Below, piece by piece: positions 1-64,000 of a stretch of 64,000 nucleotides of DNA. How positions within the stretch are numbered: position 1 is the stretch's first letter; the number at the start of each line of letters is the position of its first letter. The stretch covers positions 1 to 64,000 of the forward strand of contig NZ_BCNY01000008.1 of NCBI RefSeq assembly GCF_001602375.1. The letters run 5' to 3'. Below the pieces are notes generated by a model. That model was not told where the DNA came from and did no database searches. It was given only the letters and a program-made list of their open reading frames with translations. A program made the position numbers and the translations under genes. This stretch comes from Methanoculleus horonobensis (GTDB taxonomy: Archaea > Halobacteriota > Methanomicrobia > Methanomicrobiales > Methanoculleaceae).

Positions 1-9
1 GAGGGGACA

Positions 10-118
10 GGGGAGGGGGGAGCATCCCCCCTCCCCACCTGACGGTGGTCGAACTCCGTTCCTCGAAGCCTGACGGCTTCTCGAACTCCTGTCCTGCGGA
101 CAGTCGTTCTCCGGAACG
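10..118. repeat. Cluster of five consecutive hairpins
   Basis: Five perfect inverted repeats follow one another here: a 12-bp G-rich/C-rich stem with a 3-base loop (10-36), CCACC-TGAC-GGTGG (35-48), GAAGCC-TGAC-GGCTTC (65-80), CTGTCC-TGC-GGACAG (89-103) and CGTTC-TCCG-GAACG (105-118). They lie beyond the 3' end of npdG, which is on the minus strand. The first could act as a terminator for a gene left of the window. The role of the rest is unknown. Confidence 0.6.
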
Positions 119-307
119 TCGTCCTCCCCGTCAGCCCCACCCCCAATCGCGATATGCGACTGGCCGAAGGGCAGGAGCATGAGCACCATAGGTGCGCATT
201 CCACTGGAAAGCCGTGCCAGAGGGTGCGATAAGTTCAACGTCCTAGATCTAACCAGAACTCCGCGGAAGTCCGGCTCCCTCACCCCTCCCGCACAAAAGA
301 AAAAAAA

Positions 308-958
308 TTATACGAATTTCACGCCGACGTCCCGCATCTTATTGAACCGGGCGATGTTGAGGAGGAGGGGCGTCACGCTCTCGACGATGGATGCGGCCGC
401 AAGCGGTCCCCCGTCATAGGCGCGGAGGCTCGAGATGTTGTTGACGATCTCCATGACCTTCTGCTTCGCACCGTCGTCGTCGCAGCAGACGGCAACCGAA
501 TAGTCAAGTTCCTCGTCGAGCATCTTCCACTTGTTCGCGGCGATGTTGTTGAACGCGGCGCAGACGGTCGCGCTCTCGGGGAGCATCCCCTCGATCATCA
601 TCGCCGCCGAGCCTTCCGGCGGAGGAGCGTAGTAGAAGTAGTTCGTACGCTCGATCGGGTTGACGGGGCTGACGACGATCTTTCCCTCGAACCCGGTCAG
701 GGTGTTCAGGGTGGGAGTCACGTGCTTGAAAGGTATCGCAAGGACGACGATATCCGCCTCATCGACCGCACGCTGGTTGGAGACGCCCGCGAGGCTGCAC
801 TCCATCCCCTGCACCTGCAGGGTCTCCCGGCAGGTCTCGCAGGTCGCGACGGCCTTTATCTCCTCACGCGATCCCACGATCACGTCGTACTTCGGCGAGA
901 GCCGGAGTGCCATGCCCTCCCCGATGTCACCGGTTCCTCCAACGATCCCGATCTTCAC
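308..958 (-). CDS. npdG: F420-dependent NADP oxidoreductase (NADPH:F420 reductase)
   Basis: Cytoplasmic enzyme that moves hydride between reduced coenzyme F420 and NADP+, linking methanogenic electron carriers to NADPH. The 216-residue length is normal for the family. The N-terminus MKIGIVGGTGDIGEGMALRL is the Rossmann dinucleotide motif, followed by a VGSRE segment that fits the NADP phosphate. The central AAFNNIAANKWKML and the acidic VAVCCDDDGAK segment are typical of archaeal NpdG. The start overlaps the stop of the upstream thioredoxin gene by 4 bases (ATGA), so the two are probably translated together. Fe/F420 chemistry itself cannot be seen; the call rests on family resemblance. Confidence 0.93.
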   Translation of the reverse strand: MKIGIVGGTGDIGEGMALRLSPKYDVIVGSREEIKAVATCETCRETLQVQGMECSLAGVSNQRAVDEADIVVLAIPFKHVTPTLNTLTGFEGKIVVSPVNPIERTNYFYYAPPPEGSAAMMIEGMLPESATVCAAFNNIAANKWKMLDEELDYSVAVCCDDDGAKQKVMEIVNNISSLRAYDGGPLAAASIVESVTPLLLNIARFNKMRDVGVKFV

Positions 959-1242
959 TGCTCCACCAGCGGTTTTAAGATGCTTTCGAGTGTGCCGAGA
1001 TCCTGAACGCCCACCAGTTTCCGAACGAGATTCCCGTCTTGCTCGATAACGAGCGTAGGTACGAACTGGATATCGTATTTGGCGGCATACTGCCGTGTCT
1101 GTTCGGAATCGACACCGACGTCGATCTTTTTGATCTCGACTTGATCTCCCATCTTTGCTTTGAGCTCATCGATGATCGGTGTCTGCTGGTGGCACGGACC
1201 GCACCACTCGGCGAAAAAGTCCATTAAAACCGGTTTTCCCAT
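955..1242 (-). CDS. Thioredoxin-family protein
   Basis: A 95-residue protein of the single-domain thioredoxin fold. It carries the redox site WCGPC at residues about 13-17 and the conserved cis-proline segment FVPTLVIEQDG. It should act in the cytoplasm as a dithiol reductant for disulfide targets. It is the first gene of a two-gene operon with npdG, overlapping by ATGA. That link suggests, but does not prove, that NADPH or F420 reduction and thiol redox control are co-expressed. The first ATG is used; no signal peptide is present. Confidence 0.93.
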   Translation of the reverse strand: MGKPVLMDFFAEWCGPCHQQTPIIDELKAKMGDQVEIKKIDVGVDSEQTRQYAAKYDIQFVPTLVIEQDGNLVRKLVGVQDLGTLESILKPLVEQ

Positions 1243-1514
1243 AAGGCTGTACCCCGTTCAAACATTGTGTGTGAACGGGGCAATAAAGGTTGTTGTTCTT
1301 CAGCTGACAGAGCGTTTTTGCTATTATATTCGGGCAAAAGAGGTCCTTGGGCCTTACTTTGAGTGTGTCCCAACAGGAGATAAAAGTAACCTCGCCCTGA
1401 AGGTTACATCTCAGGACTGCCCTAGACGGGTTAGAATTCCTTCTATCAAACACAGTTGGCCACGCGCGTCCTTGGTAAGGGCTGCGTCAGACCCGCCTGG
1501 TCCCTGCGTGCGGC

Positions 1515-1586
1515 GCCTCGGTGGCATAGTGGTATCGCGCTTCCTTGGTAAGGAAGAGTTCGCGGGTTCGATTCCCACCCGAGGCT
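1515..1586 (+). tRNA. tRNA-Thr (GGT)
   Basis: Cloverleaf with acceptor stem GCCTCGG / CCGAGGC, anticodon stem CTTCC / GGAAG, loop TTGGTAA with anticodon GGT, and T-loop TTCGATT. The discriminator base is T and no CCA is encoded. The T stem has one C-A mismatch. No intron is seen. It marks the left edge of the accessory region and would be a natural integration target, but I found no second copy of its 3' end by eye. Confidence 0.9.
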
Positions 1587-1949
1587 CTCTGTTCTTTCAG
1601 TCCGACCGATACTACCATGGCTCCTCGTATTCTGTCCTGGAAACGACTTTATCTCAGCATCCCTCGGTACTAATCCACATCACCGCATAGTTGGAAAGTT
1701 CCCTGGAATGGAGATCTTGCACAGACATGTTCTATACGTAGCGGAAACAGGACACGGAGGTGGAGAAAGTATTTAAATGGCGATGCTGAAATCTATTCAC
1801 CCGTACTGTTTAAAAGGCGGCCGTCGGTGTGGGATGGCAAAGGACCCCCGACCCAAGAACGGCAGCGGAAAAGGTAATGTTGCAATTGCCATTTTTTACG
1901 CATGACCATATAATGGTTATCCTTTGCGCTTTGAGCACTATATAAAGAA
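1587..1949. other. Intergenic region with a TATA-like box
   Basis: No convincing gene. A TATATAAA box lies at 1939-1946, directly before the next ORF. A second AT-rich stretch (TATTTAAATGG) lies near 1769. Confidence 0.4.
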
Positions 1950-2462
1950 ATGTATGAAATCATGAAAAGTAAACCTAAAAAACCATCAAACAATGCTTGG
2001 ATTGGGCGTGACGAAGCCGAAATCCGGGACTTGGATAAGTATTGGTCGAAGCTCAGTTGGCGTGAGCGAGACAATATCACTAGTATTGTACTGGAATCGC
2101 TGAATACTTTGGCCTTTGCCCAAGTATCTGCCGATGAAAAAGAGCGCATCAATGCTCTCCAAGAAGCATGTAATGCGTTGTGGGATGCCAACGAGAGGCC
2201 CTCAAAGATAGCAAGAATGCTTCATATCGTGCCTGAGGTTGGTTTCAAACCGCGCTACCGCGTGTGCATTTCAATAATCATGGACTTGGGATACGAAGAA
2301 CTTGTGGCACTGGGAAAAAATCTCCAGATCGAGGGCATCGAATCGTTTCAAGGCAGTGTCGACGACCTCCGACGTTATTATATAAACCTCGGTGCGCACG
2401 GTACGCTGGCCACGTTCTACGCACTTCGTAATGCCCTTGGAAAGCGAGCAGCATCCCATTAG
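1950..2462 (+). CDS. Hypothetical protein, helical
   Basis: A 170-residue protein I do not recognise. It is rich in charged residues and predicted helix, with no signal peptide or membrane segment. A basic N-terminus (KSKPKKPSNN) is followed by segments such as DLDKYWSKLSWRERDNI and EACNALWDANERPSKIARML. Codon use is AT-richer than the core genes, as expected in the accessory region. The first ATG lies only a few bases after a TATATAAA box, so the true start may be the ATG at 1962 or later. It stands alone between tRNA-Thr and a minus-strand pair. Confidence 0.55.
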   Translation: MYEIMKSKPKKPSNNAWIGRDEAEIRDLDKYWSKLSWRERDNITSIVLESLNTLAFAQVSADEKERINALQEACNALWDANERPSKIARMLHIVPEVGFKPRYRVCISIIMDLGYEELVALGKNLQIEGIESFQGSVDDLRRYYINLGAHGTLATFYALRNALGKRAASH

Positions 2463-2505
2463 ATGGGGTTCCATCCCCACCGTTTTTCCACAGAAACCGT
2501 TGAAA

Positions 2506-2763
2506 TCAAAATTTATACGCCCGTCGCGCAGTCTCAAGCGTGATCGGCTCCCATTCACGGTCGAGCACGGTGTCCGACCATGCGAATCCGCCGGCACGCA
2601 GGAGGTTGCGGACCTGCATGCCGATCCCGAAATGCTGTAGCATCAGCAAGTCGGGGTCTTTGTAGATATCCTCGAAGATGCGCATCAACGCTCCTTCGGG
2701 GATATTCTCGATGAGATATTGAATGGCCTGTTCCCGCTCTTCGTCACTGATGCGTGCCGACAT
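2506..2763 (-). CDS. Small conserved-type protein with HFGIG motif (module partner gene)
   Basis: An 85-residue soluble protein of unknown function. The pattern SDEEREQAIQYLIENIP followed by LQHFGIGMQVRNLLR recalls DUF6794-like proteins; that family assignment is tentative. Its start overlaps the end of the upstream small membrane protein by exactly 20 bases. The same gene order and the same 20-base overlap recur at 19.6-20.0 kb, where this partner is a pseudogene. The duplication supports a real two-gene unit. The role could be a toxin-antitoxin, immunity or signalling pair; nothing in the sequence decides this. Confidence 0.7.
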   Translation of the reverse strand: MSARISDEEREQAIQYLIENIPEGALMRIFEDIYKDPDLLMLQHFGIGMQVRNLLRAGGFAWSDTVLDREWEPITLETARRAYKF

Positions 2764-2974
2764 TCTCTCTTCCTGCCCGAATAAACCGCACCAGTTCCTG
2801 CGCCTGCATTATCAGTGTCATAAAAGTTACAGCCAACAGAGCGTAGAAGATTGCCATGGCAATCGGTTCGTGCCACTCCCGTCCGATAAGCCAGACCAAT
2901 GCAGCGGTGATAAAGAACCGGAAGCCCCACTCTGCAGGATAGAGAAGGTCTCGCCAGTTCTTTTGTTCACTCAT
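2744..2974 (-). CDS. Small two-helix membrane protein (YPAEW/RFFI family, copy 1)
   Basis: A 76-residue protein with two hydrophobic segments (about residues 16-36 and 42-64) and a basic tail ending RAGRENVGTHQ. The N-terminal signature RDLLYPAEWGFRFFI is shared with the protein at 19792-20016 and with a decayed copy near 4.7 kb, so the three are paralogues. I chose the ATG at 2974 because a GAGGA ribosome-binding sequence precedes it; an upstream ATG at 2995 is possible. The reverse reading of the TATATAAA sequence near 3015 is placed to serve as its promoter. Function unknown; membrane location is inferred from hydrophobicity. Confidence 0.7.
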   Translation of the reverse strand: MSEQKNWRDLLYPAEWGFRFFITAALVWLIGREWHEPIAMAIFYALLAVTFMTLIMQAQELVRFIRAGRENVGTHQ

Positions 2975-3023
2975 GAAGATGTCCTCAGAAACCATTATTC
3001 AAGATAGGGCTATATAAACATGT

Positions 3024-4412
3024 ATGGTTAAAAAGGCTCCCGTCTATTTGGTCTCAGTTATTTGTATCACGCTACTGCTGGCCTTCTGTCTTTCTGCTGG
3101 TTGTAACGATGTTTTAGAGAGGGTGACCATTGAAGCTGCCGCACCTACCACCGTACCGACAACGGCCAGCCCAACGCCGACCTTCGAGCAACCCACCCCT
3201 ACCATAGCACCAGGATCATCAGGAGACACCATTCGGATCGGTGCATTCAACATCCAGGTATTCGGCACGTCGAAAGCCTCGAAGCCCGAAGTAATGGACG
3301 TCCTCGCCAAGGTCATCCGGACCTATGACGTCGTCGCCATTCAGGAGATCCGCGACAGTTCCGGCACCGCACTTCCCGCCTTGGTCGACGCCGCGAACGC
3401 CGACGGATCGCAGTACGCTTACGTGGTCGGGGAGCGGCTCGGTCGAACCTCCTCAAAGGAGCAGTACGCCTACATATACGATACCCGGACGATCTCCCTC
3501 TCCGACGCCCACACCTACCCGGAGCCGACCGGCACGGATCCCTTCCACCGTGAGCCTTACCTGGTGGTGATGGATGCCGGCGACTTCGATGCGGTCCTTG
3601 CCGTGATCCACACGGATCCGGACGAGGCCACCGACGAGATCAACGCCCTGAGCGATGTGATCGCCTACATGAGTGCCAAGTATCCCGGCGAGCAGCAGAT
3701 CGTCGTCATGGGCGACTTCAACGCCGACGGGTCGTACTTCAACGAGGACGGCCCGTGCACCCTGAAGAACAGCGGGTTTACCTGGCTCATCGGCAACGGC
3801 GTGGACACTACGACCTCCGCGACGGACTGCACGTACGACCGGATCGTCATCACCGACGATACCGGGCAGTACTTCACCGGGGACGCTGGCGTGTACCGGT
3901 TTGATACCGTCTACGGCCTGACCCTCGAGGAGACGAAGGCCGTCTCCGACCACTATCCGGTATATGCCGTCTTCAGCACCGGAGGCGGACCGGGGCCGGT
4001 GATCATTACAGAGACCCCGACCCCGACCCCGACGACCGTCGCTCCGACGAAGACGCCCACGCCGCAGCCGACCACGAAGACCCCCACACCTACGCCAGAA
4101 CCGAGCAGCGCTTCGGGGGTCTCCGTCACTGGGCTCTCGCTGTCGGACGAGTGGGTGAAGATCTCGAACGGCGGCTCGACATCGGTCTCGATGACCGGCT
4201 GGAAGGTTCAGGACGATGGGGCAAAACACACGTATACCTTCTCATCGTTCACGCTGGCGCCTGGGGCCACGGTGACGTTGCACACCGGCGACGGAACGAA
4301 CTCTGCCACGGAGCTCTATTGGGGGAGCGGCAGCTCGATCTGGAACAATGATGGAGACACGGCATCCCTCTACGATGCGAGCGGAAAATTGGTCGATTCG
4401 ATGAGTAAATGA
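3024..4412 (+). CDS. Secreted lipoprotein nuclease: endonuclease/exonuclease/phosphatase domain plus lamin-tail domain
   Basis: The 462-residue precursor begins with a signal peptide ending in a lipobox-like LSAGC (residues about 23-27), then a Thr/Pro-rich linker. An EEP (DNase I-like) domain follows at about 70-320. Its landmarks are IRIGAFNIQVFG, the metal-binding glutamate in VVAIQEIRD, the catalytic segment VVMGDFNADG and the final VSDHYP. A second TPTPTP linker (about 330-362) leads to a C-terminal lamin-tail (LTD) domain with ISNGGSTSVSMTGWKVQDDG. The protein should be anchored outside the cell, where it would cut extracellular DNA or hydrolyse phosphodiesters. It may serve nutrient uptake or defence. 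Substrate is inferred from the fold. Confidence 0.88.
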   Translation: MVKKAPVYLVSVICITLLLAFCLSAGCNDVLERVTIEAAAPTTVPTTASPTPTFEQPTPTIAPGSSGDTIRIGAFNIQVFGTSKASKPEVMDVLAKVIRTYDVVAIQEIRDSSGTALPALVDAANADGSQYAYVVGERLGRTSSKEQYAYIYDTRTISLSDAHTYPEPTGTDPFHREPYLVVMDAGDFDAVLAVIHTDPDEATDEINALSDVIAYMSAKYPGEQQIVVMGDFNADGSYFNEDGPCTLKNSGFTWLIGNGVDTTTSATDCTYDRIVITDDTGQYFTGDAGVYRFDTVYGLTLEETKAVSDHYPVYAVFSTGGGPGPVIITETPTPTPTTVAPTKTPTPQPTTKTPTPTPEPSSASGVSVTGLSLSDEWVKISNGGSTSVSMTGWKVQDDGAKHTYTFSSFTLAPGATVTLHTGDGTNSATELYWGSGSSIWNNDGDTASLYDASGKLVDSMSK

Positions 4413-4481
4413 GAAGACCTCGCCTGAACTGCCGTCAATCCTCCGAGGTGCTGCTGAAGGCCAGCGTGTGGGGGCCCCAGA

Positions 4482-4742
4482 GTAGATCGCCCGGGCCTGG
4501 GCCAGTGCGAAGGCCGCGGTCGCCCGTGCGCACTCCCGGGCGAACCGCAGCAGCACCCACACCTGCAGCACAGACGCCACGAACACGCCGGTCGTCAGCA
4601 CGCAGTAGACCGCCAGGCCGAGCGGGTGAGGGTACATCCACGTAGCCAGCCAGACCACCACGGCACCGATGAAAAACCTGAGCACTCGCTCGCCCGGGTA
4701 GGGCAGGGTTCGCTAGGTAGCTAAATCGACCATAGGAGGCAT
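4482..4742 (-). pseudogene. Decayed third copy of the YPAEW/RFFI membrane protein
   Basis: On the minus strand an AGGAGGT sequence precedes ATG 4742. The reading frame meets an amber codon at 4713-4715 and then continues RTLPYPGERVLRFFIGAVVVW, which aligns with RDLLYPAEWGFRFFITAALVW of the gene at 2744-2974. Two hydrophobic helices follow, then the similarity ends. The frame stays open into the 3' end of the convergent nuclease gene, so the natural C-terminus has been lost. No HFGIG partner gene follows. A GTG at 4685 could start a shorter product. An AGGAGG/CCTCCT inverted repeat (4735-4754) spans the start. Confidence 0.6.
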
Positions 4743-4832
4743 TTCGACCTCCTGGATGAAAAAGAGCGTAGTTTAAGAGGAGGGGGATTACGCCGTCGCG
4801 CGCGGAGCGAACTTCTGCAAAAGGTGCTCCCA

Positions 4833-4970
4833 CTACTCCGGCTCTTCCTCGCGAACCCGGGCGAGCGCCTCAAACACCTCTCGATCCTCGTCGAGGATCC
4901 GATCTAGGATCCCCTTTAACTTCGGGTTGAGGTCCGGAGGGGTCTTTTCCCCCTTCCTCTCAGATGGCAT
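4833..4970 (-). CDS. Very small charged protein, hypothetical
   Basis: A 45-residue ORF starting at ATG 4970 (MPSERKGEKTPPDLNPKLKG), with a highly acidic helical C-terminus (RILDEDREVFEALARVREEEPE). It lies directly downstream of the minimal integrase, same strand, with 43 bases between. An AT-rich CTATAAAAG stretch abuts the start codon. It could be a small accessory factor of the recombinase, such as an excisionase-like or regulatory peptide, but no DNA-binding motif is recognisable. The coding call is uncertain. Confidence 0.4.
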   Translation of the reverse strand: MPSERKGEKTPPDLNPKLKGILDRILDEDREVFEALARVREEEPE

Positions 4971-5013
4971 ACTTTTATAGTGGGGTGGGAAGGGCAAAAT
5001 TGTTCCGCCCCCC

Positions 5014-5649
5014 TCACTCCCCTCCCCACCCTGCCGTAAATTGTTTGATCTCTTGCCGGGCTTCCGCGGGCCATCCGAGACCCGCATAATGCCTAAGCAT
5101 CGTCTTGATGTCATGTCCAAGGGAGAGGCTGATTGACCCCTCCCGGTGCGAATGGCTCGCTATCAACCAAGATGCCCACGTCTTCCTCGTCATTTTCGGG
5201 GCTATTCCATCACAGTTTGCGAGCTGCCCCTCTGCGACCGCCCTCCCCGCCGCCCGGGCGAGAGTCTCGGTCCAGGCCTGGCGGCTTATCGGCCGCAGGT
5301 CTTCGGGGTTCTGCCGGCGGTACGCGAGTAAAGTCTCAACGGCTTGAACCCCCGCGGTGCTCAGGAGCACCGTCCTCTCAGCCTGTTTCACGCGCCTTTT
5401 CAATACGCTTCCCCTAGGGAGATCAATGGCCCTTCGGCTCGGTTTGTACCAACTAGGGTGATCCAAGAACCTATCAAATTCGACTCCTCGCATCCCAGTA
5501 TATAAAAGACCATCAAGGCGCAGTTGATCTTTAAACGAGAGATACGAACGGATTGCTCTGTACTCAGATGGGTAAAGGACCCTGGTCTCCTGTTTGATAA
5601 TCGGATCTGGAAGCATTAGATAGTGATCGAAGCATGATCCGATAAACAA
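5014..5649 (-). CDS. Minimal tyrosine recombinase / integrase
   Basis: At 211 residues it is shorter than usual integrases and seems to consist almost wholly of the catalytic domain. Visible catalytic elements are the first arginine in YTGMRGVEFDRFL (about residue 54), the second arginine in MTRKTWASWLI (H-x-x-R box with the His replaced), LGHDIKTMLRHYAG with the box III histidine, and the nucleophile tyrosine in HYAG near residue 189. It should perform site-specific strand exchange. The amino-terminal core-binding domain is short or missing, so it may be a truncated remnant or a naturally compact archaeal type. ATG 5616 is an alternative start. Confidence 0.75.
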   Translation of the reverse strand: MFIGSCFDHYLMLPDPIIKQETRVLYPSEYRAIRSYLSFKDQLRLDGLLYTGMRGVEFDRFLDHPSWYKPSRRAIDLPRGSVLKRRVKQAERTVLLSTAGVQAVETLLAYRRQNPEDLRPISRQAWTETLARAAGRAVAEGQLANCDGIAPKMTRKTWASWLIASHSHREGSISLSLGHDIKTMLRHYAGLGWPAEARQEIKQFTAGWGGE

Positions 5650-6198
5650 TGTCTGTGGTTGTCATGCTATGATAAGATGACAGGGAGGTGAACAGAATGG
5701 AAACCCCCGAGGGGGGATCCGGGGTGTGGAGATCGGAGCAAGTGGGGTAGTTGCCTGTCATAATGCCTATCGTGACAGGTAGGGAAAAAGATGCATGTGC
5801 AGATTTTCTAGCAATCATCCTCCAGAGGCAGCATATATTCCCTCATTGGTTGACCCCCCAGCATCCAAAGAGGGGGAGGTCTGAGAATTAATGGTGCTCC
5901 CATCCTAACTCTGAGGGGGCCAGCCCATCACCACGGATGCCCTCTGCGCCGCCTGGCCCTATGGTTCTGTGCTCAAGTAACAAACCGTTACTGCGCACTC
6001 CCTGCCCACGGGTTGTCCTGCAACCCCTCCAGCGGGTGACCCGACCCCCTCTTGACCATCACATCTCAACCTCGCCCCACGCTGTGGGACCCTCCCCCTT
6101 TTGGATATCGTCACCGAGGGGTTGTAGAGTCTATAAGTATAAGTCTACTTATACAAAATACGCATATTAGACGCAGGAAAACCAGGTAGACAAAAAGA
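5650..6198. promoter_or_regulatory. Intergenic region with two inverted repeats
   Basis: About 550 bases without a gene. CCTGTCA...TGACAGG (5754-5779, 12-base spacer) lies upstream of the integrase and could be its operator or a recombination-related site. A near-perfect palindrome at 6137-6154 is annotated separately. The middle part is C-rich and shows nothing else I can name. Confidence 0.4.
6137..6154. promoter_or_regulatory. Palindromic operator candidate before the wHTH-methylase gene
   Basis: GTATAAGT-CT-ACTTATAC is a perfect 8-bp inverted repeat with a 2-base centre, 45 bases upstream of the GTG start at 6199. It overlaps TATA-like sequence, so a protein bound here would block transcription initiation. 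The downstream product begins with a winged-helix-like segment, which makes autoregulation plausible. Confidence 0.6.
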
Positions 6199-8502
6199 GT
6201 GAGTTGGAAAGTCGTGCCCGGCAACCCCCTGGATAGCCCCTGGATAAAAGAACGGTATGAGCGCCTCTACGGGACGTTCAGGAATTCACAGTTCACAACA
6301 AAGGATGCAGCCCGAGAACTGGGAGGAGAGGATGAACGGACCGTGAGGGTCTTCTTCTCTGAAATGAACCGGGCGGGGCTGATTGAGAAAGAGAAGGATC
6401 CTGAAGACAGACGGCGAGTCCGTTATCGGTTCCTTCCGGCAGCGGAGTCTCTCAACTACGAAGTATCACTCCCGGGCGGCCCTAGATGCCGGCGCATCAG
6501 GCCGCCTGCATCCACAGGCCGAACACCCGCCAGCGACCTTCTTGATAACTTCGATGAGTTCATTGATGCTCTCACCCATCAGGCCGAGATCTTTGACCTG
6601 ATGGCTGCATTCCGGGTCAGGACACTCGAGGACCTTCACGACTTCTTCTTCCTTCTGACCCTCGGGAAGATCATGAACCTCGTCGAGGGTTCCGGCTACG
6701 AGGTGGATATCACCGCTGATGATCTCCTGGAGGGAGGATCCGATCCGCTGGAGGAACTGATCGAGGTTGCGACAGAGGAGAGGCTGCTCACCGGGTTCCG
6801 GTCTGCCTGGAACCGTGAGGAACTCCAGGCGTTCAGTTCCCGGATGCGTCAGCGGCTTGCCAGCCGGGCCGGGCCAGAGTTTGCTCCGGATTCATTTCTG
6901 GAAGATGATCTCCCCGCCTTCATGGATCTGTTTCTCTCAACCGGGAGATATGATCTGGATGAATACTTCGATGTTGACCTGTTCCTGCATCTCTATGCTA
7001 CCTGCTACCCCATCATCCGGGATGCCCTGCCGCATGCCCCTCCTGAAGTCCTGGATCTTCTCGTCCGGCTGGTCAATCCCCGGCCCGGGGAGAATGTCTG
7101 TGATCCTGCGGGGTGTGACTTTATTCCGCTGCTCCGGGCTTACCAGCATGTGGAGGAGCTGGAGGGGGAAGATCCGGCAGCATCGCTGTTTTACGGGCAG
7201 ATCTTTGCCAGTGACCCGGAACTCCCGCCGGGAAGATCGCTATGGTACAGGCTGTATGCCTGCTGTCGGGTCCTCTGCAGCACCCCGGACGCCACCGTAG
7301 GCGTGACGACCGGGAATACTCTGCTCACCGCACCATTCAGGAGATTAACCGACCTTCAAGAGACGGCGTTTGACTGTGTCATCTCGACACCGCCGTGGGA
7401 TCTTGGCGGTTACGGGAAGGAACGACTGAAGAAGACGGATGCCTGGTGGAGGCGGTTCCCATGGGGTGTTCCGTCGGGGAGAAGTGCTGACTGGGCGTTT
7501 GTGCAGGTTGCCGTCTCGATGGCAGGAGACGGGGGGCGAGTGGGTGTGGTCGTCGACCGGTCCGCACTGAACCGCGAGGGCGAGGACGAGAGGATTCGAT
7601 CTGCGCTCATCGAGGAGAACCTTATTGAATGCGCTGTTCTCCTTCCAGAGCAGATCTATACAAAGACGCAGTTCCAGACCTGCAATGATCAGTGCGCCAT
7701 CCTCCTCCTGCGAAAGGGACAGCGGCTGCAGGCTGATCCTCCCGAACCGGGAACAATCCTCTTCATCAATGCACAGGCACTGCATGAGAACCGGGTTGAC
7801 GGATCACCGCTGCAGAAGTTGACGGAGAACGCCATCGACGAGATCCTGTTGGTATATGAACGATCCGTCGAGGGGGAACATTTCAGCCGACGGGTGGCGC
7901 ACGATGAGATCCGTGCCAACGGGAGTTCGCTTGATCCGGAACGCTACGTTCCTGCCGAGGATGGTCTGGACTATGAATGTGCAATGCTCCGGAACCTCGT
8001 CCTGGACGCTGCATGGGGCATCAGTAGCGGTTCGGTGACCGGGCAACGGGTGCGGGTGGTTCGTGCACGGGATATCGATCCCGACGGGGAGATCCTCTCT
8101 TCCTCCATATCCCGGGAAACCATCGACCCCGCCACGCCCGACGGGGCACGCCTCGAAAAGGGTGATGTTCTGATATCATTCTGGGGTGCCGTGCCCACAA
8201 AGATCGCGATGTATGAAGGGATCCCCACCACCATCTACCCCCACCGCGAACTTCTGCGGCTCAGGCCCGATCCCCGGAGGGTGCTGGCTCCTTATCTTCT
8301 CAGCCTGCTCAGGATTCTCAAAGACACCCGGCACTTCCGGAGCAACGACAGAGATTCTCTCTTAGAGGAGGTTCTTGACCTGGCGATCGTCGTCCCGCCG
8401 CACTCGCGGCAGGCAGAGATCCGGAAGACCCTGGCGAATAACCCGGGCATGCAGTCGTTCATCGCCGGACTTCTGACGGCGGCAAACCGTGAGAGCGAGT
8501 AG
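6199..8502 (+). CDS. wHTH - N6-adenine methylase-like - TRD-like hybrid protein
   Basis: 767 residues from a GTG start. Residues 1-85 look like a winged helix (FTTKDAARELGGEDERTVRV then MNRAGLIEKEKDPEDRRRVRY). Residues about 230-500 resemble HsdM-type methylases: the SAM-motif position reads ENVCDPAGCDFIPLL (about 294), and the catalytic motif reads ISTPPWDLGG (about 396) where NPPF/NPPY is usual. From about 610 the tail (VVRARDIDPDGEI, LEKGDVLISFWG, VVPPHSRQAEI) resembles the target-recognition part of type I S subunits. No nuclease or translocase partner is adjacent. It may be a solitary modification enzyme or an inactive, DNA-binding relative. The methylase fold is fairly sure; activity is open. 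Confidence 0.7.
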   Translation: MSWKVVPGNPLDSPWIKERYERLYGTFRNSQFTTKDAARELGGEDERTVRVFFSEMNRAGLIEKEKDPEDRRRVRYRFLPAAESLNYEVSLPGGPRCRRIRPPASTGRTPASDLLDNFDEFIDALTHQAEIFDLMAAFRVRTLEDLHDFFFLLTLGKIMNLVEGSGYEVDITADDLLEGGSDPLEELIEVATEERLLTGFRSAWNREELQAFSSRMRQRLASRAGPEFAPDSFLEDDLPAFMDLFLSTGRYDLDEYFDVDLFLHLYATCYPIIRDALPHAPPEVLDLLVRLVNPRPGENVCDPAGCDFIPLLRAYQHVEELEGEDPAASLFYGQIFASDPELPPGRSLWYRLYACCRVLCSTPDATVGVTTGNTLLTAPFRRLTDLQETAFDCVISTPPWDLGGYGKERLKKTDAWWRRFPWGVPSGRSADWAFVQVAVSMAGDGGRVGVVVDRSALNREGEDERIRSALIEENLIECAVLLPEQIYTKTQFQTCNDQCAILLLRKGQRLQADPPEPGTILFINAQALHENRVDGSPLQKLTENAIDEILLVYERSVEGEHFSRRVAHDEIRANGSSLDPERYVPAEDGLDYECAMLRNLVLDAAWGISSGSVTGQRVRVVRARDIDPDGEILSSSISRETIDPATPDGARLEKGDVLISFWGAVPTKIAMYEGIPTTIYPHRELLRLRPDPRRVLAPYLLSLLRILKDTRHFRSNDRDSLLEEVLDLAIVVPPHSRQAEIRKTLANNPGMQSFIAGLLTAANRESE

Positions 8503-8528
8503 GCTGGCTCTCTAAAAAAGAGGGTGCG

Positions 8529-9173
8529 TCAGGCCTCGTCTGGCCGGGCTCTACGTCCAGCTGGAGAGGAGTTGCATCCTCTGCCGGCATCTATCCCGCT
8601 ACAGACCCGTGTCTCCCGGACGACCCGCCACATGGCGGCCTGAAGGGTTGAGGCAGAGCCGGTGGGTTCGCTGGCTGCCTGGAGAAATGACATGACGAGC
8701 GCACCCGGGACAAGCGCGTTGAGTGCAACGTTATGTGGCGGCAGGTATGACTCCTCCCAGGTGCTCTGTGCAAAGACACCGAGGAACACCAGTACACCCT
8801 CCGCGTCACGCATGTAGAGCGCCATGACGGCCTTTGCCTCGCAGAATATCTCCAGTTCATCCATTCTCTGCCGCAGAGCACCCTCTGCATCCACAAGCGT
8901 GATCCCGGGGGAATCGAGAAGTTCGATCTCCGGTTCGGGGGCGTACGGGACGACGAAGTATTCGTGGCAGGCCCCTGGTGCCTCCCCTAGGTGACTGCGG
9001 AGCACCGGCCCCGCTTCGGTCACGGTGAGGATGCCCGTAACCTCAGTGTACTGCTTGGTATACTGATGGATCTCCTCCGCTTCCTGCTGCTCAGTGCAGT
9101 ACTGCACCATCTGCGCCAGAGAGGGGAATGTCCTGAACCTCCACCGGGTTACTGAGGAATTGATCAGCCTCAT
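8529..9173 (-). CDS. Hypothetical protein, third gene of SDH_sah operon
   Basis: A 214-residue protein I do not recognise. ATG 9173 is preceded by GGAGGT. The central region (EAKAVMALYMRDAEGVLVFLG) alternates hydrophobic strands in a way that loosely recalls GAF or Roadblock-type sensor folds, but there is no decisive motif. The C-terminus is Cys/Gly/Arg-rich (GIDAGRGCNSSPAGRRARPDEA). It ends 26 bases from the convergent wHTH-methylase gene, with a short inverted repeat between them. It is probably co-transcribed with the ClpP-like gene 75 bases upstream. Confidence 0.55.
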   Translation of the reverse strand: MRLINSSVTRWRFRTFPSLAQMVQYCTEQQEAEEIHQYTKQYTEVTGILTVTEAGPVLRSHLGEAPGACHEYFVVPYAPEPEIELLDSPGITLVDAEGALRQRMDELEIFCEAKAVMALYMRDAEGVLVFLGVFAQSTWEESYLPPHNVALNALVPGALVMSFLQAASEPTGSASTLQAAMWRVVRETRVCSGIDAGRGCNSSPAGRRARPDEA

Positions 9174-9248
9174 ACGGTACCTCCGATGAGGGAGTCCGCC
9201 TGTGCATAGGCCCGGGCCGGGATCTGCGTATGCGTATGTTTCATCTGC

Positions 9249-10187
9249 TCACTCCCGTTCAGACAGGTCCTTCTTCATCACCGAGAGGCGATGGATCTTC
9301 CAGACGAGGTCATGCATCTCCCCCTCGAGCAGTTTGACGGGCAGGCCGAGCTCGCGTGCTTCATTGTAGTGAATGCAGAACCCATGGTCTATATACCCGT
9401 AGACCAGTTTCTCCGCAATCGCATTCACCTCCTCGGGAGTACGCTCTGCCTTCTGCATCCGTAAGGTGCGAACCAGGTACTCTTTAGAAATCTTCGGGGC
9501 GGCGATGATTCTTCCCAGGCTCAGGGGGAAGTGAAGGCGCTCTAGCAGGCCTTCGGCAAGATGCTCGTCACCATACTGGAACTCGCTCCGGATCAGCTGG
9601 AACGTCTCGATGATGTTGAGACACGAGAGCCGCTTGCCATCATCCGCAAATGGGTTGTCCAGAATCTGCGGATCCAGCGGGCCGAGTTCGGCCACCGGTG
9701 TCATGGAGATCGTGTCGGCAGCGCAGGCAATGAGCATTGCAGCGCTCTTCGCCCACCGGGGAACGATGACATTGAGCGATTCGTGGCCGATTGACCGGAA
9801 GAGGCAGGCGAGGTTGAACGCTGCCTCGCTGTACCCTCCGCTGGAGAAGAGGATCACGTTGAATCGGCCGTCGCAGTCATCCCCGATCGCCCGGAGTTCG
9901 TCGTAGACATCGTCGACTGTTCTCGTGTCGAGCACTTTTGTATAGAGGACATAGTACGTCTGGCCGCCGGAAAGGGTCTTCAGGGCCTGCAGTGTATCCT
10001 GGATCTCCGCATCCAGTTTCTCGGCGATTCTGTCGGCTTTCTGTCGCTCCCGTTCCCTCCATGCCGTTCTGCTCGACTCTCTCAGCGAGGCCGTGTCTTC
10101 CCCGCCATCGGTGGAGAGCAGCCCCATCATCTGCAGAACGCTCCCCGTACATCTCCCCTTTGTGCCGGTCACAGGCTGTTCGGTCAT
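9249..10187 (-). CDS. SDH_sah / ClpP-crotonase fold serine hydrolase
   Basis: 312 residues. The region VILFSSGGYSEAAFNLACLF corresponds to the Gly-rich oxyanion segment of the ClpP/SppA fold. WAKSAAMLIACAADTISMTP carries the candidate nucleophile Ser, and ELGPLDPQI is the hallmark of the serine dehydrogenase proteinase (SDH_sah) family. A helical stretch of about 80 residues precedes the domain, with no obvious transmembrane helix. It is likely a cytosolic or membrane-associated peptidase; the family name comes from a bacterial enzyme whose activity may not apply here. ATG 10187 is chosen because GGAGGAG lies just upstream. Confidence 0.75.
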   Translation of the reverse strand: MTEQPVTGTKGRCTGSVLQMMGLLSTDGGEDTASLRESSRTAWRERERQKADRIAEKLDAEIQDTLQALKTLSGGQTYYVLYTKVLDTRTVDDVYDELRAIGDDCDGRFNVILFSSGGYSEAAFNLACLFRSIGHESLNVIVPRWAKSAAMLIACAADTISMTPVAELGPLDPQILDNPFADDGKRLSCLNIIETFQLIRSEFQYGDEHLAEGLLERLHFPLSLGRIIAAPKISKEYLVRTLRMQKAERTPEEVNAIAEKLVYGYIDHGFCIHYNEARELGLPVKLLEGEMHDLVWKIHRLSVMKKDLSERE

Positions 10188-10208
10188 CAAGTCTCCTCCG
10201 CCCCCCTG

Positions 10209-10403
10209 TTACCTGAAGAACTCCTCGATATTCCGTGCAACCTTTGCCGCCCCGCGGGACTGTCCGGTGAGAGCCCGGTCGTAGGTTTCGGCAATCTCTG
10301 CCGATGAGCGGAGGGGCGATGTGGGGTACCTGATGCTCCCTGTGGTTATGTTCCGACAGTTCTCTGCGATCCGGCTGCACCCTTCTCTGTCGACGATTTT
10401 CAT
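10209..10403 (-). CDS. Small hypothetical protein, first gene of SDH_sah operon
   Basis: A 64-residue ORF (MKIVDREGCSRIAENCRNIT...ARNIEEFFR) ending 21 bases before the ClpP-like gene, on the same strand. It is hydrophilic and mostly helical, with no membrane segment. A start further upstream is possible, but the sequence there is Pro/His-rich and looks non-coding. Its small size and position suggest an adaptor or regulator of the hydrolase; that is inference only. Confidence 0.5.
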   Translation of the reverse strand: MKIVDREGCSRIAENCRNITTGSIRYPTSPLRSSAEIAETYDRALTGQSRGAAKVARNIEEFFR

Positions 10404-10599
10404 CGGTTTCTTTAACTCCTGCCCCGGGTGGGGCGTGGATATCGTCAGTGCCGGCGGCTTATGGGGGTGATGTGTAAGTGGGTTTATGGAAATGGGTGCA
10501 GAGTATGCGAAGAGGAGGGATGCCCTGTACCCTTGGGGATGGGGATCCGATCTTAACTTGAGAACATCTGTCAAAAAGGTGAGTAAATTTGAAACTAAA

Positions 10600-10983
10600 T
10601 TATTCGTGATCCCTTCTTCCTATTGGCTTCAGGACGATTGCTAGGTTATCATAATACTCCTCGTCAATAGGGTAATCAATATCATCTTCTCCTGTAAACG
10701 TAAACGTTCGGTACTCATCCTCAGTTTCCGGCAAAATGAAGATCTTACTGAATTGCTTTCTAATTTCTTCATCGTCCTCGTCAATATCGCTAACTTCTTT
10801 AATTGTAGTATTAATTAGGTTCAGATTATTAAATTTGGAGAGCCTTGCCTCAAGCTCTTCAATATCACATGTATCCCACATTTCGAGGATACTATCAAGT
10901 TCTGCAGAATTGTCATATATTTCGAATTCATATGTTTCCTCGCGATAGACCGGCGTCCAGATCCTCACTATTGCTTTTGCCAT
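10600..10983 (-). CDS. Acidic hypothetical protein
   Basis: 127 residues, strongly acidic (ISDIDEDDEEIRKQF-like stretch in the middle, TGEDDIDYPIDEEYYDNL near the end) with the N-terminal strand pattern MAKAIVRIWTPVYREETYEF. No family recognised. The DNA is markedly AT-richer than the core genome, marking it as part of the acquired region. It stands alone, separated by about 200 bases from the SDH_sah operon and about 310 from the zinc-finger gene. Confidence 0.55.
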   Translation of the reverse strand: MAKAIVRIWTPVYREETYEFEIYDNSAELDSILEMWDTCDIEELEARLSKFNNLNLINTTIKEVSDIDEDDEEIRKQFSKIFILPETEDEYRTFTFTGEDDIDYPIDEEYYDNLAIVLKPIGRRDHE

Positions 10984-11292
10984 TATATCACGAATGAGAT
11001 TAACTCCTTCGCACTAGATAATGGTATGTTTTCTTATCTGGATAAGTCAATTTGAGTAAAAGGAAGTATTAATGCGATATAATGTTCCATAAATTTTTGA
11101 TACACATATCTGGGAGATTTAGTGTTAAAATCCTCTTTATGCAACAAGCGGTTTATTTAAGGTTATTTCCTTTTGACCCACTGGAATCGTAATGGACAAT
11201 TTGAAAACTGTGGCTGATTTTGAACCCTCAGTCCCAGATTACATTATAAAATATGGATATATTCCTCATTTGATGTTTTATCCTAGATCGCT
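10984..11292. other. AT-rich intergenic region with a very short ORF
   Basis: About 310 AT-rich bases. A plus-strand ORF of 34 codons (11192-11296, MDNLKTVADFEPSVPDYIIK...) sits here without a clear ribosome-binding site. It may be a remnant of a lost gene. Nothing else is recognisable. Confidence 0.25.
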
Positions 11293-11817
11293 TTAGAGCC
11301 GCCCTATGTTTTTAAGTATTTTATAATCTTCACTGCAGATTGGTTTCCTAACAGTTATTGGCCAGTCTGATCTGCATGATTCTGGCCACTTTTCACCACC
11401 AAAATGACAATATTTTTCTGGATCATTTGAACCCCCTGGGTGACTGCGGTGACAACTGGAGCAGAGTGGCCTGAAATAGTTAAAGGGTATCTGAGTTCCA
11501 CACCGAATGCAAAATCCCTCGCCTGTTTTATCATTTGGAACATCGTCATCAGAGTCGTCATTACCGGATTCTCGACAGTAAATTGCCCAAATGTCTTTAG
11601 CGACGGGGATTTGTCTTTCACTTAAATCATTTCCGTTTCTTTTACGCTTGCCAAAACCATATGCAAATTGCTTGTGTCCCGAACTAAGATAACCCATTTG
11701 GGATATTTCAAACCATTGATCTGCTGTAATCTGCTGGACATCATCTTCGTCCACTAACATCACCTCATAGATTAACTGATTAAAGGCCCTGAATGAGGCA
11801 TTGTCAATAGGGGGCAT
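11293..11817 (-). CDS. Zinc-finger protein of unknown function
   Basis: 174 residues. The C-terminal half carries FCIRCGTQIPFNYFRPLCSSCH and then EKYCHFGGEKW. The C-x2-C / C-x2-C layout resembles the zinc-ribbon tail found at the C-termini of some archaeal nuclease-like or helicase-like proteins. The N-terminal part (ITADQWFEISQMGYLSSGHKQFAYGFGKRK) has no known motif. AT-rich DNA suggests transfer with the neighbouring helicase cluster. TATA-like sequence touches the ATG, so a start at ATG 11760 should be considered. It is likely nucleic-acid or protein binding. Confidence 0.6.
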   Translation of the reverse strand: MPPIDNASFRAFNQLIYEVMLVDEDDVQQITADQWFEISQMGYLSSGHKQFAYGFGKRKRNGNDLSERQIPVAKDIWAIYCRESGNDDSDDDVPNDKTGEGFCIRCGTQIPFNYFRPLCSSCHRSHPGGSNDPEKYCHFGGEKWPESCRSDWPITVRKPICSEDYKILKNIGRL

Positions 11818-12012
11818 ATATATATGTCGGTTTTATTCCATTAATGTGCGAATATCCATAATTTAATGGAAACCTTTAAGGCCTAGTGATGTGGCAAATG
11901 AGGCTCTCCCCGAAGAGACATTCAAACTACAGGCTTATCTGGTGTATTGAGAAAAGAAGAAAAACCCCAACAGATGGATAAGCCCATCCTGACAGTTTTG
12001 AGCCGTCTCAAT

Positions 12013-14604
12013 CTACGAAATCATATCTGCCTGTTTGAGTGCATCATTCAATCGTGTAAGGAGCACTAAAGTGGCGTTTTTGTCAACCTCACTCTCGTCT
12101 GTGTAACTGTTCGTGTAGATGCATGCTGGACATCCAGTTTCACAACGGCAGTCTTTGATCAAGCGGTAGGACATCGTGAGGATCTCACAGAGTAACTCAG
12201 CAACCTTCTCCGATAGACCAATGCCCCCCTCATAGTTGTCATATATAAACACTGTTGGCTTTCCAGTTACTGCCGCCTGGTATTCAGCGTGGACGCTGAC
12301 ATCATGTGCATCACAGAGGATAAAATATGGTAATACGGTCGGAATCACGTTTTCCAACCCTCGCAGGCCTTTTTCGAATTCTTCAACACTGGTAAGACCC
12401 ATTTCTGGGACAGAGAATGGAATTGTAAACCAAGTCGCTTTAGTTTCAAACTGAAGTGGCGGGAGATCTAACGGTTCTTCACCTATAACCTTCTCATGCC
12501 TAATGATTCGGTAGCAGGTGTACGTCTCACTGATCCTGACAGTACCAGTACAAAGATCAATGGAATTGAGTTGAGCCTGAGAGCCAGGATGAATCACACT
12601 GAGATTGACCCCTTTAACCGCCTTGGTATAGTAATCGACGTCTTCCTGCCGGATTTTAATTATCATGTTCTTAAGGTCAAAGTCTTCAACGAGATGGGGT
12701 TGGCTATTGTGAAGGAAAACTGCGCCCGGATGGGCCTCACGAAATGCCTGAGTGAAATCGAGCCTTTCAAGCAGTCGGTTGCCGTACATAAGCCGGAAAG
12801 AGTCCGACGATATTGCGTTCAACTTGATAGCGCCATGGATCCGGGTTTCACCATCTGCGTAAACCCATCCAGACTCAGTACTCGCAAGGTCGCCCTGTGC
12901 ATTTAATTCTTCAAGCACCTCTTCAAGATTGCCCTCAAAAAATTGATTGTCATGATGTACGTCAAGAGCGATCTCCTGTGCAGCACAGAGGAGATGGTTC
13001 GCTCGAATATACTTGTTTTCAAGGTCCAAGACGGCATTTTCGTGTGGACGCGTAAAGAAGTCTTCTGGGTGACGAATGAAGTGCTGCTCGAGCGGATTGC
13101 TGAAGGCAACCATGATGGCGACAGACTCAGTTGCTCGCCTCCCCGCCCGGCCTGCCTGCTGCCAAGTAGACATCATTGTGCCAGGGTAGCCTGAAAGGAT
13201 GACGCAGTCAAGTGACCCAATGTCAATGCCAAGCTCAAGAGCGTTCGTTGAGACAATCCCAAGGAGATCGCCATCCTTGATCTCCTGCTCTATTTGCAGT
13301 CGATCCTCGGGAAGATACCCCCCTCGATATGACTTCACTCGCAGAGCTAAACGAGGATAGTCATCTTGAAGCGCTTCTCTTGTCCACAGTGCAATAAGTT
13401 CAACCAGCTGACGTGAACGAGTGAAACATAGTGTTTGTACCTCCATTGTGACACACGCCGTGAGGATTTTTGCCGTCTCGTTATGCGTGGACAGCGTAAC
13501 CGTGTCTCCTTTCGCAGTTTCATTTTCAGGGTTATAGAGGACAAAAAACTTTGAACCTCGGGGTGATCCGTCACGACTGATATGCACAACTGGATGACCA
13601 ATGAGCTTCTCAGCAAACTCCTCTGGATTTGCAATGGTAGCAGACGATAGGATGAACTGTGGCTTTGCACCGTAAAGGGCACAGATCCTGCGCAGCCTTC
13701 GGACAATAAGGGCGACATTCGATCCAAAAACACCGCGATAGGTATGTGCCTCATCGATGACGATGCACTTAAGATGCGTAAAGAAGGAGGCCCATTTGTC
13801 ATGGCTCCCTAACATGTAGTGCAGCATATAAGGGTTCGTCAGGATTATTTTCGAACTACAACGAATACGACCGCGCTCATCACCTGGCGTATCCCCGTCA
13901 TAGCGACTGGCACTTACAACAATCCGTGTCGCCTGTTCAAATTCCTTTAGTGTTTTGTATTGATCATTAGCCAGCGCTTTGATAGGATAGATATAGAGGG
14001 CAGTCGCGCGCGGATGTTTCAGTAGCATTTCAAAGATTGGGATATTGAATGCCAGTGTTTTCCCACTCGCAGTAGGCGTCGTGAGGATGATGTGCTCCCC
14101 CTCACGGATTCGTTGGATTGCATCACATTGATGGGTGTAAAGTCGGATGTTCTGCTGTCGCAGGTACACTGTAAGGGGTTCAGGAAGTGGAGGAGATACA
14201 TCTCCATAGAGAGGCTCGTGTGGAGGGATCTTTTCAATGTGGGCGATCTTATCTTTGAACTGCTTATTATTCAGAAGATACCGCAATACCTTCTCTGCTT
14301 TTTTTAGGCGTGGATTAAGTGGCGACGAGAAGGATGTGGGAGCAGTTGCATCCTCCGGCTTCTCCAATTCAGTAATCCGCTTGGAAGGGTCTTCACAGGG
14401 ATAACAACGTTTGGGTAACTTGGAAACCATTCCAGATTCCAGTAGCACCTCATCCCGTTTCAAAACGGCTTCGGAGAACGTTGGATCAAGTTGAAGAGCA
14501 CATTCAAAGCAACGAAGAGCTGCATCGACTTCCCCCGCCTTGAGTTTTTCCAGCCCAAACCTGTACCAGGTGTCGCTCTCCTCATGTGTATCACGGATCT
14601 TCAT
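12013..14604 (-). CDS. SF2 DEAH helicase with DUF1998-type C-terminus (MrfA/YprA-like)
   Basis: 863 residues. A TPR-like N-terminus (DTWYRFGLEKLKAGEVDAAL, about 10-55) precedes the helicase core. Motif I is TTPTASGKTLAF (about 172), motif II VIDEAH, motif III SSATIANP and motif VI QQAGRAGRRATE. The C-terminus has clustered cysteines CRCETGCPACIYTNS, diagnostic of the DUF1998/MrfA zinc region. Relatives are DNA repair helicases, and DUF1998 helicases also occur in DISARM-type defence. The TPR extension is unusual. It is first in a same-strand run with the SF1 helicase and the XseA-like gene but has its own GAGGAAG ribosome-binding site and a 79-base gap, so it may be transcribed separately. 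Confidence 0.87.
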   Translation of the reverse strand: MKIRDTHEESDTWYRFGLEKLKAGEVDAALRCFECALQLDPTFSEAVLKRDEVLLESGMVSKLPKRCYPCEDPSKRITELEKPEDATAPTSFSSPLNPRLKKAEKVLRYLLNNKQFKDKIAHIEKIPPHEPLYGDVSPPLPEPLTVYLRQQNIRLYTHQCDAIQRIREGEHIILTTPTASGKTLAFNIPIFEMLLKHPRATALYIYPIKALANDQYKTLKEFEQATRIVVSASRYDGDTPGDERGRIRCSSKIILTNPYMLHYMLGSHDKWASFFTHLKCIVIDEAHTYRGVFGSNVALIVRRLRRICALYGAKPQFILSSATIANPEEFAEKLIGHPVVHISRDGSPRGSKFFVLYNPENETAKGDTVTLSTHNETAKILTACVTMEVQTLCFTRSRQLVELIALWTREALQDDYPRLALRVKSYRGGYLPEDRLQIEQEIKDGDLLGIVSTNALELGIDIGSLDCVILSGYPGTMMSTWQQAGRAGRRATESVAIMVAFSNPLEQHFIRHPEDFFTRPHENAVLDLENKYIRANHLLCAAQEIALDVHHDNQFFEGNLEEVLEELNAQGDLASTESGWVYADGETRIHGAIKLNAISSDSFRLMYGNRLLERLDFTQAFREAHPGAVFLHNSQPHLVEDFDLKNMIIKIRQEDVDYYTKAVKGVNLSVIHPGSQAQLNSIDLCTGTVRISETYTCYRIIRHEKVIGEEPLDLPPLQFETKATWFTIPFSVPEMGLTSVEEFEKGLRGLENVIPTVLPYFILCDAHDVSVHAEYQAAVTGKPTVFIYDNYEGGIGLSEKVAELLCEILTMSYRLIKDCRCETGCPACIYTNSYTDESEVDKNATLVLLTRLNDALKQADMIS

Positions 14605-14683
14605 CCATTCACTTCCTCAAACGATCAGTAATGGTCAAAATGAGTTATGCAGAGTTATCTGCCTCGTTTTCGCATGCGGGGTG

Positions 14684-16270
14684 TCAATCATCGGAATAGA
14701 CCAATATCTGCTGGTATGACACACTCTTCAGTTCATCCTCAAGGCCGGCATCGAACGCAACCTTCGGTTTACTCTTGTAGATGAAAGTGAGTTCATTTGT
14801 GGCTCGGAGATGTTCGAGAATAGTTCGCATCTCTTCATACATTGGATACCGGCCCGATCCTGTGAGAGTCACCCATGCCCGGGCTCGGGTCAACGCGACG
14901 AAGAGGCTGTTTCGCAAGGGAATGCTCTCATCATTTCGGGCAATGGTATCAAGTCCGAGGATATAGACCATGTTCCCTTCATTTCCCTTTACCCTATTGA
15001 TGCCCGACACCGTGACGCAGTTTGTCTCAGAGAATGTGTCCGGGTTTCGACCGAGATCAAGTTTGTTTTTCCCGGAAGCTGACGAGATATATGTGTCAAT
15101 ATCACGATCCATGAGCTCTTTTGCGATGCTGCGTACGTCATTGTTCGACCTGCTGTTCAGGGATACCACCAGAATATCTTCAGGACAGAGCCCATAGAGG
15201 GTTAGATCACGGTGTATTGAGCGCGCTATGAAAGAAAATTCTTCCTCCCGCCTATCAAAGAGTTGGAGATCAACGAGAGGCCCCTCCCAGAGATCAGGAA
15301 TGATATTTGCCGCATACTCTTTTGGACGGGAGATCGTTACTCGATGGTTACTCTTAAACTCCCCTTGCACATCGTAACCGAGTGCGTTCCACTCGCCCTT
15401 CGTGGTCGGACCGGCAAGCATGCCTTCACGGAAATAGAGACCCATCCCTATTGCATGTGCAGCCATGAGGATAGGGGCGGGCGTCCGGTAGCATTTGCGC
15501 ATGATAACACTCTTACGAAGAGTGAAATCCTCTCCAAATATCTCTTTTGATGACGGGATCTTGACGCTACTGGTATTCTGGTATTCATCGTATGCCCAAA
15601 TTAACCGCCTCTTCTTCGGGTTTTCACAGTCAACTGGGCGCAGGGATTGATATGCCATCCAGAAGAAAGGCTGTTTCCCCTGATAAAGAAGGTCTTCTTG
15701 GTCGATAACGAAGTCTTGGCCTTCATCAATGAGTATAGCATCGAAGAGGGGGTCTACAGGGAAGTTTTTACTCTCGTGTAACTGTAGAAAACTTTTGCAT
15801 GCCTTTGCAAACACTTCATTTGGGAGTAAGCGCTGATTTTGATCCTCCTTGAGCTGATCGGGAGAAAAGAAGTCGATATCATAATGGTTACAGAGGGTTC
15901 GATAGAAGCCCATCTTGCCAGCGCTCCCCCATGCGTGAAGTACCTTTAGCGTGCTATTGGGGTCATGCGGATCAAAATCACCACCATTCATCCGGCAGTA
16001 AAACCGCACCCAATACTCGATGTATTCGTAGAGAGAACGCGTGAAAAAGGTATATACGATCTGGAGGTCCGGCCACTGACAATGCATGTACGCTGCCTTC
16101 TGGCAGAGGATGTGGGTCTTCCCTGAACCTGCTATGCCGCGAAACCTCTGTGGCTCGGATACTGCTTCTTTGGCTAATTGTTCAACTTCAAGGTCGCCTT
16201 GAATAAATTGTGTTTTTAATTTTTTCAATGCCTCTGTTCGAGATACACTGTTTTGTTCTTCAATGTTCAC
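14684..16270 (-). CDS. SF1 (UvrD/Rep-like) helicase
   Basis: 528 residues from GTG 16270, chosen because GGAGGTTGAGA precedes it; ATG 16309 is possible. Motif I is FRGIAGSGKTHILCQKAAY, motif II ILIDEGQDF (D-E-x-Q form), motif IV-like LIWAYDEYQNT, and motifs V-VI read VSGINRVKGNEGNMVYILGL then FVALTRARAWVTLTG. This is the compact SF1 layout without a nuclease domain, as seen in many defence-linked helicases. It should unwind or translocate on DNA using ATP. It lies between a DUF1998-type SF2 helicase and an exonuclease VII-like gene, and the three may form one DNA-processing system. Confidence 0.85.
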   Translation of the reverse strand: MNIEEQNSVSRTEALKKLKTQFIQGDLEVEQLAKEAVSEPQRFRGIAGSGKTHILCQKAAYMHCQWPDLQIVYTFFTRSLYEYIEYWVRFYCRMNGGDFDPHDPNSTLKVLHAWGSAGKMGFYRTLCNHYDIDFFSPDQLKEDQNQRLLPNEVFAKACKSFLQLHESKNFPVDPLFDAILIDEGQDFVIDQEDLLYQGKQPFFWMAYQSLRPVDCENPKKRRLIWAYDEYQNTSSVKIPSSKEIFGEDFTLRKSVIMRKCYRTPAPILMAAHAIGMGLYFREGMLAGPTTKGEWNALGYDVQGEFKSNHRVTISRPKEYAANIIPDLWEGPLVDLQLFDRREEEFSFIARSIHRDLTLYGLCPEDILVVSLNSRSNNDVRSIAKELMDRDIDTYISSASGKNKLDLGRNPDTFSETNCVTVSGINRVKGNEGNMVYILGLDTIARNDESIPLRNSLFVALTRARAWVTLTGSGRYPMYEEMRTILEHLRATNELTFIYKSKPKVAFDAGLEDELKSVSYQQILVYSDD

Positions 16271-16835
16271 TCTCAACCTCCAGTGCTCTCTCCTTCGAGG
16301 GCGAGGCATACTCTCTCAGGAAAGACTCTCTGAAATATACTGATCTTAGTCCTAAGGTATTTTAGCCATTCGTTTGCTCCCTGATAGCCCCTCACAAGGC
16401 GATGTTCGGCAGCGCTCACACTCACCCAAACAAGCGTACCATGAGTTTTACGCCATCACTATGCAGGGAATAGTTCTTACTCTCGGAGCTCACAGAAGAC
16501 CATGTATGAGCCCTTCTCTAATTACAATAGCGGAAGATCGAAGGGGGTTACATCACTTCTAGCCAACACACAGACCGGCAGATTTTTTCCTCAACGATCT
16601 ACTGAGCAGTGCTGCGTGTATCCGCAGTTCCCTGCCTGTCAGTGAGGCCATATAGGCACCCAAGGATTCACAACCCCGGGGTGCCAATTGGACAAACGAA
16701 GTGAAACGACTATAAACAGCCAGTAAGGCAGTATACTGTGTTTTAGGCAAAAACACATGTGGGTACCTAAAATACCCAACTATTTATCCCTTCTTCAATT
16801 ACTTAATTTTTTAGTTTCAACGAACTAGATGAATT
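16271..16835. other. Intergenic region between XseA-like and SF1 helicase genes
   Basis: About 565 bases including the start region of the SF1 helicase. I see no gene, tRNA or clear repeat. The left end is AT-rich and follows the stop of the XseA-like gene. Confidence 0.35.
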
Positions 16836-18842
16836 CTATAGAAGAGTCATAACCCCAGCACCAATTCCAAGACCAAGAAGCATACTTACAATGGCGGCTA
16901 TGATTACCATCCGGTTCGATCCGCTCTCTGCCACCTGTCCCCGCAGTTCGTTCAAGGTTGCAGTCTGCTCTTCCACAACCCGTTGGCTCTCGGTGTGCTT
17001 TTGCTCAGCAGCACTGAGCCGGTCTCTATAGATACTCTCAACATCCTGCCGGATATCCGCTGTACTCTTCCCCGCTACTTCGATCTGTCGCTGGAGTTCT
17101 AGGATCGTTTTGGATGACTGTTCGCTCGCTCTTTGCATCAGATCTAACTGTTGCTTGAGGTCCGTGACCCTACCCTCATAACCCTTCTCGATGTCCTTCC
17201 GAAGATCGTCAGTACTCTTGTTGGAACTTTCCATCTGCTTCTGAAGGTCCTTGATCAACTCAGCCTGCCGCTCCTCGGTCTTCTGTGCATCGGTGCGCTG
17301 CTGCTCAACTGCTTTATTACCATTTTCAACCTGCTGTTGCAGGTCTTTGAGGCGCTCCTCGTAGGTCTTCTCAAGATCCTTCCGAACCTCTTCTGCACTT
17401 CTGCCAGCCTCTTTGATCTGTCCCTGGAGGTCTTTAATAATCTCGACTTGTTGTCCCTCGGCTTTCTTCGCATCTTCAAGCTGCTGCTCGAGGCGTTTGA
17501 CCATCTCATTGTACTGCTTCTGGACCTCATTGAGTGCTGCCGCTTTCGACCGCGACAGCTCCTCGAACGTCTCCTCCACCATCGCTTTGAGCCAGGTACC
17601 AAAGGCAGTAGGCGTGGTGAATGCATGGCAGGCAACCCGCTCGAGGAAGGGGTGGTCAACCTCGTGTCCAAGAGCGGTTAAAACAGGCGTCTGCATCGCC
17701 ACTACTGTAGCAGCCAGATTGAGATCGTCAAAGACTTCCAGACCCGACCCCCCACCGCGGATCAGGGCAATATAATCGTAGCCTTCTGAATCGAGCTGGC
17801 ATAACAGGGTTATGATGGCCCCAGGTGAAGAGAACTTCCCGCGATGTGTGGTCACATCGTAGTGATCCAGTGCAGTGCCAACTGCTGAGGTAACATCTTG
17901 ATCAACAATCCCCGTCTCTCCATAGATGGCTGCAATCTTTGGCTCAGTTCCTTGAACAATGTGAGATTTTATATTCCAGCGAGGATCGGGCAACGCCTTC
18001 TGCTGGTGCTGTTCAAGCACTTCCTGTCGTCGGAGGACTTCTGGATCAACCGTCCGCTCCTCCTGGCAGACCACTCCCGTGGCAACAAATGTGACCTGAA
18101 TACCGCCGTACTTGTTGATCTTCCTTGTGAGGTATCCCTTCAGCGTACAGATCCCATCCGGAGTGAGTTGATCGCGAATCGAGGGAGTCACTTTGAGAGT
18201 TAAACTCTGATCGCCGATTTCGTCCTTCAGCTCATCGTAGTAGTATCCGCTGTATATCTTGGGCCCCTTCATTCCAAAGATGCCCCGGACGGCGACTGTT
18301 TTAAGCTCTTGAGGGAAAACGATAGCTGCATTATAGGCATTAATCAGTCCTCCCGGGCTGAACGGAAGGCTTCCCACTTCAGAACGAAGCACATTCATTC
18401 CAGTCTCATTCGATGTGCCATTCGTCGTGGTTGATGCGGGCAGGAGAGAGGTCTCGGTTTTGGTCTCAGGAGAAGGAGTTGCGCCCATCACCATCGCTTT
18501 GGCAGGGGGCACACCCACAGATACATTAATGCCCTGTTTCGGGCGGATTGGTGGAGGGAGTATTCCTTTAGTTTGACAGTATTCCTGAATAACTTCCGTG
18601 AATGCCGGCCCATACTTCCTCTGCTTATATGGACCGACGCCAAAGATGTGAATAAAATCATCCAGTGTTTGAGGATAGTACATCGCCATCTGGATGAGGC
18701 TCTCTTCTTTGAAGATCTGATATGGTTCTTTTCTGAATTTGCGTGCCAGTGTTTCGCGGACCCCAAGGAGTCGATCAAAGAGTTCGAGGTCATGTGTGGC
18801 TCTGCTGTCAGTTTTGCCGGGGTCTGTTGATAATGAGTCCAT
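16836..18842 (-). CDS. Membrane-anchored exonuclease VII large-subunit homologue with HRDC domain
   Basis: 668 residues. Residues about 20-95 form an HRDC-like domain (ETLARKFRKEPYQIFKEESL, FIHIFGVGPYKQRKYG). About 160-265 matches the OB-fold of XseA. The exonuclease VII core follows: YDYIALIRGGGSGLEVFDDL, then VLTALGHEVDHPFLERVA and AFTTPTAFGTWL. Residues about 430-635 are coiled coil containing three diverged tandem repeats of roughly 50 residues (pattern I-x-DLQ-x-Q ... RKDxEKxYExRLxDL). A hydrophobic anchor (MVIIAAIVSMLLGLGIGAGVMTLL) ends the protein. Normal XseA has neither HRDC nor anchor and needs XseB, which is not visible here. It may degrade DNA at the membrane, possibly against invaders. 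Confidence 0.85.
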   Translation of the reverse strand: MDSLSTDPGKTDSRATHDLELFDRLLGVRETLARKFRKEPYQIFKEESLIQMAMYYPQTLDDFIHIFGVGPYKQRKYGPAFTEVIQEYCQTKGILPPPIRPKQGINVSVGVPPAKAMVMGATPSPETKTETSLLPASTTTNGTSNETGMNVLRSEVGSLPFSPGGLINAYNAAIVFPQELKTVAVRGIFGMKGPKIYSGYYYDELKDEIGDQSLTLKVTPSIRDQLTPDGICTLKGYLTRKINKYGGIQVTFVATGVVCQEERTVDPEVLRRQEVLEQHQQKALPDPRWNIKSHIVQGTEPKIAAIYGETGIVDQDVTSAVGTALDHYDVTTHRGKFSSPGAIITLLCQLDSEGYDYIALIRGGGSGLEVFDDLNLAATVVAMQTPVLTALGHEVDHPFLERVACHAFTTPTAFGTWLKAMVEETFEELSRSKAAALNEVQKQYNEMVKRLEQQLEDAKKAEGQQVEIIKDLQGQIKEAGRSAEEVRKDLEKTYEERLKDLQQQVENGNKAVEQQRTDAQKTEERQAELIKDLQKQMESSNKSTDDLRKDIEKGYEGRVTDLKQQLDLMQRASEQSSKTILELQRQIEVAGKSTADIRQDVESIYRDRLSAAEQKHTESQRVVEEQTATLNELRGQVAESGSNRMVIIAAIVSMLLGLGIGAGVMTLL

Positions 18843-19279
18843 GATGTTGCACCTGCAGTAAATAAGCCTTGTATGGCGTTATTTGTGAGAGCGGATTGAT
18901 AACAGGTTCATTTTAAACATTTAAGCAACAAAAAGATGTCGAAATTTCTCCCCAATTCCCTTGAATATTTCAATGATCTCGAAGACCTCCATAGTCCCTT
19001 TAGGAAGTCCTCATTTTTTTGCTGCACATAACATTATATGCCGCACAGGGTCTGATGCGCGTATAATCTGTCACGATCCGCTGGCCTAGGGCGGCGGCTC
19101 GGCCCTCAATTTTGGCCTTCCGTCCTTGGCGTACGGAGGGGGAGGGGTGCCGGCTCCGGTCCCAAAAAACATCCTAACAATAAATCTGCATATGCAGAAA
19201 ATACGGAGATAACTGCCTGGGAGCGGGGGCAAGTCCCCCTGAAGAACTAAGAGCCGCAAAAACTAAGATCTGGGCCCTT
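18843..19279. other. Intergenic region with a 14-bp palindrome
   Basis: About 440 bases without a convincing gene. TCTGCATATGCAGA at 19185-19198 is a perfect palindrome. The region also has a GC-rich patch (19080-19170) set in AT-rich flanks, suggesting a junction between segments of different origin. Confidence 0.4.
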
Positions 19280-19609
19280 TCAGCCTATTCCCCTATTTTT
19301 CCCACCCCCATATTTGCGATTTAAGGTGAGGTATTTTTGGGACGATGAATCACACGGGCCCATGCAAGATCCCCCGCCACAGCGACGACACGGGGGTGCG
19401 TGTGAGTCCATCCGCCCCATCACCATCATCATAGTGCGTCTTCCCGGGAGGGTATAGAGGGCGAGGATCACGAAGAGACCTTGGAAACCAATGAGATCGA
19501 GCACCACGACCCAGAGCGCCCCGTGACCGACTGCAAGGCCGAAGAGGTAGGAGCCGAGCGTCATCTCGATGGCGCTGACTAGGACGACTCGGGCCGGATC
19601 CCGTATCAC
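19280..19609 (-). CDS. Possible small membrane protein
   Basis: An ORF of up to 109 codons from GTG 19609. The first 55 residues contain two hydrophobic stretches (ARVVLVSAIEMTLGSYLFGL, GALWVVVLDLIGFQGLFVIL); the rest is Cys/Gly-rich and may not be natural. The frame can be read further upstream as hydrophobic residues (VILAILCIVI), so the true start is unclear. It follows a decayed gene and may itself be a fragment. Confidence 0.3.
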   Translation of the reverse strand: MIRDPARVVLVSAIEMTLGSYLFGLAVGHGALWVVVLDLIGFQGLFVILALYTLPGRRTMMMVMGRMDSHAPPCRRCGGGSCMGPCDSSSQKYLTLNRKYGGGKNRGIG

Positions 19610-19640
19610 GATGCAGAGGATAGCGAGGATGACCTTGAGG

Positions 19641-19811
19641 CGACCCGGAGCAAGTTCCGAGCCTCGATACCTATTCCAAAATGGCGCAGATTTAGCCAGT
19701 CTGGATCTTTCGAGATCTCATTGTATATTTTCAACAGCACCTATTCAGGAACATTTTCGATAATGCGTTGAACGCTCTCGTCCGCTCTTCATCACTGAGG
19801 ATGAGGTACAT
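19641..19811 (-). pseudogene. Pseudogene of the HFGIG partner protein (copy 2)
   Basis: From ATG 19811 the frame reads MYLILSDEERTRAF. A frameshift then leads to RIIENVPE, an amber stop (19741-19743), and VLLKIYNEISKDPDWLNLRH followed by FGIGIEARNLLR. This aligns along its length with the intact 2506-2763 product (ISDEEREQAIQYLIENIP, LQHFGIGMQVRNLLR). The overlap with the upstream membrane gene is 20 bases, identical to that of the intact copy. Two independent lesions make it a clear pseudogene, while its membrane partner stays open. Confidence 0.85.
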
Positions 19812-20016
19812 TTTCTCGCCTCCGTGAGGTGTAGAACTTCACCACGAGCCAGATCTGGATCACCAATGCTCCAGCCCCCGCGATGACAAACACATAATAC
19901 GTGGCCTCAAATGGGAAGGCATCGGACCAATAGGGACTTATGGTACGTATCAGCAGGGCCACGATAAAAAACCGGAACGTCCATTCAGCGGGGTAGAGGA
20001 GATCTCTGGCGATCAT
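19792..20016 (-). CDS. Small two-helix membrane protein (YPAEW/RFFI family, copy 2)
   Basis: 74 residues: MIARDLLYPAEWTFRFFIVA, a first hydrophobic helix, a short polar loop, a second helix (YYVFVIAGAGALVIQIWLVV) and a basic tail SRRRENVPHPQ. It is a paralogue of the 2744-2974 product; the tails even share RREN/GREN. Its soluble partner downstream is a pseudogene. Survival of the membrane gene after loss of its partner argues that it is harmless alone, if the pair works as toxin and antitoxin. Function unknown. Confidence 0.7.
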   Translation of the reverse strand: MIARDLLYPAEWTFRFFIVALLIRTISPYWSDAFPFEATYYVFVIAGAGALVIQIWLVVKFYTSRRRENVPHPQ

Positions 20017-20258
20017 TTTTGGCTCCTATGGGGCTTACGTCACACGGGGTTAAAAAAATAACTTTCTGATGTTCGAGCATTTCAAAGGAGATCTTGCCAT
20101 ATCAGTGGTTTGTAGATATGGAAGAGAGATACCAGCCCGGCTACAGGGCTATTTCGAAGCATTAATCCCGGCTTGGACATACAGGTAGTTTCAGGATACC
20201 AAACTTGGGCCTACAGATCATTTAGGGCACGGAAGTCGCCGATCAGAGGCAATAGTTC

Positions 20259-23200
20259 ATGCTACGACTGGAAGATATTAAGAAAGATGCGGCCGTCAAC
20301 GGTATCGAGCCGGGGCAAGTCGTGCAGATCGTCACGACCGAACCTGTTGGTGAGAACGCGCTGACGGTCTATTACAGGACTGTCAATGGTCAGTTGAAAG
20401 AGCAGATGCTTTTCCGCTCCAGCGAAGCCTCTCTCTCCCTCGCGGAGGCGGGTAGGCCGTGGGCGTTCGACGCACCCGGGGAAGAGTTCAAACTTGCCGC
20501 CGAGGCCTACCGGATCGACCTCGCCTACCTCTTCGACCCGATGATGGCGGTGCATACCTCAAACGTCGAACCGCTCCCTCACCAGATCACGGCGGTCTAT
20601 CAGTCAATGCTCCCCAGGCAGCCGTTGCGGTTTGTTCTGGCCGACGATCCCGGTGCCGGTAAGACGATCATGGCCGGGCTTCTGATCCGCGAACTCCTGA
20701 TGCGGGCAGATGCCGAACGGATCCTGATCGTTGCTCCGGGGAGTCTCGTGGAGCAGTGGCAGGACGAGATGTATGAAAAGTTCGGCCTTGAGTTCACTAT
20801 CTTCTCCCGCGACCTCGCGGAACAATCGCTCGGCGGCAACCCGTTCGACGACCACCCTCTCTTAATTGCCCGGCTCGATCAGCTCTCGCGGAACGAGGAA
20901 CTGCAGGAGAAACTCGCACACACCCAATGGGACCTTGTGGTGGTGGACGAGGCCCACAAGATGTCGGCGACGTACTACGGGTCGAAGGTGAACCGGACAC
21001 AGCGGTTCAGGCTCGGAGAACTGCTCGGCGCTCATACCCGCCACCTCCTTCTGATGACGGCGACGCCGCACAACGGAAAGGAGGAGGACTTCCAGCTCTT
21101 CCTCTCCCTGCTGGACTCAGACCGGTTCTATGGTAAGTTCAGGGACGGCGCTCACAAGGTGGATGTCTCGGACCTGATGCGCCGGATGGTGAAGGAGGAC
21201 CTCCTGAAGTTCGACGGGACACCCCTCTTCCCCGAGCGGATCGCGGAATCGGTCACATATACACTCTCCGATGCAGAGGCCGCCCTCTACCAGCAGGTCA
21301 CCCAGTACGTCCGGGAGGAGATGAACAAGGCCGACCGGATCGAGAACAACCAGCGGAAAGGTGCGGTCGGGTTTGCCCTCACCGGGCTGCAGCGGCGACT
21401 GGCCTCGAGCCCGGAGGCGATCTATCAGTCATTGAAACGCCGGCGCGAGCGGCTGAAGCGCCGCGTGGAGGAGATGAAGATCGACTCACGCGGCCAGGCG
21501 CTCGCCGAGACGCTCTTTGACGTCCGGACGAACGGCGACGTGTGGGACGCCGACGAAGAGATGGCGGCCGACGAGTACGAGGAGTACGAGGAGGAAGTCG
21601 TCGACCAGGCTACCGCCTCGCGGACAATCCACGAACTGGAGGCCGAGATTCGGATCCTCGAAGGGCTGGAGGAACGGGCACGACAGGTTGTTCGGTCAGG
21701 TCACGACCGGAAGTGGGAGGAACTCTCCCGGCTCCTGCAGGACACGCCCCAGATGCATGAGGAGAGCGGGCGGCAGCGGAAGCTGATCATCTTCACCGAG
21801 TACAAGGACACCCTCCGGTATCTGGCAGCGCGGATCCGCGGGCTACTCGGGTCAGAGGTGGCGGTGGTCACCATCGATGGAAGCGACCGGCGGGAGGAGC
21901 AGCGGAAGAAGCAGGAGATGTTCAGGAGCGACCCGGTGGTGCGGATCCTGATCGCCACGGATGCGGCCGGGGAGGGCGTGAACCTCCAGAATGCCCACCT
22001 GATGGTGAACTATGACCTGCCGTGGAACCCCAACCGGCTGGAGCAGCGGTTCGGCCGGATCCATCGTATCGGGCAGACCGAGGTCTGCCGCCTCTGGAAC
22101 CTGGTGGCGGCCGAGACAAGGGAGGGCGATGTTTACCAGCGGCTGCTCCAGAAGCTGGAGACCGAGCGGAAGGCCCTCGGTGGGCGGATCTTCGACATCC
22201 TCGGGGAGGTCTTTGATGAGCGGAGCCTGCGGGATCTGTTGATCGAAGCGATCCGATATGGCGACGACCCCGAGGTGCGGGCGCGGCTCCTGCGACGGGT
22301 CGAGGGCGCCCTCGATACCGAACGCCTGCAAGAACTCATGCGGCAGAACGCTCTCTGTGAGGTGGTGATGGACGAGGGGAGGCTGTTCGCGCTCAAGGCC
22401 GATATGGAGAAGGCGGAGGCGAGGAAACTGCAGCCCTACTTCATCAGGGCGTTCTTCACCCGGGCGTTTGAGGAGGTGGGGGGCGAACTGCGGGCGCGTG
22501 AGCCGGGAAGGTGGGAGATCACCCATGTGCCTGCGGCGATCCGCGAGCGTGACCGGCAGATCTCGGGGCGTGACCGCCGGTACATGCAACCGGTGCTGAA
22601 CCGCTACGAGCGGGTCTGCTTCGAGAAGGAGTACGTCCGGCTGCTCGATCGCGTGGGGGCGCCGATGGCGGCGCTGATCCACCCTGGCCACCCTCTGATG
22701 CAGGCGGCGACCGATCTCGTGCTGGAGAGGCACCAGCCGAAGCTCCGGCAAGGTGCGGTGCTGGTTGACCCAAACGATCCAGGGACGACGCCGCGGGTAC
22801 TCTTCATCATCGATCACTCGGTACGAGATGGGAATGATGGGAGTCGCACGGTCTCGCGGCGGATGCAGTTCGTGGCGATCGATGACGGAGGAAGGGCGGA
22901 GAACGCTGGCTGGGCTCCTCATCTCGACCTTCAACCGATCGGCGAGGAGGAGCGGGAGCTGGTTGCCGACGTCCTCACTTCACCGTGGATCAACACCGAC
23001 CTCGAACGACTGGCCCTCGCCCATGCGACCGAACGGATCGTGCCGGAGCACTTTGCCGAGGTGAAGGAGCGGCGGGAACAGACGGCCGACCGGACGATGG
23101 CGGCGGTGCAGGCCCGGCTGGTGAAGGAGATCAACTTCTGGCAGGACCGTGTCATCAGGCTGCAGGACGACCAACGGGCCGGAAAAGATGTACGGATGAA

Positions 23201-23774
23201 CCTCGAGAACGTCCGCCGGACTGTGGACGATCTTACGACACGGCTCGCGCGACGGCAGCGCGAGCTGGCGGCGATGCGGCACGTCATCTCGGCGACGCCG
23301 GTGATCGCCGGTGGTGCACTGGTGATCCCGGCGGGGCTGCTTGCGGCTCGCCGGGGTGAGGAGACGGGTGTTGATGCCGCGGCCCGGAAGCACGTCGAGG
23401 TGGTGGCGATGCGGGCGGTGATGGATGCCGAGCGTGCCCTCGGCCACGAGGTGATCGATGTCTCGGCGGAGAAGTGCGGCTGGGACGTCACCGCACATGC
23501 CCCTGCGGGGGACGGGCGAGCGCCAATGACACGCCACATCGAGGTGAAAGGCCGGGCGAAGGGCCAGACCACTATCACAGTCTCTCGTAACGAGATCCTC
23601 TATGGGCTCAATCAGGCAGACAAGTTCGTGCTCGCGGTGGTGCTGGTGGACGGTGAGGAGTACGAAGGGCCGTTCTACATCCGGGAACCGTTCGACCGCG
23701 AACCGGGCTGGGCGGTGACGAGCATGAACCTCGATCTCGCCGCTCTCCTTAATCGGGCGGAACAACCACAGTAA
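20259..23774 (+). CDS. SNF2-family helicase with DUF3883 domain (DrmD-like), defence operon gene 1
   Basis: 1171 residues. Motif I is [15 protein letters not shown] (about 130), motif II VVDEAH (about 228) and motif [18 protein letters not shown]. The helicase C half holds [37 protein letters not shown] and [14 protein letters not shown] (about 507-607). The tail (about 1045-1140, [20 protein letters not shown]) is a DUF3883 nuclease-like fold. This layout matches the large SNF2 helicases of DISARM (DrmD) and related systems. It is followed after 13 bases by a DUF1156 methylase and then DUF262 and DUF499 genes, forming one operon. Its role is probably ATP-driven DNA translocation or remodelling in anti-virus defence. 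Confidence 0.92.
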
Positions 23775-23787
23775 TATAGGAGCTTCT

Positions 23788-26679
23788 ATGGCTGTCAGGA
23801 TACCAAAAAAACTGATCGAGGTGGCGTTGCCGCTTGACGAGATCAACGCCGCATCGGTGCGGGAGAAGTCAATCCGCCACGGCCACCCGTCGACCCTCCA
23901 CCTCTGGTGGGCACGGCGACCGCTTGCGGCGGCACGGGCGGTGCTGTTTGCACAACTCGTGAATGATCCGGGCTACGAGCGGGAGCTCGGCCGGGGCGTG
24001 AACAGGGAGAAGGCCGAGGCGGAGCGGAAACGGCTTTTTGAACTGATAAAGAAACTCGTCCTCTGGGAGAACACCACGAACGAGGCGGTGCTCGCGGAGG
24101 CGCGGGAGGAGATCTGGAAGAGCTGGCGGGAAACCTGCGCTCTGAACAAGAACCACCCGCAGGCGAAGGAGCTCTTCAATCCAGATAAGTTGCCGGCCTT
24201 TCATGATCCGTTCGCCGGCGGCGGGGCGATCCCGCTTGAAGCCCAGAGGCTCGGCCTCGAGGCCTGGGCGTCCGACCTGAACCCGGTGGCGGTGCTGATC
24301 AACAAGGCGATGATCGAGATCCCACCGAAGTTTGCGGGGAGACCGCCGGTGAACCCGGAGAGCCGGAAGCAGAAGCGGGTCGGCACCGAGTGGAAGGGCG
24401 CTGCGGGGCTCGCGGAGGATGTCCGGTATTATGGGAAGTGGATGCGCGACGAGGCCGAGAAACGGATCGGCCACCTCTACCCGAAGGTGCGGGTCACAGC
24501 GGAGATGGCAGAGGAGCGGCCGGATTTGAGGGAATACATCGGGGAGGATCTGACGGTGATCGCGTGGCTCTGGGCGCGGACGGTGAAGAGCCCAAATCCG
24601 GCGTATAAGGAGGTGGAGGTGCCGCTCGCTTCGACGTTCTGGCTCTCGACGAAGAAGGGGAAGGAAGCATATATTGAGCCAATAGTTGAAGGAAAATCCT
24701 ACCGGTTCTCAGTGAGAGTCGGAAAACCGAAGAATTCAGATCAGATCGGAAATGGGACAAAATTGTCCCGAGGAAGTTTTGGATGTCTCCTCTCGAGCAC
24801 TCCGATGAGTTACTCTTACATCAATGATGAGGCGAACGCGGGTAGAATGGGTGCCCATATGATGGCCATCGTCGCAGAGGGGAGAAGGGGCCGGATCTAT
24901 CTCTCCCCAACAGTTGAGATGGAGAACATTGCCAGAACGTCGATGACGTCATGGAAGCCGGAAACACCGTGTAGGGGGACGTTTGCGAGCAACGCACAGG
25001 GGCGGCGCTATGGATTCCATACATTCGGAGACTACTTCACCCCCCGCCAGCTCGTCGCCCTCACCATCTTCTCCGACCTTGTGGGTGAGGCGCAGGCGCA
25101 GGTTCTCCGCGACGCCCTCGCCGCTGGGATACCCGACGATGGCCGAGGGCTGGAGACGGGGGGCGACAGGGCCACGGCATATGCGGATGCGGTGGCGGTG
25201 TATCTGGGATTAGGAGTAAGTCGTCTCAGCGATATTTGCAATGCGCTATGTAGATGGGAGGTGTCAAAAACCCAAGTCCGCAACCTCTTTGGCCGACAAG
25301 CGATTCCCATGGTTTGGGATTTTGCTGAACCAAACTTATTTGCGGACGCTGCAGGAGATTATGGTGTCAGTCTAAAAACACTATCAAAAGTGATTGACCG
25401 CTTTTCCTGCAACAATCAGGGATTTGGCCTCCAATCAGATGCTTCGAATCAAAAGGTATCCCAAAATAATATCGTCTCCACAGATCCCCCGTACTACGAC
25501 AACATCTGCTATTCTGACCTCTCTGACTTCTTCTATGTCTGGCTCCGCCGATCCTTAAAATCAATTCTACCTTCCATTTTCGTCACGATGGCCGTCCCAA
25601 AGGCCGAGGAACTGGTAGCGACACCTTACCGCCATGGATCGGAAGAATTAGCTGAGGCCTTCTTCATGAACGGGATGACCGAGGCCATGCGCCGCCTTGC
25701 TGAACAGGTTCATCCTGCCCTCCCGGTCACGATCTACTACGCCTTCAAGCAGTCCGAGACAGCTGGGAACGACACCACTTCCCCCGGTTGGGAATCCTTC
25801 CTTGAAGCAGTGTTGAAGGCTGGCTTCGCCGTCACCGGAACATGGCCGATGCGTACCGAACTCGGAAACCGCATGGTAGGGATGGACGCAAATGCCCTCG
25901 CCTCTTCAGTCGTCCTCGTCTGCCGCCGGCGCGACCCCGCCGCCCCCACCGTCTCCCGCAAAGAGTTCCTCCGCGAACTGAAGCGGGCACTCCCCGAGGC
26001 GCTCGACGAGATGACCGCCTCCTCGATCGCCCCCGTCGACCTTGCCCAGGCCTCGATCGGTCCCGGGATGGGAATCTTCTCAAAGTACTCCGCTGTCCTT
26101 GAGGCAGACGGGACGCCGATGTCGGTCCACGACGCCCTTGTCCTCATCAACCGCGAACTCGACGAATACTTCTCCGACGCCGGAGGCGACGTCGACGCCG
26201 ACACCCGCTTCTGCCTCGGCTGGTTCCAGGAGAACGGCTGGCAAGAGGGGAAGTTCGGCGAGGCCGACGTCCTTGCCCGCGCCCGGGGCACCACCGTCGA
26301 CGGCGTCCGGGAGGCCGGCGTCGTCGAGGCCGGCGGCGGGAAGGTCCGGCTCATGAGGTGGTCGGAGTATCCCGGCGACTGGTCGCCGGAGGCCGACAGC
26401 CGGACGCCCGTCTGGGAGGCGCTCCACCACCTCATCCGCGTTCACCAGTGCGGCGGCGGCGAATCCGAGGCCGCCGCCCTCCTCGCCCGGATGCCCGGCC
26501 GGGCGGCGGCGATCCGGCAGCTCGCTTACCGGCTCTACACCCTCTGCGAGCGGAAAGGCTGGGCCGAGGATGCCCGCCCGTACAACGAACTGATCACCTC
26601 GTGGGGAGCCGTCGAGGCACAGACGCCCACCGTGATCGAGAAAGCACCACAAAAGACACTATCCTCCTACGGAGGCTGA
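23788..26679 (+). CDS. DUF1156 DNA adenine methyltransferase, defence operon gene 2
   Basis: 963 residues. The N-terminus ([40 protein letters not shown]) is the DUF1156 signature. The SAM-binding motif is [20 protein letters not shown] (about 139-158) and the catalytic motif is [15 protein letters not shown] (about 564). Such proteins modify host DNA so that a partner system can tell self from foreign. The middle (nt about 24,650-25,550) is AT-richer than the flanks, as if the target-recognition part had been exchanged. Spacing is 13 bases to the helicase and 3 bases to the next gene. Base specificity cannot be read from sequence; N6-adenine is the family expectation. Confidence 0.92.
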
Positions 26680-26682
26680 CGT

Positions 26683-28356
26683 ATGAAAAACCAGAAAGAG
26701 ACCATCCGAAAGATGGTCAGTTACCTCAATGATGAGGAATGGAACGGGGGGTTCTGGCTGCCGAACATCCAGCGCCCGTTCGTCTGGCGAGAAGACCAGA
26801 TCGAGCGCCTCTTTGACTCCATCATGCGGGAGTACCCAATCAGCACCCTCCTCGTATGGCGCACCAAATCGCGTATCCGCCGCCGGAAGTTCATCGATAA
26901 TTATAAAAATACCATCAGGCTTACCGACTTTTACGTTCCCGAAGACGACAAAACCAAACTCCTTGTCCTCGATGGCCAGCAGCGGCTCCAGAGCCTCTTC
27001 ATCGGCCTCAAGGGGAGTTATGAAAAGCGCGAACTCTACTTCGACGTCCTCAGCGGCGATCTTGTTGCACCCGAGGATATCCGTTACAAGTTCAAATTTC
27101 TGGATGCTGAAAAGGCCGCCTTCCCGTGGGTCAAGTTCAAGGAGATCGTCTTCATCAATGAACTCTCAACCAAGATCGCCAAATCGATCATCAGGAACGC
27201 CGGGAGGGAGTTGACTGAATCAGAAAAAGAGCGCGTTGAAGAGAATATAGCACTGGTTCAGATGCAGTTTGTCAACAGAGATCTGATCGTCTATCAGGAA
27301 CTTGACAGCGTCGATAACACTGACGCCTACCGGGAAGACGATGTCGTTGAGATCTTCATCCGTGCCAATTCTGGAGGAACACGCCTCGGCAAATCCGATC
27401 TCCTCTTCTCCCTCCTGACATCATCATGGGAGGATGCGGATGAGAGGATGGATGAACTGCTCGATGATATCAACCGTGTCGGCTACGACTTCACCCGTGA
27501 CTTTATCCTGAAGACGTGCCTGACGCTCCTCAACAAAGGGGCAGCATATGAAGTCAAAAAATTCCGTGACGAGCGCATTCGGCAAGAACTCATTGACAAG
27601 TGGGAGGGGATTTCTGCAGCCATCCGCGATGTGAGAGATTATCTCTACGGCAGAACCTTCATACGGACGGACAAGGCAATGCCGTCCTATCTCGTCCTCA
27701 TCCCGATCATCTACTTCCGCTACCACTTTCCCCAAAAATGGGGTGCAGTGCAGAACCTTGATGACTACCTCCTCCGGACACTCCTCAGCGGGGCGTTCAG
27801 CGGTACACCTGACAACATGATCGACCGGTGTGTAAAGGCGATCAGTTCCTCCGGCGAGTTTGATGTGAACGAGATCTTCGGTATCGTACGTGAAGACGGG
27901 CGTAGCCTCGAATTGGCGGAGAGCACCATTCTCGGGCAGTATTACGGGTCAAAGCAGAGTCATCTCATCTTCAACCTCTGGTACAGAGACTTCAACTACA
28001 TACCAGCATACGAAAACAATCTTCCTCAGGCTGATCACATCTTCCCGCAATCCCTCCTGAGAAAGGTTAAAAAAGTAAATCCGAGGACAGGAAGACAGGA
28101 TCTTCTCAGGTACTATCAGGAAGATCGGGACCAGATAGCCAACCTCATGCTCCTCACCGCAGAGGAGAACGGCTTTTCCGGAAAACGGGATATTCCGCCT
28201 AATGAATGGTTCGCAGAAAAGGATGAAGCCTACCTTGAGATGCACCTGATCCCGAAGAACCCCGATCTCTGGGAACTGGATAACTATGAGGCGTTCATCG
28301 AGGAGAGAAAGAGGCTTATCCTTGACAAATTCAGCCACATAATTCAGGGGGCATAA
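26683..28356 (+). CDS. DUF262 / HNH (GmrSD-like) protein, defence operon gene 3
   Basis: 557 residues. The N-terminal DUF262 domain shows LPNIQRPFVWREDQIERLFD, YPISTLLVW and the DGQQR motif (about residue 96). The C-terminal half has an HNH-type signature PQADHIFPQSLL (about 450) with DQIANLMLLTAEENGFSGK. This is the composition of GmrSD-type enzymes, which use NTP to cut DNA, often modified DNA. Here it sits within one operon between the DUF1156 methylase and the DUF499 ATPase. It is a likely nuclease effector of the array. Restriction-methylation logic suggests it acts on DNA lacking, or bearing the wrong, methylation; which one is unknown. Confidence 0.9.
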   Translation: MKNQKETIRKMVSYLNDEEWNGGFWLPNIQRPFVWREDQIERLFDSIMREYPISTLLVWRTKSRIRRRKFIDNYKNTIRLTDFYVPEDDKTKLLVLDGQQRLQSLFIGLKGSYEKRELYFDVLSGDLVAPEDIRYKFKFLDAEKAAFPWVKFKEIVFINELSTKIAKSIIRNAGRELTESEKERVEENIALVQMQFVNRDLIVYQELDSVDNTDAYREDDVVEIFIRANSGGTRLGKSDLLFSLLTSSWEDADERMDELLDDINRVGYDFTRDFILKTCLTLLNKGAAYEVKKFRDERIRQELIDKWEGISAAIRDVRDYLYGRTFIRTDKAMPSYLVLIPIIYFRYHFPQKWGAVQNLDDYLLRTLLSGAFSGTPDNMIDRCVKAISSSGEFDVNEIFGIVREDGRSLELAESTILGQYYGSKQSHLIFNLWYRDFNYIPAYENNLPQADHIFPQSLLRKVKKVNPRTGRQDLLRYYQEDRDQIANLMLLTAEENGFSGKRDIPPNEWFAEKDEAYLEMHLIPKNPDLWELDNYEAFIEERKRLILDKFSHIIQGA

Positions 28357-31200
28357 ATGACCATGACATCACTCAGACCTTGGCGGGAGATCGCCGTCCC
28401 GCACGAGGATGTCCTGAAGGGCACCTTCCAGCAGGCGGAGTTTGCGGCCGACCTCTCCCGCGTGCATAAAGGCACCGCAAGCCCCGAGTATCGTGACCCG
28501 GCGCTCTTCTTCAAGCGCACCTACATCACCGAGGGGATGCGCCTCCTCCTCGACTCCGTGGTGAAACGGATCACCGGACAGGGCGGTGACCCGGTCATCC
28601 AACTCCAGACCGCGTTCGGCGGCGGCAAGACGCATACCATGCTCGCCGTCTACCACCTCGCTCGCGGCGCCGTCCCGGTCGCCGACCTGCAGGGCATCCC
28701 CCCCATCCTCGACGCCGCCGGGGTCATCGACCTCCCGAAGGCCCGGGTCGTCGTCATCGACGGAACCAAACTCTCCCCGAACATGCCGGAGACACGGGGG
28801 AACGTCAGGGTGCGCACCATGTGGGGCGACCTCGCCTGGCAGCTCGGCGGCGAAGAAGCCTACGAGCGGATCCGGGAGGCCGACGAGTCCGGCACCTCCC
28901 CGGGCAAGGAGACGCTCGCCGCGCTTATCGCTCAATACTCGCCCTGCGTCATCCTGATAGACGAACTCGTCGCTTACATCCGGCAGTTCGATGAGAAGAC
29001 GAGGCTCGCCGGTGGCACCTACGACTCCAACATCACCTTCATGCAGGCCCTCACCGAGGCGCTGAAGGCGGTGCCGACCGCCGTCCTGCTTGCCTCCCTC
29101 CCCGAGTCCGACCAGGAGGCCGGGAGTCAGCGGGGTGTCAACGCCCTCCGCACCCTCGAACACTACTTCGCCCGTGTGCAAGCGCTCTGGAAACCCGTCG
29201 CCGCCGAGGAAGCCTTTGAGATCGTAAGAAGGCGGCTCTTCGCCGATATCACGAACACCACCGCCGTGGAATCCGTCTGCCGCTCGTTTGCCGAACTCTA
29301 CATCGCCTCGGGGGCCGAGTTCCCCCGGGAGACGCAGGAGAGCCGTTACTACCAGCGGCTCTTCAAAGCCTACCCGATCCACCCCGAGATCTTCGACCGC
29401 CTCTACGAAGACTGGTCGTCGCTCGAGAACTTCCAGCGCACCCGCGGCGTCCTGAAACTGATGGCAAAGGTGATCCACCGGCTCTGGAAGGACGGCAACA
29501 ACGACTACCTCATCATGCCCGGCAGCCTGCCCCTCTACGATGGCAACACCAGAAATGAGGCGATCTACTACCTCCCGCCAGGCTGGGACCCCGTGGTCGA
29601 GCGCGACATCGATGGCGACCGTGCGGAGACGACCGAGATCGAGAGCAGGGACACCCGGTTCGGGAGCGTGCAGGCCTGCCGCCGGGTGGCGAGGACGGTC
29701 TTCCTTGGCAGTGCCCCGGGCACCCCAAACCGCATGATGCAGGGGATCGAGCAGGAACGGGTTCTCCTAGGGAGCGTCCAGCCCGGCCAGCAGACAAGCG
29801 TCTACCGCGACGCCCTCCACCGCCTCTCCGACCGCCTCTACTACCTGAACAGTACGGAGAACCGCTACTGGTTCGACACCCGCCCCAACCTTCGGCGCGA
29901 GATGGAAGAGCGGAAAAAGCGCTTCGATGAAAAAGAAGACGTCCTCCCGGCGATCGCGGAGGGCGTGAAGAAGGCCGTCACGAAAGGGATCTTCGATGGC
30001 ATCCATACCTTCACCCAAAGCGGCGATATCCCCGACGACTCCGCCCTCCGCCTGATCGTTCTCCCGCCCCATGCCCACTACGGGAAGCGCGAAGTCCAGA
30101 TGGCGACGGTCTGTGCCACCGAATACCTCAAACGTCGGGGCGACCAGCCCCGTCACCGGCAGAACCGCCTCATCTTCCTCGCCGCCGACGCCGATAACGT
30201 GCGCCTCCTCACCGATCATGTCCGCTCAATGCTTGCGTGGGAATCGATCGTCTGGGACTATAAGGACAAGCGGATCGTGCTCGACAACCTGATGGGAGAT
30301 AACGCAGCGAACAGCCTCGAAATCGCCCGGCGGACAGTGGCAAGGACGATCCGGGAGACCTACCGCTGGCTGCTCGTGCCGGTGCAGGAGTTCGAGGGCG
30401 GCCGGGTCTCGCCCGAGGTCGCGTGGGAGGACTACAGCATCAACCCGGGTGCCGAACGGCCGGTCGAGGAGATCGAGCGCGTTCTTAAAGAGAACGAGGC
30501 CCTGATCACCGAGTGGGCGCCGATCCATCTTGCAAACCAACTCAAACGCTGGTCCTGGACGGACGAGACTTCCGACATGAAGGCGGGCGATTTCTGGGAG
30601 AACACCTGTCGCTACCTCTATCTCCCCCGTCTCCTGAACCGGGACGTCCTGAAGCGGACGATTGAGGCCGGGGCTGACACAAAGGACTACTTCGGGCTCG
30701 CGGCAGGGAAAGACGGCGAGAAGTACATCGACTTCACCTTCGGGAAAGGCAGGCGCTCGATCGTCGTCGACGACTCCCTCCTCCTGATCGAGCCCACCGC
30801 CGCAACGGCATACGAAGAGAGCATCAGGCCGCCCGAGACTTCCGATACGCTCTCTCCGGTCGATCCGTCATCCGATGGTAGTGAAGCCCCAGACGGAAGT
30901 GGTGTCGTGACGGTCGGCCCATCTTCCGGCGGGATGGCACCCAAACCGCCAGGCGCCCAACCCGTAAAGACCCGGTTTTACGGGCGCGTGGAAGTCGATC
31001 CGATCACGGCAAAGATGACCTTCAGTCAGATCGTGGACGAGGTGGTCGCGCAGTTCACCTCGCGGCCGGGTACAGCCGTCGCGATCAAGATCGAGATCAG
31101 CGCGGTGGACACGAAGGGGTTCGATGAGAACCTGCAACGGGCAGTCCGAGAAAATGGCACTCTCCTCAAGTTTAAGTCTGCAGAATTTGAGATGGAATAG
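28357..31200 (+). CDS. DUF499 AAA-type ATPase, defence operon gene 4
   Basis: 947 residues. The start codon directly follows the stop of the DUF262 gene. Walker A reads [20 protein letters not shown] (about 85-100) and Walker [14 protein letters not shown] (about 195). Later landmarks [10 protein letters not shown] and [20 protein letters not shown] are typical of DUF499 proteins. DUF499 ATPases are common beside DUF1156 methylases in anti-phage arrays and resemble the large ATPases of BREX systems (stated from memory). Residues about 805-865 form a Ser/Pro/Gly-rich linker ([13 protein letters not shown]) to a C-terminal domain. An 8-bp hairpin after the stop probably ends the operon. Confidence 0.92.
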
Positions 31201-31217
31201 GATGACAGGAGTCAGAA

Positions 31218-31239
31218 CTCACCTGCACATTCAGGTGAG
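31218..31239 (+). terminator. Hairpin after the defence operon
   Basis: CTCACCTG-CACATT-CAGGTGAG is a perfect 8-bp stem 17 bases after the DUF499 stop. GAGTC (31210-31214) and GACTC (31242-31246) extend the pairing after a small internal loop. It could terminate the four-gene transcript or mark the boundary with the adjacent integrated element. Confidence 0.55.
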
Positions 31240-31340
31240 AAGACTCCAAAGATCCGGAAGGTGCGAAAAAAGCGCAATTAACGCCTTTTCAGACTAATTC
31301 GCTCAAATTATTCTCTTTTCAATGTCGACTCACCCTCGAT

Positions 31341-31598
31341 TTAAGACCTGGTAATTTTGGGAGGGTCTTGAGATACCTTCCGACTAGAGATCGGTCGCCA
31401 GAGCGATGATGTGGGGGGCGCGGCGAGACGGTAACTCACCACCACCGGAAAGCATCTCACAGCGATGACACCACAGGCGACGACCGCCGTGTCATTATCG
31501 TACCCCAACATTTCGTCCACGACCGGCCCAATAGCAACCAAAGTCAGGCCGACGATGATGAGGGTCAGGACAACGTACGGGATGGTCAAAACGGTCAT
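31341..31598 (-). CDS. Small membrane protein of the integrated element
   Basis: 85 residues from ATG 31598, which overlaps the stop of the upstream gene by ATGA. The N-terminal segment (MTVLTIPYVVLTLIIVGLTL) and a second hydrophobic stretch (AVVACGVIAVRCFPVVVSY) predict two membrane helices, with a basic, Ser/Pro-rich tail. No family recognised. It is the last gene of the element's minus-strand run. Small two-helix proteins are common in archaeal viruses and plasmids. Confidence 0.5.
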   Translation of the reverse strand: MTVLTIPYVVLTLIIVGLTLVAIGPVVDEMLGYDNDTAVVACGVIAVRCFPVVVSYRLAAPPTSSLWRPISSRKVSQDPPKITRS

Positions 31599-31912
31599 GC
31601 CGGGGTCTCTTCCGTGTTCTGACCTGCATGTGCAGGCTCGACCTCCCAAACAACCCACATATACCTGCGTTCCGGCTGGTTCGAGTAGATTGTTGGTTTC
31701 AGGAGTACCTGGCGTGCGCGGCGCGGCCTGATCTCGCGGGTCGCCCGGGCAGGGTGACCCTGCGCCCGGATCGCGGCGGCAGCCTCCTTAGCGTCCTCCT
31801 CGTCGGCCCATACGGAGACGGCGAGGTAGGTCTGCCCATCATATTTCCGTTCACGGTACCCGGCCCCCATCCAGGCGTCCCTGACCAAAAGGGCGTCCGA
31901 GAGGCGGCTCAC
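31595..31912 (-). CDS. Hypothetical protein of the integrated element
   Basis: 105 residues from GTG 31912, chosen because AAAGGAGG lies 7 bases upstream. It reads LVRDAWMGAGYRERKYDGQT, then an alternating region (SVWADEEDAKEAAAAIRAQG) and WVVWEVEPAHAG. The last part looks like a small alpha/beta fold with no named motif. It overlaps the upstream HTH gene by about 60 bases and the downstream membrane gene by 4, consistent with tight packing in a small replicon. A TTG start at 31966 is possible. Confidence 0.5.
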   Translation of the reverse strand: MSRLSDALLVRDAWMGAGYRERKYDGQTYLAVSVWADEEDAKEAAAAIRAQGHPARATREIRPRRARQVLLKPTIYSNQPERRYMWVVWEVEPAHAGQNTEETPA

Positions 31913-32087
31913 CGCGCCTGCCTCCTTTGATAGGCTCGGAGATCCTTCGGTCGGATCCTTGTCCAATCCCGAGGGGCCCCCCGAGTTTTATGGAGGGGAG
32001 GATTCCACTCCACGTAAACCGGCGGACGGCCTCAATCGAGATCCCGAGGACATCCGCGACCTCTCGCGGGGTTAAGAGAGGTTCCAT
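31851..32087 (-). CDS. Excisionase-like helix-turn-helix protein
   Basis: 78 residues from ATG 32087 (MEPLLTPREVADVLGISIEA, then VRRFTWSGILPSIKLGG). This is the MerR/HTH_17-type DNA-binding motif common in excisionases and small phage regulators. After residue 37 the sequence becomes Gly/Arg-rich and does not match the usual wing end, so the C-terminus may have shifted frame where it overlaps the next gene. It may regulate the element or direct its excision with the integrase. Confidence 0.55.
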   Translation of the reverse strand: MEPLLTPREVADVLGISIEAVRRFTWSGILPSIKLGGPLGIGQGSDRRISEPIKGGRRGEPPLGRPFGQGRLDGGRVP

Positions 32088-32098
32088 GTCGCCCCCTC

Positions 32099-32437
32099 TC
32101 ACATCTGCTGCCAGGCCACCCAGAGCTGCTGAGGGGCATCCTTTTCGTTCTTCTCCAGTTCGGGGGGAGGGACTTCTGAGGGGATAGCGATCGCTTCGAT
32201 GATATCCAGTATCCCGATGGTATGTAGTCCTTTAAGGTATCCAGAGAAGTAGGGCACCAACCCAGAATAGTCCTTGTTCCGGGTGAGGAAGGCATCAGCC
32301 TCACGCTTGACCCATGCCGCATCAAGAGATATAGTCCGAGCCCCCCGGCTCGCGACTATAGGCTCATCCCTGACCTCGACAACGATCCGATAGGCGTTCC
32401 CCCGGGGGGGCGTAACCACATATTCCTGCCGAACCAT
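32099..32437 (-). CDS. Hypothetical protein of the integrated element
   Basis: 112 residues from ATG 32437, preceded by GGAGG at the right distance; earlier in-frame starts exist at 32449 and 32473. It opens with a strand-rich region (MVRQEYVVTPPRGNAYRIVV), followed by WVKREADAFLTRNKDYSGLV and a helical acidic C-terminus. No known family. It lies 11 bases upstream of the HTH gene, so the two are probably one transcript. Confidence 0.5.
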   Translation of the reverse strand: MVRQEYVVTPPRGNAYRIVVEVRDEPIVASRGARTISLDAAWVKREADAFLTRNKDYSGLVPYFSGYLKGLHTIGILDIIEAIAIPSEVPPPELEKNEKDAPQQLWVAWQQM

Positions 32438-32506
32438 TTTATCCTCCATTTCAATTAGTTTCCGAAATCCCAACGTGCGTAAGGCGTCGGGCGACCTGTG
32501 CGCGCG

Positions 32507-32809
32507 CTATCTACTGGATCCCTCCAGCCGTGTCTCAATAAGACCCGCCAGCCGTAGCCCCTCGGCGATACCGAGGAATATGGCCGGATCAAGGCTCCCG
32601 CCGATGTAGAGCCGGTGCTGGGCCTCAAGAGCCCTGAGAGTCTTGGGGGAGCGAGACACGACGCAGAGCGTCGCGGAGCGGGAGCCGTCGCGGAGCGGGT
32701 AGCGAATCCATTCGTTGCGGGCCTTTCTCCTCGCGAGACAATGGCGGAGATGAGCTCTGAGGCTCTGCATACTCCGCCACTTTGACCCGCAATACTTGCA
32801 TGTGACCAT
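32507..32809 (-). CDS. C2H2-type zinc-finger protein
   Basis: 100 residues. The first 25 form a classical finger: CKYCGSKWRSMQSLRAHLRH, with C-x2-C and a following H-x3-C (or H-x3-H) pair. The rest (SPKTLRALEAQHRLYIGGSL, FLGIAEGLRLAGLIETRL) looks like a helical dimerisation or wHTH-like part. C2H2 proteins are frequent in archaeal viruses and plasmids and rare in archaeal chromosomes, which supports the mobile nature of this region. Probable transcription regulator. Confidence 0.65.
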   Translation of the reverse strand: MVTCKYCGSKWRSMQSLRAHLRHCLARRKARNEWIRYPLRDGSRSATLCVVSRSPKTLRALEAQHRLYIGGSLDPAIFLGIAEGLRLAGLIETRLEGSSR

Positions 32810-33115
32810 GTAACACCAGGGGAGATAGAGGGAGGCACTCCTGCCTACGCAGAGGGGGTCGGCACCTGTTTTTATATATTTAACCTATGGAAGAAAATTA
32901 ACCATTAAAACTAATATAGAAGTATAATTTATGACATCAGTTAGACGTACGATTACGTCATACGGGACGGTTGAGGGGCCGGGGGCGACCGCGTGGTGGG
33001 GCCAGGACGGTCGATCCACAGGCGAGATGAGGACAGGGTGGGAGTGAGGAACGCCTGCCAGAGGGGCAGGGCGGGGGTGGTCTCTACCCGCACCTGGATC
33101 ATCTTTCCGTTTTGC
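32810..33115. promoter_or_regulatory. Intergenic region with inverted repeat
   Basis: About 300 bases between the MCM stop and the zinc-finger gene. AT-rich TTTATATATTTAAC at 32871-32884 is suitably placed as a promoter for the zinc-finger gene. GACGTA-CGAT-TACGTC (32944-32959) is a perfect 6-bp inverted repeat, flanked by ATGAC...GTCAT arms that make the palindromic zone about 30 bases long. Confidence 0.45.
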
Positions 33116-35155
33116 TTAGTTCTTTTTCTCGTACACCATGCCGTTCACAATAGAGTAGTCCGAACGACCCATGCGGGCCAGGGTCCGCTCGATCTGGTCG
33201 AACCCATGCCCGGTTTCCATGACTTTCTCGTATATTTCAGTCACTTTGGCTCTCCCGCACCCGTCGCGGATCATGCCCTCGATCTCACGCTCAAGGTTCC
33301 GATCACTATGGCTCGTCCCCGCATAGAGCCAGTCGATATCGTACTGTCCGGTCTCGACGTCATAGGCCACGTCGCGAAGGCAGGAACTCATGAGCGTGAT
33401 AGCCACACGGACGTCGTCTGCGGAAACAGTTTTGCTCAACCGCATCCGAGCGGCCCCCTCGGCCAGCCTGATCACCGCTTCTTCCTGACGGGGTGTGATC
33501 GGGATCGGGGCGTTGCCTCCTTGGAACCCGCCCCGCATATCGAGGTAGAATCGGTGTACTGCCTCTACTGCTGCGTCCGTGAGGGCTGGGTTAATGTCCC
33601 GGCCGAGCTTGATCCACTTTCTGAGGGTTTCGGGGTCTATAATGTCTGAGCTAGAGTCTGAGTCGCGCTGCCGGTGGTTGTCGAGGATGTGCCGCGATAG
33701 TTTGGCGTCGTTCTCCCGGTCAGCCACATCCTGGAGGGTGAAAATGAGGTCGAACCGGGAAAGGAGCGAGGGGGCCATGTTGATCTGCTCCGCGAGAGGG
33801 ACATACATGTCGAACCGCCCCTTCTTCGGGTTCGCTGCCCCGAGGAGGGCACACCTAGACCGTAGGGTTGCTGATATGCCCGCCTTGGCAATCGACACGC
33901 TCTGTTGCTCCATTGCCTCGTGCAGCCCAGAACGGTCGGTTTCGCTCATCTTGTCGAGTTCGTCTACCGCCGCCAGCCCGGTATCGGCAAGAACTAGAGC
34001 GCCGGCCTCGAGCATCCACCGACCATCGCTGAAGTCATCCTTCACGGCTGCTGCGGTGAGACCCGCCTTTGTAGTCCCTTGACCACTGGTGTAGATGCCC
34101 CTTGGGGCGACCTTCACCGCGTACCTAAGGATCACCGATTTTGCAATTCCAGGGTCTCCCACCAGAAGTACATGTACGTCTCCTCTACGAGGAGTTCCGT
34201 CCGGCATCGTCTTCCGCACGCCCCCGAAGAGTTGCAGGCCGATCGCCTGCTTCACCCGCTCATGACCATAGACGGACGGGCTGATCGACCTTCCTACCAT
34301 ATCGCACACGTTCGGTTGTGCGGCCAGTTCCCGGATCCGCCGTTCGTCCTCCTCATCGATCCTTACCTCCGCAAATGACGTCTCTTCCATCCGAATCGAA
34401 AGACACTCAAGGAAGTACTTGAAGTCCGGGAGGTTCTGGATCCCGGCCCTCTGTTGCTGAGTCCGAAGGATTCCAGTTAGCCGCACCCGGTCCCCAGGCT
34501 GAGCGGTCCCGACGATATCCCCGGCAACGTCCACGTCAACGGCCTGAGGCTGTGCGGCTGCACCCTCCGGGTTCTCGGCCAGTTGTAGCCGCTGGTAGTC
34601 GATGAATGTTGATCGCTCCTTCACCAGATCCATCCGAGTTTTCCTCTCGCATCTCGGGCAGACGTCCGGCTCTTCGGTCTGCCGGCGGCTCTGAGGGATC
34701 GGGTCGGTGTAGGCCCCGCAGGCGCGGCATCGGTAAACTGCCTTGGTCATGTGCGCGACCGGCGGGGTGGCCCTTCGGATAATGCCGTCGAGGGTAACGA
34801 GGATGTTTGCATGGCTGGACCGGAGTTTCCCGATGGGCGTCGTATAGTTGTGGTTGCCGGGCCGGATCTCTATGAGGGAGGGATCTATCCGCCCGGCGGT
34901 CACTTCGTACTGGCATTTCTGCACCAGAGCGTCCCGGATGTACTCAATGCTCCGACCTGGAGTGACCTCCAGTTCTCGGAGCAGGGTCAGGCCAAGAGAC
35001 CCGGATCGAACCAGCCGGTCGGTGTCGAGGGGGAACGAGCGCTGGTGCGGCCACAGGCGCTTCAGTTCGGCCAACTCGATCGCGAACTTCCGAGTTATGA
35101 TTCCCGCCCAATCGCTGACGCGATCAGTGACCGTCACTTCGGCCTCTGAGGTCAT
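33116..35155 (-). CDS. mcm: MCM replicative helicase of a mobile element
   Basis: 679 residues from ATG 35155, which overlaps the stop of the upstream gene (ATGA). The N-terminal domain carries a zinc finger (CRACGAYTDP, later CPRCERKT, about 140-178). The AAA+ core shows LLVGDPGIAKSVILRYAVKV (Walker A, about 330), LADTGLAAVDELDKMSETDR (Walker B), the sensor LLGAANPKKGRFD, and the arginine finger in LLSRFDLIFTL. The C-terminal wHTH region follows. MCM unwinds DNA ahead of replication. A copy within an element carrying an integrase is expected to serve that element, not the chromosome. The chromosomal MCM is presumably elsewhere. Confidence 0.93.
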   Translation of the reverse strand: MTSEAEVTVTDRVSDWAGIITRKFAIELAELKRLWPHQRSFPLDTDRLVRSGSLGLTLLRELEVTPGRSIEYIRDALVQKCQYEVTAGRIDPSLIEIRPGNHNYTTPIGKLRSSHANILVTLDGIIRRATPPVAHMTKAVYRCRACGAYTDPIPQSRRQTEEPDVCPRCERKTRMDLVKERSTFIDYQRLQLAENPEGAAAQPQAVDVDVAGDIVGTAQPGDRVRLTGILRTQQQRAGIQNLPDFKYFLECLSIRMEETSFAEVRIDEEDERRIRELAAQPNVCDMVGRSISPSVYGHERVKQAIGLQLFGGVRKTMPDGTPRRGDVHVLLVGDPGIAKSVILRYAVKVAPRGIYTSGQGTTKAGLTAAAVKDDFSDGRWMLEAGALVLADTGLAAVDELDKMSETDRSGLHEAMEQQSVSIAKAGISATLRSRCALLGAANPKKGRFDMYVPLAEQINMAPSLLSRFDLIFTLQDVADRENDAKLSRHILDNHRQRDSDSSSDIIDPETLRKWIKLGRDINPALTDAAVEAVHRFYLDMRGGFQGGNAPIPITPRQEEAVIRLAEGAARMRLSKTVSADDVRVAITLMSSCLRDVAYDVETGQYDIDWLYAGTSHSDRNLEREIEGMIRDGCGRAKVTEIYEKVMETGHGFDQIERTLARMGRSDYSIVNGMVYEKKN

Positions 35156-35712
35156 GCGGGCCCCCTCGTGGCGACCAGGTGATCCACGAGCCACTGCACG
35201 GGGTCGGCACCGGGAGGCATCGATAAGCCGTGTCGGGCCACCAGGTCATCGGCTGCGGTCGCCGCCACGTCCCCAAGGTCGTCGGACTCAAGGACTTCTC
35301 GGAGCGGTGAGAGTTCCTCCTCTGAGAGAGTTTGCAGTGCGGTGTCGAACTCTATTTTAGCCGTCTTGATGGCCTCGAACATTGCCACCTGCTCTTGCTG
35401 CCGGTGCTCCGCGAGGTGTTCCTCGACTTCCTTCTGCTGGCGCTCGGCTGCCCGACCCTGAATACCTGCTAGAAGTTCGTCGATCTCAGCAACCTCTGTG
35501 AGCAGGGAGGTCCGGCGAGCAGCAAGGTACGTTCCCACTGCGGCCTCGACTTCGGGGCTGATACCCGGGGCGTCAGGAGCCCCAGCAGCATCGCATACCG
35601 TTCGGATCAGGCCGCGGACGGCGGCATCTGTCCGGTTAACCCCGAGCGCCCTGCTCAGGTCTAGGATCTCCTGGGGTACCCTGATGTTGATCTGGGTGAG
35701 GGGGGTCGTCAT
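35152..35712 (-). CDS. RHH-like, coiled-coil DNA-binding protein upstream of MCM
   Basis: 186 residues. The N-terminus (LTQINIRVPQEILDLSRALG, NRTDAAVRGLIR) has the strand-helix-helix pattern of ribbon-helix-helix proteins. The middle is a Gln/Glu-rich coiled coil (QQKEVEEHLAEHRQQEQVAM). It is translationally coupled to MCM by ATGA and faces the repeat cluster at 35751-35946. It is a good candidate for the origin-binding or copy-control protein of the element. GGAGGGG precedes the start. Confidence 0.6.
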   Translation of the reverse strand: MTTPLTQINIRVPQEILDLSRALGVNRTDAAVRGLIRTVCDAAGAPDAPGISPEVEAAVGTYLAARRTSLLTEVAEIDELLAGIQGRAAERQQKEVEEHLAEHRQQEQVAMFEAIKTAKIEFDTALQTLSEEELSPLREVLESDDLGDVAATAADDLVARHGLSMPPGADPVQWLVDHLVATRGPA

Positions 35713-35750
35713 GGGACACCCCTCCAGAAACAGTAGAGAGTGATCTTGTG

Positions 35751-35946
35751 TATATACAGTATAATATATACAGAGAAGTCGTCTCTATACAATACTGGGG
35801 GGTCATGTACGGATATAAAAACTCTTCTCCGAACCCTCTCCAATAACCCCGAAAACGCCTCCATTCTGACCATCCCATCGGCCGATGGGTGGGCTACACG
35901 GCATATACTGTATATACAGAGCACCGTGTATATACAGTATATACAG
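35751..35946. repeat. Iteron-like repeats: candidate origin or operators
   Basis: TATATACAG occurs five times in the same orientation: 35751-35759, 35765-35773, 35911-35919, 35929-35937 and 35938-35946, the last two directly abutting. Several copies extend to GTGTATATACAG, and CTGTATATACAG (35908-35919) is a perfect 12-bp palindrome. The cluster fills the gap before the RHH-MCM operon. It could be the replication origin of the element or a multi-site operator bound by the RHH-like protein. Confidence 0.65.
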
Positions 35947-35956
35947 GGGGTGAGGT

Positions 35957-36454
35957 TCACCCCTGCACCCCCCGCGCCGCCGCCTGGCGCCGAACGGCCG
36001 CGCAAAACTCTGTGACGGCCCAGAAAACCCGCTGCCAGTCGGCCCGGCAACCGAGTCTCTGACCGGCCCGGTGCAGGGCATCTGCGAGACGCTCAACGTC
36101 GCCAGTTTCGATCCGGCGGTCCCCAGTGCGAGGCAGGATCAGGCTGATCTCACAAGCACTCCGCCCAATCTCGATTCTGACGATTGCGTAAGGGGATACC
36201 TGTTCTCGGTTCCCGGATCCACCCACCCGCCAGATGCCGGCGGTTGCCCCTTGCCGGGGGTCGTTCACATAGCAGGCATTCCGGCCGCCCCGGAGGGCAA
36301 CATCTACGACCCACGGGGCCGGCGGCGTGTATGCTCCCATCTGAGATACATTTATATCATTGAATCCCTTACCTATGGGTAGCGCACCGCGCGAACCCGT
36401 TTTAGCTCCTGTTGGTGCCCCGTGGGCTGGGGCGCCCTCACTAAATTGAGTCAC
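35957..36454 (-). CDS. Hypothetical protein of the integrated element
   Basis: 165 residues from GTG 36454, preceded by AAGGGGGA; a TTG at 36508 and an ATG at 36340 are alternatives. After a Gly/Ala-rich leader, the folded part starts near YTPPAPWVVDVALRGGRNAC and continues VSPYAIVRIEIGRSACEISL, then helical DVERLADALHRAGQRLGCRA and WQRVFWAVTEFCAAVRRQ. No family recognised. It lies upstream of the repeat cluster, with about 240 bases to the RHH gene, so it has its own transcript end. Confidence 0.5.
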   Translation of the reverse strand: MTQFSEGAPAHGAPTGAKTGSRGALPIGKGFNDINVSQMGAYTPPAPWVVDVALRGGRNACYVNDPRQGATAGIWRVGGSGNREQVSPYAIVRIEIGRSACEISLILPRTGDRRIETGDVERLADALHRAGQRLGCRADWQRVFWAVTEFCAAVRRQAAARGVQG

Positions 36455-36652
36455 TTTTATCCCCCTTTTCGCTAGAAATTGCTTATTCAGCGTCCTCCAC
36501 GAGTTCAACCTCGCCGGTGCCGCGGCGTAGGAAAACGAGAGCCACGGCTTGATGATAATCTGACAATGCCCGGAACTGAGCCCGGGTCAACCGGATCGGA
36601 GCCTGAAGGGGGGTAGATGGCGTCTGCGCGGTAGTATTAAGAGTAGCAGAGG

Positions 36653-36958
36653 TCAACGTACAGACACCCCCGTGGTGTGGTCGTGTTCTACGGTCCCTAC
36701 GCGGGTCCCTGCGGAAATGGGGCGGGCTGTGGTAGGCGTTTCCCCGTTTCCGTATACAATTTTTGCATCCAGACCTGCCCGGTGCAGGTAATCGTAAATT
36801 CCCGCCTCCGGTATCCTGAACTGCTGTCCCACCTGTGCCGCCGGGAGCTGACCGCTCCTGACCAGCGCCAGAACGGTCGTGCGCGAGACATCGAGAATCT
36901 CGGCTACAGCCGCAACGCCCAGTAGGCGTCCAAAATCCAGTTCGTTCGTGCGGTTCAT
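36653..36958 (-). CDS. Excisionase-family helix-turn-helix protein
   Basis: 101 residues from ATG 36958, preceded by GGGGAGG. The DNA-binding segment is GVAAVAEILDVSRTTVLALV followed by RSGQLPAAQVGQQFRIPEAG, the standard HTH_17/excisionase pattern with its wing. The tail is polar and probably flexible. It is next to the integrase and probably acts as the recombination directionality factor or as a repressor of the element. Confidence 0.7.
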   Translation of the reverse strand: MNRTNELDFGRLLGVAAVAEILDVSRTTVLALVRSGQLPAAQVGQQFRIPEAGIYDYLHRAGLDAKIVYGNGETPTTARPISAGTRVGTVEHDHTTGVSVR

Positions 36959-37319
36959 GTGTTTCCTCCCCGCCCTCACACGGGCGGCTAATATTAGGTC
37001 GGGGAGTAGGGAGTTATATAGTATTCCTATGTTCTCGCCGGGGCTCCAGCCGAACCCGAAAAGGGCGTTGTAGTGGCGTCTGAATCATTATTGCAAATAT
37101 GGATAAATGTCTACTTGCACTGTTTACCAATAACCTATTCTATCCTTCTTAAAATGGTTTTTGCAAATTTAAACCCAGTATAGCCCATCGACCAAATGGG
37201 AAATTCTCCCAAAATCTGGATCTGGTTTAGGAGGTCTATTTAAAGAGAGAAAGGGTATTTAAATCTTGTTAGGTGATCAGGGAGCGGAGAATAGATTTGA
37301 TGAAAATGTTACGAACCTG
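36959..37319. other. Intergenic region between HTH gene and integrase
   Basis: About 360 bases, AT-rich from 37070 on. Contains TTATATAGTATTCC near 37013, which may be the HTH promoter. No gene is visible. It lies beyond the integrase 3' end, where an attachment site could be, but I cannot name one. Confidence 0.35.
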
Positions 37320-38585
37320 TTACAGTCCCTGCTCCTCCCGCGCACGGGCTAGCTCCTCTCGGATCATCAATCGGAGGACATCCTGCGACGCTGAGGGATC
37401 TGAAACTGCCAGTTCTGCGATCCGATCCTCGACGCTCGCCACATCGGCCCGCATCGCGTTCATCGTCGCGATCTCTCGTTGCACCTGGTTGAGCTCTGCT
37501 CGTAAGGCGACGTTCTCCTCCCGCAGGGCGTCGAGGTGGCCACCCACAACAGCCGCCGCCACGTCGTCCGCGACTCCGACACAGACGGCCCCTTCCGCCT
37601 GCAGGTAATATTGCCGGAGCTCGCTCTCCGTATACCGGACATAGGCGTCCGTCAGGTAACCGTCATGCCCCATCATCAGCTCCACCGCATCCAGAGGGAT
37701 CCGCTGCGCCATGACGGTCCGGAAGTATTTCCGGCACATATGGAGATGGATCTTAAACCGGTTCGTCTTCGGATCCTTCTCATCCAGGCCGACCTTCTCC
37801 AGGGCGCCGACGAACCCCTCCCGAACCGTGCTCGCCTGCACCGGGAAGAGCCGGTCGTCCCCCTCGATCTGCTTCTGCATATACTCCTTCCCATAATGCT
37901 TGAGCAGGCCGCGGTTCCGGTTCGCTGCAGACAGCATCCAGTCTTCCCGGACGACCAACCAGTCCCGGACGGCCGCCGCCGCCTCCCGGGAGATGAAGGT
38001 GGTGCGGGGCTCGCCGTTCTTAGGGATGTGGCCCGGGATCGCGATCCGGGCCGGCTCCTCGTCGAGGTGGAAGTCCGTGAGCGACAACTGCAGGCACTCA
38101 CCAACCCGCATCCCCGAGCTGATCAGCGCCAGGAAGACCGCCTTCGCCAGGAGAGGCATGTGAGGTAGGATCCTCTGGATCGTCTCCTTGTCGAACGTCG
38201 CCTCCTGGGTCCTCGCCCGGCGGCCTTTCGGGCCTCGCCGCTTCACGGTCCGCCACAGCTCATCGTCCACCGGCACGCCGGAAAACTTGAAGAACTCCTT
38301 GACGATGGAGAGCCAGAAGATCGCCGACTTCGGCGGGGTTCTCGATGCATTGAGGGATGCCGCGAACCGTTGCAGATCGATCGCGTGGTTGTGATTCTCG
38401 GTGAAGTACTCCTCTGCAAGTTCTTCATACCGCTGTGCCTCCTCGGGCGTGGCGATCTTGCCTTCCCGCACCGGACCGTAAATAAAATCGAGGTAGCGCC
38501 GCACAGCGCTACGATAGTTGGACGCGGATCGAGGGTTGCCCAGGAGAGAAGTGAACTCCTCGATCCGACCGACTCCAGTTACCAT
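37320..38585 (-). CDS. Tyrosine recombinase / integrase with C-terminal coiled coil
   Basis: 421 residues from ATG 38585, with TATTATAA about 24 bases upstream, which suggests a leaderless transcript; GTG 38636 is the alternative. The N-terminal core-binding domain covers about 10-110. Catalytic residues are the Arg in LISSGMRVGECLQL (about 157), HMCRKYFRT (H-x-x-R, about 281), GHDGYLTDAYVRY (box III His and the nucleophile Tyr near 314). A coiled coil (DALREENVALRAELNQVQRE) ends the protein, which is unusual and may mediate oligomerisation. The gene lies immediately downstream of secD, marking the right end of the integrated element. Confidence 0.88.
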   Translation of the reverse strand: MVTGVGRIEEFTSLLGNPRSASNYRSAVRRYLDFIYGPVREGKIATPEEAQRYEELAEEYFTENHNHAIDLQRFAASLNASRTPPKSAIFWLSIVKEFFKFSGVPVDDELWRTVKRRGPKGRRARTQEATFDKETIQRILPHMPLLAKAVFLALISSGMRVGECLQLSLTDFHLDEEPARIAIPGHIPKNGEPRTTFISREAAAAVRDWLVVREDWMLSAANRNRGLLKHYGKEYMQKQIEGDDRLFPVQASTVREGFVGALEKVGLDEKDPKTNRFKIHLHMCRKYFRTVMAQRIPLDAVELMMGHDGYLTDAYVRYTESELRQYYLQAEGAVCVGVADDVAAAVVGGHLDALREENVALRAELNQVQREIATMNAMRADVASVEDRIAELAVSDPSASQDVLRLMIREELARAREEQGL

Positions 38586-38658
38586 AGATAACAGAGGGGC
38601 AGGGTTATAATACCCTTTTCGATCTGTTATCCGCACTACAGAGGTTGTTGTAGGGTTG

Positions 38659-40116
38659 TTATTTTGAGAGTATCGCCATGATTATCTTTCCGTACGCGGG
38701 CCTGGTGACCAGGATGCCGATCAGGACACCGAGTATGGTGATGATGGCGAAGCCTCTGAGGGTGGAGAGATCCATCAGCGCCAGCGGGAGCATGGCGATG
38801 AAGACCGTCGCGGCGGCAACGGCGATGATACCGAGCGCCCGCCCGTACCGCTTCATATAGAGGTTCGGCGACGGGACACGCCCTTCGTGGAGAACCTCGT
38901 CGGTGATGATGACGAGCTGGTCGATGCCGGTACCCACCACCGCTATCAGACCGGCGATGGTGGCGAGGTCGAGCTGGATGATGAACCGGGAGATCCCGAG
39001 CAGGATGATGATCTCTGCAAGATTGATCGCGACCATCGGGATCACGATCGAGGGCTCGCGGTAACGGTAGTAGACGACGACCGCTACCGTGAGCAGCGCG
39101 AGCAGCCCGGCAAGGGCGACCGTCATCTTGAACTGTTCGCCGAGCGCCGCCGGGACGGAACCGGACCCGACGATATCCACCTTCACCGGCAGGGCACCGG
39201 CCCGCAGGTGGATCTGGAGCGTCATCGCATCCTCGAGCCCGGCGTCGCCGGTTCCGGTGCTCGCGGAGAGCGACCTGACCGGGCCCGACCGGAGTTGTCC
39301 TGCAAGTTCCCCGGAGAGGGGGGCGCTGTAGACGGTCTCGTTGTCGAGGATCATCACGAGGTTGTGAGCATCCGGGTTGTCGACCGCTCCGGATTCGACG
39401 GCGGCCTCACGGAAGGCCTCTGCGCCCGTCTCGGTGAGCGTGAACGAGACGCCCCACCGGCCATCGAGGTCCTTCTGCGGCACGCCGACGCTGGTGATCT
39501 GGTCGCCGTAGAGGACGTGCTCGGTCTCGTTCCCGGCCGTCTGGACCCGTATCTCGAAGAGGCCCTGCTGGCCGACGATATCCTGCGCCGTCGCCATATC
39601 AACGCCGGCGAGTTCTATCCGCACGTACTGCGGGAACTCGCTTCCGGTCGGGGTGAGCAGGTTGATCCTCGCATCCTGCATCCCGAGAGCGTTCACCTTC
39701 TCGTTCAGGATCCGCTTCACCTCGTCTGCGGTGAACGGCGACACGCCCTTCTGGTAGGTTACGATCGAGGCACCCGACTGCGCAAAGATCGGTTCGAGGT
39801 CGGCACGGGTGACGCTCTTTCGGATCTCGATGTGGTTCTCGTCGATACGAATAACCTCGGTCTCAAGGCCTGTCCGCAGATCCTCCATGAGGTCTCCGAC
39901 CGATCCCTCGGTCGAGAATGCCACGACCACGGACTGGAACTCCATCTGCAGCCACGAGCCGCCCTCGAGATCGAGGCCGAACTGGAGGTTCCCCTCAAGC
40001 CCTTTCTCCGGGCTCGGGGGGGCAAGATAGATGCCGACGAGGGAGCCGACGACCAGCAGGAGCACCAGGGCGACCCGCCAGTCTTTGATGAGAGTCTTGA
40101 TAGTTTCGCCGTTCAT
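38659..40116 (-). CDS. secD: Protein-export membrane protein SecD
   Basis: 485 residues from ATG 40116, overlapping the SecF stop by ATGA. A first membrane helix (VALVLLLVVGSLVGIYLAPP) is followed by the SecD signature LQFGLDLEGGSWLQMEF, a large external domain, and five more helices including MTVALAGLLALLTVAVVVYY, VPMVAINLAEIIILLG-type and AGLIAVVGTGIDQLVIITDE. With SecF it helps drive protein translocation and release on the outer face of the membrane. Archaeal SecDF works without SecA. The gene ends 74 bases from the integrase start. Confidence 0.95.
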   Translation of the reverse strand: MNGETIKTLIKDWRVALVLLLVVGSLVGIYLAPPSPEKGLEGNLQFGLDLEGGSWLQMEFQSVVVAFSTEGSVGDLMEDLRTGLETEVIRIDENHIEIRKSVTRADLEPIFAQSGASIVTYQKGVSPFTADEVKRILNEKVNALGMQDARINLLTPTGSEFPQYVRIELAGVDMATAQDIVGQQGLFEIRVQTAGNETEHVLYGDQITSVGVPQKDLDGRWGVSFTLTETGAEAFREAAVESGAVDNPDAHNLVMILDNETVYSAPLSGELAGQLRSGPVRSLSASTGTGDAGLEDAMTLQIHLRAGALPVKVDIVGSGSVPAALGEQFKMTVALAGLLALLTVAVVVYYRYREPSIVIPMVAINLAEIIILLGISRFIIQLDLATIAGLIAVVGTGIDQLVIITDEVLHEGRVPSPNLYMKRYGRALGIIAVAAATVFIAMLPLALMDLSTLRGFAIITILGVLIGILVTRPAYGKIIMAILSK

Positions 40117-40967
40117 TTCTTGTTCCCCCGGAGGACGTATTCCTTCAGAATTCCAGCGTTCAGCATCCAGGTGTTCATTATGTCCACAAAGAGCCCGATG
40201 AGGAGGACGCTCGCGATCTCGGCGATGATCTGGATCTGTCCCGCCGTGGCGACGACCCACATCGCGGCGATGGCTGCGAGGGTCGTGGTCGTCATGATGA
40301 TCCCGGTCTTGAATGCGCCGGAGAGTTTCTCTTCGAGTTTCCCCTTGCGCTTCAGGAGGCGCGTGGTCAGCAGGATGTCACTGTCGACGGAGTAACCGAT
40401 CAGCATCAGCAGGGCCGCCGTCGTCCCGAGGGAGAGCGGAATACCGATGATCTGCATGATCCCGCCGGTGATGACGATGTCGGCGAAGGCGGAGAGGACG
40501 ACCGCACCCGCCGGCACGATGTTGCGGAACGCGATCATGACCACGACAGCCATGCCGATGAACGAGAAGATCAGGGCGAGAAAGGCCTGACTCTGGAGTG
40601 TCTTTCCGAACGTCTCGCCGATCTGGTCTATCTTCGAGTCGGGATACTTCTCGTTGATGAGCGCTACAAGGCTCTGGTACTGGGCACTGTCCATCGGGCC
40701 GAACTGGATGTATTTCCCGTCGCCGATTCCCTCACCCACCGACAACAGCGGATACCCGGCAAAAGTCGTCTCTATCGTCTCTCTGCTGTCGGACGTGAAG
40801 ACGGTGACCGCCGTTCCTCCCGCAAAGTCGATGCCCGGCGTTATGGGCAGGCCGGTGGCAAGCGTAGTGTAGCCCAGCAGCACCCCGGCAAGGAGGAGGA
40901 GAACGAGGGGCAGCGCTACCATCTGCCGCGGAGAGTATTTGTTGACGTCGTATCTGGCAAATTCCAT
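40113..40967 (-). CDS. secF: Protein-export membrane protein SecF
   Basis: 284 residues with six predicted membrane helices. The N-terminal GIDFAGGTAVTVF is the SecF signature, and the helices ILLIGYSVDSDILLTTRLL-like and IASVLLIGLFVDIMNTWML are typical. It forms the SecDF complex with the next gene. The order secF-secD with overlapping stop and start is the usual archaeal arrangement. The promoter should lie upstream of 40967; no clear TATA box stands out. Confidence 0.94.
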   Translation of the reverse strand: MEFARYDVNKYSPRQMVALPLVLLLLAGVLLGYTTLATGLPITPGIDFAGGTAVTVFTSDSRETIETTFAGYPLLSVGEGIGDGKYIQFGPMDSAQYQSLVALINEKYPDSKIDQIGETFGKTLQSQAFLALIFSFIGMAVVVMIAFRNIVPAGAVVLSAFADIVITGGIMQIIGIPLSLGTTAALLMLIGYSVDSDILLTTRLLKRKGKLEEKLSGAFKTGIIMTTTTLAAIAAMWVVATAGQIQIIAEIASVLLIGLFVDIMNTWMLNAGILKEYVLRGNKK

Positions 40968-41426
40968 GCTGTATTAGTGTACGATGGTGAAAGGTTAAAG
41001 GGTTGCTCATGGATATGTGGTGGGACCCGGAATTCGCCCGGATATTACTGAAATGCCCCGGGAATTGCCCGGTAAAGGGAGGTTCCGTCCTGGGGCTGCA
41101 GGGAGTTTCTTCCCCGGGGCGTTCCCTCGTGCGGTTCGCTCGGGTGCATGCACATCCGCCGGTCGCACGGACGGCGTTCACGCTCCGGGCGTCTCTTCCA
41201 TCCATATGCGCGCCGTGGAGACCGATGCGGAATGGGGGTGCCGCTTAATCGCGAGTATATCCGGTTAAAACCGTATCCGGGTTATGATATCCGGGGCTTG
41301 GGGAAACGGTGTCGGCATACCCGTCACGATTGCATTTCGTCAGACAATTGTCGTCCTCCTGGCAGAATACCCGATTTAATGATTGAAAAGAAAAGATATA
41401 TATAAAATACCGAATCACAAGCACAT
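40968..41426. promoter_or_regulatory. Intergenic region with promoter of the DUF2551 gene
   Basis: About 460 bases. The box GATATATATAAAA at 41395-41407 is centred about 26 bases before ATG 41427, so the DUF2551 transcript is probably leaderless. The rest separates divergent secF and shows no gene. Confidence 0.6.
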
Positions 41427-41741
41427 ATGAGATCACCCGGTGAGCTCAAAAAAGAGATAGAAGCTCGACTCAAAGGTTATCTCTCACGTGACCGGGATGG
41501 AATCCGACATGAGCTGCTCAACCTGTTCGTCAAAGTAAAATCTCTCACCATACCCCAGATCTACGAGAAGCTGCAGAAGCGGTTCTCGATCAGTTACCAC
41601 TCCATCGCGTCCATGGTCGGCATCATAGCGTCCCGTATCGGCATCCTGCATGTGAGGCGGAACGCGGAGGGGACGAACTCCATCTACGAGCTGAAGGACC
41701 AGTACGTGGACGTGGTGGCGAGGATCCTCGGGACAGCATAA
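41427..41741 (+). CDS. DUF2551-type winged-helix regulator
   Basis: 104 residues: SPGELKKEIEARLKGYLSRD, then ISYHSIASMVGIIASRIGIL as recognition region and HVRRNAEGTNSIYELKDQYV as wing. The pattern matches the DUF2551 family known from Methanomicrobia (family name from memory). It is likely a small transcription regulator. It is monocistronic with a strong TATA box and probably leaderless, and lies upstream of the archease-RtcB genes. Confidence 0.75.
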   Translation: MRSPGELKKEIEARLKGYLSRDRDGIRHELLNLFVKVKSLTIPQIYEKLQKRFSISYHSIASMVGIIASRIGILHVRRNAEGTNSIYELKDQYVDVVARILGTA

Positions 41742-41794
41742 TTCCCAGAAACCATACCTCTTTTTTAGCCTCAGCACCAATATGAGAGACTACC

Positions 41795-42064
41795 ATGCAG
41801 AGCGACGTTGGGGAGCCAGGTCGATCACAGGGCATCTATGTTACGGAGGACGTCCGGTCGTATGTCCTCCAGAGGAAACGCGACTTCCGAGTGAGCACAT
41901 CCTGCAGCGGACCCATCCTCCTGCCGGTATCGGTCAAGCCGCCGAAGGCGACCGACCTGCAGGTTCCGATCGGTGATTACACCGTCTATATATCGAAGTA
42001 CCAGGCCCGCTACATCGATTCCATCCACAGAGGAATGATTCCTATATTCTACGAAGATTTCTAG
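41795..42064 (+). CDS. Conserved-type hypothetical protein
   Basis: 89 residues: VTEDVRSYVLQRKRDFRVST, SCSGPILLPVSVKPPKATDL and YTVYISKYQARYIDSIHRGM. The last part reads like a beta-rich fold ending MIPIFYEDF. No family recognised; the placement three bases before archease suggests an operon with the RNA-ligation genes. It has no signal peptide. An early ATG in another frame precedes it, so the start is not certain. Confidence 0.6.
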   Translation: MQSDVGEPGRSQGIYVTEDVRSYVLQRKRDFRVSTSCSGPILLPVSVKPPKATDLQVPIGDYTVYISKYQARYIDSIHRGMIPIFYEDF

Positions 42065-42067
42065 ATC

Positions 42068-42475
42068 ATGAGCTTCGAAGAACTGGAGCACACCGCCGAC
42101 GTCCTCATGCGGGTGCGGGGCACGACCTTGAACGAGCTCTTTGCCGAGGCGGGCCGGGCGATGTTCCACGTGATGTACGGCCCCTGCGAGGAGAGGGGAG
42201 TCGAACGGAGGATCGAGATCGAGGCGGAGAACCTCGAATCACTTCTGATCGACTACCTCTCGGAACTGCTCTTCGTCACCGAGGTCGAGAACACCGTCTT
42301 CTGCACCTTCGACGTCGATCTCCGGGGCACCCGGCTCTCCGCCGTCCTCAGGGGCGAGCCGTTCGACCCCGCACGGCACTCGGCCGGAACGCTCGTCAAG
42401 GGCATATCTTACTTCGGGCTCGAAATCGTTAAAGAAGAAGAGGGCTACGTGGTGGAGATCATCTTCGATATCTGA
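42068..42475 (+). CDS. Archease, RtcB cofactor
   Basis: 135 residues. MSFEELEHTADVLMRVRGTT holds the family's metal-binding H-T-A-D motif; FAEAGRAMFHVMYG and ESLLIDYLSELLFVTEVEN follow, and KGISYFGLEIVKEEEGYVVE ends the fold. Archease stimulates guanylylation and turnover of the RNA ligase RtcB. The ligase gene follows after 9 bases, so the pair is co-expressed. Together they would seal tRNA exons after intron removal, a need shown by the intron-bearing tRNA-Met in this window. Confidence 0.95.
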   Translation: MSFEELEHTADVLMRVRGTTLNELFAEAGRAMFHVMYGPCEERGVERRIEIEAENLESLLIDYLSELLFVTEVENTVFCTFDVDLRGTRLSAVLRGEPFDPARHSAGTLVKGISYFGLEIVKEEEGYVVEIIFDI

Positions 42476-42484
42476 GAGGTTGCC

Positions 42485-43921
42485 ATGCTTACCGGAATCA
42501 ATAAGATCGGAGACCTCGAATGGGAGGTTCCTATCGGATACGTCCCCGATATGCGGGTGCCGGGGCGCTTTTTCCTCTCCCGGACACTGGCGGAGACGCT
42601 CGAAGAGGGAGCCGTCCGCCAGCTCGCGAACGTCGCGACGCTCCCGGGGATCGTGAAGCACTCGCTTGCCATGCCCGACATCCACTGGGGATACGGGTTT
42701 CCCATCGGCGGTGTCGCCGCGTTCGATATGACCGAAGGGGTCATCTCCCCCGGCGGGGTCGGGTTCGACATCAACTGCGGCGTCCGGCTGATCACGACGC
42801 CCCTGACCGAGGCCGATCTCGCCGGCAAGAAACGCGACCTGATCGAGCGGCTCTTCGACGCCGTGCCGACCGGAGTGGGCGCAAAGAGTACCCTGCGGGT
42901 CTCGAACAAGGATCTCTCCGCGGTCATGGTCGACGGCGCCCGGTGGGCGGTCGAGCGCGGGCTCGGCACCGAAGCCGATCTCGTCCGGTGCGAGGGCGAA
43001 GGGGCGATGCCGGGCGCCGATCCCGACGCGGTCAGCGCCAAAGCGCGCCAGCGGGGCGTGCCGCAGCTCGGGACGCTCGGCGCGGGAAACCACTTCCTGG
43101 AGGTCCAGGTGGCAAAGGAGATCGTCGACCCCGAAGCAGCGAAGGTCTTCGGGATCGCCGAAGGGCAGGTCTGTTTCATGGTGCACTGCGGCTCCCGCGG
43201 CCTCGGCCACCAGGTCGCGACCGATCATTTGCGAACGCTTGAAGGTGCGCTCCCGAAGTACGGGATACGCCTCCCCGACCGGCAACTCGCCTGCGCCCCG
43301 CTCGACTCTCCGGAAGGCCGTGCCTACTACGGGGGCATGGTCTCGGCCGCAAACTACGCCTGGGCAAACCGGCAGGTCATCATGCACGAAGCGCGGAAGG
43401 TCTTCGCGCACCTCTTCGGGATCGAGTACGACGAGATGCAACTCATCTACGACGTCGCGCACAACGTCGCGAAGTTCGAGCGCCACGACGTCGACGGGGT
43501 CTCGACGGAGGTCTGCGTACACCGCAAAGGCGCGACGCGGGCGTTCGGCCCGGGAGCGGAGGGCGTTCCCCGGGAGTATGCCGCGATCGGGCAGCCGGTG
43601 ATCATCCCCGGAAGCATGGGGACGTCGTCCTACCTCCTCCACGGCACGACCACCGCAATGCAGAAGACGTGGGGGAGCACCTGCCACGGCGCAGGAAGAG
43701 TGCTCAGCCGGTCGAAGGCGAAGAAAGAGGTCAGCGGGAAGGAACTCCGTGAACGCCTCGCGGGAGAGGGCATTCTGGTGCGCGCCCACAGCGACGCCGC
43801 CCTCGCGGAGGAGGCTCCGACAGTCTACAAGCCGAGCCGGGAAGTGGTGCGTGTCGTGCACGAAGCGGGCCTCTCGGATATCGTCGCCCGGCTGGAACCG
43901 CTCGGGGTGATCAAGGGATGA
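42485..43921 (+). CDS. rtcB: tRNA-splicing ligase RtcB
   Basis: 478 residues, normal length for an intein-free RtcB. Metal- and GTP-binding segments are MPDIHWGYGFPIGGVAAFDM, GGVGFDINCGVRL, GTLGAGNHFLEVQ, HCGSRGLGHQVA and HEARKVFAHLF; the guanylylated histidine lies in TCHGAGRVLSRSKAK. It joins 2',3'-cyclic phosphate and 5'-hydroxyl RNA ends, as formed by the archaeal splicing endonuclease. It sits directly behind archease and overlaps the next gene by ATGA. Confidence 0.97.
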   Translation: MLTGINKIGDLEWEVPIGYVPDMRVPGRFFLSRTLAETLEEGAVRQLANVATLPGIVKHSLAMPDIHWGYGFPIGGVAAFDMTEGVISPGGVGFDINCGVRLITTPLTEADLAGKKRDLIERLFDAVPTGVGAKSTLRVSNKDLSAVMVDGARWAVERGLGTEADLVRCEGEGAMPGADPDAVSAKARQRGVPQLGTLGAGNHFLEVQVAKEIVDPEAAKVFGIAEGQVCFMVHCGSRGLGHQVATDHLRTLEGALPKYGIRLPDRQLACAPLDSPEGRAYYGGMVSAANYAWANRQVIMHEARKVFAHLFGIEYDEMQLIYDVAHNVAKFERHDVDGVSTEVCVHRKGATRAFGPGAEGVPREYAAIGQPVIIPGSMGTSSYLLHGTTTAMQKTWGSTCHGAGRVLSRSKAKKEVSGKELRERLAGEGILVRAHSDAALAEEAPTVYKPSREVVRVVHEAGLSDIVARLEPLGVIKG

Positions 43922-44496
43922 CCGGCAGGACGGGGCTGCTCTGGGACACGCCCCTCATGTTCTCACGCCTCATCGAGGACTGCGGCACCGCTTGCGAATC
44001 GGTCAACCCGAACATGCTTGCCTCGCCGTTCTGGCGCGGGAGGTTTGCTGCGGTCATCGTGCCGACGGGGTTTGCAAACCCGGCTTACTCGAACCTCCTC
44101 CCCGCTCTCCGGGCTGCAGAAGGCCGTATCCGCCGGTTCGTCGAGAACGGCGGCCGGCTGCTGGTCTTCGGCGCGGGATGCTCGCGCGAGGACGCCTACG
44201 ACTGGCTCCCGTTCCCGGTGACTTACTCGTTTGGCTACGGGCCGCGTGCCGTCCGGTTTGCCGGGGAGAGCACCTTCAACTCCCTTTTTTCGGGGTACGA
44301 CCTCGACGCCGTCGAGTGCGACGGCTCGTTCCCGGCACACGGCGGCGAGACGCTTGCCGCCACGCCCGGAGGAGAGACGCTCCTCGTCGGGAAGCCGCTC
44401 GGCGACGGGATGATCCTGGCAACCAGCATCCATGAGTACCCGTCGCGTGAATTCTTGAAGGAGTTCTCCTGCGGAGATAAGGAAACATTATTTTAG
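43918..44496 (+). CDS. Hypothetical protein, class I amidotransferase-like fold
   Basis: 192 residues. The arrangement FAAVIVPTGFANPAYSNLLP, FVENGGRLLVFGAGC and LLVGKPLGDGMILATSIHEY resembles the ThuA/GATase-1-like fold, with a Cys in VFGAGCS at the elbow position. No clear catalytic His-Glu pair can be assigned. It is translationally coupled to rtcB by ATGA. It may be a methanogen-specific protein; its function is not known to me. Confidence 0.65.
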   Translation: MTGRTGLLWDTPLMFSRLIEDCGTACESVNPNMLASPFWRGRFAAVIVPTGFANPAYSNLLPALRAAEGRIRRFVENGGRLLVFGAGCSREDAYDWLPFPVTYSFGYGPRAVRFAGESTFNSLFSGYDLDAVECDGSFPAHGGETLAATPGGETLLVGKPLGDGMILATSIHEYPSREFLKEFSCGDKETLF

Positions 44497-44515
44497 ATAA
44501 ACCGTGATGAACAGT

Positions 44516-44950
44516 ATGGATACGGCCATGGATCAATACATCGTCTCTGCGTCTTCGAGCGCGCGCGATCTCGCCCCGATCGTGGTATGTATTCACGATC
44601 TGCTTGGTCGGCTGCCTGTTACGGCACGATCCCGCGACCATCCCGGGGTCAGGGTCGAGGACGGAAAGGTTGTCGACGAGGCCTATACCGGCCCGATCCT
44701 CGAGGAAGTCCTGGCGGAGAACGTAACGTTGAGGGTCAGGCCCCCGAGAGGCCCGTACAAGGGCATCCCGGTTGTGGTGGCGCCGGTAAGGGACGAGGAA
44801 GGAAGTGCAATCGGTGCAATCGGCATCGTCGATGTGACCGGCATCTTTGATCTGGCGGGTTTCATGGAGCAGAATACGGTGATCCGGAGGCAGGTCTGCG
44901 GCGAGGACCCGTGTCCGCTCCCGACCGAGTCGCCTGCAGCGAAAAGGTAA
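44516..44950 (+). CDS. DUF2111-type protein
   Basis: 144 residues from ATG 44516, with TATTTTAG about 25 bases upstream, which suggests a leaderless start; GTG 44504 and ATG 44507 are alternatives. Features are RDLAPIVVCIHDLLGRLPVT, PILEEVLAENVTLRVRPPRG and VVVAPVRDEEGSAIGAIGIV. These match the DUF2111 family of methanogens (from memory), which looks like a PAS/sensor-type domain. It overlaps birA in TAATG, so it is co-transcribed with the biotin regulator. Confidence 0.7.
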   Translation: MDTAMDQYIVSASSSARDLAPIVVCIHDLLGRLPVTARSRDHPGVRVEDGKVVDEAYTGPILEEVLAENVTLRVRPPRGPYKGIPVVVAPVRDEEGSAIGAIGIVDVTGIFDLAGFMEQNTVIRRQVCGEDPCPLPTESPAAKR

Positions 44951-45936
44951 TGGACATGAAGGACACGGCAATCAACGTACTGAAGATACTCGAAGAATCG
45001 CCCGGCCCGGTATCGGGCGAACGGATTGCAGAGCAGCTGGGCATCACCCGGTCGGCCGTCTGGAAGCAGATACGCGAACTCCGGAGGCTGGGATACGGGA
45101 TATCGTCGTCCCGGGTGGAAGGCTACCGCCTCGAGGCGAAGAGCGACCGGCTCCTGCCCTACGAGATCAACAAGATACTCCGCACCCGGGTTCTCGGACG
45201 GCAGATCCGTCACTTCGACAGCACCGCCTCCACGGGCTGGATCGCAAAGAAACTTGCCGCCGAGACCGATCCCGAGAACCTGCACGGCATGGTGATCATT
45301 GCTGAAGAGCAGACCGGCGGGGTAGGAAGGCTCGGACGCGCCTGGGTCTCGCCGGCCGGCGGCATCTGGGCCACCATTCTCTTGAAACCAGGTGTCCCGC
45401 TCGACCATCTCTTCATGATCACCATGGCCGGGTCGGTCGCGATTGCCCGTGCCATCCGCAAGGAGTACGGCATCAGTGCGCTCATCAAGTGGCCCAACGA
45501 CATCTTCATCGGGGACAAGAAGGTCGCCGGTCTACTCCTGGAACTTGCTGCCGAAGCGGATACCGTGCACTACGCCCTCCTGGGGCTCGGGATCGACGCG
45601 AACGTCTCTCTCGACGATCTCTCCTCGAACCTGCGGGAGACGGTGACCACGCTCCAGGCCGAGGTCGGCCATGAGGTCGACCGCGTGGCGCTTCTTGCCC
45701 GGGTGCTGCGGGAGTTCGAGCTGCGCTACCAGCAGCTCGAGGACGGCGAGTACGATTCCATCATCCGCGAGTGGAAGAGCCTCTCCCTGACACTCGACCA
45801 CCGGGTGGCCATCAAGACGATCAACAAGACCTTCTCGGGGGAGGCGATCGATATCGACGAGCACGGCGCCCTGGTCATCAGGAAGGACAACGGGAAGGTA
45901 GAGCGGGTCATCGCCGGGGACTGTTTCCAGCTCTGA
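44950..45936 (+). CDS. birA: Bifunctional biotin ligase / biotin operon repressor BirA
   Basis: 328 residues from ATG 44950 (TAATG overlap). The N-terminal winged helix (GERIAEQLGITRSAVWKQIR, ISSSRVEGYRLE) is the DNA-binding part. The ligase domain has EEQTGGVGRLGRAWVSPAGG (biotinyl-AMP loop), IKWPNDIFIGDKKVAGLLLE and the C-terminal domain FSGEAIDIDEHGALVI. It makes biotinyl-AMP, biotinylates carrier proteins, and as a dimer represses biotin genes. A matching operator sits before bioY, 113 bases downstream. The natural substrate, PycB with its AMKM site, is encoded in the same window. Confidence 0.96.
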   Translation: MDMKDTAINVLKILEESPGPVSGERIAEQLGITRSAVWKQIRELRRLGYGISSSRVEGYRLEAKSDRLLPYEINKILRTRVLGRQIRHFDSTASTGWIAKKLAAETDPENLHGMVIIAEEQTGGVGRLGRAWVSPAGGIWATILLKPGVPLDHLFMITMAGSVAIARAIRKEYGISALIKWPNDIFIGDKKVAGLLLELAAEADTVHYALLGLGIDANVSLDDLSSNLRETVTTLQAEVGHEVDRVALLARVLREFELRYQQLEDGEYDSIIREWKSLSLTLDHRVAIKTINKTFSGEAIDIDEHGALVIRKDNGKVERVIAGDCFQL

Positions 45937-46048
45937 CCTGCCGGTCGACACCCATACACTTTTTGGATCGGCGAGAAGGTCTCCCCATCGGAACGGGAAT
46001 CTCCCGGGGTTATGTGATGCAGTTCGTCAGGCATCAACAGGATTTTTC

Positions 46049-46080
46049 TTGTCAACCACCCAAAATAAAATGGTTGACAT
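46049..46080 (+). promoter_or_regulatory. BirA operator (biotin box) at bioY
   Basis: TTGTCAACC, a 14-base spacer, then GGTTGACAT. The arms pair at 8 of 9 positions and match the BirA-box pattern TTGTnAACC-N14-GGTTnACAA. The site overlaps the start region of bioY, so BirA bound with biotinyl-AMP would block initiation. Its neighbour birA encodes the expected DNA-binding winged helix. Confidence 0.85.
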
Positions 46081-46579
46081 GATGCACCGAGCCCGGATCC
46101 TCGCCTACAGCAGTACGTTCGTCGCGCTGATCGCCGCCGGGAGCTGGATCTCCATCCCGCTTCCCCCGGTTCCGCTCACGCTCCAGACCCTCTTCGTCCT
46201 GTTATCCGGGATCGTCATGAAGCGGTACGGGGTGATCCCCGTCGCCCTCTACGTCCTCCTCGGGGCGGCGGGCCTCCCGGTCTATCACAACGGCACGGCG
46301 GGCCTTGGGGTCCTTCTCGGCCCCACGGGCGGGTTCCTGGTCGGCTTCATCCCCGCCGCCCTCGTCGCCGGGCTCGCCTACGAACAGAAGTCGCCGACGA
46401 CGCGGATCGCAGGGCTGATCACGGCGACCGTTCTCACCTACGTCTTCGGCGTCGCATGGCTCGCCTGGTCGGCATCGCTCTCACTTCCTCAGGCGATCCT
46501 TGTCGGCGTCGCGCCGTTCATCGTCGGTGCCGTCGTGAAGGTCGCGGCGGCATACGCCATAGGGAAACGGGTGGCATGA
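46070..46579 (+). CDS. bioY: Biotin transporter substrate-binding subunit BioY
   Basis: 169 residues from ATG 46070 (ATGs at 46079 and 46082 are also possible because the operator overlaps the start). Six hydrophobic helices; landmarks are LPPVPLTLQTLFVLLSGIVM, LLGAAGLPVYHNGTAGLGVL and LGPTGGFLVGFIPAALVAGL, all typical of BioY. It is the S component of an ECF transporter that captures biotin. The energising genes follow with overlapping codons (ATGA), giving bioY-ecfA-ecfA'-ecfT. Regulation by BirA is shown by the operator. Confidence 0.95.
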   Translation: MVDMMHRARILAYSSTFVALIAAGSWISIPLPPVPLTLQTLFVLLSGIVMKRYGVIPVALYVLLGAAGLPVYHNGTAGLGVLLGPTGGFLVGFIPAALVAGLAYEQKSPTTRIAGLITATVLTYVFGVAWLAWSASLSLPQAILVGVAPFIVGAVVKVAAAYAIGKRVA

Positions 46580-47247
46580 TCCGTATCGCCGATCTCCGGC
46601 ACCGGCTGCTCGACATCCCCGGCGTTGCGGTGGACGCGCGCCATATCGCCGTCATCGGGCCGAACGGGAGCGGCAAGACGACACTGCTCTCGGTCTGCTC
46701 CGGGATTGAGGAGCCTGAGACGGGGACGGTTCAACTCCTCGACCGTCCACCGTCGGCCGTGAAGGTCGGGTGGGTGGGGGAGTTCCCCGACCGGACGCTC
46801 CTCTTCTCCCGGGTCTACGACGAGATCGCGTCGACGCCCCGGTTCCGCCACCGCCCCTGCCCCGAGACGGACAGGCCGGTCCGGGCGGCCGCGGAGGTTG
46901 TCGGCATCCGCCACCTCCTCGGCAAGAAGGTCTCGGCCCTCTCCGGGGGCGAGAAGGTGCTCGTCGCGCTGGCCGCCGCCTGCGCCGGCGAGCCCGAGGT
47001 GCTCGTCCTGGACGAGGCCGACTCGCACCTGGACGCCGTGACGGCGGAGCGCGTCCGGCGCGTGGTGCGGGAGAGCGCCGCAGCCCACGTGCTCTGGTGC
47101 ACGCAGTCGATGGACGCCGCGGCCACCGCGGACTGCGTCCTCTTCATGGAGAACGGCCGCGTCCGGCACCACGGCACGCCGGAGGAGGTCTTCTCCGCGC
47201 TCGAGGAGACGTGCTTTTACCCCACGCTCTGGAGGGTCCGCCGGTGA
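46576..47247 (+). CDS. ECF transporter ATPase (first copy)
   Basis: 223 residues. Walker A is AVIGPNGSGKTTLLSVCSG, the signature motif KVSALSGGEKVLVALAAACA, and Walker B VLVLDEADSHLDA. It is one of two nucleotide-binding subunits that drive BioY through EcfT. The start overlaps the bioY stop by ATGA and the stop overlaps the next gene by GTGA. High GC content and tight packing suggest that the four genes are a single translational unit. Confidence 0.92.
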   Translation: MIRIADLRHRLLDIPGVAVDARHIAVIGPNGSGKTTLLSVCSGIEEPETGTVQLLDRPPSAVKVGWVGEFPDRTLLFSRVYDEIASTPRFRHRPCPETDRPVRAAAEVVGIRHLLGKKVSALSGGEKVLVALAAACAGEPEVLVLDEADSHLDAVTAERVRRVVRESAAAHVLWCTQSMDAAATADCVLFMENGRVRHHGTPEEVFSALEETCFYPTLWRVRR

Positions 47248-47942
47248 AGGTCGAACTCATGGATCTCGTCTTCTCGCGGGACTCGTTCGTCCTCCGGGGC
47301 AGCGGCACCTTCGGCGAGGGCGTACACCTGGTCAGCGGGCCGGTGGGGAGCGGGAAGTCGACGCTCGCCCTCCTGCTTGCGGGGCTGCTCCGGCCCGAGA
47401 GCGGGGCCGTCCACCGGGACGGCGTTCTCTCGGCAGATCTCCTGCTGCAGTTCCCCGAGCACCACGTCACCTGCCCGACGGTCGCCGGGGAGGCCGCTTC
47501 CTGGGGGCTCGTGCCGGAGGACGCGCTCGCGCTGGCGGAGTTGTCGGCGCGTGCGGATGACGACCCGTTCCACCTCTCCCGCGGCGAACTCAAGAGACTG
47601 ACTCTCGCCTGCGCGCTCCTGAGAGATCCCGACCTGTTGCTGCTGGACGAACCGTTCAGTTCTCTCGACTGCACCGCGAAGAGGAAGGCCTGCAGGATGC
47701 TCGAGGAGCGGGATGCCGGCATCACGATCGTCTTCTCGCACGAGCGCGCGATCCTTCCCCGGGTCGACGCGATCTGGGAGATGGAGGAGGGAGTTCTCGC
47801 GGCCCGCGGCGGCGTGCCCGATGCGATCCCTTCCTGGCGGCACGCCCCGCCGTATCTCCGGTATGCCCTGGATCAGGGTGCCCGTCCCGCGAACATCAGG
47901 CTCTCCGACGCCCGGGAGGCGCTATGCAGGATCCGCGGCTGA
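47244..47942 (+). CDS. ECF transporter ATPase (second copy)
   Basis: 232 residues from GTG 47244. Walker A is VSGPVGSGKSTLALLLAGLL, the signature segment FHLSRGELKRLTLACALL (a diverged LSGGE, here LSRGE), and Walker B LLLLDEPFSSLD. The Q-loop reads LQFPEHHV. It pairs with the first ATPase as a heterodimer, as is common in ECF systems. It overlaps the first ATPase gene by GTGA and the EcfT gene by 19 bases. The diverged signature suggests only one functional ATP site of full activity. Confidence 0.9.
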   Translation: MKVELMDLVFSRDSFVLRGSGTFGEGVHLVSGPVGSGKSTLALLLAGLLRPESGAVHRDGVLSADLLLQFPEHHVTCPTVAGEAASWGLVPEDALALAELSARADDDPFHLSRGELKRLTLACALLRDPDLLLLDEPFSSLDCTAKRKACRMLEERDAGITIVFSHERAILPRVDAIWEMEEGVLAARGGVPDAIPSWRHAPPYLRYALDQGARPANIRLSDAREALCRIRG

Positions 47943-48577
47943 GGCTTCTCTCCGTCGCCGTCCTCTCGCTCGCGGCGTTCGCGAGCACCGTGGGAGCCGC
48001 CGCCGCACTCGCCTGGTGGCTGCTCTTTACGCCGCGCACACGATCGCTCCCCCGGCCGGCGGTGCTGCTGCCGCTCATTGCAATGGTCGCCGCAACGGCG
48101 CTCGTCTCCGCGTGGGGCGGCGGCGCGGGGCTCTCCTACTTCTTCCGGATGACCGTGATCCTCCTCCTCGCGGCGTGGACGTATGCCGAGACGGAGGATG
48201 GAGAAGTGCTTGCCGTGGCGGTCTGGGCTCTCGGGAACCGGGTGGGGTTCGAGGTCGGGCTCGTCGCCGAGATGGGAATTTCCGGCATCTCCGTGCTCCG
48301 CCGGGAGATCGAGCAGGTGCGGACGGCGATGGCGCTGAAGGGCATCCGGCCCGGCGTCCGTTCGATCGTTCCGCTCGCCGTCACCCTCATCGTCACAGAG
48401 ATCAGGCGGGCCGACGAGATTGCGCGCCTGCTCGTGGTGCGGGGGTACACGATCGGGGGGAGGATATGCCCCCGGTTCAGGGCTGATCCTCTGGACGCCC
48501 TGGCCGCAATAATGGCCGTAATACCCGCCCTTTTATCGACTCTCCCTCTTCGCGACGTTTTTATATTAGTAGGATGA
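47924..48577 (+). CDS. ECF transporter transmembrane protein EcfT
   Basis: 217 residues, with hydrophobic helices at LRLLSVAVLSLAAFASTVGA, AAALAWWLLF, AVLLPLIAMVAATALVSAWG and MTVILLLAAWTYAETE, and a final C-terminal helix. The coupling-helix region ISVLRREIEQVRTAMALKGI and DEIARLLVVRGYTIGG matches the Ala-Arg motifs by which EcfT grips the ATPases. It completes the BioY biotin importer (bioY, two ATPases, EcfT). Confidence 0.9.
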   Translation: MQDPRLRLLSVAVLSLAAFASTVGAAAALAWWLLFTPRTRSLPRPAVLLPLIAMVAATALVSAWGGGAGLSYFFRMTVILLLAAWTYAETEDGEVLAVAVWALGNRVGFEVGLVAEMGISGISVLRREIEQVRTAMALKGIRPGVRSIVPLAVTLIVTEIRRADEIARLLVVRGYTIGGRICPRFRADPLDALAAIMAVIPALLSTLPLRDVFILVG

Positions 48578-48630
48578 ATTTTTGAGAGGCTTTATCGATA
48601 TCTTCTCAGCCCTTCGAGGTGTACAATTCG

Positions 48631-50379
48631 ATGTGTGCTGCCAAATTAGATTCACTCAATATTACCGATACCACGCTTAGGGACGCGCATCAATCGCTCA
48701 TCGCCACCCGCCTCCGGACTGAGGACATGCTCCCTCTTGCCCGGGCCATCGACGAAGTGGGTTTCTTCTCCGTCGAAGCCTGGGGCGGGGCGACCTTTGA
48801 CAGCTGCATCAGGTTCCTCAACGACGATCCCTGGGAACGTCTCCGGGTGCTGAAGGCAGAGCTCCGGCGCACGCCTATCCAGATGCTCCTGCGGGGCCAG
48901 AACCTCGTGGGCTATCGGCACTACCCCGATGACGTGGTGGAAAAGTTCGTAGAGGCGTCGGCGCGTAACGGGGTCGACATCTTCCGGGTCTTCGATGCGT
49001 TGAACGATGTCCGGAACATGAAGAAAGCGATGGCGGAGGTCAAGAACGTCGGAGCGCACCTGCAGGGCGCGATCTCCTACACGACGAGCCCCGTCCATTC
49101 CGTCGCGACGTTCGTTGAGATGGCACAGGATCTCTACTCGCTCGGCTGCGACTCGATCTGCATCAAGGACATGGCCGGCCTGATCATGCCGCATGATGCC
49201 CGCGACCTCATCACGGGGATCAAGAAGACGGCGGACGTCAAGGTCTGCCTCCACTCCCACTGCACGAGCGGCGTCGCGCCCCTGAGTTACCAGGCGGCGA
49301 TTGATGCGGGCGTGGATATCCTGGATACGGCGATGTCGCCGTTCGCCCTCGGCACCTCCCAGCCTCCGACGGAGAGCGTCGTTGCAAGTGTTGCCGGGAC
49401 GGCGCGCGACACCGGAATCGATCTACTCCCGCTCCGGAAGGTCAGGAACATCTGCCGCGAGATGCGGGAGAAGTACGAGCCGCTCTTCAACTCCATCGCT
49501 GATCGGGTCGACTCGGACGTGCTGATCTACCAGCTCCCGGGCGGGATGATCTCGAACCTCGTCTCGCAGTTGAAAGAGCAGGACGCGCTCGACCGTCTGG
49601 AAGAGGTGTTCCGCGAGATCCCCCATGTAAGGGAGGATCTCGGCTATCCGCCGCTCGTTACGCCGACGAGCCAGATCGTGGGTACCCAGGCGGTCTTCAA
49701 CGTCCTGATGGGCGGGGAGCGCTACCGGAACGTGACGAAAGAGGTGAAGGACTATGTCCTCGGCCTCTACGGCCGTTCTCCCGCCCCGATCAGCCCCGAG
49801 ATCAGAAGGACGATCATCGGCGACGAGAAACCGGTCACGGTTCGTCCGGCAGACCAACTCGCGCCCATCTACGAGCAGATGAAGAAGGAGGCGACGGAAC
49901 AGGGCCTCATCACCCGGGAGGAGGACGTCCTGACCTACATCCTCTACCCGAGCGTCGCACCGTCGTTCCTCCGGGGCGAGCGCCAGCCCGAGGCGATCCC
50001 CGAGAAGGCGCACGCCGCACCGGCAGGGGTTGCGGAGATCCCCCGCTCCATGGAGGTGGAGGTGGACGGCGAGATCTTCTCCGTTAGGATCGTCACCGTC
50101 GAGGGAGGCTCGGTCGCGGCCCCGTCGGCTGCAGCCGCGTCGGCCAGGGCTCCCCGCGGGGACGTCGCCGGCGGTGTCAAGAGCAATATGCAGGGCATGG
50201 TTCTGAAGGTGATGGCCCAGCGCGGGAGCGCCGTGAAGAAGGGCGACACGCTCATCGTCCTCGAGGCGATGAAGATGGAGAACCCCATCCCCAGTCCCCG
50301 CGACGGCACGGTCTCGGAGATCTTCGTGGACGCCGGGGACGTCGTGCAGAACGGCGACGTACTGATGGTCATTGAGTGA
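48631..50379 (+). CDS. pycB: Pyruvate carboxylase subunit B (biotin-carrying)
   Basis: 582 residues from ATG 48631 (GTG 48619 is possible). [20 protein letters not shown] opens the carboxyltransferase TIM barrel, with [20 protein letters not shown] and [20 protein letters not shown] later. The C-terminal biotinyl domain has [20 protein letters not shown] with the modified lysine at about 548, after an Ala/Pro-rich linker. With PycA it forms oxaloacetate from pyruvate, feeding the incomplete TCA path and amino acid synthesis in methanogens. It follows the biotin uptake genes, fitting a biotin-use block. Family relatives include oxaloacetate decarboxylase alpha, but the PycA partner settles the call. 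Confidence 0.95.
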
Positions 50380-50395
50380 GAGGCTGGCTGGCGCG

Positions 50396-51871
50396 ATGAA
50401 ATACTTTGACAAGATCCTGATTGCCAACCGCGGCGAGATCGCCATCCGGGTCATGCGTGCCTGCCGGGAACTGGGCATCGACACGGTCGCGATCTACTCC
50501 GAGCCGGACAACAACGCGCTCCACGTCAAGTACGCCGACGAGGCGTTCTGCGTCGGGGAGGCGCACCCGTCGAAGAGTTACCTCAACAAGGAGCGGATCT
50601 GCGACGTGGCGAGAAAGACCGGGGCCGAGGCGATCCACCCGGGCTACGGGTTCCTCGCGGAGAACGCCGGGTTCGCGAAACTGGTCGAGGAAGAGGGCCT
50701 GACATTCATCGGGCCGTCGTGGAAGACGATCGAGGCGCTGGGCTCGAAGATCGGGTCGAAGCGGATGATGCGGGAGGCCGGCGTCCCGGTTCTTCCGGGC
50801 ACGCCGGAGGGCGTCACGAGCGTCGAGGAGGCAAAGAAGGTCGCCGCCGAGATCGGCTACCCGGTGATCGTGAAGGCGAGCGCGGGCGGCGGCGGTATCG
50901 GGATGCACATCGCCGAGAACGAGGGCGAGCTCGAGGAGGCGATCGACAAGGGGATGCGGATCGCCCAGTCCGCCTTCGGCGATCCGACGATCTTCGTGGA
51001 GAAGTATCTCACGAAGCCGCGCCACATCGAGATCCAGGTTCTTGCCGACGCGAAGGGGCACACCGTCCACCTCTACGACCGCGAGTGCTCGATCCAGCGC
51101 CGGCACCAGAAACTGCTCGAGGAGGCGCCCTGCCCGATCATGACGCCCGCTCTCCGGGAGCAGATGACGGCGTCGGCCATCGCCGCGGCAAAGGCGGCGA
51201 ACTACAAGAACGCCGGCACGGTGGAGTTCCTCTACGCGAACGGGAACTACTACTTCATGGAGGTGAACACCCGGCTGCAGGTGGAGCACACGGTGACGGA
51301 GTTCATCACCGGGATCGATATGGTGAAGCAGCAGATCGCGATCGCGGCGGGCGAAGACCTCGCGATGGGCCAGGAGGATATCGGCATCCGGGGGCACGCG
51401 ATCGAGTGCCGGATCAACGCGGAGGATCCGCTGAACAACTTCGCCGCCGATCCGGGCAAGATCGTCCGCTACCGCTCCCCGGGCGGCCCGGGAATCCGGG
51501 TCGACTCCGGCATCCACATGGGCTACACCATCCCGGCGCACTACGACTCGATGATCTCGAAGCTCTGCGCTCTCGGCTCCGACCGCGAGGAGGCGATCCA
51601 GCGGATGCGCCGGGCGATCTACGAGTACGTCATCCTGGGCGTGAAGACGACGCTCCCGCTCCACTACGCGATCATGCACAACGCCCACTTCATCGCCGGC
51701 GACACCCACACGCACTTCCTGCAGGAGGAGCACATCGCGACGAGCCTGCGCCGCTACCTCCACGAGGAGGAGGCGCGTATGCAGACGCTGGCCGCCTCGC
51801 TCCGCCAGGGGAAGCACGTGGCGGCGATCACGGCGGCGGTCGACGTCTATATCCGGAAAAACACGAAGTAA
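50396..51871 (+). CDS. pycA: Pyruvate carboxylase subunit A (biotin carboxylase)
   Basis: 491 residues from ATG 50396. It is an ATP-grasp biotin carboxylase: [80 protein letters not shown] and [20 protein letters not shown]. It carboxylates the biotin on PycB using ATP and bicarbonate. It starts 16 bases after pycB. Separate A and B subunits are usual in methanogens, while most bacteria and eukaryotes have a fused protein. Confidence 0.96.
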
Positions 51872-51944
51872 CCCTTTATCCAATTTTTCCGGGGAGCCAT
51901 AAGGTTTATTTGTCAATACAGCATTGTTATACTGCACTTTGTAT

Positions 51945-52054
51945 GCTGCGGTGGCCTAGTCGGTTAGGGCGCCAGACTCATAGGGTTTTTGAGAAGACGG
52001 TGCGTCCAAGCCTGGGACATCTGGAAATCGTGGGTTCGGATCCCACCCGCAGCA
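51945..52054 (+). tRNA. tRNA-Met (CAT) with intron
   Basis: Acceptor stem GCTGCGG / CCGCAGC, anticodon stem CCAGA / TCTGG, T arm GTGGG-TTCGGAT-CCCAC. Exon 1 (51945-51982) ends after CTCATA with anticodon CAT. A 36-base insert (51983-52018) sits between positions 37 and 38, the canonical archaeal intron site; exon 2 is 52019-52054. The mature length is 74. Ends may shift by a base or two. It could be elongator Met or the CAT-bearing Ile tRNA; elongator Met is the more common intron-bearing type. Maturation needs the splicing endonuclease plus RtcB. Confidence 0.88.
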
Positions 52055-52394
52055 TTTGTTTTAGAAAGTTTGTAATCTGATTTTAGAGGAATGCTTTTCC
52101 TTCGAGATTGCTCTCTTTACGATCACTACCTCACTCTTGAGACAAAAAGGATTTTTTCCGTACGATTACAGTCTCGGGTCGTTTTATTTGCCCCCTTGAT
52201 GCCCATCCCTCGCTCCTTGAGGGGCGATCCTCATCAAGTACACCAAGATTAACAATTTTGATATAGTTGGTGTACTAAATAGGGAATATGGGAGACGGCA
52301 AGTGACAATTGAGAGACCGTTTTGACCCGCCATAGAAACCTCCGCCACACCCGGATCAACTTGTTATATATATTCATACAACAACCCTGAGATC
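52055..52394. promoter_or_regulatory. Intergenic region with TATA promoter for the TA pair
   Basis: About 340 bases. TTATATATATTC at 52363-52374 is centred about 26 bases before ATG 52395, indicating a leaderless transcript. No gene is visible in the rest. Confidence 0.5.
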
Positions 52395-52667
52395 ATGTCT
52401 GCAAGCGCCGGCTCGAGCCACTCTCCCACACTCGATACGATCAAAATGGTCGAAGACTTCATCCGGGAGCACAGCGGCGAATACCGCCGTCGGGCGCTCT
52501 GGGAACGCCTGCCGCGGAAAGTCATGTATCAGACGTTCAAGACGATCATCGAGTATCTCGTGGAGTCGGGTAAGATCGCCATCGATGCACAGAGCAAGGT
52601 CTGCTGGATCCACGACCCGGAGTTTACCCGGCGGTACCTGGCCCGTGAAGACCTGCGGATCCGATGA
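52395..52667 (+). CDS. Winged-helix protein, probable antitoxin
   Basis: 90 residues: TLDTIKMVEDFIREHSGEYR, then RRALWERLPRKVMYQTFKTI and EYLVESGKIAIDAQSKVCWI, a clear winged-helix layout. It is directly followed by a RelE-like toxin gene, 25 bases downstream, so it is probably the DNA-binding antitoxin of a type II pair. A TATA box positioned for a leaderless start lies upstream. Confidence 0.7.
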   Translation: MSASAGSSHSPTLDTIKMVEDFIREHSGEYRRRALWERLPRKVMYQTFKTIIEYLVESGKIAIDAQSKVCWIHDPEFTRRYLAREDLRIR

Positions 52668-52692
52668 AGGCGGCAATCTTGCCGACACAAAG

Positions 52693-52992
52693 GTGAAAGA
52701 AGCCTTCGAGGCTCTGTCGGCATCAACCCGAACAGAAGATCGGGAACTGGTCGCTCTCCTGAACAGGGCCTTCGAGGCGATATCCGCCAACGCTTTTTGC
52801 GGCGTTCAGGTTCCAAAGAGGCAGATCCCCGATGTATATCGACAGCGAGATCCTCCGGTAAAGAACCTCTGGAAATACAACCTATCTCGATCCTGGAGAT
52901 TGATGTATACCGTGACCAGCGACGGTGACATCATTGCGGTCGTCATCGAGTGGCTGGACCATACCGGCTACGATCGCCGGTTCGGGTACTGA
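52693..52992 (+). CDS. RelE/ParE-type toxin-like protein
   Basis: 99 residues from GTG 52693. The fold is recognisable from VPKRQIPDVYRQRDPPVKNL, WKYNLSRSWRLMYTVTSDGD and IIAVVIEWLDHTGYDRRFGY, the compact RNase-like pattern of RelE-type toxins. An ATG overlapping the antitoxin stop opens only a short blind frame, so GTG is the best start. The weak start may keep toxin below antitoxin level. It is likely an mRNA-cutting or growth-arresting toxin; the substrate is unknown. Confidence 0.7.
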   Translation: MKEAFEALSASTRTEDRELVALLNRAFEAISANAFCGVQVPKRQIPDVYRQRDPPVKNLWKYNLSRSWRLMYTVTSDGDIIAVVIEWLDHTGYDRRFGY

Positions 52993-53132
52993 GCGCAACT
53001 CCCTGGAGAATGTTTCGGAGTATCCGTTGACCAGTGTACCGGGGTGGCGACCGCGTAGCTATCCATCCCGGGAACGGCAACATTCATCATCTCCTCACCC
53101 TCAGGTACGATCAGGAGGCGAGCAGAACCCGT

Positions 53133-53453
53133 ATGGCGGCCCGGACACAGTGTGAGGAGAAGAGCATCTTTGTCACCCGGCTCGAGGCAGTGCTCCCGCT
53201 GCTCCGGGAACGGTTCGGTGTGACGAAGATCGGCATCTTCGGGTCTACCGCCCGGGGCGATGGCCGGCCGGAGAGCGATGTGGACGTGCTGGTCGAGTTG
53301 TCGCCGGACCACCTCACGTTCCGGAACTTCATGGCGCTCGCAGATTTCCTGGAGGAACTCTACGGGCGGAAGGTCGACCTGCTCACCGTCGGCGGGCTCG
53401 ACCCACTCATCCAGCAGGATGTGGAGGGCGAGGTGGTCTGGTGTGAAGCGTGA
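53133..53453 (+). CDS. mntA: MNT-type nucleotidyltransferase (antitoxin of HEPN/MNT pair)
   Basis: 106 residues from ATG 53133, preceded by AGGAGG. The active site IGIFGSTARGDGRPESDVDV has the G-S and D-x-D elements of minimal nucleotidyltransferases; VDLLTVGGLDP follows. In HEPN/MNT systems this enzyme adds AMP to the HEPN toxin and blocks it. The HEPN gene overlaps its end (11 bases), confirming the pair, but is interrupted by an amber codon here. Confidence 0.85.
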   Translation: MAARTQCEEKSIFVTRLEAVLPLLRERFGVTKIGIFGSTARGDGRPESDVDVLVELSPDHLTFRNFMALADFLEELYGRKVDLLTVGGLDPLIQQDVEGEVVWCEA

Positions 53454-53802
53454 CTCCGTGTACCTCGCCCACATCCTTGAAGAGATGGAGTTTCTCTAGA
53501 CCTACTTCTCTGACCGTTCCTTCGAGGAGATCGTCCAGGATGAGATGATGAAGCGATCGGTTCTCCGGAGCCTTGAGATCATCGGGGAGGCGTCGAAGAA
53601 CCTCTCACCCGGGGTCAGGGCACGATATCCCGACATTCCCTGGAACGGTATGGCGAGGATGCGGGACAGACTGATCCACGGTTACTTCAGCGTCAGGTGG
53701 GAAATCGTCCTGGATGTGGTGCAGAACGAGGTTCCGGCAGCCGAACCGAAGATCCGGGCAGTCTATTCGGCGTTGCTCGCAGAAGAGGCAGGTAGCCGAT
53801 AA
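53443..53802 (+). pseudogene. HEPN toxin gene interrupted by an in-frame amber codon
   Basis: Starting at GTG 53443 the frame reads VKRDSVYLAHILEEMEFL, then TAG at 53497-53499, then TYFSDRSFEEIVQDEMMKRS and VLRSLEIIGEASKNLSPGVR. The HEPN catalytic R-x4-H occurs as RDRLIH (in MARMRDRLIHGYF). The full-length frame would give about 119 residues, the usual size. So only one nonsense codon breaks an otherwise complete toxin. Possible reasons are mutation that disarmed the toxin, sequence error, or rare readthrough. An ATG at 53545 could give a shortened product. Confidence 0.75.
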
Positions 53803-53952
53803 CCCGGTTCATCTTGTAAGATCGGGCTCCCGGATGTTCTTCTCCTCCGGCACGGCGATGCCTCCCTCGTGAGGGACGGTAGGGAGGCGGCAATCGTCGC
53901 CGGTAGGGCAGATGGATACTGCTCCTGGCAATGCATTATAAAATCCGCATCC

Positions 53953-54318
53953 TCACGCATTGCCGACAACGAACTGCACATCCTCCTCCAGCCCGGGATC
54001 GTACCTCGTCGCATTCTCAAAACACAGCGCCGCTTCGTCGGTCTTATTCATGTTCGTCAGAATGACTCCTTTCAGGTACCAGGCCAACCCGTATTCCGGG
54101 TCCAGTTCAAGCGCCTTATTGCAGCTCTCCATCGCTTCGGCGTACTGGCCGTAGTTGTCGTTGTAGTACATTCCCCTGATGCACCACGCCTCGGCATTGT
54201 CCGGCTCCGCCGCAACCCGGTTATCGTAGTATTCCTGGTTTTTGGTTATACAGCCGCTGGTAAACAGAATAAGTATCAACGCACAGCAGAGGCATGCGGT
54301 CGGCGACGGAGCCTTCAT
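53953..54318 (-). CDS. TPR-repeat lipoprotein
   Basis: 121 residues from ATG 54318. A signal peptide (MKAPSPTACLCCALILILFT) ends in SGC, a lipobox-like site. Tetratricopeptide repeats follow: RVAAEPDNAEAWCIRGMYYN, YAEAMESCNKALELDPEYGL and AWYLKGVILTNMNKTDEAAL. It should be tethered to the outer membrane face and bind partner proteins. A pseudogene of a MATE transporter lies directly upstream on the other strand. Confidence 0.78.
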   Translation of the reverse strand: MKAPSPTACLCCALILILFTSGCITKNQEYYDNRVAAEPDNAEAWCIRGMYYNDNYGQYAEAMESCNKALELDPEYGLAWYLKGVILTNMNKTDEAALCFENATRYDPGLEEDVQFVVGNA

Positions 54319-54329
54319 AGAGCCGTATT

Positions 54330-54594
54330 GAACCCGGCGGTTAATCAAACCTCTGCCGCTGCCGGAAACGGGGAAGGGTATCTTCGCCCTTGCCACCGAG
54401 TTCTTCAGGAACCTCGGCGCCATCGTGGTCTTCGCGTACGTCTTCGCGATCGTCATGGACTTCGGCGAGACCGGGGTCTGGTGGGGGATCGTCGTCGGCA
54501 ACATCCTCGGCGCGTTCTTCGGATACGGCTGGGCCCGGATCTACATCGCCCGTCTCATTGCCGTGAGCCGGAAACCAGGCGCGGTCGCCGCCTG
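54330..54594 (+). pseudogene. C-terminal remnant of a MATE-family transporter
   Basis: An open frame without a start reads LPETGKGIFALATEFFRNLG, then AIVVFAYVFAIVMDFGETGV, WWGIVVGNILGAFFGYGWAR and IYIARLIAVSRKPGAVAA, stop. These residues match the last two helices and tail of MATE efflux proteins. The remaining about 360 residues are missing; the upstream side is occupied by the divergent TPR lipoprotein, so a deletion or insertion removed the rest. Confidence 0.75.
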
Positions 54595-54780
54595 AACGGC
54601 GGGCCGGCCGCGGCATTCACGCTCGATGTCGGGCGGCGAACCCCTCATCGCCGCCTCCCGGCAGGAAGTGTCTGCATCCTCCGCACAAAGGTATTTTATG
54701 TATGACAACAGATTAAATGAGGTAAACGGGGCGTGAAAACGCAATCGATGCGTCTGCCGTCTCCGTTCGTGCGCACCCGT

Positions 54781-54865
54781 GCGAGGGTTGCCAAGCCAGG
54801 TCAAAGGCGCTAGGTTGAGGGCCTAGTCTCGTAGGAGTTCGTGAGTTCGAATCTCACCCCTCGCA
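54781..54865 (+). tRNA. tRNA-Leu (GAG)
   Basis: Acceptor stem GCGAGGG / CCCTCGC, anticodon stem CTAGG / CCTAG, loop TTGAGGG with anticodon GAG, a long variable arm (TCTCGTAGGAGTTC) typical of class II tRNAs, and T arm GTGAG-TTCGAAT-CTCAC. No intron; discriminator A. GTATTTTATG near 54690 may be its promoter. Confidence 0.92.
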
Positions 54866-55015
54866 TCCGTTTTTCAAACGTCTTATCCCGAGATTGCTTT
54901 CCGCCGGAGCCGTCGCGGTTGCCGGAGCATAGCCGTCCATAGAACGCAGACGAACCTGCACGCCGTAGCATCCCCCTCAAGAATGGAGAAGAGAAGAGAA
55001 TAGTGCCCCGGAGGC

Positions 55016-55207
55016 TTATGCCAGCACTTCGTGCCGTTGCTGGCAGCGTTCCTGGAGTTTGTTCCACTCGTCCGGGTGCTCCTCCGCCCACTCGAGGATC
55101 GCATCGACAATCCGGCCCCGCGACTCGGAATCCCCCCGGTAGTCTACCAGGATGCAATTAACCACCACTTCGATCTGTTCTTCCTGATGCTGCCCAACTT
55201 CTGCCAT
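55016..55207 (-). CDS. Small acidic hypothetical protein
   Basis: 63 residues: MAEVGQHQEEQIEVVVNCIL, VDYRGDSESRGRIVDAILEW and AEEHPDEWNKLQERCQQRHE. ATG 55207 has AGGAGGGG at good spacing. A beta strand and an acidic helix are likely; no motif or family recognised. It is divergent from dph6 with about 200 bases between. A longer reading upstream is antisense to dph6 and not credible. Confidence 0.6.
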   Translation of the reverse strand: MAEVGQHQEEQIEVVVNCILVDYRGDSESRGRIVDAILEWAEEHPDEWNKLQERCQQRHEVLA

Positions 55208-55414
55208 ACTGACCCCTCCTGATACACCCCCGGTGCTCACACCGGATGGAGATTCGACACCATATAATCCTGATCCTCCCCTGCCAGCGGCGGCCGTAAA
55301 TCCTCCGATTTTCCAAAACGATCTGCCGGAACAACTCTTTTGCCCTCCGGCCGCTTTCGGCACCGCCGCCGCAGGGGTTATCGTGCCCTGGAGGAGAACA
55401 ATACGGGAAGAATC

Positions 55415-56095
55415 ATGAAACTCGGCGTGCTCTTCTCCGGCGGGAAAGACTCCATGTTCGCCTGCTGGAAAGCGATGCAGAAGGAAGAGGTGGCCTGCCT
55501 GATCACGGTCGTCTCCAGAAACCCGGAGAGTTACATGTTCCACACCCCGAACATCCGCCTCGCCGCACTGCAGGCCGAAGCGGCGGGCCTCCCTCTCGTG
55601 GAGGTGGGGACGGCGGGTGAGAAGGAGGAAGAACTCATCGATCTCGAGCGGGCTCTCCGCACCGCCAGGGAACAGTACGGGATCGAAGGGGTCGTCACCG
55701 GGGCTATCCTCTCGGTCTACCAGGCAGCGAGGGTGCAGCGGGTCTGCCGGGAGCTGGGCCTCTGGTCGTTCAACCCGCTCTGGCTCGCCGACCAGGAGGC
55801 ATACATGGAAGAACTGATCGATGCCGGCTTCAGGGTCGTCATCGCGGGCGTCTTCTCCTCGCCCTTCGACGAGTCCTGGCTCGGGCGGGAGATCGACCGC
55901 CGCACCCTCGACGAACTCCGGGCGATCGCCCAAAAATACCAGGTCACCCTCACCGGCGAAGGAGGGGAACTCGAGACGTTCGTCGTGGACGCTCCCTTCT
56001 TCGCTCAGAGGATCGCGATCGAGGAGGCGTCGAAGGTCTACCGGAACTACAACGGCGTTCTGCGGATCGAGCGTGCGGGGCTGGTGGCGAAATGA
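55415..56095 (+). CDS. dph6: Diphthine--ammonia ligase
   Basis: 226 residues from ATG 55415. MKLGVLFSGGKDSMFACWKA holds the PP-loop (SGGKDS) that binds ATP. YMFHTPNIRLAALQAEAAGL, VTGAILSVYQAARVQRVCRE and TLTGEGGELETFVVDAPFF are typical of Dph6. It adds the final amide of diphthamide on elongation factor 2 using ammonia and ATP. It overlaps the following amidotransferase-like gene (ATGA). A glutaminase partner could supply ammonia, although the neighbour lacks the usual Cys. Confidence 0.93.
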   Translation: MKLGVLFSGGKDSMFACWKAMQKEEVACLITVVSRNPESYMFHTPNIRLAALQAEAAGLPLVEVGTAGEKEEELIDLERALRTAREQYGIEGVVTGAILSVYQAARVQRVCRELGLWSFNPLWLADQEAYMEELIDAGFRVVIAGVFSSPFDESWLGREIDRRTLDELRAIAQKYQVTLTGEGGELETFVVDAPFFAQRIAIEEASKVYRNYNGVLRIERAGLVAK

Positions 56096-56661
56096 TCCTG
56101 CTCATCGACCTCTGCTACCGGGACGGCTCGCTCTCCCGTGACGAGTTCGTCGCGCCGGTCGAACGGCTTCTGTGCCGGAACGGGGTGGCGTCTGTAACCC
56201 GCCACTATACCGCCGTCGGCGCATCTGACCTCGATAGCGCGGATGCGGCGATCCTCTGCGGCACGGCGCTGATGGATACCGGATATCTGGAGCACCCGGA
56301 ACTGTTCCGGTGGCTTCTTACGTTCGAGCGCCCGGTGCTCGGGATCTCCTCCGGCATGCTGGCGCTCGCGGCGGCGTTCGGCGGCGGTGTCGACCCGTGC
56401 CGCGAGATCGGGATGACCGACATGAACGTGCTCGCGCCCGACCCGCTCTTTTCCGGGCAGGAGGTGTTCCCCGCCTACACGGTGCACGATTACGCCGTGC
56501 AGGTTCCCGGGGAGTTCGTAGCGCTCGCCGCCTCGGACCGGTGCGTCCAGGCGATCCGGCACCGTTCCCTCCCCCTCTACGGGCTCCTCTTCCACCCCGA
56601 GGTCAGGAACGAGTGGATCGTCGAGCGGTTCTCTAGGCTGGCCGGCCGTCAGAGCCCGTAG
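56092..56661 (+). CDS. Class I glutamine amidotransferase-like protein lacking the nucleophile Cys
   Basis: 189 residues. The layout fits the GATase-1 fold: AAILCGTALMDTGYL, the elbow VLGISSGMLALAAAFGGGVD, and YGLLFHPEVRNEWIVERF with His and Glu of the catalytic triad. At the elbow the usual G-x-C-x-G is G-I-S-S-G, so the catalytic Cys is replaced by Ser. It is probably unable to hydrolyse glutamine by the normal route. It is translationally coupled to dph6, so it may be a structural or regulatory partner. Its 3' end overlaps mmp10 by 13 bases, convergent. Confidence 0.75.
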   Translation: MILLIDLCYRDGSLSRDEFVAPVERLLCRNGVASVTRHYTAVGASDLDSADAAILCGTALMDTGYLEHPELFRWLLTFERPVLGISSGMLALAAAFGGGVDPCREIGMTDMNVLAPDPLFSGQEVFPAYTVHDYAVQVPGEFVALAASDRCVQAIRHRSLPLYGLLFHPEVRNEWIVERFSRLAGRQSP

Positions 56662-57875
56662 CGGTTGATCGTGTTGATCAGGGCCGCGAACCCTTCCATC
56701 TCTTTATCGAGGACTTCCATCCGGGTCATGCCCATGCTCGTCTCCGCGTCGGCGGTCAACGACTCGGGGCCGCGCACCACCTCGCGGTCGACGCCGTCGG
56801 CGGAGAGGATCTTTTGAGCCTCGGCATCGTGGACGAACGCCCTGCCGGGGAGGATTACGACGTCTTCGAGTTTCGATAGGTTCACCCCGGCGAGGTCGTC
56901 GGCGGTGATGAGGCAGGCGATCTCCTTCTTGACCGCGACGACCCTCGAGGTCGAGCCGCGGATCGAGAGGAGCCGCTGGATGAAGGGGGCCGCGATGCTC
57001 CCGGTGATCACCGTCGCACGCTTCCGGACGCGGGGGAGTTTTTTGAGGAGGTCGGGCTCGTGGAGGATTGCGAACGGCGAGCCGATCGAGGGGTCGCCGA
57101 GCGGCGTCCCGCTGATCTTCATCGAGAACCGGTCGTTCAAGTCCGTCACCATCTCGTGGAACTCGTCGACGGTGTGAACCCGCTGCCCCTCGAGGATGGG
57201 CGCGTTGCCGAGGATGAGCCCCTGGTCGGTCCGGTTCGCGAACCGCATCAGGATCAGCCCTTTTGCGCCGCGCTCCTCCAGCCAGGCGCAGGTATCTTCG
57301 AGAGCTTTGCCGTCGTTGACGCCGGGGATGACGACCGCCGCGGCGTAGACGTCGATTGCGCCGCAGAGCCGGTCGAGGACCGCGAGCGAGGCTTCCGGCG
57401 TCGGGTCGTGCATCCACTGCCGCCGGAGTTCGGGGTCGGCGGCGAAGACCGTGTAGGAGACCTCGGCAAGGCCGTTCTCGATGAGGTGGTCGGCGATGGC
57501 CGGGTCGTCGAACCCCTTCCCACTGGTGTAGCCGATGTGGAGCGGCACCTCCATGCTGCCGAGCAGTTCGACGAGGTCGGCGAACTCCGGGTAGCAGCTC
57601 GGGTCGCCGCCGCCGCTGATGGTGATCCGGTCGACGTCGTCGCTCATCACCTGGAGGTTTGCGAGCGTCTCGTCGGCGACCGTCCGGAGGCTCTTGAACC
57701 CCTCGTAGCCTTCCCGCACCCCCCGTGTGCAGTAGTCGCAGCCCTTCTGGAAGGGGAGGCAGTATCTGCAGCCGAACGCCGTCGTTCCTTTGACGTGTTT
57801 GAAGTAGCAGTACGAACAGAATCCCCGGCAGTCGAGACCGGGCCGGCCTCCGAGATCGACGGTGAGATGCGACAT
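56649..57875 (-). CDS. mmp10: Methanogenesis marker 10, McrA arginine methyltransferase (radical SAM)
   Basis: 408 residues. The radical SAM cluster is C16-x3-C20-x2-C23 in LDCRGFCSYCYFKHV, followed by more Cys (FGCRYCLPFQKGCDYC) for a second metal site. RITISGGGDPSCYPEFADLV is the SAM-binding glycine strand. Mmp10 is the cobalamin-dependent enzyme that C-methylates an arginine of the methyl-coenzyme M reductase alpha subunit. Its presence strongly supports a methanogen. It is transcribed toward the amidotransferase-like gene. Confidence 0.96.
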   Translation of the reverse strand: MSHLTVDLGGRPGLDCRGFCSYCYFKHVKGTTAFGCRYCLPFQKGCDYCTRGVREGYEGFKSLRTVADETLANLQVMSDDVDRITISGGGDPSCYPEFADLVELLGSMEVPLHIGYTSGKGFDDPAIADHLIENGLAEVSYTVFAADPELRRQWMHDPTPEASLAVLDRLCGAIDVYAAAVVIPGVNDGKALEDTCAWLEERGAKGLILMRFANRTDQGLILGNAPILEGQRVHTVDEFHEMVTDLNDRFSMKISGTPLGDPSIGSPFAILHEPDLLKKLPRVRKRATVITGSIAAPFIQRLLSIRGSTSRVVAVKKEIACLITADDLAGVNLSKLEDVVILPGRAFVHDAEAQKILSADGVDREVVRGPESLTADAETSMGMTRMEVLDKEMEGFAALINTINRYGL

Positions 57876-58008
57876 TCTGATGGTACTTCTGTGCTCCTCT
57901 GTTATGAACGTTGCAGACCTCTCCCGGCGCGGGTTCGCGGGGAGAACGGGCGCTGCTCCGGGCGGGCGGCGGCACCTTTATGCCACGCCGGAGCGACGGA
58001 GTCGCGGT

Positions 58009-58257
58009 ATGCGGACGAGCCACCGGCTGCTGCTCCGGTTCTATCACGACCCCGGCTACGACTTCTCCCGGATCGAGGTCGAGTATGCCGACCGGGGGGC
58101 GCCCGGCGATCGCTCGACGGTCCGGGGCGACCGGGTCGTCGCGCTCGATGCGCAGTACCTGGAGGTGGACGCCGGGACGCACGTGGCGTGTATCCCGTAT
58201 CACCGGGTCAGGAGGATACTGTATGATGGTGATGTCATCTGGGCGAGGAAAGCATGA
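58009..58257 (+). CDS. DUF504 protein
   Basis: 82 residues: MRTSHRLLLRFYHDPGYDFS, RIEVEYADRGAPGDRSTVRG, and VACIPYHRVRRILYDGDVIW. This is the compact DUF504 fold, with YHDP and IPYHRVRRI as the recognisable elements. Function unknown; the family is common in archaea and may bind nucleic acid. It precedes tRNA-Thr(TGT) by about 50 bases. Confidence 0.82.
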   Translation: MRTSHRLLLRFYHDPGYDFSRIEVEYADRGAPGDRSTVRGDRVVALDAQYLEVDAGTHVACIPYHRVRRILYDGDVIWARKA

Positions 58258-58308
58258 GGAGAACCGGCGCCACCTTTTTTACCGCAGACCGCCCACGATA
58301 TAAGGTAT

Positions 58309-58381
58309 GCCCCAGTGGCTTAGCTGGCAGAGCGGCTGACTTGTAATCAGCAGGTCCCGAGTTCAAATCTCGGCTGGGGCT
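58309..58381 (+). tRNA. tRNA-Thr (TGT)
   Basis: Acceptor stem GCCCCAG / CTGGGGC, anticodon stem GCTGA / TCAGC, loop CTTGTAA with anticodon TGT, T arm CCGAG-TTCAAAT-CTCGG, discriminator T. No intron or CCA encoded. An AT-rich ACGATATAAGG box at 58296-58305 is close to the gene start. The low-GC antitoxin/GNAT pair begins about 200 bases further on, so this tRNA may have served as its integration site. Confidence 0.92.
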
Positions 58382-58513
58382 TAAAATCGGATTTACCGCC
58401 CCATTTTCAAAATCGGAGGCATATTTTTTATAATTTTATGGGCCGATGGGGGATGAACACTGCAGAGACATAGTCCCGGTAAGAGTTACGGAAAGATATA
58501 TATGCCCTTCAGA

Positions 58514-58553
58514 TGCGTATATCTCATTGTATTGTACATGTAATACATACGCA
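58514..58553. promoter_or_regulatory. Nested inverted repeats, operator candidate
   Basis: Outer arms TGCGTAT (58514-58520) and ATACGCA (58547-58553) enclose TGTATT (58528-58533) and AATACA (58542-58547). The site lies between a TATA-like GATATATATG (58496-58505) and ATG 58578, exactly where an antitoxin dimer would repress its own operon. Confidence 0.65.
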
Positions 58554-58577
58554 CGCCACATATGCGGGGTGGATGTA

Positions 58578-58721
58578 ATGGCGAAGGCTATCGAGTTAGG
58601 ATTGAAATTAAAGGGTGAGGATGCTCGTAGGTTCGAGAAATTCCTTGAACACAACGTTCTGAGCACACGCGGTCAGTTTTTAGTCAAGGAAGCCGCGGTG
58701 CGTTCTCAAAAGCGATCTTAA
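58578..58721 (+). CDS. Short antitoxin-like protein
   Basis: 47 residues: MAKAIELGLKLKGEDARRFE, KFLEHNVLSTRGQFLVKEAA, ending KRS. It is a small helical protein, basic at the end, whose stop overlaps the start of the GNAT gene (TAATGG). Position, size and the palindrome upstream suit an antitoxin of a TacAT-like pair, although it is shorter than known RHH antitoxins. Confidence 0.65.
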   Translation: MAKAIELGLKLKGEDARRFEKFLEHNVLSTRGQFLVKEAAVRSQKRS

Positions 58722-59275
58722 TGGTAGAACCAATTCCTGATGAAGAGTTGGAGTACGTCACTCTCCATGAAGGAGTTGATGTTAATTCTTTTTCGTGTCG
58801 TAGTAAGCCCGAAGAGATTGATTTAGAGGAATTTCTAAAAGAAGATGCATTAAGGTGCCAGAACAGCTTCTTCTCCGTCACCCGGGTTGTTTTTTGGGGG
58901 GAAACCCTTGTGGGATATTTTACGCTTGTAACCGATTGCATCGAAAAAGAGGAAATGATACGAGGAGATCGAATAAAGGGTTATAAATATCGATTTTACC
59001 CGGCAATAAAAATTGCAAGGCTGGCTGTTCACGACAATTACCGACATCGCGGTATCGGTACCAATATGCTCATAGAAATCTTTTCTATAGTGGGCGACAT
59101 CACTGAAAATGTCGGATGTAGAATTCTAACTGTTGACTCTAAGCCAACTTCTGTAGAATTTTATGAAAAATCAGATTTCCGAAGGGCTTTAGTCACTCCA
59201 GAAGATCCGCCAAAGGATACCATTCCATTTTATTTTGATATTTTACATATCATCAAAGCGAGAAAAAGTTTATAG
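58721..59275 (+). CDS. GNAT acetyltransferase, TacT-like toxin candidate
   Basis: 184 residues. The acetyl-CoA site is KIARLAVHDNYRHRGIGTNM (R-x-x-G-x-G/A form), followed by RILTVDSKPTSVEFYEKSDF, the usual GNAT C-terminus. The order with a tiny upstream partner and overlapping codons resembles TacAT-type modules, where the toxin acetylates charged tRNA. DNA here is clearly AT-richer than neighbours, suggesting recent transfer. A housekeeping GNAT role cannot be excluded. Confidence 0.8.
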   Translation: MVEPIPDEELEYVTLHEGVDVNSFSCRSKPEEIDLEEFLKEDALRCQNSFFSVTRVVFWGETLVGYFTLVTDCIEKEEMIRGDRIKGYKYRFYPAIKIARLAVHDNYRHRGIGTNMLIEIFSIVGDITENVGCRILTVDSKPTSVEFYEKSDFRRALVTPEDPPKDTIPFYFDILHIIKARKSL

Positions 59276-59440
59276 ATGCCCATTTATAGACTTAATTTTT
59301 GAAATACGGGCAAAAGGGGTTCGGATCGCCCAGATGAAACAGGTGTGCTGAAAAGAGAGGGTCTGGTTACGTCTTCTCAAACCCCACGCCACCCCCACCC
59401 CATCGTAGCTCTTTTCACCAGATCCAACCCATATTTATAC

Positions 59441-62383
59441 ATGGCCTCGTACGTCCACCGGATAGAGGTACAATATACCCGCGATCCACGGCTGCCGACG
59501 CGTACCGAGAGGTTCCGCTCGCTGGGTTTCCCCCTGCGCGAGCTGCATCTCGTCGACGTCTATACCATAGCGACCGCCCGGAGGGACTTCTCCCCCGATG
59601 AGCTCTCGCAGATCGGCGCGCAGCTCAGCAACCCCGTCGTCCAGCGGTACTCCGTAGACCGGCCGACCGAGGCCGGGTTCGACTACGCGATCGAGGTCGG
59701 GTTCCTGCCCGGGGTCACCGACAACGCCGGGACGACGGCAAAGCAGACCATCGAGGACTACTTCGGGTTCCGGTTCGGCGAAGGGGAGGCGGTCTTCTCG
59801 TCGCAGCTCTACCTCGTCTCCGGCGACCTCACGCCCGAATCCCTGGAGCGGCTCACCGTCGCCCTCGCAAACCCGCTCGTCAACCGGGTGCACGTCAGGA
59901 GCCGCGAGGAGTACGGAAGGAAGGGAATGGACGCAATCACCCCCTTCGTCCACCTCCACGACCTGCAGGCCGCCGGGACTGTCGACCTCGACCTCCCCGA
60001 CGCGGAACTCGCACGTATCGGAAAAGAGGGTATCCTCGACCCCGCAACAGGGGAGCGGCGCGGGCCGCTCGCCCTCGACCTCGCCCAGCTCCACGCGATC
60101 CGCGACTACTTCCGGGGGCTCGGGCGGAAGCCGACGGACGTCGAGCTCGAGTCGCTCGCCCAGACCTGGAGCGAGCACTGCAAGCACACGATCTTTGCCT
60201 CGGCGATGGACGACGTCCCCCGGGGGCTTTATAAGACCTGCATCCAGGCGGCCACCAACACCGTCCGCGAGGCAAAGGGCGATGACGACATCTGCGTCTC
60301 GGTCTTCACCGACAACTCCGGCGCCATCATCTTCGACGACGAGCACCTGGTGACCTGCAAGGTCGAGACGCACAACTCCCCCTCGGCCCTCGACCCCTTC
60401 GGCGGCGCCCTCACCGGGATCGTCGGGGTGAACCGCGACACCATCGGGTTCGGCCTCGGCGCCAAGCCCTGCATCAACATCTACGGCTACTGCGTCGGCG
60501 ACCCCGACACCGAACCGGCCCTCTTCCGCGGCAAGAACCGGACGAACCCCATCCTCCCTCCCCGGCGGATCTTCGAGGGCGTCGTCCGCGGCATCGACGT
60601 CGGCGGCAACTGCTCGGGCATCCCGACGCCGCAGGGGTGGTGCTACTTCCACGACCGCTACGTCGGTAAACCACTCGTCTTCGCCGGCACCGTCGGCGTG
60701 ATGCCGCGCGCCAACAACGGAAGACTGCTCCACGAGAAGCAGGCCCTGCCCGGCGACCTCGTCGTCATGGTCGGCGGCAGGGTCGGCAAGGACGGGATCC
60801 ACGGCGCCACCTTCTCCTCGGAGGCCCTCGACCCCGCAAGCCCCGTGACCGCGGTCCAGATCGGCGACCCGATCACCCAGAAGAAGTTCTCCGACGTCAT
60901 CGTCAAGGAGGCCCGCGACCTCGACCTCTACCGGAGCATCACCGACAACGGGGCGGGAGGAATCTCCTGCTCCGTCGCGGAGATGGCACGGGAGTCGGGC
61001 GGGTGCCATGTCCTCCTCGACCGCGTCCCGCTGAAGTACCCCGGCATGGCGCCGTGGGAGATCTGGATCTCCGAGTCGCAGGAGCGGATGACCCTCGCCG
61101 TCCCGGAGGAGAAGATCGAGGCGTTCATGAACCTGATGAAGAGGAGGGAGGTCGAGGCCACCGTGATCGGGACGTTCACCGATACGGGGAGATGCGTCGT
61201 GGAGTACAACGGCGAAGCCGTCATGGACGTCGACCTCGACTTCCTCCACGATGGCCTCCCGAAGAAGCACCTCCGGACAGAGCCCGTGGAGACGGCCTAT
61301 CCCGAGCCCGACGTCCCGTGCCCCGACCGGCTCGACGACCTCCTCCTCGCGATGCTCAAAAGAAAGAACATCTGCTCGAAAGAGTTCATCTCGACCCGCT
61401 ACGACCACACCGTCCAGGGCGGCCACGTCCTCGGGCCGGTGCAGGGAGCCGGGCGGGTTCAGACCACGGCCACCCTGACGAAGGTCGTCCCCGGCTCGAT
61501 GAAGGGCGTCGGGCTCTCGCAGGGCCTCTTCCCGTCCTACTCGGAGCTCGACCCCTACCGGATGGCGCTCGCCGCGATCGATGCGGCAGTCCGGGGTTTG
61601 ATCGCGATCGGCGTTCCGATGGACACGATCGCGCTCCTCGACAACTTCTGCTGGTGCTCCTCCGACGAACCGGCGAGGCTCTGGCAGCTCAAACGCGCCG
61701 CGTTCGGGTGCTATGACGGCGCGGTCGAGTTCGCGACCCCGTATATCTCCGGAAAGGACAGCATGTATAACGACTTCTCCGGCTATGACGCCGACTCGAA
61801 CCCCGTCAAGGTCTCCGTGCCGCCGACGCTCCTCATCACCTCGATCGGCGTCCACCCCGACGTCACGACCGCGGTATCGATGGACGCGAAGTTCGACGGC
61901 GACCTCGTCTACGTCGTGGGGGAGACCGGGGAAGAACTCGGCGGGTCGGAGTACCTCGCGCACCTCGGTATCGAAGGGGGCGCGGTTCCGTCCCTCGATA
62001 TCGAGACCGCAAAGGTGCGCTACGGCCGGATGACCGGCGCGATCGAGAAAGGGCTCCTCGCCTCCGCCTTCCCCGTCACCCACGGGGGGCTGCTCGTCGC
62101 CCTCGCCAAAGTCGCAATCGCCGGAAGAATCGGCATGGACCTCGCCGTACCCGGCGGGATGCGCCCGGACACCTACCTCTTCTCGGAGTCGCTCGGGCGG
62201 CTCATTGTCACGGTCGCCCCCGGCGATCGCGAAGCCTTCGAGGAGATCTTCGGCGGCGACGCGCACCTCCTCGGCAGCGTCGGCGGCGAAACGTTCCGGG
62301 TATCGACAGGAGAAAAGACTCTCATCGAGCAGCCGGTGGCGGCAATGGAAACTGCGTACAAAGCGCCTTTCGGGGGGTACTGA
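59441..62383 (+). CDS. purL: PurL with two fused PurS-like domains
   Basis: 980 residues from ATG 59441 (a TATA-like ATATTTATAC directly precedes). Residues about 1-70 (YVHRIEVQYTRDPRLPTRTE) and about 75-165 (FDYAIEVGFLPGVTDNAGTT) both look like PurS. The PurL part starts near 225 with ETLAQTWSEHCKHTIFASAM-type sequence and contains VETHNSPSALDPFGGALTGI, NGAGGISCSVAEMARESGG and FVTHGGLLVALAKVA-like segments. It makes formylglycinamidine ribonucleotide in purine synthesis, with PurQ supplying ammonia. PurS is usually a separate small protein, so this fusion replaces it. PurQ follows after 2 bases. Confidence 0.93.
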   Translation: MASYVHRIEVQYTRDPRLPTRTERFRSLGFPLRELHLVDVYTIATARRDFSPDELSQIGAQLSNPVVQRYSVDRPTEAGFDYAIEVGFLPGVTDNAGTTAKQTIEDYFGFRFGEGEAVFSSQLYLVSGDLTPESLERLTVALANPLVNRVHVRSREEYGRKGMDAITPFVHLHDLQAAGTVDLDLPDAELARIGKEGILDPATGERRGPLALDLAQLHAIRDYFRGLGRKPTDVELESLAQTWSEHCKHTIFASAMDDVPRGLYKTCIQAATNTVREAKGDDDICVSVFTDNSGAIIFDDEHLVTCKVETHNSPSALDPFGGALTGIVGVNRDTIGFGLGAKPCINIYGYCVGDPDTEPALFRGKNRTNPILPPRRIFEGVVRGIDVGGNCSGIPTPQGWCYFHDRYVGKPLVFAGTVGVMPRANNGRLLHEKQALPGDLVVMVGGRVGKDGIHGATFSSEALDPASPVTAVQIGDPITQKKFSDVIVKEARDLDLYRSITDNGAGGISCSVAEMARESGGCHVLLDRVPLKYPGMAPWEIWISESQERMTLAVPEEKIEAFMNLMKRREVEATVIGTFTDTGRCVVEYNGEAVMDVDLDFLHDGLPKKHLRTEPVETAYPEPDVPCPDRLDDLLLAMLKRKNICSKEFISTRYDHTVQGGHVLGPVQGAGRVQTTATLTKVVPGSMKGVGLSQGLFPSYSELDPYRMALAAIDAAVRGLIAIGVPMDTIALLDNFCWCSSDEPARLWQLKRAAFGCYDGAVEFATPYISGKDSMYNDFSGYDADSNPVKVSVPPTLLITSIGVHPDVTTAVSMDAKFDGDLVYVVGETGEELGGSEYLAHLGIEGGAVPSLDIETAKVRYGRMTGAIEKGLLASAFPVTHGGLLVALAKVAIAGRIGMDLAVPGGMRPDTYLFSESLGRLIVTVAPGDREAFEEIFGGDAHLLGSVGGETFRVSTGEKTLIEQPVAAMETAYKAPFGGY

Positions 62384-62385
62384 GC

Positions 62386-63195
62386 ATGGCTCGCACAAAC
62401 AATCCAAGAGCCCTCATCATGAGCGGCTACGGGATCAACTCCGAGATGGAGACGGCGGAAGTCCTGATGCGGGCGGGCATGGCGTCCGATATCGTCCACA
62501 TCAACGACCTCATCGCGGGGGAGAAGACCCTCTCCGACTACCGGCTGATGGTCTTCCCCGGCGGGTTCTCCTACGGCGACGACACGGGGGCCGGCAACGC
62601 CTACGCGAACCGCGTCCGAAACAACCTCTGGAGCGACGTAAAAGAGTTCCTCGCGGGCGACAACCTCGTCCTCGGGATCTGCAACGGGTTCCAGATCCTC
62701 GCGAACCTCGGCCTGGTTCCGGCCTTCGACCGGGACTACCCCCGCGAGATCGCCCTGATGCCGAACAGGAAGGGCGTGCTGGAGTGCCGGTTCGTCACCC
62801 TGAAGCCTGCCGCGGATAACCTCTGGACGAAGGGCATCTCGCACCTCTACTGTCCCGTCTCACACGGCGAAGGGAACTTCTATTGTTCGGAGGAGACCTT
62901 AAAGCGGATCGAGCGGGAAGGAATGGTCGCGTTCCGCTACTGCCGCGACGACCTCTCCCCCGCGGAAGGGGAGTACCCCTACAACCCGAACGGGGCGCTC
63001 GCGGACATCGCCGGCGTAACGTCGGCGGACGGCAAGGTTCTCGGGCTGATGCCGCACCCCGAGCGGGCGATGGAGTTCGTGAACCTCTACGACTGGCCGG
63101 TGAGAAAAGAGCGGCTGAAGCGCGAGAAAAAACCCCTGCCCACCGAATCGATGAACATGCGGTTCTTCCGCAACATCGTCGATTCCTTCAAATAA
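62386..63195 (+). CDS. purQ: Phosphoribosylformylglycinamidine synthase glutaminase subunit PurQ
   Basis: 269 residues. It is a class I amidotransferase with LMVFPGGFSYGDDTGAGNAY, the nucleophile Cys in LVLGICNGFQILANLGLVP, and LGLMPHPERAMEFVNLYDWP carrying His and Glu. It releases ammonia from glutamine for PurL. It follows purL by 2 bases, so the two are co-expressed. Length is at the large end of the family, with the longer C-terminus seen in archaeal PurQ. Confidence 0.95.
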   Translation: MARTNNPRALIMSGYGINSEMETAEVLMRAGMASDIVHINDLIAGEKTLSDYRLMVFPGGFSYGDDTGAGNAYANRVRNNLWSDVKEFLAGDNLVLGICNGFQILANLGLVPAFDRDYPREIALMPNRKGVLECRFVTLKPAADNLWTKGISHLYCPVSHGEGNFYCSEETLKRIEREGMVAFRYCRDDLSPAEGEYPYNPNGALADIAGVTSADGKVLGLMPHPERAMEFVNLYDWPVRKERLKREKKPLPTESMNMRFFRNIVDSFK

Positions 63196-63316
63196 GCATC
63201 CCCGATGTTTAGGGGGAGGGCGGAACTCCACTCGCGACGGAGACCTCCCCTTCCCCGGCATAAAACTATATCATTCCCCTGGGAGAATATCGGCCCAAAC
63301 CGGGGGAGGGGCAGCC

Positions 63317-63649
63317 ACGAAGATCAGGGTCAGCCGCTGTTTTGGAGAGGAGAGTGCCGATACGGTTCTGGAGGTCGAGGTCGACCAGGCCGACGTTCCT
63401 GCCGCAGACGAGATCCTCTCGTTCGCCTCCGTCCACGGGAACTTCGTCTGCATCCCCGACCGCATCTTCCGCCGGTTCGAGATCGTCCTCCCTCCCGATA
63501 GCCGCCTCGAGATCCTCAAGGACGCGCTCCTCGAGGTCATACGCCTTGAGCCCGAAGGCTCGGAGGGGCTCAATCCCTACGAGATCGAGGACTTCATCGA
63601 CGCGCTCGAGCGAACGCGTCAGAAGGTGCTCGCCGACGATGGGCCCTGA
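63317..63649 (+). CDS. Small hypothetical protein with apparent ACG start
   Basis: A 110-codon frame: TKIRVSRCFGEESADTVLEV, then EILSFASVHGNFVCIPDRIF, RRFEIVLPPDSRLEILKDAL and LNPYEIEDFIDALERTRQKV. It has strong archaeal coding character, but no ATG, GTG or TTG before the conserved-looking region. GGGGGAGGGG ends 6 bases before ACG 63317, and TATA-like ATAAAACTATA lies about 45-55 bases upstream. Either ACG is used or the start codon was mutated. No function recognised. Confidence 0.6.
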   Translation, partial: TKIRVSRCFGEESADTVLEVEVDQADVPAADEILSFASVHGNFVCIPDRIFRRFEIVLPPDSRLEILKDALLEVIRLEPEGSEGLNPYEIEDFIDALERTRQKVLADDGP

Positions 63650-63724
63650 CCACGTGTTTCGTTCACCTTTTTGCCCGGGACCGCGAACCGATACGTGATC
63701 GGATTGAGAGAGAAGGAGAGAGGG

Positions 63725-64000
63725 GTGTGCGGGCTCGCCGTCAACACCATCCATACCATGGACTGCATCGAGGGCATGCGGCGCCTGGCGGCGGACTCCG
63801 TCGACGTCATCGTCACGTCGCCGCCCTACAACATCGGGAAGGACTACAACTCCTACGACGACAGGAAACCCCGCGAGGATTACCTCGACTGGATCGGGGA
63901 GGTCGCCGCCGGAGCGGCGCGGGTTCTCGCCGACGATGGTTCGTTCTTCCTCAACATCGGCGGCAAACCCCGCGACCCCTGGATCCCCTTCGACGTCGTC
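63725..64000 (+). CDS. DNA methyltransferase (N4/N6), 5' part
   Basis: Runs off the right end of the window. From GTG 63725 (GGAGAG just upstream; GTG 63695 is an alternative) it reads VCGLAVNTIHTMDCIEGMRR, then SVDVIVTSPPYNIGKDYNSY. The TSPPYN catalytic motif stands near the N-terminus, before the SAM motif, as in beta-class enzymes. It should methylate adenine N6 or cytosine N4; the choice needs the missing part. A restriction partner may follow beyond the window. Confidence 0.85.
   Translation, partial: MCGLAVNTIHTMDCIEGMRRLAADSVDVIVTSPPYNIGKDYNSYDDRKPREDYLDWIGEVAAGAARVLADDGSFFLNIGGKPRDPWIPFDVV

Follow-up and report, generated by a model that had tools for sequence, protein, structure and literature searches.

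Exonuclease VII (ExoVII) is a bacterial repair nuclease, familiar as a big soluble assembly of XseA and XseB. What, then, is an XseA-like protein doing in an archaeal genome with an HRDC domain at its front, a membrane helix at its end, and no xseB alongside? Such a protein, 668 amino acids (aa) long, is encoded at 16836..18842 on the minus strand of the window, the 64,000-nucleotide stretch of Methanoculleus horonobensis DNA analyzed here. To approach this question, we examined its domains, its relatives, and the genes around them.

Domain architecture of the window protein

All 668 codons are open in frame, and AGGTG, a Shine-Dalgarno-like motif (18850..18854, minus strand), stands 7 nt ahead of the ATG. 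The order of HRDC domain, XseA core, coil, and terminal membrane helix given in a preliminary description of the locus is borne out by Pfam matches to the first two (8.8e-16 and 9.4e-24) and by a hydrophobic tail at residues 646 to 664; coordinates of the domains below are all on the minus strand. The HRDC domain (residues 19 to 85; 18588..18788; PF00570) scores 58.1 bits against a gathering threshold of 23.8 and matches the HRDC domain of Escherichia coli RecQ (1WUD, 1.2e-6). RecQ HRDCs (1WUD, TIGR01389) resemble it as domains of ~70 residues, with identity up to 51% in the order of the host, and bacterial RecQ HRDCs are ~40% identical to it. The 29 top-scoring HRDC domains retrieved from that order (33 to 52% identity) all lie at or near the C terminus of RecQ-like open reading frames, whereas in the window protein the domain is N terminal and fused to a nuclease, without helicase domains. 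DNA binding is established for certain RecQ-type HRDCs. A Ser/Thr/Pro-rich disordered linker follows (residues 98 to 157; 18372..18551; pLDDT < 50).

The AlphaFold model was built with 20 relatives as input, and the HRDC domain is poorly modeled because these have none. Of the three profiles that the preliminary description had named, Pfam recovered HRDC and Exonuc_VII_L (residues 340 to 549) but missed tRNA_anti_2, the OB fold, which appears in the model as a high-confidence beta-barrel at residues 183 to 261. The OB domain as a whole (residues 178 to 264; 18051..18311; pLDDT about 90) aligns to the N-terminal domain of the relatives. The ExoVII catalytic domain, an alpha/beta domain at residues 284 to 410 (17613..17993), is also confidently modeled, with pLDDT mostly >90, and the best match of the protein among solved structures is E. 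coli ExoVII (8TXR, 9.5e-15 by Foldseek). Through the 8TXR alignment, which sets the numbering, D316, R362, H393, and D396 correspond to E. coli D155, R205, H238, and D241, which we take to be the catalytic residues, the 8TXR entry itself being an H238A mutant. These four positions are conserved in all ordinary XseA proteins tested and across the relatives described below (n = 30: D in 29, R in 29, H in 30, and D/E in 29). Gordonia phage exonucleases and phrog_9454 share the XseA-type catalytic motif, the only part compared, but the match is weaker and partial. Among PADLOC models, none matched over the nuclease part; the matches were limited to DpdF over the HRDC domain and to the coil.

Beyond the core, a coiled-coil stalk (residues 411 to 645; 16908..17612) forms a single helix of ~230 residues in the model. 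It is built of about three units of 50 to 61 aa, and the internal repeats reported earlier are real: the coil matches itself at offsets of 50, 61, and 111 residues with 0.97 to 1.14 per residue, while the maximum over 300 shuffles preserving the heptad register was 0.39. In the model the helix runs on to the C terminus (residues 411 to 667), with no C-terminal beta-barrel, and its end is the membrane helix (residues 646 to 664; 16851..16907), assigned by hydrophobicity and by the alignment of relatives. This stretch has a Kyte-Doolittle mean of 2.47, is immediately preceded by an arginine, and leaves four residues to the C terminus.

The comparison with ordinary XseA (TIGR00237, Exonuc_VII_L, 8TXR) thus has two sides. 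Both have an OB fold, then a catalytic domain with the D-R-H-D residues, then a long helix; in ordinary XseA a C-terminal beta-barrel follows, whereas the window protein has a membrane helix instead. The earlier statement that ordinary XseA lacks both ends of the window protein holds for the HRDC domain and the membrane helix but not for the long helix after the core. The window protein scores 79 bits on the NCBIfam xseA model, below the cut-off of 180, and is therefore not an orthodox XseA. It also differs in having no xseB beside its gene. As the preliminary description noted, none lies nearby: the sole XseB of the genome is encoded on another contig (C11), beside an ordinary XseA of 416 aa (441 bits on the NCBIfam model) whose gene overlaps xseB by 17 bp at its 3' end. 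Since the genome has its own XseA-XseB pair, the window protein is an extra ExoVII-type protein, and because the genome has no XseB beyond that of the pair, we infer that the window protein is independent of XseB.

A clade of tailed XseA-like proteins

Is this architecture a single oddity? Relatives were sought with the core alone in plasmid and phage records, and 84,980 genomes were scanned for DNA encoding the motif RGGGxGLExF[DN]; one alignment (A2) was too diverse to yield peptide patterns. The genome scan gave 34 matches, of which 21 were true family members, 9 were flagellar FliF (recognized by eye), and 4 were spurious frames, the last two sets being discarded. A further 246 genomes from the phylum of Dyadobacter yielded three more members. 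The relatives belong to Flavobacteriaceae, Spirosomataceae, Bacteroidales, Chitinophagales, and other Bacteroidota, which make up most of the clade, with one Bacillota metagenome-assembled genome and plasmids of Thermus, Allomeiothermus, and Fusobacterium. No others appeared among 232 genomes of the host's class or, by the exact motif, among 393 of its phylum, and pattern and peptide scans found none in viral contigs.

A tree of 46 proteins, computed from the OB and catalytic domains, separates 30 tailed proteins, among them the window protein, from ordinary XseA (support 99/99). The nearest neighbors of the window protein in it (L108 and L068; identity at most 33%) join it with support of 92/85. 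Hence the earlier word "rebuilt," in hinting at a one-off, is not quite apt: the membrane tail defines a clade, and the HRDC domain alone is particular to the window copy. In alignment A5, all 21 proteins, the window protein included, have a hydrophobic helix within 9 residues of the C terminus, so that a tail unique to the window protein is rejected. A survey of homologs for the order HRDC, XseA, membrane helix, suggested earlier, therefore recovers the tail throughout A5 but finds the HRDC domain missing from the 29 remaining clade members; the HRDC-XseA fusion is so far a single instance. The A5 tail helices are usually preceded by K or R, which by the positive-inside rule would place the catalytic side in the cytosol, and the spacing between core and membrane ranges from 39 to 233 aa (n = 21), fitting a tether of variable length. 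Departures from this form are few: L036, which may be cut short, has no C-terminal membrane helix, the tail helix of L034 is weak, and that of L039 lies 103 residues before the C terminus. The structure and ancestry of the window protein are well supported.

The clade members tested score 48 to 91 bits on the NCBIfam xseA model, far below its cut-off of 180, and yet on plasmids most members are annotated "exodeoxyribonuclease VII large subunit," so public annotation hides the clade. No model of its own was found among the NCBIfam and PADLOC models scanned, and none of the papers searched describes a membrane XseA or an HRDC-XseA protein. The tailed clade is apparently a rare, undescribed family. 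In five Flavobacteriaceae loci (L048, L055, L058, L059, and L060), a conserved protein of 76 to 80 aa, of unassigned family, is encoded directly after the tailed xseA; in a sixth (L072) it lies ~1.6 kb off on the other strand.

Another group of XseA proteins ends in a membrane helix as well. On haloarchaeal plasmids (e.g., Haloarcula marismortui pNG600), an XseA core is followed by a short helix and a C-terminal membrane helix, with the gene directly before xseB (L114, 928-1980; L116, 2428-3480; L117, 2419-3903; L118, 2431-3483). Unlike the tailed clade, these proteins group with ordinary XseA in the tree and retain XseB, and the one tested scores 282 bits, above the NCBIfam cut-off. The haloarchaeal membrane tail is a separate gain from that of the clade. 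A Rhodococcus plasmid encodes an XseA-like protein of 329 residues (L112, 1264-2253) with a hydrophobic stretch at residues 259 to 277, perhaps another membrane-linked form.

Genes around the window copy and its relatives

Downstream of the window gene and on the same strand lie a UvrD-like helicase gene (14684-16309) and a gene for an MrfA-like helicase with MZB and N-terminal TPR domains (12013-14604). An obligate operon of XseA with these helicases was considered and rejected: two genomes of the same genus (L094 and L095) have both helicase genes but not XseA, so the pair is not a required partner. Plasmid relatives of the UvrD-like protein have a NERD domain, which the window's protein lacks. 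On the opposite side of the window gene is an Hma-type defense cluster (20259-31200, plus strand) with HmaA, a DUF1156 methylase, and a DUF499 ATPase, a GmrSD-like restriction enzyme gene being inserted between the last two. The HmaA match reaches 2043 bits, and this defense helicase is 1.4 kb from the window gene.

Two integrase-family genes on the minus strand (5014-5649 and 37320-38636) lie about 32 kb apart, with an MCM gene (33116-35194) and HTH genes between them. The GC content is 44 to 51% at 10 to 20 kb and ~60% around, and no att-like direct repeat was found at the island ends. The region between the integrase genes is probably an integrated mobile element. An N6 DNA methylase gene and, on the opposite strand, an SDH-type serine protease gene lie at 6199-10190. 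At 3024-4412 (plus strand), a putative lipoprotein (signal and lipobox-like N terminus) with endonuclease/exonuclease/phosphatase and lamin-tail domains is likely an extracellular nuclease.

Among the other clade members, recognized defense genes occur, by profile or annotation, near at least 8 of 29 loci, a raw count that is no more than suggestive of a link to defense. PDC-S26 adjoins XseA in L036 and L037, on differing sides. PD-T7-3, which gives phage protection (PMC9519451), adjoins it in L071. A complete type I restriction-modification operon begins 32 bp downstream of XseA in L054; HsdM is near in L067, HsdS and PtuA in L055, NACHT in L058, and annotated type I S and M genes in L035. 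Outside this count, L048 (weak HSDR_N) and L108 (cytosine methylase and Vsr, by eye only) are possible additions. In several loci of Flavobacteria the neighbors are instead SRAP and/or UmuC genes. Elsewhere, replication and mobility genes are nearby (TnsD/TniQ, Rep3, toprim primase, ParA, SSB), and four loci (L045, L068, L109, and L110) resemble plain chromosomal sites. No partner gene is conserved across the whole clade.

Possible roles of the tailed proteins

How could such a protein work? Its C-terminal helix may sit in the cell membrane as a tail anchor, leaving the catalytic part in the cytosol, and the coiled-coil stalk would keep the OB fold and nuclease core off the bilayer and probably dimerize the protein. 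The N-terminal RecQ-type HRDC domain, with the OB fold, may help to capture DNA, and XseA-type hydrolysis would proceed without XseB. The gene was presumably gained horizontally, as its sporadic distribution and the low-GC island with integrases suggest. Carried in this integrated mobile island, it would provide a nuclease that attacks single-stranded DNA or exposed DNA ends close to the membrane, as when DNA enters from phages, from plasmids, or by conjugation. We rank this role first and consider the whole reading, in which the island carries for genome defense a nuclease that is membrane tethered and independent of XseB, to be about an even bet. That such a nuclease meets incoming DNA at the membrane, as was proposed for this locus at the outset, is plausible: the defense genes at the 8 loci and the nearby Hma helicase are consistent with it, but the SRAP and Y-family polymerase neighbors offer another explanation.

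This explanation, which we rank second and hold to be rather unlikely, is a DNA repair nuclease of mobile elements that would trim damaged or protein-cross-linked single-stranded DNA in lesion bypass or transfer of the element, its tether holding it close to the machinery of conjugation or replication. UmuC and then SRAP lie directly upstream in L052, SRAP adjoins the gene in L044 and L076, and the Bacteroides ovatus plasmid (L036) has an S24 peptidase and a Y-family polymerase; the nearby SSB, toprim primase, ParA, and Rep genes fit too, as does the repair function of bacterial ExoVII. Most loci, however, lack such neighbors, which mobile elements of this kind commonly carry, and the window copy has Hma, GmrSD, and methylase genes in their place.

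Alternatively, the element might use the nuclease to degrade the incoming single-stranded DNA of its rivals at the membrane, shielding itself rather than the host. The plasmid and integrated-element locations, the membrane tail, and the ExoVII-type nuclease fold would suit such entry exclusion, but several chromosomal members have no recognizable element around them and no surface-exclusion gene pattern was found, and we consider it improbable. Still less credible is a dormant suicide nuclease, which a partner or the coil would keep inactive at the membrane until infection frees it to degrade host DNA. E. coli XseA is toxic when overproduced without XseB, and the adjacent PDC-S26 and PD-T7-3 genes could be sensors; the clade, however, shows no conserved regulator or antitoxin-like neighbor. 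Finally, it is very improbable that the protein is functionless, a degenerate or artifactual product in which an HRDC fragment became joined to a mobile XseA: the HRDC domain is seen once, and an internal ATG in the linker (M149), roughly where other members start, may be the true start, but the frame is open throughout, the HRDC domain is well conserved, the active site is intact, and the Shine-Dalgarno-like motif precedes the first ATG, with none clear before M149.

The defense reading, extended to the family, would make the tailed XseA-like proteins an undescribed class of single-gene, membrane-tethered single-stranded DNA nucleases, to which the archaeal copy added a RecQ HRDC for DNA capture, and ExoVII would have become membrane tethered on two or more occasions, in this clade and in the haloarchaeal plasmid XseA-XseB. 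We hold this broader proposal more tentatively, at somewhat short of even. A clade that lacks XseB and the end barrel and has its nuclease tied to the membrane points to the parts that ExoVII can do without, and the tailed proteins offer a small and easily tested system in which to ask if incoming DNA is degraded at the membrane.
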